Shown here in pieces: positions 1 through 46,343 of a DNA stretch of 46,343 nt. Within the stretch, counting starts at the first letter, position 1. The number at the start of each line of letters is the position of its first letter. Below the pieces are notes generated by a model. It did not search any database and was not told the origin of the DNA. It saw nothing but the letters and a program-made list of their open reading frames with translations. The stretch is from Clostridia bacterium (GTDB lineage: Bacteria > Bacillota > Clostridia > Oscillospirales > Acutalibacteraceae), in assembly GCA_017397125.1 (NCBI GenBank), contig JAFQKB010000049.1, forward strand, positions 1 to 46,343, written 5' to 3'. A program made the translations under genes and the position numbers.

Positions 1-293
1 ACCCCGGCGGTCTTCTGCTTGAGGGTGTCCGCCATGGGGCGGAAGGTGTCGGGGGTAAAGAGCTGGCCGGCGGCCTTCAGCTGACCGATCTGGTCGTAGC
101 ACTCTGCCAGTTCTTCCGCGGTCACGTCCTCCCGGTGGCCGTATTTCTCCCACATTTCATTAAGCAGCGCCTCTTTTTCAGTCTGCTCGTAGGCGCCGAT
201 CATATCGTAGGCGATCTCGTCCACCACGTGGACCGAGCCGGAGCAGATGTCCAGCACGATGTTGAGTCCGCCCAGTTGATAACGGTGTACCAT
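1..293 (-). CDS. scfB: SCIFF peptide maturase, radical SAM (5' part only)
   Basis: Only the first ~97 residues lie in the window; the gene runs off the left edge. The visible part begins MVHRYQLGG and continues with NIVLDICSGSVHVVDEIAYD, the N-terminal RRE-like region seen in six-cysteine (SCIFF) peptide maturases of the CteB type. The radical SAM CxxxCxxC and the SPASM cysteines must lie outside the window. The family makes thioether crosslinks in the SCIFF precursor, and the precursor is encoded directly upstream at 364-504, which makes the call strong. ATG 293 is preferred over ATG 296 because it lies 8 bases from AGGAGG and matches the usual MVH/MIH start of the family. Confidence 0.88.
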   Translation of the reverse strand, partial: MVHRYQLGGLNIVLDICSGSVHVVDEIAYDMIGAYEQTEKEALLNEMWEKYGHREDVTAEELAECYDQIGQLKAAGQLFTPDTFRPMADTLKQKTAG

Positions 294-320
294 CATGTAC
301 CCCTCCTGAAATAGTCATAA

Positions 321-350
321 AAAATGTCGCCATCTCGCGATGGCGACATT
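321..350 (-). terminator. Hairpin terminator or attenuator between scfA and scfB
   Basis: A perfect 12-bp stem (AATGTCGCCATC with its complement) and a 4-base loop are followed on the minus strand by six T. It sits between the SCIFF peptide gene and its maturase, so it most likely stops part of the transcripts and keeps peptide message in excess over enzyme message. Confidence 0.85.
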
Positions 351-363
351 CGGTCAGAGCCAA

Positions 364-504
364 TTACTTGTTCTCGCACTCCTGGTTAGCAATGCCGCAG
401 CTGGTCTTGCAAGCGGACTGGCAGGAAGTCTGGCACTCGCCGCAGCCGCCGTTCTTGGCGCTGTCGCACAGATTCTTGGTCTCCAGAGTCTTGATGTGCT
501 TCAT
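364..504 (-). CDS. scfA: SCIFF six-cysteine ranthipeptide precursor
   Basis: The 46-residue peptide starts MKHIKTLETKNLC and carries the family core CGECQTSCQSACKTSC. Cysteines are at 13, 21, 24, 28, 32, 36 and 43, one more than the six that name the family. It is the substrate of the radical SAM maturase encoded just downstream. In the studied homologue CteA the reported thioether joins Cys32 to Thr37; here residue 37 is Gly (SCGIANQ), so the crosslink may fall elsewhere. The start at 504 is fixed by AGGAGGG in front of the ATG. The biological role of mature SCIFF is not settled. Confidence 0.93.
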   Translation of the reverse strand: MKHIKTLETKNLCDSAKNGGCGECQTSCQSACKTSCGIANQECENK

Positions 505-538
505 AAGGATAACCCTCCTATTTGCTTGATTTTTTAGT

Positions 539-567
539 ATTGTAGCATATTTATTTGCATAAGTCAA
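539..567 (-). promoter_or_regulatory. Sigma-A-type promoter of scfA
   Basis: On the minus strand TTGACT, a 17-base spacer and TACAAT lie about 35 bases upstream of the scfA start codon. Both hexamers match the vegetative consensus at five of six positions. Confidence 0.8.
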
Positions 568-660
568 TGAACAGTTGGGGATAAATTTTGGCCGCGACCC
601 GTTTTTTCGACATTCCTCCAGTCTTTTTCCGCATTTTTTCTTTTCTTTTTCGCTTCACTG

Positions 661-669
661 TGCTATAAT
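661..669 (+). promoter_or_regulatory. Extended -10 promoter for the Nudix gene
   Basis: TGC directly before TATAAT forms an extended -10 element about 30 bases ahead of the Nudix start. The -35 region is only a T-rich stretch, as is common with extended -10 promoters. Confidence 0.65.
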
Positions 670-700
670 GGCGGCAGAAGGCTGAGAGGAGGTGGCCGCC

Positions 701-1174
701 ATGCGCAACACCACGCTGTGCTACATACAAAACGACCGGGGGCAGACCCTGCTGCTCCACCGCATCAAAAAAGAGAACGATCTCAACCGCGACAAGTGGA
801 TCGGCGTGGGCGGCGCCTTTGAGGACAAGGAGAGCCCCGAGGAGTGCCTGCTCCGGGAGGTGGCCGAGGAGACCGGCCTGACCCTCACCCGCTACCGCTA
901 TCGGGGGATCGTCACCTTTGTATCCGACCGATGGGAGACCGAGTATATGCACCTGTTCACCGCCGATGGCTTCACGGGACAGCTCCGCGAATGCGATGAA
1001 GGGGTGCTGGAATGGGTGGACAACGCCACCGTCCCCACCCTGCCCACCTGGGAGGGGGATCGGATCTTTCTGCGGCTCATCGCCCAGGACGCTCCCTTTT
1101 TCTCCCTCAAGCTGGAGTATACCGGAGATACCCTGACCGCCGCCGCCCTGGACGGCACGGCGCTGGATATATAA
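701..1174 (+). CDS. Nudix hydrolase, MutT/8-oxo-dGTPase type
   Basis: 157 residues. The Nudix box is complete at residues 38-60: G38, E44, then REVAEETGL, matching Gx5Ex7REUxEExGU, which binds Mg and hydrolyses nucleoside diphosphates linked to another group. An 8-oxo-dGTP/NTP diphosphatase role is likely but family members differ in substrate. ATG 701 is chosen because AGGAGG lies 9 bases upstream; a GTG at 692 overlaps that ribosome site. It is followed after 25 bases by the DUF975-like gene and probably shares its transcript. Confidence 0.9.
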   Translation: MRNTTLCYIQNDRGQTLLLHRIKKENDLNRDKWIGVGGAFEDKESPEECLLREVAEETGLTLTRYRYRGIVTFVSDRWETEYMHLFTADGFTGQLRECDEGVLEWVDNATVPTLPTWEGDRIFLRLIAQDAPFFSLKLEYTGDTLTAAALDGTALDI

Positions 1175-1199
1175 CCACAAACCAAAAGGAGGAACGACT

Positions 1200-2336
1200 A
1201 TGTATTTTGACCGTGCGAGAATCAAAGAGGCCGCCAAGGCAGCCCTTAAGCGCAGCCACTGGATGGTGGCGCTGGCGGTGCTGATCACCTATCTGCTGGG
1301 CGGCACCATAGCCGGCGGCTGGAGCACCTCAGGCAATTTTGAGATCAATCTGCCCTCCGGCAGCCAGGACACCGGCACCGTCGACCCGGACGTGGATATC
1401 TGGGCACCCGGCGCCGACGAAGACGTCTGGGAGGACGACCCGTGGACGGACGAGGAGGAATACACCCCGTCCGATATATGGAAAGAGCTGGCTGCCGAGT
1501 GGAACGCTATCATGGAGGCGTTCAGCGCCCAGATGGGCGTGGACCTGAGAACTGGCATGTCCGTCTTTTTCGGCACACTCTTCGCTATTATGGCCTTTGT
1601 CTTTATCACAGTGCTGGCGCTGAGCATCTTTGTGGGCAACGTGATGACCGTAGGCGGTCACGGCTGGCTGCTGCGCTATTGGCGGGGTGAGACCCCCACC
1701 ATCGGCGAGGTGTTCGCCTCCTTCCGCATCTATAAGCCCTCGGTGTTGACCATGCTGCTGAAAAACCTCTACGTATTCCTGTGGAGCCTGCTGTTTGTCA
1801 TCCCCGGCATCATCAAGAGCTACGCCTACAGCATGGTGCCCTACATCATCTATGAAAACCCCAATCTGACCGCCAACCAGGCCATTAAGATGAGTAAGAA
1901 AATGACCGACGGCTACAAGGGCGATCTGTTTGTTTTCTATCTGAGTTATTTTGGCTGGAATCTACTGTCCGTCATCACCGCCGGCATCGTGGGCATCCTG
2001 TACGTCAATCCCTATATTGGCGTGGCCCACGCCGGCGTGTACGAGGACCTCAAGTGGCGGGCCATCCAGTCCGGCCGTCTCACCTGGGAGGACTTTGGTC
2101 AGCTGCCGCCCAGCGACCCCTGGACGAATCCCCCCATGCCCTATCCCCCCTACGACGGCGGCCAGCCCAACGGCGCACCGGCCAACACCTACGGCGCCCC
2201 CTACACCCCGGCTGTGAACACCTATACCCCGCCCAACACACCGTATATTCCGCCCAACACCCCCTATGCCCCGCCGGCGCAGCCCCAAACTCCGCCGACG
2301 CCCCAATGGAGCGACCCGGGCACACCCCAAGAATGA
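1200..2336 (+). CDS. DUF975-like membrane protein with Pro-rich tail
   Basis: 378 residues. The N terminus (FDRARIKEAAKAALK followed by a hydrophobic segment) and the later segment with RYWRGETPTIGEVF resemble the DUF975 family. About four to five membrane spans are visible near residues 20-42, 120-150, 190-215 and 250-275. Residues ~60-100 form an acidic stretch that probably faces outside, and the last ~75 residues are a Pro/Tyr/Thr-rich repeat tail (PPNTPY-like units). AAAGGAGG precedes the ATG. No enzymatic motif is seen and the function of the family is unknown. It ends at the hairpin at 2341. Confidence 0.8.
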   Translation: MYFDRARIKEAAKAALKRSHWMVALAVLITYLLGGTIAGGWSTSGNFEINLPSGSQDTGTVDPDVDIWAPGADEDVWEDDPWTDEEEYTPSDIWKELAAEWNAIMEAFSAQMGVDLRTGMSVFFGTLFAIMAFVFITVLALSIFVGNVMTVGGHGWLLRYWRGETPTIGEVFASFRIYKPSVLTMLLKNLYVFLWSLLFVIPGIIKSYAYSMVPYIIYENPNLTANQAIKMSKKMTDGYKGDLFVFYLSYFGWNLLSVITAGIVGILYVNPYIGVAHAGVYEDLKWRAIQSGRLTWEDFGQLPPSDPWTNPPMPYPPYDGGQPNGAPANTYGAPYTPAVNTYTPPNTPYIPPNTPYAPPAQPQTPPTPQWSDPGTPQE

Positions 2337-2340
2337 TACA

Positions 2341-2370
2341 AAGAGGCCGTAGCTCACGCTACGGCCTCTT
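2341..2370. terminator. Bidirectional hairpin terminator
   Basis: A 13-bp perfect stem (AAGAGGCCGTAGC and its complement) with a 4-base loop sits between the convergent DUF975-like gene and the ABC ATPase gene, only a few bases from both stop codons. Confidence 0.82.
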
Positions 2371-2373
2371 GTC

Positions 2374-3177
2374 TTATCTCTCGGTAAAGCGGGATAAAAA
2401 CTCCCGGGTGCGGGGGTTCTGGGGGTTCTCGATGACCTGCTCCGGCGGTCCCATCTCAGCGATGACGCCGCCGTCCATAAACATCACCGTATCCGACACG
2501 TCCCGGGCAAACCCGATCTCGTGGGTGACGATGATCATGGTGCGGCCGGTGTCCTTCAGCTCCCGGATGACCCGCAGCACCTCGCCGGTCAGCTCCGGGT
2601 CCAGGGCGCTGGTGGGCTCGTCAAAGCAGAGGATGTCCGGCTCCATCGCCAGCGCCCGGGCGATGGCCACCCGCTGCTGCTGGCCGCCGGACAGCTGGCA
2701 GGGATAGCTGTCCGCCTTGACGGTCAGACCCACCTCCTCCAGCAGACGGTCCGCCTTTTGGTCGATGGCGGCCAGGGCGTCCCGCACGGTGGTGTGGCCG
2801 TTGTAGCTGCCCTCTTTTTTGATTTTCTCCTTGGCCAGCAGCTCCTCCGCCAGGGTGATATTCCGCTTGACGGTGTACTGGGGGAACAGATTGAACTGCT
2901 GGAACACCAGGCCGAAATGCAGCCGGTTGAGCCGGATGGCGGCGTCGCTCATCTTCTGCCGGTCCTCGGCATCAAACAGGGTCTTCCCCTCGACGATAAT
3001 GCGACCCTTCTGGGGGGTCTCCAAAAAATTCAGGCACCGCAGAAGGGTGGTCTTTCCGGAGCCGGAGGAGCCGATGATGGACAGCACCTGCCCCTTTTGA
3101 AGGGAAAAGTCGATGCCCCGCAGCACCTCCACCCGGCCGAAATTCTTGACGATATTTTCTACGCGTAACACTTCCAC
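2374..3177 (-). CDS. Polar amino acid ABC importer, ATP-binding subunit
   Basis: 267 residues with Walker A GSSGSGKTT (36-44), Q-loop Gln93, signature LSGGQQQR (162-169) and Walker B ILCFDE (182-187), followed by the switch His region IVTHE. This is the GlnQ/HisP type that powers amino acid uptake with the permease and binding protein encoded just upstream. The start is GTG 3177 with AGGAG nine bases upstream and a 5-base gap to the permease stop. It is ~25 residues longer than usual because of an insertion near residues 116-140, between the Q-loop and the signature. The exact amino acid cannot be read. Confidence 0.93.
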   Translation of the reverse strand: MEVLRVENIVKNFGRVEVLRGIDFSLQKGQVLSIIGSSGSGKTTLLRCLNFLETPQKGRIIVEGKTLFDAEDRQKMSDAAIRLNRLHFGLVFQQFNLFPQYTVKRNITLAEELLAKEKIKKEGSYNGHTTVRDALAAIDQKADRLLEEVGLTVKADSYPCQLSGGQQQRVAIARALAMEPDILCFDEPTSALDPELTGEVLRVIRELKDTGRTMIIVTHEIGFARDVSDTVMFMDGGVIAEMGPPEQVIENPQNPRTREFLSRFTER

Positions 3178-3182
3178 AGCAC

Positions 3183-3851
3183 TTAACTCCTAAAATAACT
3201 CATTTTCTTCTCCATCCAGCCGAACAGCAGAGTCAGCAGGCCGTTGAACAGCAGATAGTACAGGCCGGTGAACAGCAGCGGCCAGTACAGACCCGCCAGG
3301 CCGTGAGACCCCTTGAGAAAGGCGTAGCCGGCGTAGATGAGCTCCTGCCAGGCGATCATACGGGCGATGGCCGTATCCTTGACCAGAGTGATGATCTCGT
3401 TGGACATGGGGGGCACGATGCGCTTGATCATCTGCAGCAGCGTCACCTTGAAAAAGATCTGGCTACGGGTCATGCCCAACACCTGGCCCGCCTCCTGCTG
3501 ACCCACCGGCACGCCCTGCACGCCGCCCCGGAATATCTCGGAGAAGTAGCAGGCGTAATTGAGGATAAAGGCCACCGCCGCCGCCCAAAAGCGGCCGTCG
3601 GTCACCGCCCAGGGGTTTTGGGGCAGAATGAAGCCGGGCACGTAAAAGATGACGATAAGTTGCAGCATCAGCGGGGTGCCCCGGACGATCCACACCAGGG
3701 TGCGGGTCAGCCACCGCAGCGGCCCAAACCGGCACATAGAGCCAAAGGAGATGACCAGACCCAGGGGCAGAGCGCCCACCAGGGTGACCGCAAACAGCTT
3801 CAGCGTCTGTAAAAAGCCCTCGTTGAGGGCATTGATAACGGTTATAAACAT
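3183..3851 (-). CDS. Polar amino acid ABC importer, permease subunit
   Basis: 222 residues from ATG 3851, preceded by AAGGAT at good spacing. About five hydrophobic spans are visible, and the cytoplasmic coupling loop of HisM/GlnP permeases is present around QEAGQVLGMTRSQIF, which docks on the ATPase. The protein would form a homodimer in the membrane with the ATPase encoded downstream. Order and orientation (binding protein, permease, ATPase) fit a single operon. Confidence 0.92.
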   Translation of the reverse strand: MFITVINALNEGFLQTLKLFAVTLVGALPLGLVISFGSMCRFGPLRWLTRTLVWIVRGTPLMLQLIVIFYVPGFILPQNPWAVTDGRFWAAAVAFILNYACYFSEIFRGGVQGVPVGQQEAGQVLGMTRSQIFFKVTLLQMIKRIVPPMSNEIITLVKDTAIARMIAWQELIYAGYAFLKGSHGLAGLYWPLLFTGLYYLLFNGLLTLLFGWMEKKMSYFRS

Positions 3852-3878
3852 AATGACGTATCCTTGTATAAGGTAGAG

Positions 3879-3909
3879 CAAGCAGAGGACCGGTACGGCC
3901 CTCTGCTTG
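3879..3909 (-). other. Intercistronic stem-loop between binding protein and permease
   Basis: A 10-bp perfect stem (CAAGCAGAGG and its complement) with an 11-base loop lies between the binding protein stop and the permease start. No T-run follows on the minus strand, so it looks more like an mRNA-stabilising or partial-stop element. It would favour binding protein over permease. Confidence 0.6.
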
Positions 3910-3935
3910 GATGGTTGTATGATTGGCGGATAGGA

Positions 3936-4721
3936 TTACTTCTGCTCGATGATGGAGGCCTGCACGCCGTACTGCTCGGCGATGCGCATCATGGTGCCGT
4001 CGGCATAGGTCTTTTTGAAGAAATCGTTGAGCTTCTCCACCAGGTCAGAGCCCTTACGGAAGCCCACGCCGTACATCTCGTCATTGAGACCCACCGTATA
4101 GGTCAGGTCCGCATAGCCGGTGCCCTCGCCCACCATCGCGCCGGCCATCAGGCTGTCGATGATGGCTGCGTCGGCGGTGCCGGCCTTGACCTCATTGAGG
4201 GCCGTGGCCTGATCCAGCACGGGGGTAACGTTCTTGGCGCCCAGCAGGACCGCCTGCTCCTGACCGGCGGAGCTATCCTCCACCGCAAACTTCAGGTCCT
4301 TGACGCTCTCCTTGGTCTGGTACTGATCCGCCACATCCGCCTTGACGATGACGATCTGCTGGTTGTTGCAATAGGGGTTGGAGCAGTCCATGGCGGCCTT
4401 GACCTTATCGGTCAGGGTCATACCGTTCCACACCACGTCGATGGTCTTGCCCTCCAGCTCGAAAGCCTTGTTGTCCCACTCGATGATCTGGAACTGGACC
4501 TTGACCCCCAGCTCCTCGGCAAAGGCCTTGGCCATATCGGCGTCAAAGCCGATCCAGTTGCCGTCTGCATCCTGGTAATCCATCGGGGCAAAATCGGTGA
4601 TACCCACCACCAGGGTGCCCTTATCCTGCACGTACTCCAGATCCGATCCGGCACTGCCGCAGGCGGTCAGGCCCAGGGCCAGCAGGGTGATAGCCAACAA
4701 TACACTCAATACTTTTTTCAT
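3936..4721 (-). CDS. Amino acid ABC importer, substrate-binding lipoprotein
   Basis: 261 residues. A lipoprotein signal ends in LTACG, so the Cys after ~20 residues would be lipidated and the protein held at the outer face of the membrane. The rest is a family 3 periplasmic-binding fold: GTLVVGITDFAPMDY near the N terminus, GFDADMAKAFAEELG, and ADAAIIDSLMAG in the second lobe. GAGGAG precedes the ATG. It is the first gene of the importer operon, with its own promoter at 4769-4797. The ligand is probably a polar amino acid but is not determined by sequence. Confidence 0.93.
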   Translation of the reverse strand: MKKVLSVLLAITLLALGLTACGSAGSDLEYVQDKGTLVVGITDFAPMDYQDADGNWIGFDADMAKAFAEELGVKVQFQIIEWDNKAFELEGKTIDVVWNGMTLTDKVKAAMDCSNPYCNNQQIVIVKADVADQYQTKESVKDLKFAVEDSSAGQEQAVLLGAKNVTPVLDQATALNEVKAGTADAAIIDSLMAGAMVGEGTGYADLTYTVGLNDEMYGVGFRKGSDLVEKLNDFFKKTYADGTMMRIAEQYGVQASIIEQK

Positions 4722-4768
4722 AACGGTTTCTCCTCTCTTGCAGGGGTTCTCCCCTGGTTCGTAACAGC

Positions 4769-4797
4769 ATTATACACCATCGCTTTAACGTTGTAAA
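4769..4797 (-). promoter_or_regulatory. Promoter of the amino acid importer operon
   Basis: On the minus strand TTTACA, 17 bases, then TATAAT lie about 50 bases upstream of the binding protein start. Confidence 0.82.
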
Positions 4798-4902
4798 GTG
4801 CTAATTTGCAAAAATGGTAATTTTTTTGTGTTTTATATGCAAGGCGGCGTGTTTTTACGCCGGCGGCCGTTTGGGGCGGATATTCTACGCAAATCGGCTT
4901 AC

Positions 4903-4922
4903 ATCCGGCCAAATTGCCGGAT
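4903..4922. repeat. Inverted repeat in the divergent importer/AEC region
   Basis: ATCCGGC and GCCGGAT are separated by 6 bases. The repeat lies ~40 bases upstream of the AEC -10 box, within the 311-base divergent spacer (4722-5032). It could be an operator or a short stem-loop. Besides this, the spacer holds the two promoters, a shorter GGCGT/ACGCC pair at 4846-4861, and nothing else recognisable. Confidence 0.4.
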
Positions 4923-4962
4923 TTACCCATTTTTGCGGGTATGGGAGAGGCTTTTTCCGTGG

Positions 4963-4968
4963 TATAAT
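4963..4968 (+). promoter_or_regulatory. Likely -10 box for the AEC transporter gene
   Basis: A perfect TATAAT stands about 65 bases ahead of the start codon. No good -35 hexamer is seen at 16-18 bases, so an activator or a weak promoter is possible. Confidence 0.5.
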
Positions 4969-5032
4969 AGGCAAAGAGCCGCCTGCGCCTTCGTTGCGGC
5001 GCGTTATTATAAAGAAAAAGTAGGTTTTTCAT

Positions 5033-5968
5033 ATGCTGCAAGATTTTCTCACGGTGGCACAGAACGTGCTGACCCTGTTCATCCTCATCGGGGTGGGTGT
5101 CCTGTGCGCCAAGGTAAAGCTGCTCAGCGAGGCCGCCGTCAAGGGGATGGCCAGTCTGGTGCTGTACATCGCCACCCCCTGCGTCATCATCAAGTCCTGC
5201 ATCCGGGAGTTTGACCCGGCCATGCTGTGGGGCTTTCTCACGGTGGTGGCGGTGGCGGCGGTCAATCACATCGTGCTCATCCTGGTGGCCCGGCTGTGCT
5301 TTAAGGACTCCCAGGAGGGACGCCGGCGGGTGCTGCGCTGCGCCACGGTGTTCTCCAACGCCGGGTATATGGCTATCCCGCTCCAGCAGGCCATCCTCGG
5401 TGACGAGGGGGTATTCTACTGCGCCGCCTACGTCATCGTATTCAACATCTTTCTGTGGACCTACGGCATCGTGGAGATGGGCGGCGCCGGCGAAAAGCTG
5501 TCGGTGCGCAAGGTGCTCATCAACCCCGGCATCGTGGGCGTGGCGGCGGGTCTGGTACTGTTTCTGTTCTCGGTGCCGGTGCCCGGCCTGGTGCAGGACG
5601 CCATCGGCCACATGGCCAATCTGAACACCCCTCTGCCCATGCTCATCGTGGGCTATTATCTGGCCCATACCAACCTGCCTGCCGCCCTGCGGGACGGCCG
5701 CAGCTATCTGTGTATGGGCCTGCGGCTGATCGGTATGCCGCTGGTGGCCATGGGTCTGCTGCTGCTGTGCGGGGTGCGGGGCCACGTGCTGACCTCCTGC
5801 ATGATCTGCATCAGCACCCCGGTGGCCACCGCCTGCACCATGTTTGCCACCCGCTACGACCGGGACACCCACCTGTCGGTCAACCTGGTGTCGGTCAGCA
5901 CCCTGGCGTCGGTGATCACCATGCCGCTGCTCATCGCCCTGACCCATTATCTGGAAACGCTGTTGTGA
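5033..5968 (+). CDS. AEC (auxin efflux carrier) family transporter
   Basis: 311 residues, almost entirely hydrophobic, with about ten spans arranged as two similar halves. The first half has the AEC features LFILIGVGVLCAK and YIATPCVIIKS; the second carries NTPLPMLIVGYYLA. Bacterial members export or import organic acids such as malate, but substrate varies. The gene stands alone between the importer operon and the AraC regulator. The ribosome site before ATG 5033 is weak (AAGAAAAAG). Confidence 0.85.
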   Translation: MLQDFLTVAQNVLTLFILIGVGVLCAKVKLLSEAAVKGMASLVLYIATPCVIIKSCIREFDPAMLWGFLTVVAVAAVNHIVLILVARLCFKDSQEGRRRVLRCATVFSNAGYMAIPLQQAILGDEGVFYCAAYVIVFNIFLWTYGIVEMGGAGEKLSVRKVLINPGIVGVAAGLVLFLFSVPVPGLVQDAIGHMANLNTPLPMLIVGYYLAHTNLPAALRDGRSYLCMGLRLIGMPLVAMGLLLLCGVRGHVLTSCMICISTPVATACTMFATRYDRDTHLSVNLVSVSTLASVITMPLLIALTHYLETLL

Positions 5969-6073
5969 TGTTCAGAGGACCCGCCGGTTTCAGTCACTAA
6001 CCGAAAAGGGTTGCGCACCGGCCGGCGGATGAACACCCGTCTGAGCCGACTTATAATGTTCCAATTGTAAGCG

Positions 6074-6111
6074 TCGCCCCGGTACGAAGACCGTACCGGG
6101 GCGATTTGTTT
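6074..6111 (+). terminator. Hairpin terminator after the AEC gene
   Basis: TCGCCCCGGTACG and its complement form a ~13-bp stem with a 5-base loop, followed by ATTTGTTTT on the plus strand. It lies ~105 bases after the AEC stop and just past the end of the convergent AraC gene. The bases between 5969 and 6073 hold no recognisable gene. Confidence 0.75.
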
Positions 6112-6116
6112 TATCC

Positions 6117-6956
6117 TCATTTACCAAACAGCGCCAACGAGCCGGAGCGGTATTTTCGGGGGGACATATGGTATTTTTCCTTAAACAGCTTGTTGAAATA
6201 GGAGGTGTTCTCAAATCCCACGTCCAGCATGATGTCAAACACCGGCTTGTCGGTGCCGGTCAGCGCCTCCGCCACCCGCTCCAGCCGGGCGGAATTCACA
6301 TAGGCGGAGGGGGTCTGGCCACAGTATTTTTTCATGCACCGGGTCAGGTGCTCCTGGGACTTGCCGGACAGCTCCACAAACCGGGCGATGCCGCCGGGCA
6401 GATTCTCCGGCTTGCGCATCTCGTCGCAGGCGGTACGCAGCCACTGGGGCATGGTCTGCACGGGGCCGCTGCCCACCGCCACCACCGTGAGCATATCCGC
6501 CAGCAGGGTGGTCAGCAGGGTGCTCTGGACGGCAGGCGGCATCCGGCCGCTCTCGTTGCGCAGCCACTTCATTCGCCGCAAAAACTGGCGGCTGAGTTCG
6601 TGGGGCAGCACCACCGTGCGAGCCGCTGGCTCCTGCACCCCGTCGGCGCATTGCCCGGCCAGAGCCAGGGCCTGCCGGTACACCTCTGCGGAAAAGGCCA
6701 GATTGAAAAACCGCAGGGGCTGACCGCCCCGCCGCACAAAGGTGTGGCTCTCCTGGGGGAACACCAGCGCCATACAGTCGGGGGACATATCCTCGCACAT
6801 CCCGTCCCGGCCGTGCTCCAGAGCGCCCTCCTCCACGATGAATACCTCGTAAAAATCGTGGCTGTGGGGGACAGTGCGCCCATTGTCCACGATCAGCGTG
6901 CGCTCAACGTGAAACTCTTGATTGGGAAAAATATCCTGCTTGTACAATTGGTTCAT
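6117..6956 (-). CDS. AraC-family regulator with cupin sensor domain
   Basis: 279 residues from ATG 6956. The N-terminal half is a cupin-like ligand domain (VPHSHDFYEVFIVEEG, typical of sugar-sensing AraC proteins). The C-terminal ~100 residues hold two helix-turn-helix units, the second with the family signature (DVGFENTSYFNKLFKE followed by SPRKYR). It is transcribed away from the glycyl radical enzyme operon and is the obvious candidate regulator of it. The effector is not known. Confidence 0.9.
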   Translation of the reverse strand: MNQLYKQDIFPNQEFHVERTLIVDNGRTVPHSHDFYEVFIVEEGALEHGRDGMCEDMSPDCMALVFPQESHTFVRRGGQPLRFFNLAFSAEVYRQALALAGQCADGVQEPAARTVVLPHELSRQFLRRMKWLRNESGRMPPAVQSTLLTTLLADMLTVVAVGSGPVQTMPQWLRTACDEMRKPENLPGGIARFVELSGKSQEHLTRCMKKYCGQTPSAYVNSARLERVAEALTGTDKPVFDIMLDVGFENTSYFNKLFKEKYHMSPRKYRSGSLALFGK

Positions 6957-6972
6957 CGTATCACCCGATATC

Positions 6973-7001
6973 AAAATAACACATAAAAAATCAACAGTCA
7001 A
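6973..7001 (-). promoter_or_regulatory. Promoter of the AraC regulator gene
   Basis: On the minus strand TTGACT, a 17-base spacer and TATTTT precede the regulator start by ~20 bases. Confidence 0.65.
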
Positions 7002-7012
7002 GTAGAATTCAT

Positions 7013-7031
7013 CAATATATTGTTATATAAT
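7013..7031 (+). promoter_or_regulatory. -10 box and palindrome of the glycyl radical enzyme operon
   Basis: TATAAT at 7026-7031 lies 40 bases ahead of the first gene. No -35 hexamer is present at the right distance (7003-7008 reads TAGAAT). A 10-bp perfect palindrome, CAATATATTG, occupies 7013-7022 just before the -10. A poor -35 with a divergent AraC gene fits an activator-dependent promoter. Confidence 0.6.
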
Positions 7032-7071
7032 GAGAGCAGCATTATGAAAACCACGCAAAAGGAGGTGCCGT

Positions 7072-9210
7072 ATGGAAGCAAAAAAACTATTGCGCTACGG
7101 AGTCGAATTCACCCAGCGGTACCGCACCGCCACCGATAAATACACCCGGGAGGCCGCCTGCCTGGAGCTGCAGCTGCGGCACAGCCTGCTGCCCATGGAG
7201 CCCACGGATCTGGTGGCGGGACGCCACCGGCGCCTGCCCCTGGGCGTGCTGCCCCAAGAATTTTGGGGTTTGGGCTACTATATGGATGAGGCGGCCTTTG
7301 GTGCCCTGACCCGGGACGAGACCCTCTCCGCCCCGGAGCAGCAGCAGGCACAGGAGCTCATCCGCTTCTGGCACACCGAAAACACCCGCGCCAAGATCGT
7401 GGCCGCCTATCCGCCCGAATGGACGGAGGAATTTGCCTGTCAGGTGCCCTACACCACCCCCACCAACGGCTTTTTGCTGCACCGCATCAGCGGCATTCAG
7501 ATGGACCCCACCCGGCTGCTGCGGCTGGGCGTGGGAGGGCTCCTGGACCTGGTCCGGGAGAAAAGCACCGGTAATCCTGCCTTTTATGCCGGTGTTCAGC
7601 AGGCGCTGCTGCTATTGCGGGATGTGTGTCTGCGGTATGCCGATCAGGCGCAGCAGAATGGGCGTCCCGATCTGGAGGCGGACCTGCGCCACATCGCCTG
7701 GCAGCCCGCCGCAACCTTTCGCCAGGCGCTGCAGCTGGCCTATCTGTTTATGGTGGTGTCCGGCACCTGGAACTACGGCCGGATGGACCAATACCTGGGC
7801 GCCTATCTCCACCGGGATCTGGCGGCGGGCACCCTCACCGAGGAGGAGGCGCTGGACCTTCTGTCCGATCTGTGGTGCCGCATAGAGGAGCGCAACGACT
7901 ATTTCGACTCCCGGGTCATCCTGGGAGGCTGCGACCGGCCAAAGGGGGCGGACACCTTTGCCCTCTTGGCTATGGAGACCACCCGCCGCCGCCGCGGAGT
8001 GGTGCCCCAGCTGACCCTGCGGTGCTACACCGGCATGGACCGCCGCCTGTACGATACGGCCCTGGACGTGATCGGCGAGGGCACTACCTTCCCCATGCTG
8101 TACAATGACGACGTGAATATACCCGCCGTGATGGATGCCTTTGGGGTGGACGCGGCCACGGCCCAGGGCTACGTGCCCTTTGGCTGTGGGGAGTACGTGC
8201 TGTGCAATCAGAGCATCGGCACCCCCAGCGGCACCCTGCACACCCTCCACGTCCTCAACGAGCTGCTGTACGGCGACCGGGCGGAGGCGTTTCTGACCGC
8301 CGCCGATTTTGAAGAGCTGTACAACCGGTATCTGGACCGGATACGCCACCTGGCCCGCTATCAGGCGGCCCACCAAAAACTGGAGTACGACGTCTGCGGC
8401 CGAGAGTGTGCCTTTTTGTATTTCAGCATCGCCTTTGACGATTGCCTGGAGCGAGGGCTTGGTGTGCTGGAGGGCGGCCTGCGCCACCTGGGCGGCACCC
8501 TGGAGGTGTACGGCAACATCAACGCCGCCGACAGCCTCACCGCCATACGCCGGCTGGTATATCAGCAGCACACGGTCACCCCGGCCCGGATGGCCGAAGC
8601 GCTGAGAACCGACTTTGCGGGGCAGGAGCCCCTGCGCCGCCTGCTGCTGGACCAGCCCAAATACGGCAACGACCACCCGGAGGCGGATGAGATGACCGCC
8701 CGCCTGCACCGGGACGTGTGCACCATCGTCCGGGACTGCGCCCCTCAGACGGGACTGGACTCCTATCTGGTGGTGATCATCAACAACGAGCTCAACGCCG
8801 TATTCGGCACCGCCACCGGCGCCTCGGCCGACGGACGGCGGGCCGGGCAGTATATGGCCAACGGCAACAACCCCATGAGCGGCATGGACCAAAAGGGGGT
8901 CACCGCCCTGCTCAACTCCTTGGTTAAATTAGACACCCACGTCCACGCGGGCGCGGTGCAGAATATGCGCTTTTCCCGGGAGATGTTCACCACCCTGCGC
9001 CCCAAGCTAGAGGGGCTGCTCAACACCTATTTCCGCAGGGGCGGCGCCCAGAGTATGATCACGGTGCTCAGCCGCGGCGACCTGGAGGCGGCGCTCAAAG
9101 AGCCGGAAAAATACCGCAACCTGGTGGTGCGGGTGGGCGGCTTCAGCGCCCGGTTTGTGGACCTGCAGCCGGTGGTGCAGCAGGAGCTCATCCGTCGCAC
9201 ACTATACTAG
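7072..9210 (+). CDS. Glycyl radical enzyme 1 (PFL-like, C-x-E type)
   Basis: 712 residues. The active-site loop reads GYVPFGCGEY, with the radical Cys at 372 and Glu at 374. The glycyl radical site near the C terminus is RVGGFSARF, radical Gly690. A conserved GRE segment, GTATGASADGRRAG, precedes it. A Glu two residues after the Cys is known in glycyl radical eliminating lyases, dehydratases and decarboxylases (choline lyase, glycerol dehydratase, hydroxyphenylacetate decarboxylase), whereas pyruvate formate-lyase has two adjacent Cys. So it is probably not a pyruvate formate-lyase; the substrate is unknown. GGAGGTG precedes the ATG. It is the first gene of the operon and lies 16 bases before the activase. 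Confidence 0.9.
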   Translation: MEAKKLLRYGVEFTQRYRTATDKYTREAACLELQLRHSLLPMEPTDLVAGRHRRLPLGVLPQEFWGLGYYMDEAAFGALTRDETLSAPEQQQAQELIRFWHTENTRAKIVAAYPPEWTEEFACQVPYTTPTNGFLLHRISGIQMDPTRLLRLGVGGLLDLVREKSTGNPAFYAGVQQALLLLRDVCLRYADQAQQNGRPDLEADLRHIAWQPAATFRQALQLAYLFMVVSGTWNYGRMDQYLGAYLHRDLAAGTLTEEEALDLLSDLWCRIEERNDYFDSRVILGGCDRPKGADTFALLAMETTRRRRGVVPQLTLRCYTGMDRRLYDTALDVIGEGTTFPMLYNDDVNIPAVMDAFGVDAATAQGYVPFGCGEYVLCNQSIGTPSGTLHTLHVLNELLYGDRAEAFLTAADFEELYNRYLDRIRHLARYQAAHQKLEYDVCGRECAFLYFSIAFDDCLERGLGVLEGGLRHLGGTLEVYGNINAADSLTAIRRLVYQQHTVTPARMAEALRTDFAGQEPLRRLLLDQPKYGNDHPEADEMTARLHRDVCTIVRDCAPQTGLDSYLVVIINNELNAVFGTATGASADGRRAGQYMANGNNPMSGMDQKGVTALLNSLVKLDTHVHAGAVQNMRFSREMFTTLRPKLEGLLNTYFRRGGAQSMITVLSRGDLEAALKEPEKYRNLVVRVGGFSARFVDLQPVVQQELIRRTLY

Positions 9211-9226
9211 ATAAGGAAAGGAGCGG

Positions 9227-10006
9227 ATGTCTGTGGCGATCATCTTTGATATAGAGCGGAGCGCTATGCACGACGGCCCCGGCATCCGCACCGTGGTATT
9301 CTTTAAGGGCTGCCCCCTGCGCTGCCGATGGTGCCACAACCCGGAGAGCTGGGCCTTTGCGCCCCAAGAGATGTATTATCCCGAAAAGTGCATCGGCTGC
9401 GGCCGGTGCGCCGAGGGATGCTACACCGGCGCCCGGCAGCTATGCGGGCAGGACATGACCGTGGAGCAGGTGATGGCGCCCATCCTGGCGGACAAGCCCT
9501 ATTACGGCGCCGAGGGCGGCGTCACCCTGTCCGGCGGCGAGCCCCAATGCCAGCCGGAGTTTCTCAACGCGCTGGTGGACGCCTGCCGGGCAGAGGGGAT
9601 CCACACCGCCATCGAAACCTCTATGGCGGTGTACCACCCGGAGATCCTGCAAAAGCTGGATCTCATCATGGCGGACGTCAAGATATGGGACGACCGCCTC
9701 CACCAGCAATACGTGGGGGCCAGCAACCGCCCCATACAGGAGCATATCCGCCGGGCGGACGGGCTGGGAGTGCCCCTGCTCATCCGCACCCCGGTCATCC
9801 CCGGGGTCAACGACACCGAAGCGGAGATCACCGCCATCCGGGATTTTGCCCGGTCCTTAAAGAACGTGGTCGGCTACGAGCTGCTGCCCTATCACCCCTT
9901 TGGGGAGGATAAGTGGCAGGCACTGGGGCGGGAGCCGGTGCGGTTTTCGGTGCCCACCACCGAACAGATGCAAGCCCTGCGGGCCTGCGCTGTACTTAAC
10001 AAATAG
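9227..10006 (+). CDS. Glycyl radical enzyme activase (radical SAM)
   Basis: 259 residues. The radical SAM cluster is Cys29-x3-Cys33-x2-Cys36 (GCPLRCRWCHN), preceded by HDGPGIRTVVFFKG, the PFL-activase signature. A second cluster motif, Cys55-x2-Cys58-x2-Cys61-x3-Cys65, gives one extra 4Fe-4S site, the short single-cluster form of the GRE activase insert. The glycine-rich SAM-binding stretch TLSGGEPQ is present. It abstracts a hydrogen from the glycyl site of a partner enzyme. It lies between the two glycyl radical enzymes and is the only activase here, so it may serve both. Confidence 0.93.
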   Translation: MSVAIIFDIERSAMHDGPGIRTVVFFKGCPLRCRWCHNPESWAFAPQEMYYPEKCIGCGRCAEGCYTGARQLCGQDMTVEQVMAPILADKPYYGAEGGVTLSGGEPQCQPEFLNALVDACRAEGIHTAIETSMAVYHPEILQKLDLIMADVKIWDDRLHQQYVGASNRPIQEHIRRADGLGVPLLIRTPVIPGVNDTEAEITAIRDFARSLKNVVGYELLPYHPFGEDKWQALGREPVRFSVPTTEQMQALRACAVLNK

Positions 10007-10028
10007 ACTTATAGAAAGGACAACGCCG

Positions 10029-12242
10029 ATGCTGACCTACGCCGATCGATTGGCGGCTATGCGCCGCACCAAGCTGGAACACACCCAACAAAAGTTGCAG
10101 CAGAACGGCTGCGCGGATATGGACGATTTCGGCACGGTGCCCCTGCCGCCGGATTATCACGTAGAGCCCTGGTACAACAGCCGCAACGGCAGCTTTTACG
10201 GCTACGACGGTATGGCGGAGAACTTCTGCCGGGTGCTGGCTGCCCATCCACCCTATGTGGACCCCATGGAGCCCCTGTGTGGGCGGTGGCGGGATATGCT
10301 GGTCAACTACCGGGGCAACCTGCTCTTTCGTCCCGAATGGATGAAGCAGGACGCCTCCCAGCGGGACTTTGACCAAGAGGTGACCAGCCAATGGAGCAAG
10401 TGCTGGGACGAGGAGCGATTCCCCTACGACCATCTCAAACCCTATCAGGAGATGTACAACATCTCCTCCGGCATCGACAGCGACGCCCATCTGTGCTGCG
10501 ACTACCGCATCGGCCTTTCTTTGGGCTTCGGCGGTCTGCTGGATAAGATCCGCCACTACCGTACCGTCAACCCGGACAAGACCGCCTTTTACGACGCAGA
10601 GGAACGGGTGGTGCGGGCCATTATGGACTACATCCAGCGCCATATCGACGCCATCGAAGCCCTGATCCCCCAGCAGACCGACCCCGTGCTACGGGACAGC
10701 CTAGAGGAAATGCTGGTGGTCAACCGCCACATCCTCACCCAGCCGCCACGCACCCTCCACGAGGCCTGCCAATGGGTGGCTCACTTCAACTGTGCATCCC
10801 GGGTGTATACTCGGGATGGAGCCGGATTCCAGCTGGATACCATCCTGCTCCCCTATTACGAAAACGACCGAGCCGCCGGCATACTGGACGACGAAAAAGT
10901 GAAATTTCTGCTAGCCTCCCTGCTGCTCAACGATCCCCACTACTATCAGCTCTCCGGCGTGGACGCCGCAGGCAACGACCTGACCAATCACCTGTCCTAT
11001 CTGGTGCTGGAGGCGGCAGACGCCATCAACGTGTCCCTCAATCTCACCGTCCGAGTTCACGACAATTGTGACCCCGCCTTCCTCCGCCGGGCGGTGGAAT
11101 ATCTGTTCAAAAACAAAAACGGCTGGCCCCGCTTCTGCGGCGACCAGGCGCTGACCGAGGGCTATATGCGCAACGGTTACTCTCTGCAGGACGCCAACGA
11201 GCGCATCGCCGTGGGGTGCAACTGGATGTGCGTCCCCGGCAAAGAGTTCCCTATGAACGACGTGGTCAAGATCAACATCGCCAAGGTGCTGGAGCAGGCA
11301 CTCCGGGACCTGCGGCGGGAGCCGGATCCTTCGGCAGAGCGGCTGTTTGAACTATACGAAACCCACCTCAAGAAAGCCGTCGAGATCACGGCGGCGGGGA
11401 TCAATCTGCACATCGATCATCAGTGGGAGGTCACCCCGGAGCTGGTGATGAATCTGATGATGCAGAACACCCTCGAACAGGGTCTGGACATTTCCCAATG
11501 CGCCGAACTCTATTCCATCGGCGTGGACGGTGCCGGTCTGGCGGTGGTGGCGGATTCCTTCGGCGCCATCGAAACCCGCATCGAACAGGAAAGCGTGCTG
11601 ACCTGGGAGCAGCTTTTTGCCGCGCTGGAGGACAATTTTGCCGACCAGCGGATCCAGGCTATGCTGCAGTCCGCCCCCCGCTACTGTCAGGGCGGCACCG
11701 TATCCGATCGATGGGCGGTGCGGCTGACCGACAGCTGGGTGCGCCACATCAAGGCACAGCCCATGCCGGCCGGACGGCAGCTCATACCCGGCTGGTTTTC
11801 CTGGGCACTGACCCTGGAATACGGTGCGGCGGTGGGGGCCACACCTAACGGGCGACGGGCAGGAGAACCCATCTCCCACGGCGCCAATCCCAACCCCGGT
11901 TTCCGTCGGGATGGGGCGGTGACCGCCCAGGCCAACGGCATCGCCGCCGTGCAATGCCGCCACGGCAACACCGCGCCGCTACAGTTGGAGTTTGACCCCG
12001 GCATCACCGCCGAGGAAGGAGGCGTGGACCGGGTGCTGGAGCTGATCCAGGCCCATTTCCGCCAGGGCGGCACCCTCATCAACATCAACGTACTGGATAA
12101 GGACACCCTGCTGGACGCCCACGCCCACCCGGAACGGCATCCGGATCTGGTGGTGCGGGTAACCGGCTTTACTGCCTATTTTGCCAGTCTGTCTCCAGCC
12201 TTTCGCCAACTGGTGGTGGACCGGTTTCTCACCGATTCGTAA
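10029..12242 (+). CDS. Glycyl radical enzyme 2 (PFL-like, C-N-W type)
   Basis: 737 residues from ATG 10029 (AAAGGA upstream; upstream in-frame starts would overlap the activase). The active-site loop is IAVGCNWMC, placing the likely radical Cys at 397, followed by Asn398 and Trp399 with another Cys at 401. The glycyl site is RVTGFTAYF, radical Gly713. The GATPNGRRAG segment common to the superfamily is present. Unlike its neighbour it lacks the C-x-E pair, so the chemistry or substrate should differ. No known GRE class can be assigned with confidence. The next gene starts 58 bases later, with only a weak stem (AACGGCC/GG-CCGTT, 12241-12260) between. Confidence 0.88.
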   Translation: MLTYADRLAAMRRTKLEHTQQKLQQNGCADMDDFGTVPLPPDYHVEPWYNSRNGSFYGYDGMAENFCRVLAAHPPYVDPMEPLCGRWRDMLVNYRGNLLFRPEWMKQDASQRDFDQEVTSQWSKCWDEERFPYDHLKPYQEMYNISSGIDSDAHLCCDYRIGLSLGFGGLLDKIRHYRTVNPDKTAFYDAEERVVRAIMDYIQRHIDAIEALIPQQTDPVLRDSLEEMLVVNRHILTQPPRTLHEACQWVAHFNCASRVYTRDGAGFQLDTILLPYYENDRAAGILDDEKVKFLLASLLLNDPHYYQLSGVDAAGNDLTNHLSYLVLEAADAINVSLNLTVRVHDNCDPAFLRRAVEYLFKNKNGWPRFCGDQALTEGYMRNGYSLQDANERIAVGCNWMCVPGKEFPMNDVVKINIAKVLEQALRDLRREPDPSAERLFELYETHLKKAVEITAAGINLHIDHQWEVTPELVMNLMMQNTLEQGLDISQCAELYSIGVDGAGLAVVADSFGAIETRIEQESVLTWEQLFAALEDNFADQRIQAMLQSAPRYCQGGTVSDRWAVRLTDSWVRHIKAQPMPAGRQLIPGWFSWALTLEYGAAVGATPNGRRAGEPISHGANPNPGFRRDGAVTAQANGIAAVQCRHGNTAPLQLEFDPGITAEEGGVDRVLELIQAHFRQGGTLININVLDKDTLLDAHAHPERHPDLVVRVTGFTAYFASLSPAFRQLVVDRFLTDS

Positions 12243-12300
12243 CGGCCTTTTCGGTCCGTTTCAAGATATGAGTCTACATAAGAAAGGAAGCGTATACATC

Positions 12301-14295
12301 ATGAGCAAGATACGTATGAAAGTGCTTGTGCCGATCCTGTGCTGCGGGGCGCTGCTGTGCAGCGTGCTGGGTACCCTGATGGTGGCCGGCGGGGTCACCG
12401 CCATCCGGCAGGATCAGCCCACCGGCGTGGACGCCATCCTGGAGCGGGACGGATACCTGGAGGGTGTCTGGTACCCCTGGCTGACCCACCACAATCTGGG
12501 CCACGGCCTCACCTCCAACGAGCTGATGGTAAAGTACGTGGGCGATACCTGGAGCACGGTGGGCATCGAGCAGTACGGCACCACCAGCATCTACCGGGAG
12601 ATCTACAACCTCCGGGCCCTGGGCTTTAACATCCTGGGTTATGAGGGCTCCATCTACGGCGAAGGGGTCATCTACGACGACTACGGCAACGTACTGGGCA
12701 TTAAGGAGGAATACCTCAACAACGTCCGGCTGCTGCTAGACATCTGCCGGGCGGCCAAAATGTCGGTGCTGTGGACCGTCTGCTGCCACTCCACCACCCT
12801 CAACGACTATTACGAGGACGGCAAGTATGCGTGGGACGTGATCTCCCAGGCCTATGCCAACCCCGCGGTGGCCGACCAGTACGCAGAAAACTTTGTGGCA
12901 CCTCTGTGCGACGTGCTGGCGGAGTATCCGGACGTGGTGGTGATGGTGGCCGCCACCTCCGAGGCGGAGAACGAGATCAACGACAGCTCCATCGGCAACC
13001 ATTTTGAAGACATCCGCCTGCTCTACGGCGTGGACCAGGACGCCATGCTGTATTTCATTAAGCAGATCAACGACACCGTGGCCGAAAAGCTGCCGAACGT
13101 GGAACGCACCCTCTGCTCCAATTCCAGCGATATGACCATCTACAAGGATATTGAGTTCACCTATCTGGGGCGGCAGATCTACAACTACGCCGGCAACAGC
13201 TTTGATATCGGCGATATGAAGGCGGACCGGCCGATGATCGTATCCGAGTTTGGTCTGGGTGACCGCACCACGGTGACCGATGAGGCCCTCACCATCCTGC
13301 AAATGACCTTCCGGGACAATTTCCAGGCCGACGGGTATAAAGGCTGGATATACTGGTGCTGGACCCCCAATACCGGCGGCGGCCCCCACGACCTGCTGAA
13401 CAAAAATCCGCTGAACACTACGGATTTCCGCGCCTTTGCCTACACCCTGCATTATTATATTGAGGAATACCGCAACGAGCACCGGGGCGTGGAAACGGTG
13501 CTGGATGCGCCGGTTCTGTTCTGCAATACCGGCTCCGGCACGGTGGAGTGGATCTCCTCCCGCCAGGCCACGGCGCTGGATCTGCTGCGCTCCACAGACG
13601 GCGGCCAGACCTGGGTCAAGCTGCTGGATCGGGTAAGCCCCTACGACTATGAGAGCGACTTTAAGGGCGCCTACGTAGACCAGGAGATCGCCCAAAAGAC
13701 CGACGGCGGCAAGGTGATGTACAAGATGGTCGCCTACGACGACGAGGGCAACCGGGCCGACTCCGAGATCGGCAACGAGGCCACCATCCTGGGGCCGGCG
13801 GTGGATCTGATGGTCAACGGCAGCTTTGAGAACGGCCTGGACGGCTGGACCGATTGGGGCACCAACGGCGACCAGTTCTACGGCGCCGCCCTCAAGACCG
13901 ATCTGGCCCCCGACGGCGACTACGTGCTGGACTTTAAGTACACCACCAACGACTGGTACGGCCTGTGCAACGGCGGCATCGAGGTCAAGCCCAACACCAA
14001 TTATAAGGTCACCTATCAGTATTATCTGTGCGACGACGCCACCTCCAAATCCGGCTACTGCTTTATCCGCGGGCTGGGTGCGGACGACAGCGGCAACGGC
14101 CTGGGCGATATCAATGACGAGGTGCTGGCCAGCGCCTACCTCAACAAGGGTACTGTCGAAAACATCAATGGCAAATGGGTGACCGAAGAGATTATCTTCC
14201 GTACCAACGAGGGCACCAAGCTGGGCATTGATTTCCGTGTGATCAAGGGTGTGCATTTCTATATCGACAACGTCACCCTGACCGAAGTGCGATAA
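12301..14295 (+). CDS. Secreted clan GH-A-like glycosidase with Fn3-like and CBM domains
   Basis: 664 residues. A hydrophobic N-terminal signal (~residues 6-33) is followed by a TIM-barrel-like domain to ~400. Two acidic motifs are spaced 95 residues apart: SEAENEIND (Glu221, candidate acid/base) and IVSEFG (Glu316, candidate nucleophile). WCWTPN near 360 resembles the strand-8 Trp region. An Fn3-like domain (~405-495, DLLRSTDGGQTW) and one jelly-roll CBM-like domain (~500-664, LMVNGSFENGLDGW) follow. There are no wall-binding repeats, unlike its three paralogues. It follows the GRE genes and is 15 bases from the next gene. Family and substrate are inferred only. Confidence 0.72.
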   Translation: MSKIRMKVLVPILCCGALLCSVLGTLMVAGGVTAIRQDQPTGVDAILERDGYLEGVWYPWLTHHNLGHGLTSNELMVKYVGDTWSTVGIEQYGTTSIYREIYNLRALGFNILGYEGSIYGEGVIYDDYGNVLGIKEEYLNNVRLLLDICRAAKMSVLWTVCCHSTTLNDYYEDGKYAWDVISQAYANPAVADQYAENFVAPLCDVLAEYPDVVVMVAATSEAENEINDSSIGNHFEDIRLLYGVDQDAMLYFIKQINDTVAEKLPNVERTLCSNSSDMTIYKDIEFTYLGRQIYNYAGNSFDIGDMKADRPMIVSEFGLGDRTTVTDEALTILQMTFRDNFQADGYKGWIYWCWTPNTGGGPHDLLNKNPLNTTDFRAFAYTLHYYIEEYRNEHRGVETVLDAPVLFCNTGSGTVEWISSRQATALDLLRSTDGGQTWVKLLDRVSPYDYESDFKGAYVDQEIAQKTDGGKVMYKMVAYDDEGNRADSEIGNEATILGPAVDLMVNGSFENGLDGWTDWGTNGDQFYGAALKTDLAPDGDYVLDFKYTTNDWYGLCNGGIEVKPNTNYKVTYQYYLCDDATSKSGYCFIRGLGADDSGNGLGDINDEVLASAYLNKGTVENINGKWVTEEIIFRTNEGTKLGIDFRVIKGVHFYIDNVTLTEVR

Positions 14296-14310
14296 AGGAG
14301 GGAGAACGTC

Positions 14311-16653
14311 ATGAAACGATCTGTAAAACACCTGTTCATTCTGATGGCGGCGGTGATGCTCATAGCCGCACTCCCTCTGTGCACCCCGGCGCAGGCGGAG
14401 CCTATGGCGGCGCTGGCCCCTGCCGCCCGATCGGTAAAGGCCAGCAACTGGGTGCTCAACGGCGATTTTGAGACCGGCAACCTGGATAACTGGAGCGCCT
14501 GGCAGGGCACCGCCGTATCCGAAGACGCGGCCGCCGGCGGCAACTACGGCGTCCACCTGACCGGCAACGGCAGCTGGGGCGGTATGCTGCGCCAGGACGT
14601 GACGGTGCAAAAAGGCACCACCTACGTGATCACGTTCTGGGCCAAGGTGAATGCAGTGGGCGCCAACCTGCTGTTCTTCGGTGCCTCCACCGACACCCGC
14701 TATGCGCCGGCCCAGGGCAGTAACGACCTGTGGATCTCCAACACCTCCTGGAAAAAGCTGACCTACACCGTCACCCCCACCGACGACACCAAAATGGCCA
14801 TCAACTTCAGCGGTGGCGGCACCAACACGGCCGAGTCGGTGTACATCGACGAGATCACCATGTATCCCGAGGGGACCGAGCCGGACCAGCCCGATCTGCC
14901 GCCGGCAGAGCCGCTGACCCTGCTCTCCTTCGGCGTGGTCAACAACCGCCCCATGACCGAGAGCAAAAATCGCATCGACAACGGCAGCTTTGAGACCGCC
15001 GCCAGCGCCCAATGGGCAGTGGACACCTTCCTATCGGACCGGGTGTCGGTGGTGCGGGACAGCACCACCCCCGACGGCCAGCAGGCCCTCTTCTTCAACA
15101 CCTCCGGCACCACCGAGCCGGAGTGGCACGTCTTCTGGGTGGAGGTGGAGAAGAACACCAACTACACCTTCTCTGCCTGGCTGAAGGGCTCCTTCCTCTC
15201 CGCCGACAGCGTGGGACGGGCCACCATCGGCGTCATAGACCCCAATAACAAAAAATTCCTCACCATGCCCGAGAAGAACCGGGACGTGGCCGGCGGTATG
15301 TTCTCCACCAACATGCGCCAGCTGGTGCCCACCGCCTGGGACGGCCGCTGGCACCTGCGCTCGGTCACCTTTAACACCGAGGAGAAGACCACGGTGGGCA
15401 TCGCTCTGTACGGCTACGGCACCGAATTGTGGGTGGACGGCCTGGCCCTCTTTGAGGTGGGGGACGGCAAAAAGTACACCAGCGACACTATGAACGCGAT
15501 GATCTCCCCCACGGCGGAGGAGCATAAGATCGTCTGCGCCCCCGCCGACAGCCTGATCCAAAACGCCACCATGGAGGATACGGCGTCTACCTTCTGGCAG
15601 ACGGGCAACGGCTGGCAGAACGGGTTTATGGGCTTTGCAGACAACCAGTACGAATACGGTCGCTCCCTGATGTACACCGGCAGCGAAAACGCCTACGGTC
15701 TGCACTACATCCGGTGGATCGACGTAAAGCCCCATACCCGCTACACCTTCTCCGCGGACGTAAAGATCCTGCAGGACGGCGCCGGTATGCTGACACTGGT
15801 GGATGGCAAGCTACGCAGCTGCACCAACTTTATGGAGATTTCCTTCTCCTCAGAGGATTTCGGCGCCGACTGGTTCTCTCTGTGCTTCACCTTTGACACC
15901 GATGCCTTTGACGTCATCGGCATCGGCGTGTGCGACCTGGGCGGCCGGGCGCTGATCGATAACGTCCGTCTGTTTGAAGCCGAGGACGGCGCCCCCGGCG
16001 AGGACACCTTTGTGGCCCGGGCGGACGGCTGGTATCAGGAAAACGGCCAGTGGGCCTATTACGAGAACGGACGCAAGGTCAAAGCCGCCTGGAAAAAAGA
16101 CAGCGTCGGCTGGTGCTATCTGGATGCGGACGGCTATATGGCCATCAACCAGTGGATCATGGACAGCGTCGGCTGGTGTTACGTAGGCGGTGACGGCTAC
16201 TGCGTCACCAATAAGTGGGTCGCTGACTCCGTTGGCTGGTGCTATCTGGACGGTAGCGGCCGGATGGTCACCAACAAGTGGATCATGGACAGCGTCGGCT
16301 GGTGCTATGTTGGCGGCGACGGCTATTGCGTCACCAACAAGTGGGTGGCGGACAGCAAGGGCTGGTGCTATCTGGACGGTAACGGCCGCATGGCCACCAA
16401 CCAATGGATCGCCGACAGCAAGGGTTGGTGCTACGTGGACGGCAGCGGCTACTGCGTCACCAACCAGTGGGTCAAGGATTCCAAGGGCTGGTGCTATCTG
16501 GACGGCGACGGCCGGATGGTGTACAGCCGGTGGGTGGACCACGGCGGCAAGCGGTACTATATCAACGCCAGCGGCTATATGGTCACCGGCAAGCAGACCA
16601 TCGGCGGCAAACAATACACCTTTGACGCCTCCGGCGCGTGTATCTCCGGCTGA
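14311..16653 (+). CDS. Secreted CBM protein with wall-binding repeats, no catalytic domain
   Basis: 780 residues. A signal peptide ends near residue 29 (CTPAQA). Three jelly-roll CBM-like domains follow: ~45-195 (NGDFETGNLDNWSAW), ~208-390 (LLSFGVVNNRP to DGLALFE) and ~400-560 (NATMEDTASTFW to IDNVRLFE). Residues ~575-780 are choline/glucan-binding-like repeats that would hold the protein on the wall. The second and third CBM-like domains and the repeats match the C-terminal half of the three fused paralogues. Together with the gene at 12301 it therefore looks like a split version of those. AAAGGAGGG precedes the ATG. A terminator at 16687 closes the unit. Confidence 0.82.
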   Translation: MKRSVKHLFILMAAVMLIAALPLCTPAQAEPMAALAPAARSVKASNWVLNGDFETGNLDNWSAWQGTAVSEDAAAGGNYGVHLTGNGSWGGMLRQDVTVQKGTTYVITFWAKVNAVGANLLFFGASTDTRYAPAQGSNDLWISNTSWKKLTYTVTPTDDTKMAINFSGGGTNTAESVYIDEITMYPEGTEPDQPDLPPAEPLTLLSFGVVNNRPMTESKNRIDNGSFETAASAQWAVDTFLSDRVSVVRDSTTPDGQQALFFNTSGTTEPEWHVFWVEVEKNTNYTFSAWLKGSFLSADSVGRATIGVIDPNNKKFLTMPEKNRDVAGGMFSTNMRQLVPTAWDGRWHLRSVTFNTEEKTTVGIALYGYGTELWVDGLALFEVGDGKKYTSDTMNAMISPTAEEHKIVCAPADSLIQNATMEDTASTFWQTGNGWQNGFMGFADNQYEYGRSLMYTGSENAYGLHYIRWIDVKPHTRYTFSADVKILQDGAGMLTLVDGKLRSCTNFMEISFSSEDFGADWFSLCFTFDTDAFDVIGIGVCDLGGRALIDNVRLFEAEDGAPGEDTFVARADGWYQENGQWAYYENGRKVKAAWKKDSVGWCYLDADGYMAINQWIMDSVGWCYVGGDGYCVTNKWVADSVGWCYLDGSGRMVTNKWIMDSVGWCYVGGDGYCVTNKWVADSKGWCYLDGNGRMATNQWIADSKGWCYVDGSGYCVTNQWVKDSKGWCYLDGDGRMVYSRWVDHGGKRYYINASGYMVTGKQTIGGKQYTFDASGACISG
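16090..16530 (+). repeat. Wall-binding repeat array 1 (7 x 63 bases)
   Basis: Seven in-frame 63-base units, each counted from one conserved Trp codon to the next. They alternate between a GWCYLD type with one Cys and a GWCYVG..GYC type with two Cys, in the order LVLVLVL. Ten Cys in total. Confidence 0.9.
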
Positions 16654-16686
16654 TCCTACCGAAATAAAACAAGCAAAAGCACCGCA

Positions 16687-16720
16687 AGCCGGGGCGTCGT
16701 GTGCGACGCCCCGGCTATTT
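16687..16720 (+). terminator. Terminator of the glycyl radical enzyme/secreted protein unit
   Basis: A 13-bp perfect stem (AGCCGGGGCGTCG and its complement) with a TGTG loop is followed by ATTTT. It is the first strong terminator after the promoter at 7026. Confidence 0.82.
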
Positions 16721-16751
16721 TGCATACCTCCCAAAATTTTCCCAAAAACGG

Positions 16752-16781
16752 TTGACATAATATAAACCCTCGTGCTATTAT
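16752..16781 (+). promoter_or_regulatory. Promoter of the LRR surface protein gene
   Basis: A consensus TTGACA, an 18-base spacer and TATTAT stand about 47 bases upstream of the start codon. Confidence 0.72.
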
Positions 16782-16828
16782 TAAATCAAGCAAAATACCC
16801 ATACAGAAACAAAAAGGAGAGTGTGCGT

Positions 16829-18901
16829 ATGAAACGAGTATTATCCACCCTATTGGCTATGGTGCTGCTGCTTCTGCTGATCCCCGCCGGGGCGATCACC
16901 GCCTATGCGGCCGAGTTTGAATACCAGTATGTGGCGGTGGACGGTGGTGTGCAGATCACCGGCTATACCGGCACACCCTCCGGCGCCCTGGTCATCCCCT
17001 CCACGCTGGACGGCCAGCCGGTGGTGAGCATCGGTACCCAGGCCTTTATTAATTGTGAAGAGATCACCAGCCTCATCATCCCCGACAGCGTCCGCTTTAT
17101 CGGCAACGAGGCCTTTCTAGGCTGCACCGCCCTGGAGACGGTGGATCTGGGTGAGGGTGTCACCACCCTGGAGTGGAACCTGTTCGTCAACTGCATCGCT
17201 CTGACGCAGATTGTGGTGCCCGCCAGCGTGGTGGACATGCCCGGCGACGCCTTTGCCTCCTGCCCGGCATTGACGGAGATCGTGGTTGAGGAGGGCAACC
17301 CCAATTATTCCTCCCGCGACGGTGTTCTGTACAATAAAGACGGCACGGTGCTGCTGTGCTGCCCCGGCGGCCTGGAGGGCTCGTTTGTGGTACCGGACGG
17401 CGTACAGGAGATTGGTGCCTGGGCGTTTCAGGGTTGCCTGCATCTGACGGATATAACCGTGTGGGATTCGGTCACCGCCATTGGCGAGGGCGCATTCTAT
17501 CAGTGCTTTGGGCTACAGGAGATCTATCTGCCCGCAGCGATCACGCAAATTCAGAACTACACCTTCCAGGAGTGCGAGAGCCTGACGGATGTGTGGTATG
17601 GCGGCACGCTGGAGGATATGTTTGTGCTGGAGTTCGGGGCAGAAAACGATTTCTTTTTGATGACCGACTTCCATCTGGAGTCCTATGGCCTAGGCCTGCA
17701 GAATGGCTGGACCGTGGGCGAGGAGGCCTTCTACACCCCGGACGGCGAGCTGGTGGCGAACCAGTGGTTCGAGCTGATGGGCGTCTGGATGTATCTGGGT
17801 GCCGACGGCATGCCGGTCACCGACCAATGGGTCAAGGACGACATCGGCTGGTGCTACCTGAACGAATACGGCTATCGGGCCTTTAACTGTTGGGCCGAGC
17901 GCGATGGCAAGGTGTATTTCTTGGATGAGACAGGCCATATCGCTAAAAACACGTGGGTGCTGGACGAATACGGGTATTCGTACGTAGACCGTGATGGCGA
18001 CCGTGTTTATAATAATTGGATCGTGAGCGATCACGACTGGTACTATGTGGGCGACGACGGCTATATGGTGATCAGTGGCTGGGTATTCTATGGCGATATG
18101 TGGTATTTCATGGACGAATACGGAAGGATGATGCGAGATACTAACGGCTGGGTTTATGACAGCTACGGCTGGGGCTATTGCGGCGGCCAGGGATCTCGCT
18201 GGTTTGAAACCTGGGCTACTAAAGACGGAAAAAGGTGTTATATTGACGTTGATGGTTATGTAGTCACGAACAAATGGAAAATGATTAACGGTAAGTGGTA
18301 CTACTTCGACAAAGACGGCTATATGGCCACCAACCAGTGGCTGAAAGACAGCATCGGCTGGTGCTATGTCGGTGCCGATGGCATTATGAAGACCAACGCT
18401 TGGGTCAAGGACAGCCAGGGCTGGTGCTATGTCGGGGACGACGGCTATTGCGTCACCAACAAGTGGGTGGCGGACAGCAAGGGCTGGTGCTATCTCGATG
18501 GTAGCGGCCGGATGGTCACCAACAAGTGGATCATGGACTCCGTGGGTTGGTGCTATGTTGGCGGCGACGGCTATTGCGTCACCAACAAGTGGGTGGCGGA
18601 CAGCAAGGGCTGGTGCTACCTGGATAGCAATGGCCGGATGGTCACCAACAAGTGGGTCGCCGACAGCAAGGGCTGGTGCTACATCGGCAAGGATGGTTAC
18701 TGCCTGACCAACGCCTGGCAAAAGGACAGCAAGGGCTGGTGCTATCTGGACGGCGACGGCCGGATGGTGTACAGCCGGTGGGTGGACCACGGCGGCAAGC
18801 GGTACTATATCAACGCCAGCGGCTATATGGTCACCGGCACCCACACCATCGGCGGCAAACAATACACCTTTGATCAGAACGGTTCTTGTAAAATCTCTTG
18901 A
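16829..18901 (+). CDS. Secreted BspA-like leucine-rich-repeat protein with wall-binding repeats
   Basis: 690 residues from ATG 16829 (AAAAAGGAG upstream). A signal peptide ends near AITAYA (~residue 28). Residues ~45-285 are LRR_5/BspA-type repeats, with units such as IGTQAFINCEEITSLIIPDS and IGNEAFLGCTALETVDLGEG, a fold often used for adhesion. The rest (~300-690) is a long run of wall-binding repeats. The first ten or so units are strongly diverged and richer in A/T (17900-18330); the last seven are nearly identical to those of the neighbouring genes. The C-terminal cap after the array matches the caps of the genes at 14311 and 19026. It is probably a wall-attached adhesin or binding protein. 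Confidence 0.85.
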   Translation: MKRVLSTLLAMVLLLLLIPAGAITAYAAEFEYQYVAVDGGVQITGYTGTPSGALVIPSTLDGQPVVSIGTQAFINCEEITSLIIPDSVRFIGNEAFLGCTALETVDLGEGVTTLEWNLFVNCIALTQIVVPASVVDMPGDAFASCPALTEIVVEEGNPNYSSRDGVLYNKDGTVLLCCPGGLEGSFVVPDGVQEIGAWAFQGCLHLTDITVWDSVTAIGEGAFYQCFGLQEIYLPAAITQIQNYTFQECESLTDVWYGGTLEDMFVLEFGAENDFFLMTDFHLESYGLGLQNGWTVGEEAFYTPDGELVANQWFELMGVWMYLGADGMPVTDQWVKDDIGWCYLNEYGYRAFNCWAERDGKVYFLDETGHIAKNTWVLDEYGYSYVDRDGDRVYNNWIVSDHDWYYVGDDGYMVISGWVFYGDMWYFMDEYGRMMRDTNGWVYDSYGWGYCGGQGSRWFETWATKDGKRCYIDVDGYVVTNKWKMINGKWYYFDKDGYMATNQWLKDSIGWCYVGADGIMKTNAWVKDSQGWCYVGDDGYCVTNKWVADSKGWCYLDGSGRMVTNKWIMDSVGWCYVGGDGYCVTNKWVADSKGWCYLDSNGRMVTNKWVADSKGWCYIGKDGYCLTNAWQKDSKGWCYLDGDGRMVYSRWVDHGGKRYYINASGYMVTGTHTIGGKQYTFDQNGSCKIS
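18338..18778 (+). repeat. Wall-binding repeat array 2 (7 x 63 bases)
   Basis: The homogeneous C-terminal part of the longer repeat domain. It has seven units of exactly 63 bases and ten Cys. The first unit is less typical (VGADGIMKTNAW). Confidence 0.88.
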
Positions 18902-18932
18902 TTTCTTAGCACTTTTTCAGCCAGTTGATAGA

Positions 18933-18967
18933 AAGTGGCAGATTTTCGGATCTGCCGCTTCTCTTTT
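18933..18967 (+). terminator. Terminator after the LRR protein gene
   Basis: An 11-bp stem with one G-T pair (AAGTGGCAGAT against ATCTGCCGCTT) and a 6-base loop is followed by CTCTTTTT. Confidence 0.8.
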
Positions 18968-18970
18968 TAG

Positions 18971-18999
18971 TTGACAGCATCGAGAATATTCAGTAAACT
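18971..18999 (+). promoter_or_regulatory. Promoter of the first fused glycosidase gene
   Basis: TTGACA, 17 bases, TAAACT. The bases from the -35 to the start codon closely match those before the gene at 22469, including ATATT.AGTA.ACTGAA and GGAGCGTGATGTTT. Confidence 0.75.
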
Positions 19000-19025
19000 G
19001 AACCCAAAAGGAGCGTGATGTTTAT

Positions 19026-22000
19026 ATGCGTAGCAAAATGAAAATGCTGACCTCGGTGCTGTGCACTGTGGCTCTGCTGGTGAGCATGGTCACCCCGGCC
19101 TTTGCTGCCAAAGACGGTGCCCTTCCCCGGAAAGAGGAGGCCACCCTGCTGGATCAGATCCTGGAGCGGGACGGCTTTCTGGACGGCATCTGGTATCCCT
19201 GGCTGTTCAACGGTCAGGGCGGACACAGCCTGACCGGCAACGAATTTATGGCGCTGTACCACGGTGACGAATGGGCTCGGCCCGCCCTGGACGAAAAAGG
19301 CGCCGATATCGTATACCGCAGCATCTACAATCTGAAGGCTATGGGCTACAATATGATGGCCTACGGTGGCTCCTTCTGGGGTGAGGGCGTGGTTTATGAC
19401 CAAAACGGCGACGTGTTGGGCATCAAAGAAGACTATCTCGTCAACGCCCGCCGTCTGCTGGATATGTGCCGCGAGATCGGTATGCCGGTAATGTGGCTGG
19501 TGTATTTCCATTCCTCCGATATATCCAATTACTACGGTATCGAGGCGTGGCATTATATCACGCAGATGTACGCCAACCACACAATAGCGGATCACTTCGC
19601 CGACCGTTTCGTGCGGCCTCTGTGTCAGATGCTGGCCGAATACCCGGATGTGGTGGCGATGGTTGCCATCACCGATGAGCCTGAAAACGAGATCAACGAC
19701 AACGACGTAGGCGACCGCTTTGACGGCAACCGCTCCCATTACGGCACCACCCAGGAAAACGTTCAATATTTCGTCACCGCGATCAACAACGCAGTGAAGG
19801 AGGAGTTGCCCGATATGCCCCGCACGGTGGCACCCAATACGGACGACCTCTCTTTCTACGGATCGCTGGACCTGGATCTGGTGGGCCGCAACCGCTACGA
19901 CAGCATCGGCTTGGTGCCGGATATGTCCAACTATATGACCAGCGCACCTATGCTCCTGACCGAGTATAATCACCCCAACGGCGGCTCTTTGGCCGATGAC
20001 ACCTATACGATGGTGCTCCAGACTTTCCGCAAAAATATGATGCAAAAGGGATTCGTAGGCGGTTTTCAGTGGTGCCACCTGCCGGACAATTTTGACGGCG
20101 CCCACTATCTGCAGAAAAGAAACGGACGAAGCGAAACCGATTATCGCTCCACCGTATACGATCTTTATTATTATATGACCGACTACCGCAACGAACACCG
20201 GGGCGTGGAGACGGTGCTGGATACCCCCAGCCTGTTCTGCATTGACGGCAGCGGCAAGGTGGAATGGATCCCGGCCCGACAGGCAACCCAAATGGATCTG
20301 CTCCGCTCGGACGACGGCGGCAACACCTGGATCAAGCTGCTGGACAACGTAGATCCCGCCCGGTACACCGACGCCGACGGCAAGGGCGTATACAAGGACA
20401 CCACCGCCCCCAAATCCGGCTATATGTACAAGATCGTGGTCCGGGACGGCAAGGGCAACGAGGTAGCCTCCACCCCCTCCAACAAAGCCGGCGCCGATAA
20501 GGCTCATATACGAGAACTGCTCCCCGTCAGCATGCCGATCAGCGATCTGGGTGAGGATAAGCTGCCCCGCATTTCACGGCAACAGGCCAAGTTGCTCAGC
20601 TTCGGTGCCCTAAACAACCGTCCTATGAACGCCTCGGACAACCTTCTTCTCAACTGCAGCTTTGAGGAGACCACCGGCGGCCAGTGGAACAACAACACGT
20701 TCCTCAATGAGTACATCCGGGTGGTGGAGGATCCCACCGCCCCCAACGGCAACAAGAGCCTGTATTTTGACACTTCCGCCACCGGCGAGGACGGCTGGTA
20801 TTCCTTTACTGTAGATGTGGAGCCCAACACCGACTACATATTTTCTACCTGGCTCAAGGGCGCCTATATCGCCGACGATAACCGGGCCAAGAGCAACCTC
20901 GGTATCATCGACCCCGAGGTCGGGATGTATATGGTCTACTGGGATCTGTATAGCGGATATGCCCGGGCCTCCCGCCGAGATCAGCAGATCTATCCGCCCT
21001 CTTGGGATAACGAATGGCATCTGCGCTCGGTGGTGTTTAACAGCGGCGAGTACACCCAGATCACCATCGCTCTGCGCGGCTATTCTTCCAAGATGTGGGT
21101 GGACGATATGGCCCTGTTCCGCCGCGACCAGGGTGTTAAGTATACCAGTGAAAACCTGGGCGGTAGCGTGTCCATATCAATGAATATAGAATACGACTCC
21201 TGTGCCCCGGAATACAGTCTCACCGAAAACGTGACCATGGAGGACCGCACCTCAACCTACTGGTTGTCCGACTCCTGGGATAACGACACGCTGAGCCTGG
21301 TGGATTCCAACAGCAGCCACGGCACGGTGCTGAAATACACCGGCGTCGAGGAAACGCGTGGCTTCTATTACATCAAATGGATCGACGTCAATCCGCATAC
21401 CGATTACATCTTTGCGGCAGACATTCGGGTGCTGAGTAACGGTGGCGGACGGCTTATGCTGTTGGACGACCGAAAGGCCGGACCCCGCCACATTATGCAA
21501 TACGATTTTAACACCGACTGGTTTGGCGAAGATTGGTTCCATATCGGATTGGCCTTTGATTCCGACGCCTACACCCGCATCGGCATCACCATCTTCGACG
21601 ACGGCGGCGAGGTGCTTCTGGACAACATCCGCCTGTTTGAGGCTCAGAACGGTAGCGCCTACCGGGACGAGCCGTCCGGCTGGGCGGACGACGGCCTCGG
21701 CTGGCGGTATTACGAAAACCACTATCCGGCCATTTCCAAGTGGATCAACGACGGCTCCGGCTGGTACTATCTGGACGAGGAGGGCTATATGGTGACCAAC
21801 TGCTGGAAGAAGGATTCTGTGGGCTGGTGCTATCTGGATGCCAGCGGCCGTATGGCCACCAACAAGTGGGTTACGGACAGCGTTGGCTGGTGTTACGTCG
21901 GTGGCGACGGCTACTGCGTAACCAACAAGTGGGTGGCCGACAGCAAGGGCTGGTGCTATCTGGACGATCAGGGCCGCATGGTCACCAACAAGTGGATCAA

Positions 22001-22361
22001 GGATAGCGTTGGCTGGTGTTACGTGGGCGGCGACGGCTATTGCGTCACCAACAAATGGGTGGCGGACAGTAAGGGCTGGTGCTACCTGGATAGCAACGGC
22101 CGTATGGTTACCAATAAGTGGGTCCAAGATAGCAAGGGTTGGTGTTACGTCGGTGGCGACGGCTACTGCGTCACCAACCAGTGGGTCAAGGATTCCAAGG
22201 GCTGGTGCTATCTGGACGGCGACGGCCGGATGGTGTACAGCCGGTGGGTGGACCACGGCGGCAAGCGGTATTACATCAACGCCAGCGGCTATATGGTCAC
22301 CGGCAAGCAGACCATCGGCGGCAAACAATACACCTTTGACGCCTCCGGCGCTTTGATTTGA
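19026..22361 (+). CDS. Wall-bound clan GH-A-like glycosidase, fused paralogue B
   Basis: 1111 residues. The signal peptide ends at AFA (27). The TIM-barrel-like domain (~35-395) has ITDEPENEIND (Glu218, candidate acid/base) and LLTEYN (Glu313, candidate nucleophile), 95 residues apart, and GFQWCHLPDN near the end of the barrel. Then come an Fn3-like domain (~400-495), two CBM-like jelly rolls (~522-700 and ~728-875), and wall-binding repeats (~885-1111). ATG 19026 is preceded by AAAAGGAG. It has its own promoter and terminator, so it is a separate unit. Substrate is unknown; family assignment rests on the two spaced Glu motifs and barrel-like layout. Confidence 0.78.
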   Translation: MRSKMKMLTSVLCTVALLVSMVTPAFAAKDGALPRKEEATLLDQILERDGFLDGIWYPWLFNGQGGHSLTGNEFMALYHGDEWARPALDEKGADIVYRSIYNLKAMGYNMMAYGGSFWGEGVVYDQNGDVLGIKEDYLVNARRLLDMCREIGMPVMWLVYFHSSDISNYYGIEAWHYITQMYANHTIADHFADRFVRPLCQMLAEYPDVVAMVAITDEPENEINDNDVGDRFDGNRSHYGTTQENVQYFVTAINNAVKEELPDMPRTVAPNTDDLSFYGSLDLDLVGRNRYDSIGLVPDMSNYMTSAPMLLTEYNHPNGGSLADDTYTMVLQTFRKNMMQKGFVGGFQWCHLPDNFDGAHYLQKRNGRSETDYRSTVYDLYYYMTDYRNEHRGVETVLDTPSLFCIDGSGKVEWIPARQATQMDLLRSDDGGNTWIKLLDNVDPARYTDADGKGVYKDTTAPKSGYMYKIVVRDGKGNEVASTPSNKAGADKAHIRELLPVSMPISDLGEDKLPRISRQQAKLLSFGALNNRPMNASDNLLLNCSFEETTGGQWNNNTFLNEYIRVVEDPTAPNGNKSLYFDTSATGEDGWYSFTVDVEPNTDYIFSTWLKGAYIADDNRAKSNLGIIDPEVGMYMVYWDLYSGYARASRRDQQIYPPSWDNEWHLRSVVFNSGEYTQITIALRGYSSKMWVDDMALFRRDQGVKYTSENLGGSVSISMNIEYDSCAPEYSLTENVTMEDRTSTYWLSDSWDNDTLSLVDSNSSHGTVLKYTGVEETRGFYYIKWIDVNPHTDYIFAADIRVLSNGGGRLMLLDDRKAGPRHIMQYDFNTDWFGEDWFHIGLAFDSDAYTRIGITIFDDGGEVLLDNIRLFEAQNGSAYRDEPSGWADDGLGWRYYENHYPAISKWINDGSGWYYLDEEGYMVTNCWKKDSVGWCYLDASGRMATNKWVTDSVGWCYVGGDGYCVTNKWVADSKGWCYLDDQGRMVTNKWIKDSVGWCYVGGDGYCVTNKWVADSKGWCYLDSNGRMVTNKWVQDSKGWCYVGGDGYCVTNQWVKDSKGWCYLDGDGRMVYSRWVDHGGKRYYINASGYMVTGKQTIGGKQYTFDASGALI
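21804..22244 (+). repeat. Wall-binding repeat array 3 (7 x 63 bases)
   Basis: Seven units of 63 bases in the order LVLVLVL with ten Cys. The cap that follows (22245-22350) is almost base-for-base identical to the cap of the gene at 14311. Confidence 0.9.
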
Positions 22362-22368
22362 GCTATGG

Positions 22369-22410
22369 ACAGCGGCAGGCTTTTTGTACAAAAGCCTGCC
22401 GCTGTTTTTT
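22369..22410 (+). terminator. Terminator after fused paralogue B
   Basis: A 16-bp perfect stem (ACAGCGGCAGGCTTTT and its complement) with a 5-base loop is followed by five T. Confidence 0.9.
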
Positions 22411-22411
22411 G

Positions 22412-22440
22412 TTGACTATAATGGAAATATTTAGTATACT
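22412..22440 (+). promoter_or_regulatory. Promoter of the second fused glycosidase gene
   Basis: TTGACT, 17 bases, TATACT. It starts immediately after the terminator and is a near copy of the promoter and leader at 18971-19025. Confidence 0.8.
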
Positions 22441-22468
22441 GAAAGAAAAAAAGGAGCGTGATGTTTGT

Positions 22469-25400
22469 ATGCGTAGCAAAATAAAAATGTTGACCTCGGT
22501 GCTGTGCGCTGTGGCTCTGCTGATGAGCATGGTCACCCCCGCCTTTGCCGCCAAGGACGGCACATTCCCCTGGAGAGAAGAGACCACCCTGCTGGAGCAG
22601 ATCCTGGAGCGGGACGGCTTTTTGGACGGCATCTGGTATCCCTGGCTGTTCAACGGCACCGGCGGTTTCAATCTGACCGGCAATGACGTTATGTCCCTGT
22701 ACCACGGAGACAAATGGGACCAGGCCGCCATCGACGAAAGGGGCGCCGACGTAGTGTACCGCAGCCTCTACAATCTAAAGGCTATGGGCTACAATATGGT
22801 CAGCTACGCCGGCTCTATGTTTGGCGAGGGCGTCATCTACGATTCCAATGGCGATGTGCTGGGCATCAAGCAGGATTATTTGGACAACGCCCGCCGGCTG
22901 CTGGATATGTGCCGGGAGATCGGCGTACCGCTTATGTGGACCGTGTGCTTCCACTCCTCCTCCATGCCGGACTATTACGGCATCGAGACCTGGCACCTGA
23001 TCACCCAGATGTACGCCAACCCCGTGGTGGCGGACCACTACGCCGAGCGCTACGTGCGCCCTCTGTGTAAGCTGCTGGCAGAGTATCCGGACGTGGTGGC
23101 ACTGGTGGCCATCGCCGACGAGCCCGAGAACGAGATGAACGACAGCGACGTGGGCAACCGCTTCGACACCCGCAGCTCTCAATACGGCACCACCCAGGAG
23201 AAATACGAGTATTTTCTGTCCGCCATCAACGACGTGGTGATGGAAGAGCTGCCGGGCGTGCCCCGCACCATGGCCGCCAACTCGGACAATCTGTCCCTCC
23301 ACGGCGCCCTGAATCTGGATCTGGCCGGCCGCAACCGCTACGACAGCACCGGCAGTGCGTGGGGCATCTCCAACTATCTGGTGGATTCCCCTATGATCCT
23401 GGCGGAGTACAACTACCCTAACGCCAGCACCATATCCGACGATGAGTATACCAACGTTCTGACCAATTTCCGCAAGAACATGATGAAAGAGGGCTATGTG
23501 GGCGGCTTCCAGTGGTGCTTTTTGCCGGACAACTTTGACGGCGCCCACTACCTGCAGAAAAAAGGCGGCAAAAGCGAGACCGACTTCCGCTCCACGGTGT
23601 ACGATCTGTACTACTTTATGACCGACTACCGCAACGAGTATCGGGGCGTGGAGACGGTGCTGGATACCCCCAGCCTGTTCTGCGTAAACGGCAGCGGCAC
23701 GGTGGAATGGATCCCGGCCCGCCAAGCCACCTCTATGGATCTGCTGCGGTCCACCGATGACGGCAAGACCTGGGAAAAGCTGCTGGACAACGTGGACCCC
23801 GCCCGGTACACCGACGCGGACGGCAAGGGCGTATACAAGGACACCACCGCCCCCAAATCCGGCTATATGTACAAGATCGTGGTGCGGGACGGCAAGGGTA
23901 ACGTGGCCGAGTCTGTCCCCTCCAACAAGGCTGGCGCCGACCAGGCCCATAAGCGGGAGCCGGTTCCCTCCGGCCTCCCCGTGGGCGATCTGGCCGTTGA
24001 CAAGCTGCCCCGCATTAAGCAGGATCAGGCTAAGCTCCTGTCCTTCGGCGTGCTCAACAACCGCCCCCTGAGCAAGGAGGACAACCTCATTCTCAACGGC
24101 AGCTTTGAGGAGGCGGCCGGCGGTCAGTGGAACAACCGGTCCTTCCTGTGCCCGGAGGTCCAGGTGGTGGAGGACCCCACCGCCCCCGACGGCAAAAAGA
24201 GCCTGTATTTTAACACCTCCTCCACCACCGAGGACATCTGGTACAAGTTTACGGTGGAGGTAGAGCCGAACACCGACTACGTGTTCTCCACCTGGATCAA
24301 GGGTGCGTACATCGCCGACGACAACCGAGCCCGCGGCAACATCGGCGTCCTTGACCCGGATACCGGCATGTATATGGTCTATTGGGAGTATTACCGGGAT
24401 TACGCCCGCTCCTCCCGTCTGAATCAGCAGATCTATCCCACCTCCTGGGATGAGGCCTGGCACCTGCGTTCGGTGTCCTTTAACAGCGGTGACCAGACAA
24501 AGGTGACCATCGCCCTATACGGCCACTCCTCCAGGATGTGGGTGGACGATATGGCTCTGTTCAGGAGCGACAAAGGCATTAAATATGTCAGCGATAATCT
24601 GGGTAGCAGCGTATCCCCCTTCTTCGATATAGAGTATAGCTCCTGCGATCCCGCGTACAGCCTGACTGAAAATGTGAATATGAGCGACAGCACCTCGGAC
24701 TTTTGGCAAACCGGCGCAGCCTGGAAGAACGGCTTTTTGAGCATCGTAGATTCGGGGAGCGAGCACGGCAACGTAATGAAATACACCGGTGCCGAGCAAA
24801 CCTGGGGCTACTATTACATCAAGTGGGTGGACGTAAAGCCCTACACCAACTATGTGTTCTCGGCAGACCTCAAGGTGCTGCGAGACGGCAAAGGAGCCTT
24901 TGCCCTGCTGGACAGCAAAAAGAATGGCCCCAACCCCTTTGTTCGGTTTGATTTTGACTCATCATTCTTTGGCGAGGATTGGTTCCCGCTGATAATGGCC
25001 TTTAATTCAGACGCCTTTACTCGTATCGGCATCGCCGTCATCGACAAGGGCGGTGAGGCCTACATCGATAACATCCGCCTGTTTGAAGAACAGGATGGCA
25101 GCGCCTATGAGGACGATCTGTCCGGCTGGGTCCTGGTTGAGGACGTATATGAGGAGACCAGCAACTGGATGTATTACGAAAATCACTATCCGGCGGTATC
25201 CAAGTGGATCCGGTATTCCGGCGGCTGGTACTATATGGACGAGGACGGCTATATGGTGTCCAACACCTGGAAGAAAGACTCCGTGGGCTGGTGCTATCTG
25301 ACCGACTCCGGCAAGATGGCCACCAACAAGTGGATCAAGGATAGCGTGGGCTGGTGCTATGTGGGCGCCGACGGCTATTGCGTGACCAATAAGTGGGTGG

Positions 25401-25756
25401 CGGACAGCAAGGGCTGGTGCTATCTGGACGATCAGGGCCGCATGGTCACCAATAAGTGGGTCAAGGATAGCGTCGGCTGGTGCTATGTGGGTGCCGACGG
25501 CTATTGCGTGACCAATAAGTGGGTGGCGGACAGCAAGGGCTGGTGCTATCTGGACGAAAACGGCCGTATGGTCACCAATAAGTGGGTCAAGGATAGCGTC
25601 GGTTGGTGTTACGTAGGCGGCGACGGCTACTGCGTCACCAACCAGTGGGTCAAGGATTCCAAGGGCTGGTGCTATCTGGACGGTAACGGCCGGATGGTGT
25701 ACGATACGTGGGTCGACGGCTATTACGTCAACGCCAACGGCTATTGGGTCGAGTAA
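22469..25756 (+). CDS. Wall-bound clan GH-A-like glycosidase, fused paralogue C
   Basis: 1095 residues from ATG 22469, whose leader matches that of paralogue B (GGAGCGTGATGTTT). The layout is the same: signal peptide to ~27, barrel-like domain with IADEPENEMND (Glu218) and ILAEYN (Glu313), GFQWCFLPDN, Fn3-like domain, two CBM-like domains, wall-binding repeats. The C-terminal cap differs from paralogue B: it is the short VDGYYVNANGYW form shared with paralogue D. Similarity to paralogue B is high along the whole length, including the promoter, so this is a recent tandem duplication. Substrate unknown. Confidence 0.78.
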   Translation: MRSKIKMLTSVLCAVALLMSMVTPAFAAKDGTFPWREETTLLEQILERDGFLDGIWYPWLFNGTGGFNLTGNDVMSLYHGDKWDQAAIDERGADVVYRSLYNLKAMGYNMVSYAGSMFGEGVIYDSNGDVLGIKQDYLDNARRLLDMCREIGVPLMWTVCFHSSSMPDYYGIETWHLITQMYANPVVADHYAERYVRPLCKLLAEYPDVVALVAIADEPENEMNDSDVGNRFDTRSSQYGTTQEKYEYFLSAINDVVMEELPGVPRTMAANSDNLSLHGALNLDLAGRNRYDSTGSAWGISNYLVDSPMILAEYNYPNASTISDDEYTNVLTNFRKNMMKEGYVGGFQWCFLPDNFDGAHYLQKKGGKSETDFRSTVYDLYYFMTDYRNEYRGVETVLDTPSLFCVNGSGTVEWIPARQATSMDLLRSTDDGKTWEKLLDNVDPARYTDADGKGVYKDTTAPKSGYMYKIVVRDGKGNVAESVPSNKAGADQAHKREPVPSGLPVGDLAVDKLPRIKQDQAKLLSFGVLNNRPLSKEDNLILNGSFEEAAGGQWNNRSFLCPEVQVVEDPTAPDGKKSLYFNTSSTTEDIWYKFTVEVEPNTDYVFSTWIKGAYIADDNRARGNIGVLDPDTGMYMVYWEYYRDYARSSRLNQQIYPTSWDEAWHLRSVSFNSGDQTKVTIALYGHSSRMWVDDMALFRSDKGIKYVSDNLGSSVSPFFDIEYSSCDPAYSLTENVNMSDSTSDFWQTGAAWKNGFLSIVDSGSEHGNVMKYTGAEQTWGYYYIKWVDVKPYTNYVFSADLKVLRDGKGAFALLDSKKNGPNPFVRFDFDSSFFGEDWFPLIMAFNSDAFTRIGIAVIDKGGEAYIDNIRLFEEQDGSAYEDDLSGWVLVEDVYEETSNWMYYENHYPAVSKWIRYSGGWYYMDEDGYMVSNTWKKDSVGWCYLTDSGKMATNKWIKDSVGWCYVGADGYCVTNKWVADSKGWCYLDDQGRMVTNKWVKDSVGWCYVGADGYCVTNKWVADSKGWCYLDENGRMVTNKWVKDSVGWCYVGGDGYCVTNQWVKDSKGWCYLDGNGRMVYDTWVDGYYVNANGYWVE
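25268..25708 (+). repeat. Wall-binding repeat array 4 (7 x 63 bases)
   Basis: Seven units of 63 bases, LVLVLVL, ten Cys. It ends in VYDTW rather than VYSRW. Confidence 0.9.
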
Positions 25757-25814
25757 GACATAATCACAAAAGCACAGGTTGCGCACAGTCAGGAACGTCA
25801 AGATAATCCAAACT

Positions 25815-25860
25815 TTCCGCAAAATATTAACTGGAATTCCGCAAAGAAACAGTATATAAA
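25815..25860 (+). promoter_or_regulatory. Direct repeats and -10 box upstream of paralogue D
   Basis: TTCCGCAAA occurs at 25815-25823 and again at 25837-25845, 22 bases apart (about two helical turns), ahead of TATAAA at 25855-25860. The second copy overlaps where the -35 would lie. No terminator is seen after paralogue C (25757-25814), so read-through is also possible. Confidence 0.5.
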
Positions 25861-25890
25861 GCAAATTATAGAAGGAAGCGTGAACCCTCA

Positions 25891-28800
25891 ATGAAAAACT
25901 ATGTTCAAAAATGGATTTGCATGCTATGCAGCCTGGCTATGCTTTTTGGTCTGACCACGGTGATGCCGGTGGCGGCCGATACAGCTGCGGCGCCGACCGA
26001 GGAGAAATCTCTGTACGAGCAAATCCTAGAACGGGACGGCTTCCTCGAAGGCATTTGGTTCCCCTGGTTCACCCACGATTATCTGGGGTGCAGTCTCACC
26101 GCCAACGATATGGGCCACAAGATGATCGATAACAACTGGTATAGTATGGACACCGTCGGTCTGGATGCCTACGGCGCCGACAAGGTATACAAAGAGATCT
26201 ACAATCTGAAAGCCTTGGGCTACAATATGATGGCCTATCCCGGCTCTATCTATTTTGAGGGAGTCGTAATGGATGACAACGGCGACGTGCTGGGTGTCAA
26301 AGAGGATTATCTGGTCAATATGCGTCGTCTGCTGGATATGTGCCGCGAAATCGGGATGCCGGTGATGTGGAACATCCTGATGCACTCTTCGTCGATCCAT
26401 GACTATTACGGCTTTGATGCATGGGCGATTATGTCCCAGCTGTATTGCAACCCCGAGGTGACTGATCACTATATAGAGCGGTTCGTACGCCCCGTGTGCC
26501 AAGTATTGGCCGAGTATACTGACATCGTAGCGATGATTGCTCTCGTGGACGAGATTGAAAACGAGATGAACGACTCCCAGATCGGTAACAAGACCACCGG
26601 CAACGGCCACGCCATCTCTTACGGTATGAGCAAAGAAAATATGGTGTATCTAGTCTCCTCCATTAACGACGTGGTGAAAGAGGAACTGCCCGGCGTAGCC
26701 CGCACTTTGGCCGCCAACTTCAACGATCTGGCCACCTACAGCGAGTTGGATCTGGACGTCATCGGCCGCAATCGCTATGACAATCTGGGCGGCTGTGACT
26801 CTATGGATCATTACTATGCCACCGCACCTATGATTTTAACTGAGTTTAACCTAGATGTTGATCCGCCGCCATCCGAAGAACGTTTTCTGCAGGTTCACAT
26901 CAACTTTCGCGAAAACATGAAGGCCTGCGGTTATCACGGTGGCTTCACGTGGTGTTGGCAGCCTACCATAAACGGCTCTGGCGGATGTGCCGATCTGCTG
27001 GCCAAGGGCGCCCAGTCTCTGACCGATTTCCGCGAATATATGTACAAACTACGCTGGTACGTTACCGACAACCGTAACGCATACCGTGGTAAGGAAGACG
27101 CTATGGATGTGCCCACGTTCTTCTATGTCAATAATACTCAAGAGATTGAATGGCTCCCCTCTCGCCAGGCCACCTCTATGGATCTTCTCCGCTCAAACGA
27201 CGGCGGAAAAACCTGGAAAACCATCGTAAATAACGAAAAGCAGGACACGTTTATGGTCGGCTACAAGTGCCTGTATTCGGACGACTATGGCACCAGAAAT
27301 TCAATCTATAAGATCATTGCCCGGGACAACCGAGGCAACGAGGTGGAGTCGGCTGTGTCCAACGCCCCCTCAGACGCCACCAAGTACGTCCAAACCGCCA
27401 AAAAGACAGATATTGAGATTCTCAAGCGTCCCGATGTTCCGGCAGCCGGCCCAATCCCCGAAAACGCCTCTTTCCTGAAACTGTTTCATTACGGCGTGGT
27501 AAACGACCGCCCTCAAAACGATGAGGTGAACATGATCCAAAACGGCAGCTTCGAGAACACTACTGGCGGCCAGTGGAACAACAGCATTTTCCTGCGGAAT
27601 GGCATGCAGGTGGTGGAGGATTCCACCGCCCCGGAGGGTACCCACACTCTCTTCTTTAACTCCTCCGACAATCCGGAGTATACTTGGTACACCTTTACGG
27701 TGGACGTGCAACCCAATACCAACTATGTCTTCTCCACTTGGATTAAGGGCGATTTCATCAGCGATGACAACCGCTTTGCAGCCAGTATCGGTGTGCTCAA
27801 TCCCGCAACCCAAAAATTTATGATCTGTCAGGAGTTGAGTACCCGTTCCTCCCGCGACTATCAGCAGATACACCCCAGATCCTGGGATGCCCGCTGGCAT
27901 CTGCGAGCCGTCGGCTTCAACAGCGGCAACGAAACCCAGATAACCATCGGTCTGCTTGGCCGTTCCAGCCGGTTGTGGGTAGACGGCGTAGCTATGTACG
28001 AGAACGACCAGGGCATTCACTATTTTGGCGAGAATATGCAGGGTGTGGTCACCATTAATCTCACCGACGACAACTATTGCGAGCCGGAGGACAGTCTTAT
28101 CGAAAACGTCCGTATGGACGATCCAGATTCTAACTTCTGGCAGTCCGGTGGCGGCTGGAAAAACGGTTTCCTTTCTCTGGAGGATACCCAAAGCGGCTAT
28201 GGCCCCGCCCTGAAATATACCGGTGGCGAAAACTCCAAAGGCATCTACTACATCAAGTGGATTGATGTAGAACCGGACACCGACTATGTCTTCTCGGTGG
28301 ATGTCAAGGTGTTGAAGGATGGCAACGGTCGACTGGAATTGCTGGACGATAAGATGAGCGGCCCCGTCGCGGTGCTGGGGCTTGACTTTGACCAAAGCAG
28401 TTTTGGCAGCGACTGGTTTAACTTCCATATGCTTATTAACACCGACGCCTTCACCCGTATCGGTATCGCGTTCTGCGATAAGGGCGGCGAAGCGCTGATC
28501 GACAATATGCGTCTCTTCAAGCCGGAGTATGCCACCGAGGGACAGGACGTATCTTTGGACGGCTGGGTCAAGAGCGATTTCGGTTGGCTGTACTACGAGT
28601 CCGGCAACAAGGTGACCGACAAGTGGGTCAGCTACAACGGCGGCTGGTATTATGTGGATGACAACGGCTATATGGTGTCCAACACCTGGAAGAAAGACTC
28701 CGTGGGCTGGTGCTATCTGGGTGACAACGGTAAGATGGCCACCAACAAGTGGGTTAAGGACAGCGTTGGCTGGTGCTACGTGGGTAGCGATGGCTATTGC

Positions 28801-29172
28801 GTGACCAACAAGTGGGTGGCGGACAGCAAGGGCTGGTGCTATCTGGACGATCAGGGCCGTATGGTCACCAATAAGTGGGTCAAGGATAGCGTCGGCTGGT
28901 GCTATGTGGGTGCCGACGGCTATTGCGTGACCAATAAGTGGGTCGCCGACAGCAAGGGCTGGTGCTATCTGGACGGCAGCGGCCGTATGGTCACCAATAA
29001 GTGGGTCAAGGATAGCGTCGGTTGGTGTTACGTAGGTGGCGACGGTTACTGCGTCACCAATAAGTGGGTGGCCGACAGCAAGGGCTGGTGCTATCTGGAT
29101 GCTAACGGCCGGATGGTGTACGATACGTGGGTCGACGGCTATTACGTCAACGCCAACGGCTATTGGGTGTAA
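25891..29172 (+). CDS. Wall-bound clan GH-A-like glycosidase, fused paralogue D
   Basis: 1093 residues. The signal peptide ends near MPVAA (~30). The barrel-like domain carries LVDEIENEMND (Glu221) and ILTEFN (Glu318), 97 residues apart, and GFTWCWQPT. Fn3-like, two CBM-like domains and wall-binding repeats follow as in B and C. It is the most diverged of the fused copies. Its catalytic and Fn3-like part uses more A/T-ending codons than its neighbours (for example 26821-27440), while its repeat array is as uniform as theirs. This suggests older divergence followed by homogenisation of the 3' end. GAAGGAAG precedes the ATG. Confidence 0.77.
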   Translation: MKNYVQKWICMLCSLAMLFGLTTVMPVAADTAAAPTEEKSLYEQILERDGFLEGIWFPWFTHDYLGCSLTANDMGHKMIDNNWYSMDTVGLDAYGADKVYKEIYNLKALGYNMMAYPGSIYFEGVVMDDNGDVLGVKEDYLVNMRRLLDMCREIGMPVMWNILMHSSSIHDYYGFDAWAIMSQLYCNPEVTDHYIERFVRPVCQVLAEYTDIVAMIALVDEIENEMNDSQIGNKTTGNGHAISYGMSKENMVYLVSSINDVVKEELPGVARTLAANFNDLATYSELDLDVIGRNRYDNLGGCDSMDHYYATAPMILTEFNLDVDPPPSEERFLQVHINFRENMKACGYHGGFTWCWQPTINGSGGCADLLAKGAQSLTDFREYMYKLRWYVTDNRNAYRGKEDAMDVPTFFYVNNTQEIEWLPSRQATSMDLLRSNDGGKTWKTIVNNEKQDTFMVGYKCLYSDDYGTRNSIYKIIARDNRGNEVESAVSNAPSDATKYVQTAKKTDIEILKRPDVPAAGPIPENASFLKLFHYGVVNDRPQNDEVNMIQNGSFENTTGGQWNNSIFLRNGMQVVEDSTAPEGTHTLFFNSSDNPEYTWYTFTVDVQPNTNYVFSTWIKGDFISDDNRFAASIGVLNPATQKFMICQELSTRSSRDYQQIHPRSWDARWHLRAVGFNSGNETQITIGLLGRSSRLWVDGVAMYENDQGIHYFGENMQGVVTINLTDDNYCEPEDSLIENVRMDDPDSNFWQSGGGWKNGFLSLEDTQSGYGPALKYTGGENSKGIYYIKWIDVEPDTDYVFSVDVKVLKDGNGRLELLDDKMSGPVAVLGLDFDQSSFGSDWFNFHMLINTDAFTRIGIAFCDKGGEALIDNMRLFKPEYATEGQDVSLDGWVKSDFGWLYYESGNKVTDKWVSYNGGWYYVDDNGYMVSNTWKKDSVGWCYLGDNGKMATNKWVKDSVGWCYVGSDGYCVTNKWVADSKGWCYLDDQGRMVTNKWVKDSVGWCYVGADGYCVTNKWVADSKGWCYLDGSGRMVTNKWVKDSVGWCYVGGDGYCVTNKWVADSKGWCYLDANGRMVYDTWVDGYYVNANGYWV
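28687..29127 (+). repeat. Wall-binding repeat array 5 (7 x 63 bases)
   Basis: Seven units of 63 bases, LVLVLVL, ten Cys, with the same short cap as array 4. Confidence 0.9.
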
Positions 29173-29196
29173 TCACAAGACACAAACAACGCTATG

Positions 29197-29227
29197 GGCG
29201 GCAGGAGAACACCTCCTGCCGCCTTTT
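29197..29227 (+). terminator. Terminator closing the surface protein cluster
   Basis: An 11-bp perfect stem (GGCGGCAGGAG and its complement) with a 5-base loop is followed by TTTT. Confidence 0.82.
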
Positions 29228-29337
29228 CTGTTGCACAAGCCGCCGTGGCCTTTGGAAAAATATGCATCCGCTCCCCCGCCCATATTTTGACAAGGCGGTA
29301 GAATACTACTGGTATCTGAACAACAGGAGGATTTTGT

Positions 29338-30372
29338 ATGCGGATCGCCTTTTTCGATGCCAAGCCCTACGACCGGCCGTCCTTTGACCGGCACGGCGAG
29401 GCCAACGGCATCACCTTCAAATACCTGGAGGCCAAGCTCAACGAGGACACGGTGGGCCTGGCCCGGGGCTACGACGGGGTGTGCGCCTTTGTCAACGACA
29501 CGGTGGACCGGCCGGTGATCGACCGGCTGGGCGAGATGGATATCCGGGTGCTGGCTCTGCGGTGCGCCGGCTTTAACAATGTGGATATGCAATACGCCAA
29601 CGGTCGCCTGCACGTGCTGCGGGTGCCGGCCTATTCCCCCTATGCGGTGGCGGAGCACACCATGGCCCTGCTGCTGACCTCCATCCGCCGCATCCACAAG
29701 GCCTATATCCGCTCCCGGGATTTCAATTTCAGCCTCTCCAATCTGACCGGCTTTGACCTGCACGGCAAGACGGTGGGGGTGGTCGGCACCGGCCGCATCG
29801 GGCGGGTGTTCATCGACATCTGCCGGGGCTTTGGTATGCGGGTGCTGGCCTATGACAAGTATCCCGCTCCCGACCTGGACAGCGGCGACACCATCCGGTA
29901 CGTGGAGCTGGACGAGCTGCTGGCGGACAGCGACATTCTCTCCCTCCACTGCCCCCTGACCGAGGACACCTATCACCTCATCGATGCCGCCGCCCTGGAG
30001 CGGTGCAAAAAGGGCGTGGTGCTGCTCAACACCTCCCGGGGGGCGCTGGTGGATGCCGAGGCTCTGCTGGAGGGCATCAAATCCCGCCGGGTGGGGGCTG
30101 CCTGCCTGGACGTGTACGAGGAGGAGGGTGACCTGTTCTTTGAGGACAATTCCGGGCACATCCTGGAGGACGACGTGCTGGCACGGCTGATCTCCATGCC
30201 CAACGTGATCGTCACCTCCCACCAGGCCTTTCTCACCGAGGAGGCTCTGGAAAACATCGCCGAGACCACCGTGGGCAACCTGCTGACCTTTGCCAAAAAC
30301 GGACAATGCCCCAACGAGGTGTGCTGGCGGGGCGGCCGCACCGAGGATTGCAAAAACGGCACCTGTTTTTGA
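29338..30372 (+). CDS. ldhA: D-lactate dehydrogenase (D-2-hydroxyacid dehydrogenase family)
   Basis: 344 residues. The NAD-binding motif is GVVGTGRIG, and the catalytic triad residues are Arg234 (NTSRGALVD), Glu263 (DVYEEE) and His295 (SHQAF). Their positions agree to within one residue with characterised D-lactate dehydrogenases (Arg235, Glu264, His296). RCAGFNNVD is also typical. The enzyme reduces pyruvate to D-lactate and regenerates NAD+ in fermentation; other 2-oxoacids are possible. AGGAGG precedes the ATG and a TTGACA lies at 29287. The flavodiiron gene downstream has its own promoter. Confidence 0.9.
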   Translation: MRIAFFDAKPYDRPSFDRHGEANGITFKYLEAKLNEDTVGLARGYDGVCAFVNDTVDRPVIDRLGEMDIRVLALRCAGFNNVDMQYANGRLHVLRVPAYSPYAVAEHTMALLLTSIRRIHKAYIRSRDFNFSLSNLTGFDLHGKTVGVVGTGRIGRVFIDICRGFGMRVLAYDKYPAPDLDSGDTIRYVELDELLADSDILSLHCPLTEDTYHLIDAAALERCKKGVVLLNTSRGALVDAEALLEGIKSRRVGAACLDVYEEEGDLFFEDNSGHILEDDVLARLISMPNVIVTSHQAFLTEEALENIAETTVGNLLTFAKNGQCPNEVCWRGGRTEDCKNGTCF

Positions 30373-30393
30373 TAATATCGCACACTTTGGGTA

Positions 30394-30423
30394 TTGCTAT
30401 GGACGTTGCCTTTGTGCTATAAT
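30394..30423 (+). promoter_or_regulatory. Promoter of the flavodiiron/rubredoxin operon
   Basis: TTGCTA, 18 bases, TATAAT with TGC directly before the -10. The leader contains a stem-loop (GCGGGCAC against GTGCCCCGC, 30436-30455, one bulge) between the promoter and the ribosome site. Confidence 0.7.
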
Positions 30424-30487
30424 AGTCCCATTCGGGCGGGCACCGAGTGCCCCGCAAATGCATTGAACCGTATCGGGAGGACACACT

Positions 30488-32278
30488 ATGTTTATCTCTA
30501 AAGACATTCTGTACGTGGGGGTCAACGACCACCGCATCGACCTGTTTGAGGGCCAGTACGACGTGCCAAACGGCATGGCGTACAACTCCTACGCCATTAT
30601 TGATGAGCAGATCGCCATCATGGATTCGGTGGACGCTGCCTTTACCCACGAGTGGCTGGACAACATCCAGAACGCCCTGGAGGGCCGCACCCCCGACTAT
30701 CTGATCGTCCAGCATATGGAGCCGGACCATTCCGCCAACATCGTCCACTTTACCAAAGCCTATCCCCAGGCAAAGATCGTCTCCTCTGCCAAGGCCTTTA
30801 AGATGATGGGTCAGTTCTTCGGCACCGACTTTGCCGACCGGCAGGTGGTGGTGGGCGAGGGCGACACCCTCTCCCTGGGCCGCCACACCCTGACCTTTGT
30901 CACCGCGCCCATGGTGCACTGGCCGGAGGTGCTGGTCACCTACGACAGCGCCGACCGGGTGCTGTTTTCCGCCGACGGCTTTGGCAAGTTCGGCGCCCTG
31001 GACGTGGAGGAGGACTGGGCCTGCGAGGCGCGGCGATACTACTTCGGCATCGTGGGCAAATACGGCGCCCAGGTGCAGGCGCTGCTCAAAAAGGCCGCCG
31101 GTCTGGATATCGCCACCATCTGCCCCCTCCACGGCCCGGTTCTGAATGAGAACCTGGGCTATTATCGGGATCTCTACAATACCTGGTCCTCCTATCAGCC
31201 GGAGGAGGAGGGCATCGTCATCGCCTACACCTCTGTCTACGGCAACACCAAAAAGGCGGTGCTGCAGCTGGCAGAGCGCCTGCGGCAGAACGGCTGCCCC
31301 AAGGTGGTGGTCAACGACCTGGCCCGGTGCGATATGCACGAGGCGGTAGAGGACGCTTTCCGGTACAGCAAGCTGGTGCTGGCCACCACCACCTATAATG
31401 CGGACATATTCCCCTTTATGCGGGAGTTTATCCACCACCTGACCGAGCGCAACTATTCCAACCGCACCGTAGCCTTTATGGAAAACGGCAGCTGGGCGCC
31501 CATGGCCACCAAGGTGATGCGGAGCATGCTGGAGGGCTGCAAAAACCTCACCTACACCGAAGGTGGTGTCAAGATCCTATCGGCCCTCAACGAGCAAAGC
31601 GCCACCCAGCTGGATGCTCTGGCGGACGAGCTGTGCCGGGACTATCTGGCCCAGCAGGATGCCACCGCCAACAAAAACGATCTGTCCGCCCTGTTTAATA
31701 TCGGCTACGGCCTGTACGTGGTGACCTGCCACGACGGCAAAAAGGACAACGGCCTCATCGTCAACACAGTCACCCAGGTGACCGACACCCCCAACCGGGT
31801 GGCGGTGACCATCAACAAGGCAAACTATTCCCACCACATCATCAAGCAGACCGGCAGAATGAACGTTAATTGCCTGACGGTGGACGCCCCCTTTAAGGTG
31901 TTCGAGACCTTCGGCTTTGTCAGCGGACGCAACGTGGACAAGTTTGCCGAGTGCGAGCCGCTGCGGTCGGATAACGGGCTGGTGTTCCTGCCCCGCTACA
32001 TCAACTCCTTTATGTCCCTGAAGGTGGAGCAGTACGTGGACCTGGACACCCACGGCATGTTCATCTGCTCGGTCACCGAGGCCCGGGTCATATCCGACCG
32101 GGAGACCATGACCTATAGCTACTACCACGAGCACGTCAAGCCCCAGCCGGTGACCGAGGGCAAGACCGGCTACGTCTGCAAGATCTGCGGCTACGTCTAC
32201 GAGGGTGAGCCGCTGCCCGAGGATTTCATCTGCCCCCTGTGCAAGCATGGCGCGGCGGATTTTGAAAAAATTCAGTAA
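30488..32278 (+). CDS. Flavodiiron protein with flavin reductase and rubredoxin domains
   Basis: 596 residues. The metallo-beta-lactamase-like diiron domain has a full ligand set: His76, Glu78, Asp80 (HMEPDH), His144, Asp163 and His215. A flavodoxin domain (YTSVYGNTKKAV, ~250-395) binds FMN. A flavin-reductase-like domain (~405-545) follows, and the C terminus is a rubredoxin with Cys564, 567, 582 and 585. Such proteins reduce O2 (and sometimes NO) to harmless products in strict anaerobes. Combining all four modules in one chain would shorten the electron path. GGGAGG precedes the ATG and a separate rubredoxin follows after 27 bases. Confidence 0.93.
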   Translation: MFISKDILYVGVNDHRIDLFEGQYDVPNGMAYNSYAIIDEQIAIMDSVDAAFTHEWLDNIQNALEGRTPDYLIVQHMEPDHSANIVHFTKAYPQAKIVSSAKAFKMMGQFFGTDFADRQVVVGEGDTLSLGRHTLTFVTAPMVHWPEVLVTYDSADRVLFSADGFGKFGALDVEEDWACEARRYYFGIVGKYGAQVQALLKKAAGLDIATICPLHGPVLNENLGYYRDLYNTWSSYQPEEEGIVIAYTSVYGNTKKAVLQLAERLRQNGCPKVVVNDLARCDMHEAVEDAFRYSKLVLATTTYNADIFPFMREFIHHLTERNYSNRTVAFMENGSWAPMATKVMRSMLEGCKNLTYTEGGVKILSALNEQSATQLDALADELCRDYLAQQDATANKNDLSALFNIGYGLYVVTCHDGKKDNGLIVNTVTQVTDTPNRVAVTINKANYSHHIIKQTGRMNVNCLTVDAPFKVFETFGFVSGRNVDKFAECEPLRSDNGLVFLPRYINSFMSLKVEQYVDLDTHGMFICSVTEARVISDRETMTYSYYHEHVKPQPVTEGKTGYVCKICGYVYEGEPLPEDFICPLCKHGAADFEKIQ

Positions 32279-32305
32279 TAAACCAACAAACGGAGGTGAA
32301 TGAGA

Positions 32306-32464
32306 ATGAAAAAGTACGTGTGCGACGCTTGCGGCTGGGAGTATGACGAGGCCGCCGGCGCCCCCGACCTGGGCATCGCCCCCGGCACCAAGTTTGAGGA
32401 TCTGCCGGAGGATTTTGCCTGCCCCCTGTGCGGCGTAGGCAAGGATATGTTCAGCGAGGAATAA
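32306..32464 (+). CDS. Rubredoxin
   Basis: 52 residues. The two iron-binding pairs are [11 protein letters not shown] and [11 protein letters not shown] (CxxC each), a standard stand-alone rubredoxin. CGGAGGTGA precedes the ATG. It is co-transcribed with the flavodiiron protein and probably hands electrons to it or to other oxygen-defence enzymes. Confidence 0.95.
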
Positions 32465-32472
32465 GACAGAGT

Positions 32473-32508
32473 GCCCCACACCGTCCAATGGACGGTGTGG
32501 GGCCTTTT
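32473..32508 (+). terminator. Terminator after the rubredoxin gene
   Basis: A 14-bp perfect stem (GCCCCACACCGTCC and its complement) with a 3-base loop is followed by CTTTT. Confidence 0.85.
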
Positions 32509-32519
32509 CGTAATGCCGC

Positions 32520-32548
32520 TTGACAGTCTTTTTCTCCTCATATATAAT
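32520..32548 (+). promoter_or_regulatory. Full-consensus vegetative promoter
   Basis: TTGACA, exactly 17 bases, TATAAT: every hexamer position matches consensus. The start codon lies 24 bases beyond the -10. Confidence 0.9.
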
Positions 32549-32571
32549 TCAGGTAAGAGGAGGCGTGTACT

Positions 32572-33564
32572 ATGAAGCTGTTTCAGGCGCTGGACCCGGT
32601 CAACAAATCCGCCAAGGAGAACTGGGCCATACTCAACCGATTGGATCGAAAGATCACCCTGCGCCGTGCTGATGCAAACACCACCATGCTCACCGGCACG
32701 ATTTCCTATTACATTCTGATGGTGCTGGTGTCCCACACACTGTTATGCAAATCCCTGTTAGCTGAGCTGTTAAAGAATGAGCAGGTGCAGCCGCTGTTGG
32801 AAAATACCGCCATCGTACAGTGGCTGGAAGCCCTTTCCTACCCCTGGTATATCCTGCTGGCGGGCGCCGTGGTACTGGTGCTGGTCGTCCCCTGTATGTT
32901 GGCGTTGTTGGCTAAGGTGCTGGTTTTGCTGCTGGTACCGCGCCTGCTGCAGTCAAAAAAAGAGCCGCATCTGCCCACCGAGGAGATCCCGCAGAAAAAG
33001 CTGCTGACCCTGCGCACCCGCTATCTGTATGATCGACAATACCATTCCAACGGCTCGGATCTGGGCCTTTGGCCCGGTTATATTGCCGCTGGCCTGTTCG
33101 CGGTGGTGCCGATCCTTTTGCTGTTTTTGACAGAGATAGGCCGTGCGATCATCGACGCCGAGGGGCAACCCGCAATCTGGATCGAGCTGCTGGCCATACT
33201 CGTGCTCGCCCTTATATTCTGGTTTGCGTCCCTCTGCCTATATTTGCTGCTGGATAAAATACTTAGCCCTTTGTACTGGGGACGGCATTGGGTCTCCCGC
33301 TATACGGCTCTGGACACCGCCGCCAAAGCGTTCTATGAGCAGTGGGTGGCCGTCGACCCGGAGGAGCAGGAAAACAAAAAGCGTCAGGACGAAATCGAAG
33401 CCCGCAAATGGGAAGAACAGAAACGCAAAGACGAAGAATACAGACAATATATGGTGGAGTGGTACATTCAGTCACAGAAGGAACACGAAGAATATTTGCG
33501 GCGGCTACACGAATGGGCCAAAGAAGACGACATCGACTGGACCGGCAGCGGTGACGGTATCTGA
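32572..33564 (+). CDS. Membrane protein of unknown function with charged helical tail
   Basis: 330 residues, family not recognised. Four hydrophobic segments are visible: ~45-62, ~88-122 (long, possibly two), ~165-185 and ~200-228. The last ~75 residues are very rich in Glu, Lys, Gln and Arg (for example EEQENKKRQDEIEARKWEEQ) and likely form a cytoplasmic coiled coil. AGAGGAGG precedes the ATG. It is driven by a full-consensus promoter and followed after 46 bases by the ZIP transporter, probably in the same transcript. Confidence 0.75.
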   Translation: MKLFQALDPVNKSAKENWAILNRLDRKITLRRADANTTMLTGTISYYILMVLVSHTLLCKSLLAELLKNEQVQPLLENTAIVQWLEALSYPWYILLAGAVVLVLVVPCMLALLAKVLVLLLVPRLLQSKKEPHLPTEEIPQKKLLTLRTRYLYDRQYHSNGSDLGLWPGYIAAGLFAVVPILLLFLTEIGRAIIDAEGQPAIWIELLAILVLALIFWFASLCLYLLLDKILSPLYWGRHWVSRYTALDTAAKAFYEQWVAVDPEEQENKKRQDEIEARKWEEQKRKDEEYRQYMVEWYIQSQKEHEEYLRRLHEWAKEDDIDWTGSGDGI

Positions 33565-33610
33565 TGCCGTAACACACAGCCCACGCACTTTCTTTTTGTA
33601 AGGAGCTACT

Positions 33611-34363
33611 ATGAAACTGGTATTATTAACCGCCCTGGGGGTGGGAGGCGCCACCATCATCGGCGCTCTCATCGGCTTTGTATTCCGCAGGGCATCCCAT
33701 AAATTTTCCGATATCGTTCTCTCCTTCGCGGCCGGGGTGATGCTGGCCGCCGCCGTGCTGGGGCTGATCATCCCCTCTCTGGAATACGGCGGCTCCTTTG
33801 GCCTGCCCATCGCCGTAGCTGGCATCTTTGCCGGTGCTCTATGCCTCAACCTCATCGACAAACTGGTGCCCCATCTGCACCAGCTGGCCGGCCCCGATAC
33901 AGAGGAACACAACCGCACCCAGCTCAATAAGGTGCTGCTGTTCGTCACCGCCATCGCCATCCACAATCTGCCGGAGGGCATCGCCGCCGGTGTCAGCTTT
34001 GGCACCGACGACCCCGCCCAGGCGCTGCTCATCGCCGGCGGCATCGCTCTGCAGAACATCCCCGAGGGCATGGTGATCATCGGGCCGATGCTGGCGGCGG
34101 GCGTATCCCCCGCCCGCACCTTTGTATACGGTATGCTTACCGGCCTGGTGGAGGTGGCCGGCACCCTCATCGGCTATTTCGCGGTGAGCGTGGCCTCCGC
34201 CGTGCTGCCCTTTGCCCTGGCCTTTGCCGGCGGCACCATGCTGTATGTCATCAGCGACGAGATGATCCCCGAGACCCACGCCCACGGCCACCAGCGGGGC
34301 GCCACCTATGCGCTGCTGGTGGGCTTTTGCCTGATGCTGGCCACCGACGTGTTACTGGGATAA
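33611..34363 (+). CDS. ZIP-family divalent metal transporter
   Basis: 250 residues with about seven to eight spans. The family's metal-binding helices are clear: AIHNLPEGIAAGVSFG (transmembrane helix 4) and LQNIPEGM (helix 5). SDEMIPETHAHGH near the C terminus adds potential metal ligands. It moves zinc or a similar divalent cation, usually into the cytoplasm; the metal is not fixed by sequence. AAGGAG precedes the ATG. Confidence 0.9.
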   Translation: MKLVLLTALGVGGATIIGALIGFVFRRASHKFSDIVLSFAAGVMLAAAVLGLIIPSLEYGGSFGLPIAVAGIFAGALCLNLIDKLVPHLHQLAGPDTEEHNRTQLNKVLLFVTAIAIHNLPEGIAAGVSFGTDDPAQALLIAGGIALQNIPEGMVIIGPMLAAGVSPARTFVYGMLTGLVEVAGTLIGYFAVSVASAVLPFALAFAGGTMLYVISDEMIPETHAHGHQRGATYALLVGFCLMLATDVLLG

Positions 34364-34388
34364 GTCTCCCAAAAAACAACGCAATCGA

Positions 34389-34418
34389 CCCCGGCAGGAC
34401 ACCCCCTGCCGGGGCCTT
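34389..34418 (+). terminator. Terminator after the ZIP gene
   Basis: A 10-bp G/C stem (CCCCGGCAGG and its complement) is followed by a short CCTTTG tail, so it may be of moderate strength. Confidence 0.62.
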
Positions 34419-34444
34419 TGTGTATTCTGCTGTACAAACAAATG

Positions 34445-34491
34445 GTTAAACGGATAACTATCGTCATTTTGCGAATGGTTATCCGTTTAAC
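34445..34491. promoter_or_regulatory. Long inverted repeat, likely operator of the MarR regulator
   Basis: GTTAAACGGATAAC (34445-34458) and its exact complement GTTATCCGTTTAAC (34478-34491) are separated by 19 bases. The right arm covers the -35 region of the promoter for the MarR gene. This fits autorepression of the regulator and its exporter operon. Confidence 0.78.
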
Positions 34492-34495
34492 TATT

Positions 34496-34504
34496 TGCTA
34501 TAAT
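34496..34504 (+). promoter_or_regulatory. Extended -10 promoter of the MarR/ABC exporter operon
   Basis: TGC before TATAAT. The -35 position reads TGGTTA and lies inside the right arm of the inverted repeat. Confidence 0.72.
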
Positions 34505-34552
34505 AGTACCCAACGTGTTCTCGAATATCTTTCTGCAATGGGAGGTATAGAT

Positions 34553-35029
34553 ATGAATAACCAACACCCGGACATCGGTCAGGTGGAGGATCGGCTGGCC
34601 GCCTTTGTGCGCCAGCGCCGCCGCACCATGCAGCGGTATTTCAGCAGCATCGGTATGTTCAACGGCCACCCGGCTATGCTGTTTCATCTGCGCCGGCAGC
34701 CCGGTATCACCCAAAAGGAGCTGGCCGGATGTATGGAGATATCCAAGGCCTGCGTGACCACCTCGGTGCGGCGGCTGGAGGCCGCCGGCCTCATCCGCCG
34801 GGAGGGCGACCCCGCCGACGGGCGGGTGACCCACCTCTATCTCACCCCGACCGGCGAGGAGCTGGACGCAGCCTGCGCCCGGGGGCGTGACTTTCTCATC
34901 GAGACCCTGTACCAGGGACTGACCGAAGAGGAGACTGCCGCCCTGTACACCGCCCTGGACAAAATGATCCGCAACCTGCAGGCGGCCGCCGCCACCCTGC
35001 CGGAACCGCCCCAAGGAAAGGATGAATGA
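34553..35029 (+). CDS. MarR-family transcriptional regulator
   Basis: 158 residues from ATG 34553 (GGGAGG upstream). The winged helix-turn-helix is clear: ITQKELAGCMEISKACVTTS, then RRLEAAGLIRREGDPADGRV, the MarR wing with its DxRxx motif. Flanking helices would form the dimer interface. It overlaps the first exporter gene by a few bases, a common arrangement in which the repressor controls a drug-exporting ABC pair. The inducer is unknown. Confidence 0.92.
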   Translation: MNNQHPDIGQVEDRLAAFVRQRRRTMQRYFSSIGMFNGHPAMLFHLRRQPGITQKELAGCMEISKACVTTSVRRLEAAGLIRREGDPADGRVTHLYLTPTGEELDAACARGRDFLIETLYQGLTEEETAALYTALDKMIRNLQAAAATLPEPPQGKDE

Positions 35030-36764
35030 TATGAAACGCTGGTTCAAGTACGTAAAGCCCTATCTGCCCTATTTCATACTGGGGCCTCTGTGCATGATCA
35101 TAGAGGTGGTGGGCGAGATCTTTTTCCCCCGGCTGCTGGCGGTGGTCATCAACCGCGGCAACGCCGGCACCCTCACCGTGGAGAACAGCCTGGGAGTATG
35201 TCTGCTGATGGTGCTGCTGGCATTGGTGATGATGGCCGGCGGCGTGGGCGGCGCCTATTTCGGCGCCAAGGCATCGGTCAATTTTGCCGCCGACCTGCGG
35301 CAGGACGCCTATAAAAAGATCCAGAGCTATTCCTTTGCCAATATCGACAAATTCTCCACCGGCTCTCTGGTGGCCCGCATCACCAACGACGTCACCCAGC
35401 TGCAGAACTTTGTGAATATGCTGCTGCGTATGGCCCTGCGCAGCCCCGGCATGATGATCGGCGGTCTGGTGATGGCCATCTCTCTGCGCCCCTCTCTGTC
35501 TGTGGTGTTTACGGTCAGCATCCCGGTGATGCTCATCACCATCGGCTGCACCATCGCGGTGGGCTTTCCCCGCTTTCAAAAGCAGCAGCAAAAGATCGAC
35601 GGGCTCAACTCCACCATCCAGGAGAATATCACCAATATCCGGGTGGTCAAGAGCTTTGTCCGGGAGGAAAAGGAGATCCACAAATTTCACCAGGCCAACG
35701 GTGACCTGAAGGACGCCGGTATGTCCGCCATGAAGGTGATGATCTTTATGCATCCCATCGTGACGCTGTTTATGAACATCACCATTGTGGCGGTGGTGCT
35801 GGTAGGCACCCCCATGGTGCTGGATACCGGCATGGAGGTGGGCGACCTGTCCGCCTTTATCTCCTACGTTAACCAGATCCTGTTCTCGCTGATGATGGTG
35901 ACCATGCTGCTGATGTTCTCCTCCCGTGCCCTGGCCTCCGGCCGCCGCATCGGCGAGGTGCTGGACGAAAAACTGGACCTGAGCGACGAGACCGCCGCCC
36001 AGCCCGACCGCCGGGTCACCGAGGGCCGCATCGAGTTTAAGAACGTGTCCTTCCGCTACTATAAGACCAGCGAGGAGCGTGTGCTGTCCAATATCGACCT
36101 GACCATCCAGCCGGGCAGCACGGTGGGCATCATCGGCTCCACCGGCTGCGGCAAGACCACCCTGGTATCCCTCATCCCCCGGCTGTACGACCCGGACGAG
36201 GGCCAGGTGCTGGTGGACGGCGTGGACGTGCGGGATTACTCCCTGCACAATCTGCGGGAGGGCGTGGGCATGGTGCTGCAGAAGAACGTGCTGTTCTCCG
36301 GCAGCATCGCCGACAACCTGCGCTGGGGCGACCCGGACGCTACCGACGAGGAGGTGCGCCGCATGGCAGAGTTTGCCCAGGCGGACAAGTTCGTCAGCTC
36401 CTTCTCCCAGGGCTACGACACCCCCCTGGAGCAGGGCGGCACCAACGTGTCCGGCGGACAGAAGCAGCGGCTGTGCATCGCCCGGGCGCTGCTGAAAAAG
36501 CCGAAAATACTCATTCTGGACGACTCCACCAGCGCGGTGGACACCGCCACCGAGGCCCAGATCCGCCGGGCGTTCCGGGAGGAGCTGTCCGACTCCACCA
36601 AGATCATCATCGCTCAGCGCATCAACTCGGTGAAAGAGGCAGACTGCATCATCGTGATGGACGAGGGGGTCATCTCCGGCATCGGCACCCACGAGCAGCT
36701 GCTGGCCGACAACACCGAGTATCAGGAGATCTATTATTCCCAGATGGATAAGGAGGGTGCGTAA
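35022..36764 (+). CDS. Heterodimeric ABC exporter, subunit with degenerate ATPase site
   Basis: 580 residues (577 if ATG 35031 is used; both starts share one ribosome site). An N-terminal six-span exporter domain (~1-310) is fused to an ATPase domain with Walker A GSTGCGKTT and signature VSGGQKQR. Walker B is ILILDD: the catalytic Glu is replaced by Asp501. In known heterodimeric exporters one subunit carries exactly this change. The start overlaps the MarR gene and the partner gene follows after one base. Likely role is export of drugs, lipids or peptides. Confidence 0.92.
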   Translation: MNDMKRWFKYVKPYLPYFILGPLCMIIEVVGEIFFPRLLAVVINRGNAGTLTVENSLGVCLLMVLLALVMMAGGVGGAYFGAKASVNFAADLRQDAYKKIQSYSFANIDKFSTGSLVARITNDVTQLQNFVNMLLRMALRSPGMMIGGLVMAISLRPSLSVVFTVSIPVMLITIGCTIAVGFPRFQKQQQKIDGLNSTIQENITNIRVVKSFVREEKEIHKFHQANGDLKDAGMSAMKVMIFMHPIVTLFMNITIVAVVLVGTPMVLDTGMEVGDLSAFISYVNQILFSLMMVTMLLMFSSRALASGRRIGEVLDEKLDLSDETAAQPDRRVTEGRIEFKNVSFRYYKTSEERVLSNIDLTIQPGSTVGIIGSTGCGKTTLVSLIPRLYDPDEGQVLVDGVDVRDYSLHNLREGVGMVLQKNVLFSGSIADNLRWGDPDATDEEVRRMAEFAQADKFVSSFSQGYDTPLEQGGTNVSGGQKQRLCIARALLKKPKILILDDSTSAVDTATEAQIRRAFREELSDSTKIIIAQRINSVKEADCIIVMDEGVISGIGTHEQLLADNTEYQEIYYSQMDKEGA

Positions 36765-36765
36765 T

Positions 36766-38730
36766 ATGGCACGGTCATTGGAAACACTGCAGGCCCAATA
36801 CAACAGCCGTGCCAGCCAGCACGGCGGACCCGGCCCCCGCGGCGGCGGACCCGGCCGCGGGCACGGACCCCGGGCCAAGGGCAAGCCCAAGAACATGGGC
36901 GCCACCGTGGCGCGGATGCTCAGCTATCTCAAGGGCTTTAAGTTGCACCTGCTGGGGGTGCTGCTGTGTATGCTCACCAGCACCGTCACCTCTCTGGTGG
37001 GCGGCTATATGATCGCCCCCATCATCAATCATCTCACCTTTTTGGTCACCGGTAAGATGCCGGATATGAGCGCCGCAGAGCAACAGATCGATCGCATCAT
37101 CACCGCCCTGATGGACACCCCGGTGGCGCAATTTCTCACCGACACCTTTACCGCCATCCCGGTGTACGTCCTCACCGCCCTGCTGATCCTGGTGATGATC
37201 TATCTGGTGGGTCTGGCCACCACCTATATCCAGAGCCGCCTGATGATGGCGGTGTCCCTGGGGTCTGTGCAGCGCATCCGCAACGACCTGTTCGAAAAGA
37301 TGCAGGCCCTGCCGGTGCGGTATTTCGATGCCCGTCCCACCGGCGAGATCATGAGCCGCTACACCAACGACGTGGACAACATCGACGTGATGCTCAACAA
37401 CTCCCTCATCACCGTGGTATCGGGTGTGGTCACCCTGGTGGGCACCTTTATCTTTATGATCACCACCAGCTGGATCCTCACCCTGGTGACGGTGGTGTTC
37501 ATACCGCTGTTTTTGCTGTGCAGCCAGACCATCGCCCGCCGCAGCAGCAAGTATTACAGCGGCCAGCAGGCCGCCCTCGGCGCGGTCAACGGCTATATGG
37601 AGGAGACCATCTCCGGCCAAAAGGTCATCAAGGTCTTTAACCACGAGGACGAGTGCGTGGAAGAATTCGGTTCGCTCAACGACGATCTGCGGGATAAGCA
37701 GTTCAAGGCCCAGTTCTACGGCGGCATTATGGGTCCCGTGATGCACAACACCAGCCAGATCAGCTATGGCATTACCATCGGTCTGGGCGGCATCCTGATG
37801 TGCTTTGGTCTGCTCACCCCCGGCGGTCTGACCGTGTTTGTCAACTACTCCCGCCAGTTCGCCATGCCCATCAACAACATCGCCATGCAGACCTCCACCC
37901 TCTTTGCCGCCCTGGCGGGTGCCGAGCGGGTCTTTGCCCTGATGGACGCCGACCCGGAGCCGGCAGACGTGGAAGATCCCGCCCCCGCAGATGCCATCCG
38001 GGGCGACGTGGTGCTGGAGCACGTCACCTTTGGCTACAACGAGGATAAGACCATCCTCCACGACATCTCCCTCTACGCCCACCCGGGCCAAAAGATCGCC
38101 TTCGTGGGCTCCACCGGCGCCGGCAAGACCACGGTCACCAACCTGCTCAGCCGCTTTTACGACATCCAGGAGGGCACCATCACCATCGACGGTGTGAATA
38201 TCCGGGACTATAAGCTGGCCGACCTGCGGCGAAACATCGCCATGGTGCTGCAGGACACCCACCTCTTTCCCGGTACGGTGATGGAAAACTGCCGCTATGG
38301 ACGACTGGATGCCACCGACGAGGAGGTGGTCGCCGCCGCCAAGACCGCCAGCGCCCACTCCTTCATTATGCGGCTCAAGGACGGCTACCAGACCCGGCTG
38401 GAGGGGGACGGCTCCAACCTGTCCCAGGGCCAGCGGCAGCTGCTGAACATCGCCCGGGCGGCCCTGAGCAAGGCCCCCATCCTGGTGCTGGACGAGGCCA
38501 CCAGCTCGGTGGATACCCGCACCGAGCGGCACATCGAGCACGGCATGGACCGGCTGATGCGGGACCGCACCACCTTTGTCATCGCCCACCGGCTGTCCAC
38601 GGTGCGCCACGCCAACGCCATCCTGGTGCTGGAGCAGGGCCGCATCATCGAGCGGGGCACCCACGAGGAGCTGCTGGCTCTCGGCGGCCGCTATTACGAG
38701 CTGTACACCGGCAAACGGGAATTGGATTAA
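36766..38730 (+). CDS. Heterodimeric ABC exporter, catalytic partner subunit
   Basis: 654 residues from ATG 36766 (AGGAGGG upstream). The first ~45 residues are a Gly/Pro/Arg-rich flexible stretch (HGGPGPRGGGPGRGHGP). Six membrane spans and an ATPase domain with Walker A GSTGAGKTT follow. Walker B ILVLDE keeps the catalytic Glu577, but the signature is LSQGQ (552-556). So the working ATP site is formed by this subunit's Walker motifs and the partner's VSGGQ, and the other site is degenerate, as in TM287/288-type exporters. Confidence 0.92.
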   Translation: MARSLETLQAQYNSRASQHGGPGPRGGGPGRGHGPRAKGKPKNMGATVARMLSYLKGFKLHLLGVLLCMLTSTVTSLVGGYMIAPIINHLTFLVTGKMPDMSAAEQQIDRIITALMDTPVAQFLTDTFTAIPVYVLTALLILVMIYLVGLATTYIQSRLMMAVSLGSVQRIRNDLFEKMQALPVRYFDARPTGEIMSRYTNDVDNIDVMLNNSLITVVSGVVTLVGTFIFMITTSWILTLVTVVFIPLFLLCSQTIARRSSKYYSGQQAALGAVNGYMEETISGQKVIKVFNHEDECVEEFGSLNDDLRDKQFKAQFYGGIMGPVMHNTSQISYGITIGLGGILMCFGLLTPGGLTVFVNYSRQFAMPINNIAMQTSTLFAALAGAERVFALMDADPEPADVEDPAPADAIRGDVVLEHVTFGYNEDKTILHDISLYAHPGQKIAFVGSTGAGKTTVTNLLSRFYDIQEGTITIDGVNIRDYKLADLRRNIAMVLQDTHLFPGTVMENCRYGRLDATDEEVVAAAKTASAHSFIMRLKDGYQTRLEGDGSNLSQGQRQLLNIARAALSKAPILVLDEATSSVDTRTERHIEHGMDRLMRDRTTFVIAHRLSTVRHANAILVLEQGRIIERGTHEELLALGGRYYELYTGKRELD

Positions 38731-38737
38731 GACAAGC

Positions 38738-38776
38738 AAAAGGAGCAGGCACACGGCGTGTGTCTGCTCCTTTTTT
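38738..38776. terminator. Bidirectional hairpin terminator
   Basis: AAAAGGAGCAGGCACAC and a near-perfect complement around a 3-base loop, with A-run and T-run on either side. It serves both the ABC exporter operon and the convergent helicase gene. Confidence 0.85.
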
Positions 38777-38778
38777 GA

Positions 38779-41700
38779 TTATTCCAACAGCTCCAGCAGC
38801 TCCTCAGCGGTCAGGTCGGTGATGGAGGGTGCCTTGGCACCCACCACCTGCTCCGCCAGCTGCCATTTTTGCTCCTGCAGCCGCAGGATCTTCTCCTCGA
38901 TGGTATCCCGGGCGATCAGCCGCACCACCTGCACCGGATTCTTCTGCCCGATGCGGTGGGCCCGGTCGGTGGCCTGGTTCTCCACCGACAGATTCCACCA
39001 GGGGTCGTAGTGGATCACCATATCCGCCCCGGTGAGATTGAGTCCCACACCGCCCGCCTTGAGAGAGATGAGAAACACCGGGGTGTCATCCTCGTTGAAA
39101 GCGTCCACCAGCCGGGCGCGCTCTTCTTTCGGCGTAGAACCCTGCAGCAGGAAATGCGGGATCCCCTCCGCCTCCAGCCGCTGGCGCAGCAGCGCCAGCA
39201 TAGAGGTGAACTGGGAGAACAGCAGCACCTTGTGGCCGCCGGCGGTGGCCTCCCGCAGCAGCTCCACGCAGGCCTCCAGCTTGCAGCTGTCGCCGGTGTA
39301 GCCCTCGCAGCACAGCCGGGGGTCGCAGCAGATCTGCCGCAGGCGGGTCAGCTGGGACAGCACCGTCATCCGCTGCCGGCCGGTGATGCGGCCGCTGCCG
39401 GTGATCTGCCGCCGCAGGTCGGCGATGGCGGACAGATACACCTGCCGCTGAGCCCGCTCCATGGTGGCGGGCAGCACCCGCTCGGTCTTGGGGGGCAGCT
39501 CCGCCAGCACCTCCCGCTTGAGACGCCGCAGGATAAAGGGGGATACCAGCCGCCCCAGCCGGTCCAGCGCCCGGGGGTCCTCTCCCCGCAGAATGGGCAG
39601 TTCAAAACGATTGCGGAATTTTTGGTAGGAGAACAGCAGCCCCGGCATCAGGAAATCGAAGATGCTCCACAGTTCGCCCAGTCGGTTCTCCACCGGGGTG
39701 CCGGTGAGGGCAAACCGCTGGATCGAACGCACCGCCTTGACCGCCCGGGCGTTTTGGGTGGCGCTGTTTTTGATATACTGGGCCTCGTCCAGAATGTGAT
39801 AGTGAAAGGACAGCTCCCCATACAGGGCCACGTCCCGCTTGAGCATATCGTAGGAGGTGACGACCACGTCGTACTCCGCCGCCATAGCCAGCCGGCGACG
39901 GCGCTCGGCGGCGTCGCCGATGACGCACAGCACCGTCAGCTGAGGAGCAAAGCGCTCCAGCTCCCGCTCCCAGCCCAGCACCACCGAGGTGGGGCACACC
40001 ACCAGGGACGGGGTGGTGACCCCCCGCTCCTTGGCCGCCAGCATCAGGGCGATCACCTGTATCGTTTTACCCAGACCCATATCGTCCGCCAGGATGCCGC
40101 CAAAGCCCAGCTCCTCCATGGCCCGCAGCCAGCGGTAGCCTGTGCGCTGATAGCCACGCAGCACCGGTGCCAGGGCCGCCGGCACCGCATAGGTGGCCTC
40201 GGCCGCCTGCTGGTGGCGCTGTGCCAGCCGGGCAAACAGCCGGTCCCGGGTGACCGTCAGGGACTGGCGGCGCAGCACCCCATCCAGATACAGTGCCCGG
40301 TACCGGGGCAACTCCACCCGACCGGATCGCAGGTCCGCAGTGGACAGGCCCAGACCCTCCGCCAGGTCGGACAGAGCGGACAGCACGCCCCCATCCAGGG
40401 GCAGCAGCCGACCGTCCCGCAGCCGGTGATAGGGCCGGCTGCTGCGGTAGCCGGTGATGATGCCGGACAGCTCCGCCGGGTCCAGGTCGTCCAGCGCGAT
40501 GCTCATCTGCAGCAGATCATCCACCAGGCTGACCCCCAGAGAGACCGCCGGCACCGGCGCCAGACCGGCCCGGTCAAAGGCGGGGGACACGGTCACCCGG
40601 GCTAGCTGGCGCAGGCGCTCCAGCCCCACCGTCAGAAAGTCGTACAGCCGGTCGTCCTCCCATTCGGCGGTGAGGGTGCCGTCCTCCAGCCGGCCGGCAA
40701 AATAGCGATCCAGCACCAGCCGCACCGGCCACTCGGCCAGGGTGTCCTGCCAGGGCTGGGGGTCGCCGTCGTAATAGGCCACCCGACCGCCATAGGCAAA
40801 GGTGACCCGGGCGGTGACCATCCCAAAGGGGGTGCGGTCCAGATACACCTCGGCATCCAGCCGGGGCGGCGTATAGGCATCCAGCGCCTCCACGTCCCCC
40901 TGCAGACGCACATAGGGGCGTATGGCACGCAGCACCCCGCCGCAAAAGGCCGGCAGCTGCTCCGGGGCGATGTACAGCCCGCCGGGGGCACGGGACACGG
41001 TGCGCACCCACTCCGCCATGCGGCGGGTATAGTCCGAGCCGGTGCGGTAGAGATGACCCCGGTGCACCAGATACAGCACCCGGGCGCCGAACACGGGACG
41101 GCTCTCGTCGCCGTAGAGGCGCAGGCCCTCCCCCTCCCGCTCCACCGTCACGGTGAGGATGGGATACCCCTCGGTGAGGGTCACACGCCGCTCTCCGGTG
41201 GCATCCCGCAGGGTCAGGCCGCTGCCCTGCATCCGGGCAAAAAAGCGGTCAAAGCCGCCGGGGGTGAGCCGCAGCTCCCCCACGCCGCCCGCCGGCACGG
41301 TGCCGGGGACATCCGGGTGCTCCTCCACCTCTGCCAGCAGAAAATCCAGCAGCGGCCGGCTCTCCGGGGCAAAGCTGTCCCGGTGGTGCAGCAGGGTCAG
41401 GTGGCGGCCGTATTCCGCCGTCTCACCCCGGGTCATCTGGCCGGCAAAGCGGGAGAGATTTTTGATGATATAGGGCTGCTCCCGCCCCACCGTAAAGGTG
41501 AGCGCCGGCATAGAGCCGGTCAGACACAGCACCGGGGTCAGCCCCACGCCGGGGTCGATATCCTCCGCCGCGGTCAGCCGCACCCGCTCCCCGGACAGAT
41601 AGCGGTCCATCATCAGCGCCGCCGCCGGGTCGGTAGCCGCCGCCGGAGCCGCCTGGGGGGTGGGCAGAGGCTGGGGCTGGGTCATATCCTGATAATACTT

Positions 41701-41985
41701 ATACACCAGCGTGGCCACGATGTGCTTGCAGGCCCGGTGGGTAGCCCGGTAGCGGCTGCAGCCGCAGGCCAGGTGCTCCACCTCGCCGGCCCGGTCAAAG
41801 CCCACCTCCACCTCATAGGCGGCGGCCGGCTCCTCCACCCGGGCGGTGACCCGTTGGTCGTAGAATGCGTCCGGAAGGGCGGCAAAATCCCGCACCCAGC
41901 CGGTATTGTAGCCGCTGATGCCGCGCAGATAAGCCTGCCGGCTCTCCGCCAGCAGACTGATTTTTTTAAGAGGATACAGAGGCAT
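38779..41985 (-). CDS. SNF2-family helicase with SWIM zinc finger
   Basis: 1068 residues from ATG 41985 (AAAGGAGG upstream). A SWIM zinc finger lies at 74-88 (Cys74, Cys76, Cys86, His88). A long middle region (~120-600) has no recognisable motif. The SNF2 motor follows: Walker A DDMGLGKT with Lys640, DEAQ box from Asp733, then FALTGTPVENRLGELWSIFDF and, near the end, SLKAGGVGLNLTGADMVIHY and RAHRIGQ. Such proteins use ATP to move along double-stranded DNA or remodel nucleoprotein; the bacterial role is poorly known. It is a single-gene unit with its own promoter. Confidence 0.92.
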   Translation of the reverse strand: MPLYPLKKISLLAESRQAYLRGISGYNTGWVRDFAALPDAFYDQRVTARVEEPAAAYEVEVGFDRAGEVEHLACGCSRYRATHRACKHIVATLVYKYYQDMTQPQPLPTPQAAPAAATDPAAALMMDRYLSGERVRLTAAEDIDPGVGLTPVLCLTGSMPALTFTVGREQPYIIKNLSRFAGQMTRGETAEYGRHLTLLHHRDSFAPESRPLLDFLLAEVEEHPDVPGTVPAGGVGELRLTPGGFDRFFARMQGSGLTLRDATGERRVTLTEGYPILTVTVEREGEGLRLYGDESRPVFGARVLYLVHRGHLYRTGSDYTRRMAEWVRTVSRAPGGLYIAPEQLPAFCGGVLRAIRPYVRLQGDVEALDAYTPPRLDAEVYLDRTPFGMVTARVTFAYGGRVAYYDGDPQPWQDTLAEWPVRLVLDRYFAGRLEDGTLTAEWEDDRLYDFLTVGLERLRQLARVTVSPAFDRAGLAPVPAVSLGVSLVDDLLQMSIALDDLDPAELSGIITGYRSSRPYHRLRDGRLLPLDGGVLSALSDLAEGLGLSTADLRSGRVELPRYRALYLDGVLRRQSLTVTRDRLFARLAQRHQQAAEATYAVPAALAPVLRGYQRTGYRWLRAMEELGFGGILADDMGLGKTIQVIALMLAAKERGVTTPSLVVCPTSVVLGWERELERFAPQLTVLCVIGDAAERRRRLAMAAEYDVVVTSYDMLKRDVALYGELSFHYHILDEAQYIKNSATQNARAVKAVRSIQRFALTGTPVENRLGELWSIFDFLMPGLLFSYQKFRNRFELPILRGEDPRALDRLGRLVSPFILRRLKREVLAELPPKTERVLPATMERAQRQVYLSAIADLRRQITGSGRITGRQRMTVLSQLTRLRQICCDPRLCCEGYTGDSCKLEACVELLREATAGGHKVLLFSQFTSMLALLRQRLEAEGIPHFLLQGSTPKEERARLVDAFNEDDTPVFLISLKAGGVGLNLTGADMVIHYDPWWNLSVENQATDRAHRIGQKNPVQVVRLIARDTIEEKILRLQEQKWQLAEQVVGAKAPSITDLTAEELLELLE

Positions 41986-42030
41986 CCTGCCGCCTCCTTT
42001 CGCTTGGTGTTTGGTTTGGGGGGACTTTAT

Positions 42031-42059
42031 AGTATACCCTATTTTGCGTTTTTTGACAA
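42031..42059 (-). promoter_or_regulatory. Promoter of the SNF2 helicase gene
   Basis: On the minus strand TTGTCA, 17 bases, TATACT lie about 45 bases upstream of the helicase start. Confidence 0.78.
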
Positions 42060-42088
42060 GGGGTTTTTCCACGAAAGAAAAAGCGACG

Positions 42089-42117
42089 TTGCATTTTTTG
42101 CCGGGGTGGTGTATACT
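42089..42117 (+). promoter_or_regulatory. Promoter of the phosphoesterase gene
   Basis: TTGCAT, 17 bases, TATACT, about 32 bases before the start codon and divergent from the helicase promoter. Confidence 0.72.
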
Positions 42118-42149
42118 GGTATTGTACTACACGAAAGAGAGGTGCCTCT

Positions 42150-42707
42150 ATGTCCCACCCCGTCTATCTCATCGCCTCCGACCTGCACGGCTCCGCCTAC
42201 TACACCGAACGGCTGGTGGATGCCTTTGCCCGGGAGAGGGCGGACCGCCTGCTCCTGTTGGGGGATATTCTCTACCACGGTCCCCGCAACGACCTGCCCC
42301 TGGGCTACAGCTCCAAGCGGGTCATCGCACTGCTCAATCCCCTGGCGGACAGGATCACCTGCGTGCGGGGCAACTGCGATGCCGAGGTGGACCAGATGGT
42401 GCTGGATTTTCCCCTAATGGCGGACTATGAGGCGGTGACGGTGGAGCGGCAGCTCCTGTTCCTCACCCACGGGCATCTGTACGATAACCAAAACCCGCCG
42501 CCGGTGCAGGACGGCGACATCGTGCTCCAGGGCCACACCCACGTGCCCCTGTGCCAGCACACCCCCGGCGGCTGGTGGCTGCTCAACCCCGGCTCGGTGT
42601 CCATCCCCAAGGAGGACAGCCCCCACAGCTATCTGCTGCTGCGGGACGGCACCTTCTATTGGAAAACGTTGGCGGGCGAGACCTATCGCACCGCGCCCCT
42701 ATTCTGA
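42150..42707 (+). CDS. yfcE: YfcE-type metallophosphoesterase
   Basis: 185 residues. The five metal-binding blocks of calcineurin-like phosphoesterases are present in order: ASDLHGS, LLGDILYHG, RGNCD, THGHLYD and GHTHVPL, followed by NPGSVSIPK. YfcE proteins hydrolyse phosphodiesters with two bound Mn ions; the natural substrate is not known. AGAGAGG precedes the ATG. It is a single-gene unit between a promoter and a strong terminator. Confidence 0.9.
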   Translation: MSHPVYLIASDLHGSAYYTERLVDAFARERADRLLLLGDILYHGPRNDLPLGYSSKRVIALLNPLADRITCVRGNCDAEVDQMVLDFPLMADYEAVTVERQLLFLTHGHLYDNQNPPPVQDGDIVLQGHTHVPLCQHTPGGWWLLNPGSVSIPKEDSPHSYLLLRDGTFYWKTLAGETYRTAPLF

Positions 42708-42715
42708 TACACAGC

Positions 42716-42756
42716 AAAAGGCCAGCAATCGTGTGTGACGATTGCTGGCCTTTTTT
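42716..42756. terminator. Bidirectional hairpin terminator
   Basis: A 16-bp perfect stem (AAAAGGCCAGCAATCG and its complement) with a 7-base loop stands between the two convergent phosphoesterase genes. Confidence 0.9.
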
Positions 42757-42786
42757 GCACGTCCTGTCCGGGTCTGGCATATACTG

Positions 42787-43251
42787 TCAGCGCAACGATA
42801 CCACCGCGGTGCGGATGCCGCCGCCCTGGATATCCACAAAGCCGTAGGTACGCCCATACCCCAGGCTGCCGGGGTTAAAGAGATACAGCCCGTCGGCGTA
42901 TTCCTCATAAGGGGTGTGGGTGTGGCCGAAGAGGGCAATGTCCGCCCCGGCCTGGCGGGCCGCCAGATCCAGCCGGTAGAGGGTGTACTTCACGTCGTGG
43001 AGATGGCCGTGGGTGAAATAAAACCGCTTACCACCCAGGGTCTCCTGCCGCACCGGCAGCTGACTGCAGCCGATATCGCAGTTGCCCGGCACCAGATAAA
43101 AGGTGCGGTCCGGATACCGCTCCTGTACCGCCTCCGCCTGCCGGATGCCGTCCCCCAAAAACAGCACCGTCCGGGCGGTGGGCTGCTGCTGGATGGCCTC
43201 GTGCAAAAGGCTCTCCCGGCCGTGCACGTCCGACACCACCAATATCCGCAT
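42787..43251 (-). CDS. Metallophosphoesterase, YfcE/MJ0936-like
   Basis: 154 residues from ATG 43251 (GGAGG upstream). It shows the same metal-binding blocks as the gene at 42150: VSDVHGRE, FLGDGIRQ, PGNCD, THGHLHD, GHTHTP and NPGSLGYGR. It is shorter and only distantly similar to that neighbour. A phosphodiesterase activity is expected; the physiological substrate is unknown. Confidence 0.9.
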   Translation of the reverse strand: MRILVVSDVHGRESLLHEAIQQQPTARTVLFLGDGIRQAEAVQERYPDRTFYLVPGNCDIGCSQLPVRQETLGGKRFYFTHGHLHDVKYTLYRLDLAARQAGADIALFGHTHTPYEEYADGLYLFNPGSLGYGRTYGFVDIQGGGIRTAVVSLR

Positions 43252-43351
43252 TCGACACGCCTCCTCACATAATTGCCCGCTGCATTTCATACAGTATACC
43301 ACAATCCCGGCGGCAGGGCAATCCCGCCGCCGAAAAAAAGGAGGCATACCC

Positions 43352-43597
43352 ATGAACGAATCGGCCTTTTCCCCTCAGGAAATGGAAAAACTGCTGTCTC
43401 TGGCCGCCGGGCGGCTGGGCACCACCCCCGACGCCCTGCGCGCTGCCTTTCAGAAAGGAGGGCTGCGGGGGATCTCCGCCGCCCTGACCCCGGAGGACGC
43501 CGCCAAAGCAGAGACCCTGCTAGCGGACAAAGAGAAAGCCGCCAACCTGCTCCAGGACCCGGCCATCCAGCGGCTGCTCATCCAATTACTCGGCTAG
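43352..43597 (+). CDS. Small protein of unknown function, first gene of a three-gene cassette
   Basis: 81 residues, starting MNESAFSPQEMEKLLSLA, with AAAGGAGG before the ATG. It is helical and without membrane spans. The end (LLQDPAIQRLLIQLLG) is amphipathic and hydrophobic. The pattern of short helices resembles small Clostridia-specific proteins I cannot name. The next gene starts 14 bases later. Confidence 0.75.
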   Translation: MNESAFSPQEMEKLLSLAAGRLGTTPDALRAAFQKGGLRGISAALTPEDAAKAETLLADKEKAANLLQDPAIQRLLIQLLG

Positions 43598-43611
43598 AAA
43601 GGGGTGCCCTG

Positions 43612-43995
43612 ATGGACGACCTGAACGAAAAGCTCAATCGGCTGCTGTCCTCGCCGGAGGGGATGGCCAAGATCCAGTCCGCCATGGCCGCTCTGTCCGG
43701 CGGCCAGGAAACCCCCACCCCTGCCCCGGCGCAGCCGGTGCAGCCGGCGCCGCCCCGGGATGGCGGCGGCCTGCCGGACATGGCGGCGCTGACCAGGCTA
43801 CTGCCCCTATTATCCGGCATGGGCCAGGACAGCGAGGACACCCGGCTATTACAGGCGCTGCGGCCCTATCTCCACGGGCCCCGGGAGCAGCGGCTGGACG
43901 AGGCCGTGCGCCTGCTGCGGCTGACAAAGCTACTGCCCCTATTGCAGGAGCAGGGTATCCTGAAAGGGACGGGAGAGAGCAGCCATGGCGGATGA
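43612..43995 (+). CDS. Small protein of unknown function, second gene of the cassette
   Basis: 127 residues. A helical N terminus (MDDLNEKLNRLLSSPEGMAK), a Pro/Ala/Gln linker (~35-60) and a helical C-terminal half (DTRLLQALRPYLHGPREQRL and on). There is no signal or membrane segment. AAAGGGG precedes the ATG. It overlaps the third gene by 11 bases. Its helices resemble in style those of the first gene, so the two may interact. Confidence 0.75.
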   Translation: MDDLNEKLNRLLSSPEGMAKIQSAMAALSGGQETPTPAPAQPVQPAPPRDGGGLPDMAALTRLLPLLSGMGQDSEDTRLLQALRPYLHGPREQRLDEAVRLLRLTKLLPLLQEQGILKGTGESSHGG

Positions 43996-44347
43996 TTTGT
44001 TGCAGATGCAGCGGGCCGCCGCCCGGCGGGTGCAGCAGATGCAGGAGCACTCCCGCCGGGTGTTTGAGGCCCACCAGGGCCATGCCCCCACCCCCCTGAC
44101 CGAGCCCGCCTGGTCGGAGGAGCTGCACTCCCCGGGGCTGTACGCCCGCCCGGAACGGCCGTCACCTGTGCCGGAGCCGCAGCCAGTGCCGTGTCCGGCA
44201 CCCCAGCCGCCGGCACCACCGCCGGTCACCCTGTCCCTGCCCCGTCTGGAGCCGGAGCAATGGCTGCTGCTGGGGCTGGCTCTGCTGCTGTTTCGTGCCG
44301 GCTGCCGCACCGAGCTGCTGCTGGCGCTATTGTACCTGGCTCTATGA
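43985..44347 (+). CDS. Small Pro-rich protein with hydrophobic C terminus, third gene of the cassette
   Basis: 120 residues. An N-terminal helix (LLQMQRAAARRVQQMQEHSR), a Pro-rich middle (~35-85, PVPEPQPVPCPAPQPPAPPP) and a C-terminal hydrophobic segment (~91-120, WLLLGLALLLF and LLLALLYLAL) that could insert in the membrane as a tail anchor. The start overlaps the previous gene, which points to translational coupling. A strong terminator follows directly. Confidence 0.72.
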   Translation: MADDLLQMQRAAARRVQQMQEHSRRVFEAHQGHAPTPLTEPAWSEELHSPGLYARPERPSPVPEPQPVPCPAPQPPAPPPVTLSLPRLEPEQWLLLGLALLLFRAGCRTELLLALLYLAL

Positions 44348-44348
44348 G

Positions 44349-44377
44349 AAAAAGCGGTGTGAAAACACCGCTTTTTT
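44349..44377 (+). terminator. Terminator of the small-gene cassette
   Basis: A 12-bp stem (AAAAAGCGGTGT and its complement) with a GAAA tetraloop ends in a T-run. Confidence 0.9.
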
Positions 44378-44387
44378 GCGTCCCGGC

Positions 44388-44416
44388 TTGCTTTTTGCCG
44401 CCGGCCGGATTATAAT
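44388..44416 (+). promoter_or_regulatory. Orphan promoter-like site facing the XRE gene antisense
   Basis: TTGCTT, exactly 17 bases, TATAAT on the plus strand, just after a terminator. No plus-strand gene follows; transcription would run antisense into the 3' end of the XRE regulator gene. Confidence 0.45.
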
Positions 44417-44431
44417 GGTAAAGACAAAGAA

Positions 44432-44455
44432 ACGGCGGAGCCGTCGCTCCGCCGT
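44432..44455 (-). terminator. Terminator of the XRE regulator gene
   Basis: A 10-bp perfect stem (ACGGCGGAGC and its complement) with a 4-base loop is followed on the minus strand by TTCTTTGTCTTT. Confidence 0.75.
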
Positions 44456-44465
44456 GTAGGTGCAT

Positions 44466-45158
44466 TTATTTGTCCAGGCTCTTCTCCGCTGTCCGCAGCA
44501 GATTGAGCAGCGAGGTGGCAAACTGGGGATACCGGGCGGTCAGCTCATCCGGCAGGATGCCCGGCAGCTGACCGGCCTCCACACCGGGGTTGCCGTCCAC
44601 CGCCACGCCCCGGGCCAGCTGGCCCGCCTTGGCCGCCGACCGGGCCGCCGCGCCCATGGCCGCCGTCTGGTACAGATACTCCTCCACCGAGAACATCGCC
44701 CGGGGATTTTTGGGGTTGGCGCTGTAGATCTGGCGAAACACCACGTAGGTGGTCTGGATGAGGACGTTGGACACCTCGGCGGTCAGCGCTTTGTTGTTGC
44801 ACTTTTGCAGCAGGTCAAACAGGATCTGCAGAGAATTGACGATCAGCTTTTTATTGAGGATGGGCAACACGCCGCCGGCCTGCATCCGGTTGTCCCGGAT
44901 GGCGGGGTCCTGCTCGGGGATCTCCTCCACGGCGATCATGGTGCCGGACTTGTCGGCGGTGCGACCTAGCAGATAGTCGCAGGATACGCCGTAGTAATCC
45001 GCGGCGCTGACCACAAAATCCAGACCGCACTCGCGGATACCCTTTTCGTAATGGGACAGGAGCGCCTGGGAGATGTGCAGGTCGGCTGCGGCCTGCTTTT
45101 GGCTGATGCCGCGCTCCTTGCGCAGCAGGGTCATAATGCGGGGAAAGGCGCTGTTCAT
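44466..45158 (-). CDS. XRE-family transcriptional regulator
   Basis: 230 residues from ATG 45158 (GGAGGTG upstream). The N-terminal helix-turn-helix (~5-65) is typical: LRKERGISQKQAAADLHISQ, then ALLSHYEKGIRECGL and YYGVSCDYLLGRT. The rest is a mostly helical domain of unknown type (~90-230), perhaps for dimerisation or ligand binding. A palindrome next to its own -35 suggests self-regulation. Targets are unknown; the divergent histidine phosphatase gene is one candidate. Confidence 0.88.
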   Translation of the reverse strand: MNSAFPRIMTLLRKERGISQKQAAADLHISQALLSHYEKGIRECGLDFVVSAADYYGVSCDYLLGRTADKSGTMIAVEEIPEQDPAIRDNRMQAGGVLPILNKKLIVNSLQILFDLLQKCNNKALTAEVSNVLIQTTYVVFRQIYSANPKNPRAMFSVEEYLYQTAAMGAAARSAAKAGQLARGVAVDGNPGVEAGQLPGILPDELTARYPQFATSLLNLLRTAEKSLDK

Positions 45159-45212
45159 ACGCGGCACCTCCTGTCTGTAATGGCATCCCCGAAAAAATGG
45201 GGTGCATTGGAA

Positions 45213-45253
45213 ATTGTACCCACAAACCCGGCAAAAGTCAAGTAAAATTTTAC
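45213..45253 (-). promoter_or_regulatory. Promoter and palindromic operator of the XRE gene
   Basis: On the minus strand TTGACT (45241-45236), 17 bases, TACAAT (45218-45213). A 12-bp perfect palindrome GTAAAATTTTAC (45242-45253) abuts the -35. The leader between -10 and start also holds a short CCCC/GGGG stem (45187-45205). Confidence 0.72.
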
Positions 45254-45322
45254 AGATAGTTGATTTTTATTCTTTTATCACAGAAAATACCCGGAAATTT
45301 TTGCTGAATAGGAGCAGACAGT

Positions 45323-45943
45323 ATGAAAACCTACAAGATCCATCTCATCCGCCACGGTATGACCGAGGCCAACCAGGACGGCCGCTACATTGGCCGCACC
45401 GACCTGCCCCTGTCCCCGGAGGGCCTGGCGGCCCTGCTGGCCCTCAAGGAGAAATACCAATACCCCGGCGGTGTGCGGTTTTTCACCAGCCCCCTGACCC
45501 GGTGCCGCCAGACCCTGGAGGTGCTGTACCCCGGCTGCCAGCCTACCCTGGTGGAGGGGCTGTCCGAGTGCGATTTTGGCCAGTGGGAGGGCAAGCGCCT
45601 GCAGGAGCTCAAGGGGGACGAGCGGTTTCTCCGCTGGATGGAGGGGTCCGACCAGTCCATCCCCGGCGGCGAGGACAGCGAGGCCTTCCGTGCCCGGGTA
45701 TGCGCCGCCTTTGAGGGGATCGTCAACGACCTCATCCACGCCGGCGACACCGAGGCGGTGATCTGCACCCACGGCGGTGTTATTACGATGCTCCTACAGC
45801 TGTACGGACTGCCCCGGCTGGACCCCAAGGACTGCCTGGCCAACCCCGGGCAGGGCTTTACGCTGCGGGTCACCCCCTCCATCTGGATGAGCGATCCCGT
45901 ATGCGAGGCGCTCTGCATGATCCCGTGGGAGAAGGAAAAGTAA
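45323..45943 (+). CDS. Histidine phosphatase family protein (phosphoglycerate mutase-like)
   Basis: 206 residues. The catalytic motif HLIRHGMTEAN holds the phosphorylated His with its Arg; FTSPLTRCRQTLEVL, the conserved ECDFGQWEG and THGGV (second catalytic His) follow in order. Members remove phosphate from sugar phosphates, alpha-ribazole phosphate or other small molecules. The sequence does not decide which, and no cobalamin genes are nearby. Start context AGGAG is good. It is divergent from the XRE gene. Confidence 0.88.
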   Translation: MKTYKIHLIRHGMTEANQDGRYIGRTDLPLSPEGLAALLALKEKYQYPGGVRFFTSPLTRCRQTLEVLYPGCQPTLVEGLSECDFGQWEGKRLQELKGDERFLRWMEGSDQSIPGGEDSEAFRARVCAAFEGIVNDLIHAGDTEAVICTHGGVITMLLQLYGLPRLDPKDCLANPGQGFTLRVTPSIWMSDPVCEALCMIPWEKEK

Positions 45944-45968
45944 CAACTTTTGGCACTTTGCACAAGTT

Positions 45969-45998
45969 TTTCGGCAAACCGAAAGAGATAATTTTTTA
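45969..45998 (+). terminator. Weak terminator-like hairpin
   Basis: TTTCGG and CCGAAA around a CAAA loop, with a run of six T starting eight bases later. Short stem and offset T-run make it uncertain. Confidence 0.35.
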
Positions 45999-46007
45999 AC
46001 AAAACTA

Positions 46008-46036
46008 TTGTACCGAGCATAAAAATAAGTTATAAT
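46008..46036 (+). promoter_or_regulatory. Promoter of the aldolase gene
   Basis: TTGTAC, 17 bases, TATAAT, about 40 bases before the start codon. Confidence 0.82.
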
Positions 46037-46076
46037 AAGAGCAACAAGGTATTATACCATCAAGGAGGAAGTAATT

Positions 46077-46343
46077 ATGGCACTCATAAACACCAAAGAA
46101 ATGTTCCAGAAGGCCTATGAGGGCGGCTACGCCATCGGCGCTTTCAACGTCAACAATATGGAGATCATCCAGGGCATCGTTGACGCCTGCAAGGAGCTGA
46201 ACAGCCCCGTCATCCTGCAGGTCTCCGGCTCTGCCCGCAAGTATGCCCGTCACGCCTATCTGTACAGCATGGTCAAGACCGCCGCTGAGGAGACCGGTCT
46301 GCCCATCGCCCTGCACCTGGACCACGGCTCCAGCTTTGAGCTG
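46077..46343 (+). CDS. fba: Class II fructose-bisphosphate aldolase (5' part only)
   Basis: The first 89 residues are in the window; the gene runs off the right edge. GYAIGAFNVNNMEIIQGIVD and ALHLDHGSSFEL are typical of class II aldolases; the LHLDHG stretch holds the catalytic Asp and a zinc-binding His. The enzyme interconverts fructose-1,6-bisphosphate with dihydroxyacetone phosphate and glyceraldehyde-3-phosphate in glycolysis. AAGGAGGAA precedes the ATG. Confidence 0.93.
   Translation, partial: MALINTKEMFQKAYEGGYAIGAFNVNNMEIIQGIVDACKELNSPVILQVSGSARKYARHAYLYSMVKTAAEETGLPIALHLDHGSSFEL

Follow-up and report, generated by a model that had tools for sequence, protein, structure and literature searches.

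The DNA analysed here (the window, 46,343 nucleotides) belongs to a draft genome of a Clostridia bacterium of the gut (1.8 Mb, 86% complete). It carries an apparent operon of five genes on the same strand, which extends from a promoter region beside a divergently oriented AraC-family regulator gene to a strong intrinsic terminator (Table 1). Two glycyl radical enzymes (GRE1 and GRE2), with the gene of a radical-SAM activase between theirs, are followed by GHa, a secreted GH-A-like protein, and by a surface protein that combines carbohydrate-binding (CBM) modules with choline-binding-type repeats. From GRE1 to the surface gene, the intergenic gaps amount to 16, 22, 58, and 15 bases, and the coordinates of the open reading frames confirm this layout as it had been given in the original prediction. 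GRE2 starts with an ATG at 10029; the GRE2 query used in our searches began at 10032, one codon short.

Table 1 Features of the GRE operon and of the adjoining transcription unit
Feature	Position	Strand	Evidence
AraC-family regulator, divergent from the operon	6117..6956	-	HTH_18/AraC_binding (Pfam)
Regulatory region	6957..7071	+	Shine-Dalgarno before 7072
GRE1	7072..9210	+	PFL-like 1.6e-78, Gly_radical 3.4e-21 (Pfam)
Radical-SAM glycyl-radical activase	9227..10006	+	Radical_SAM and Fer4 (Pfam)
GRE2	10029..12242	+	PFL-like 1.1e-87, Gly_radical 3.9e-16 (Pfam)
GHa, secreted GH-A-like protein with C-terminal CBM4_9	12301..14295	+	CBM_4_9 1.3e-8 (Pfam)
Surface protein, CBM4_9 and choline-binding-type repeats	14311..16653	+	Pfam; 7 GW[CY]Y matches
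Strong intrinsic terminator	16687..16716	+	13 pairs; -31.8 kcal/mol, z -6.4
Promoter-like site of the LRR gene	16752-16781		11/12 match
Next unit: BspA-type LRR protein with choline-binding repeats	16829..18901	+	Pfam
GHb	19026-22361	+	Long GHa paralogue with choline-binding repeats
GHc	about 22469-25756	+	Long GHa paralogue with choline-binding repeats
GHd	25891-29172	+	Long GHa paralogue with choline-binding repeats

The terminator scan bore out that no strong terminator precedes position 16687; in the gap between GRE2 and GHa (12243-12300) neither a promoter nor a terminator was called, and the segment 12236-12300 folds no better than its shuffles (z -0.7). The tight spacing and the absence of a strong terminator before 16687 support an operon, from which we infer co-transcription of the five genes. 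The promoter predicted at 7026 stands in part: a TATAAT hexamer is present at 7026-7031 upstream of GRE1, with a weak -35 element, and the site is not among the promoters listed by the sigma-70 scan. The expectation of several wall-bound CBM proteins did not hold. The surface protein is the sole wall-repeat protein of the operon; the LRR protein, GHb, GHc, and GHd all lie beyond the terminator.

Between AraC and GRE1, a direct repeat of ATCAA (at 6970 and 6990, spacing 20 bp) is accompanied by an AGTCAAG stretch, and we refer to the two together as the operator block. AraC probably controls the operon and may sense a sugar. Neither a sugar importer nor a kinase or downstream enzyme is encoded in the operon, and a scan of 33 window ORFs revealed no PTS domain. 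The ABC genes at 2374-4721, upstream of AraC, were considered as a sugar importer and rejected, since Pfam assigns them to the SBP_bac_3 kind; ABC systems of this kind are mostly amino-acid importers.

Both GREs carry PFL-like and Gly_radical domains above the Pfam cut-off, and the thiyl cysteine and the RV[GT]GF loop align in both. In GRE1 the thiyl cysteine lies in a GCGE motif and the glycyl loop reads RVGGFSARF, whereas in GRE2 GCNW replaces GCxE and the loop reads RVTGFTAYF. In eliminase-type GREs with a GCxE motif, the glutamate two residues after the thiyl cysteine has an assigned role. This glutamate is kept in the GRE1 clade (GC[GT]E in 28/28 aligned rows), as it is in the E. coli enzymes YbiW (GCIE) and PflD (GCVE) of the same alignment, and is absent from the GRE2 clade (GC[NH]W in 20/20 aligned rows). 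When the full set of 82 GRE1 rows was searched for the plain motif, GCGE appeared in 79 and GCTE in one, with two not read as either. We calculated a tree of 77 rows by a quick method with SH-aLRT support, using 28 of the 82 GRE1 rows, all 20 GRE2 rows, and YbiW and PflD as the only named reference GREs. This tree has long branches. In it, 28 relatives cluster with GRE1 and 20 with GRE2, each cluster having support 100, and both are apart from YbiW/PflD.

Assignment of the two enzymes to a named family was ruled out by this position outside the YbiW/PflD clade and by the NCBIfam cut-offs. None of the equivalogs of characterised GREs (CutC, HypD, HpsG/HpfG, HPAD, IAD, PFL) reaches its cut-off: the full-length equivalogs score 69-206 bits against cut-offs of 994-1150, and the subfamily model TIGR01774 scores 258.7 and 256.4 bits against 678.2. 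The best PDB sequence match is PflD for GRE2 and glycerol dehydratase, with YbiW second, for GRE1. The genome holds three PFL-like matches, namely the window pair and a high-scoring one at the edge of contig C15.

The activase exceeds the NCBIfam cut-off of TIGR02494, and a CX3CX2C motif can be read from its sequence. In a tree of 49 activases, for which 34 of 56 GRE1-linked rows were used, the activase of the window and those of the two related loci described below nest among the GRE2-linked activases (12 rows plus these three; support 100/97) and away from the 34 GRE1-linked ones, one of which (L136) is sister to the GRE2 group. As judged from this tree, the activase is of GRE2-type descent and the GRE1–activase–GRE2 trio joins two units, in that an activase–GRE2 unit would have been joined to a GRE1 unit. 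GRE1 must consequently rely on the GRE2-type activase or on an activase encoded elsewhere in the genome; sharing of one activase by GRE1 and GRE2 is the reading that we adopt below as probable.

The N-terminus of GHa is signal-like by eye, and the protein has no GW match. No Pfam glycosidase family reaches its cut-off on GHa, and a Pfam name for the GH-like family was rejected on these grounds (best match Cellulase, E 0.014). A profile match to the GH5 mannanase PDB 2c0h (E 1e-4) covers profile positions 36-150 only, which is part of the domain; further PDB profile matches are weak (E 0.18-1), one of them unrelated. Residues E221 and E316 of GHa are invariant in 17/17 GH-like relatives. The partial GH5 profile match and the two invariant glutamates underlie our description of GHa, the secreted glycosidase of the original prediction, as GH-A-like. 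At a threshold of E 1e-30, the genome yields 24 matches to the GH-like family, including four within the window. Beyond the window, paralogues of GHa are found near a GH2-type protein, a GPI-type isomerase, a GntR regulator, and a ROK kinase (contig C35) and near ABC permeases and a DUF5696 protein (contig C21). Family and order samples were drawn evenly and comprised 200 and 394 genomes, the present one included. Outside the genus, the GH-like family was detected in one of the 199 other genomes of the family sample (G161, 24-26% identity) and, with one paralogue as query at E 1e-12, in none of the 393 other genomes of the order sample.

Relatives of the operon were sought by scanning a contig collection with the GRE1 alignment, which gave 484 pattern matches. 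Of these, 435 are relatives, and the analysis proceeded with the best 80; 75 of these 80 loci yielded a GRE1 gene with the gene caller, and the other five were excluded from the counts concerned. Taxa named in the titles of GRE1 relatives include Bacillota, Bacteroidota, Ignavibacteria, Planctomycetota, Verrucomicrobiales, Spirochaetes, Anaerolineae, Citrobacter, and Buttiauxella. Two genomes (G135 and G095) have members of both GRE families on different contigs. Among the loci examined, the two families adjoin each other only in the genus of the window, and the GRE1–activase–GRE2 trio was likewise found in this genus only; the three cases of the trio are therefore not independent.

The other two cases are a Clostridia MAG from sheep rectum (L085) and one from goat cecum (L089). 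Both share a block with the window, consisting of AraC divergent from GRE1 (68% identity), the activase (69-70%), and GRE2 (80-81%); AraC was placed by tblastn at these two loci, where the gene caller had picked the antisense frame. The ATCAA repeat and the AGTCAAG stretch are common to all three loci, and the -10 element on the GRE1 side reads TATACT in L085 and L089. Over 503 residues of RpoB, identity to the genome of the window is 91% for the genome of L085, 88% for that of L089, and 90% for two congeners (G027 and G153). GH paralogues are present on the GRE-bearing contig in both, which rejects an adjacency peculiar to one genome. Their arrangement differs: in L089 a long GH gene begins 34 bp past GRE2 and is followed by a terminator (18229-18258) and then by a GHa-CBM pair, whereas in L085 no GH gene lies downstream of GRE2 and the GH genes are on the other side of AraC. 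Over its full length the long GH of L089 is nearest to GHd (42%); its catalytic part is nearer to GHa (54%) and nearest to a copy on C21 (59%). The predicted gene order is thereby recovered in relatives for AraC and GRE1–activase–GRE2, and for a GH gene directly after GRE2 in L089 only.

Across 10 genomes of the genus, the present one included, a GRE2 orthologue of at least 80% identity is found in three; the GH family is found in four (24, 8, 9, and 7 matches), which include all three GRE2-orthologue genomes. Fisher's exact test for GRE2 with GH gives 0.033 with kinship ignored. Three further genus genomes have weak GRE2 matches (24-29%). An AraC orthologue occurs once each in the present genome and in the three other GH-family genomes (55-59% identity); none was found in the six genus genomes lacking the GH family, except that G567 has a match of 32% interrupted by a stop (Fisher's exact test for AraC with GH 0.005, kinship again ignored). 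The fourth GH-family genome, G568, yielded seven GH matches but none to GRE2 at 1e-30, so that the surface genes do not need GRE2. In this genome, the AraC orthologue (59%) is oriented divergently to a GHa-like gene (46%) and a CBM gene (31%), and no GRE is encoded at its AraC and GH loci. The ATCAA repeat with its 20-base spacing and the AGTCAAG stretch precede this GH-CBM pair (locus L250), while the -10 element has diverged to TAGTAT in the aligned columns. The GHa-like gene of G568 is 51.6% identical to GHa of the window, against 53.1% for a C21 copy, and is not clearly orthologous to GHa of the window.

We further scanned the gene neighbourhoods of both GRE families elsewhere, after exclusion of matches to GRE1, GRE2, activase, and AraC, of partial ORFs, and of ORFs <150 aa. 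Near 17 GRE2 relatives (109/109 proteins, 17 loci), 14 Gfo/Idh/MocA proteins and six xylose-isomerase-like TIM barrels were found. Near GRE1 relatives (148 proteins selected out of 78 loci and cut at random to 111), the most frequent families were Gfo/Idh/MocA (6), aldo-keto reductase (5), ROK (5), and PTS (3), alongside GH2, GH5, GH130, and alpha-amylase domains (2 each). The gene caller sometimes took the antisense frame, as for AraC and RpoB, and some of the scanned neighbours may thus be antisense ORFs. A distant control, taken 6-10 kb away on the same contigs (106/106 proteins, 72 loci), lacks Gfo/Idh/MocA among the 25 families listed, which bounds this family at 2/106 at most; sugar-type ABC transporter parts are present in the control as well, so part of the carbohydrate enrichment belongs to the whole region. 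Single cases add GH92, GH38, GH42, and FGGY kinase genes near GRE1 relatives and a fucosidase near a GRE2 pair. A PTS EIIABC gene adjoins GRE1 relatives in Citrobacter and Buttiauxella, and a GH5/42-type gene begins 31 bases past the activase in G134, where GRE1 is matched by a 61% fragment. The original prediction had held that GRE operons usually carry no extracellular glycosidases, which is too strong a statement given that some GRE1-family loci lie near GH2, GH3, GH5/42, GH38, or GH92 genes. Taken together, the neighbours of the two clades suggest sugars, sugar alcohols, or keto-sugars as substrates more than an aglycone or a sugar acid.

The genome of the window has five Gfo/Idh/MocA matches. 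On contigs C55 and C54, a TIM-barrel ORF (AP_endonuc_2) lies beside a Gfo/Idh/MocA ORF, and on C55 both sit between two proteins of the GW-repeat kind. The C55 pair corresponds to the usual companions of GRE2 elsewhere. As candidate intracellular partners of the operon, the ORFs of C55 and C54 were set aside, as we found nothing tying them to it.

We propose that the locus is an AraC-controlled glycan-utilisation operon that couples binding and cutting of a glycan at the cell surface and uptake to radical steps of GRE1 and GRE2 on a sugar product, and assign this reading a probability of roughly 0.6. AraC would sense a sugar and control the operon as a glycan-response unit. On the outside of the cell, GHa together with the CBM/GW-repeat protein would bind and cut the glycan, and the released saccharide would be imported by a transporter encoded outside the operon. 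Inside the cell, one activase would arm both GRE1 and GRE2, which, going by the contexts of their clades, may perform radical elimination or cleavage of a sugar, a sugar alcohol, or a keto-sugar. Anhydrosugar phosphates are cleaved through glycyl-radical chemistry by YbiW and PflD (PMC12441222). This lends plausibility to sugar chemistry in GREs of the kind found here, but both window GREs fall outside the clade of these two enzymes.

The predicted functional link of the two GREs with the secreted genes is supported, and their co-occurrence in related genomes, which the original prediction had named as a test, turned out in its favour: the GH family is present in 3/3 genus members with a GRE2 orthologue, on the same contig, the AraC gene and operator block stand beside the GH-CBM pair of G568, and carbohydrate genes lie near both GRE families. 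The predicted sequence of glycan cleavage followed by radical chemistry is partly supported and is qualified by the GH pairs that G568 maintains without GRE2. These same observations bear on an alternative in which only their position has placed GREs and surface genes behind one promoter, an abundant GH gene having landed behind a GRE block that serves an unrelated substrate. With 24 GH matches in the genome, chance adjacency is less unlikely than it would be for a rare gene; the gene after GRE2 differs between the window (GHa) and L089 (a long paralogue), L085 has no GH gene there, and in G568 the pair beside AraC lacks a GRE at the locus and includes a GHa-like gene that is no clear orthologue of GHa. 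Nevertheless, the same AraC and operator block precede the G568 pair and three GRE operons, AraC is confined to the four GH-family members of the genus apart from the weak and broken match in G567, and carbohydrate genes accompany both GRE clades elsewhere, so that we regard a merely positional association as rather unlikely, though the most serious of the alternatives.

Two further explanations concern the function of the proteins themselves. That both GREs are anhydrosugar-phosphate lyases like YbiW/PflD, fed by a glycan-derived anhydrosugar, would agree with the PDB matches given above, with the GCxE motif kept in GRE1, and with the PTS genes beside its relatives in Citrobacter and Buttiauxella, as beside E. 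coli pflD; yet both enzymes belong to clades separate from YbiW/PflD, GRE2 lacks the glutamate, and the scanned window ORFs are devoid of PTS domains, and we consider this function improbable. Alternatively, the surface proteins could serve adhesion or wall remodelling while the GREs ferment a host-derived small molecule. Choline-binding-type repeats, the adjoining BspA-type LRR protein, and the lack of a Pfam glycosidase family above cut-off would fit such a role, but we hold it to be very improbable in view of the two glutamates invariant in all 17 GH-like proteins, the partial mannanase profile match, the CBM4_9 domains, and the paralogues that lie near a ROK kinase, a GH2-type protein, a GPI-type isomerase, and ABC permeases.

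Characterised GREs act mostly on small molecules and are often encoded in microcompartment or fermentation operons. With two uncharacterised families of these oxygen-sensitive enzymes, often found near carbohydrate genes and here placed in one apparent operon with two surface glycan-binding proteins, radical chemistry would reach into hindgut glycan catabolism, and the trio and the surface genes, kept similarly in two related species, point to an undescribed form of anaerobic glycan breakdown. A defined operon with its regulator and operator block offers a handle for finding the GRE substrate, and the missing glutamate of GRE2 makes a new reaction a testable idea. In a bolder version of the glycan-utilisation reading, which we put forward only as speculation and think rather unlikely, the GRE2 clade, with its GC[NH]W motif and its association with Gfo/Idh/MocA oxidoreductases and xylose-isomerase-like TIM barrels, would act on keto-sugars or glycosides by a radical reaction new to GREs, e.g., by splitting a sugar ring or glycosidic bond without hydrolysis. 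In this genus it would work with GRE1 as part of the programme for surface glycans, one activase arming two successive radical steps.

Compared with known systems, the two GREs share superfamily and glycyl-radical domain with choline trimethylamine-lyase, trans-4-hydroxyproline dehydratase, sulfopropanediol dehydratase, and hydroxyphenylacetate decarboxylase, but score far below the NCBIfam equivalog cut-off of each. Closer likeness exists to the E. coli 1,5-anhydroglucitol-/anhydromannitol-6-phosphate lyases YbiW and PflD, which are GREs with an adjacent activase gene, act on a sugar derivative, and have in common with GRE1 the GCxE motif; pflD sits with PTS genes and the regulator gene yijO, which we take to encode an AraC-type regulator. 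Unlike these, the window GREs form separate clades, GRE2 has GC[NH]W, and the locus combines two GREs per activase gene with secreted GH-like and CBM genes and no PTS gene. A description of a GRE operon with surface glycan proteins was not found in the open-licence literature searched, PMC12441222 and PMC11574389 among it.

GHa resembles clan GH-A in its two invariant glutamates and its partial profile match to the GH5 mannanase, and is set apart from it by the absence of a Pfam GH family above cut-off and by a family that is nearly confined to one genus among the genomes searched. A Gram-positive polysaccharide utilisation locus (gpPUL) comprises a regulator, a carbohydrate-active enzyme, and a sugar importer in one locus. 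The operon differs in that it is without a sugar importer, the nearest importer among the 33 window ORFs being of the SBP_bac_3 kind, and in that its intracellular enzymes are two GREs. It is like a gpPUL in that a regulator and surface carbohydrate-active proteins are joined in one unit, and in that ABC permeases or a ROK kinase are encoded close to paralogues in other parts of the genome.

The dockerin-bearing protein that stands next to the glycyl radical enzyme (GRE) locus in both congeners, L085 from sheep rectum and L089 from goat cecum (table below), hints at a cellulosome-like assembly. The long paralogues of the secreted GH-A-like protein carry GW choline-binding-type repeats at their C-terminal end in the own genome (window 19026-29172), and those of L085 and L089 terminate instead in a Pro/Thr-rich linker, followed by a putative C-terminal membrane helix as judged by eye. 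Judged from these C-terminal sequences, the type of anchor seems to have been exchanged between the own genome and the two congeners. Elsewhere in the own genome, consecutive genes on one strand of contig C55 (L249:484-6938) encode the tail of a protein like the long paralogue GHb, a Gfo/Idh/MocA protein, a xylose-isomerase-like TIM barrel and a protein with LRR and GW repeats.

Dockerin, leucine-rich-repeat and transporter genes at the locus, in the congeners and on contig C21
Feature	Position	Context
Transglutaminase-like protein with type I dockerin	L085:502-2601	adjoins locus
Transglutaminase-like protein with type I dockerin	L089:6625-9012	adjoins locus
BspA-type leucine-rich-repeat protein with choline-binding repeats	window 16829-18901	own promoter-like site upstream
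Two ABC permeases and DUF5696 protein	L051:15591-19724	C21, own genome, close to GHa (GH-A-like) paralogues
ABC genes, SBP_bac_3-type	window 2374-4721	upstream of AraC

The permeases and DUF5696 protein on C21 are a possible importer for released saccharides. An ABC set related to the one upstream of AraC, with solute-binding proteins sharing 40% identity, lies ~2.6 kb away from a GRE2 relative in genome G245 (L191:4745-6873).

Eight other GREs of the family sample, counted in the aligned rows of the GRE tree, have the thiyl site GCNQ and are, on their aligned residues, another group without the usual Glu at this site; their loci (L021-L023, L026-L028, L030 and L033) were assigned by matching this count of 8 to an eight-member tree clade. 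A tandem pair of GRE2-type enzymes with a single activase occurs at L083:5797-10234, close to an alpha-L-fucosidase. The GRE1 relatives of Citrobacter and Buttiauxella (L162, L164), adjoined by a fused PTS EIIABC, offer a possible cultivable route to a GRE1 substrate.
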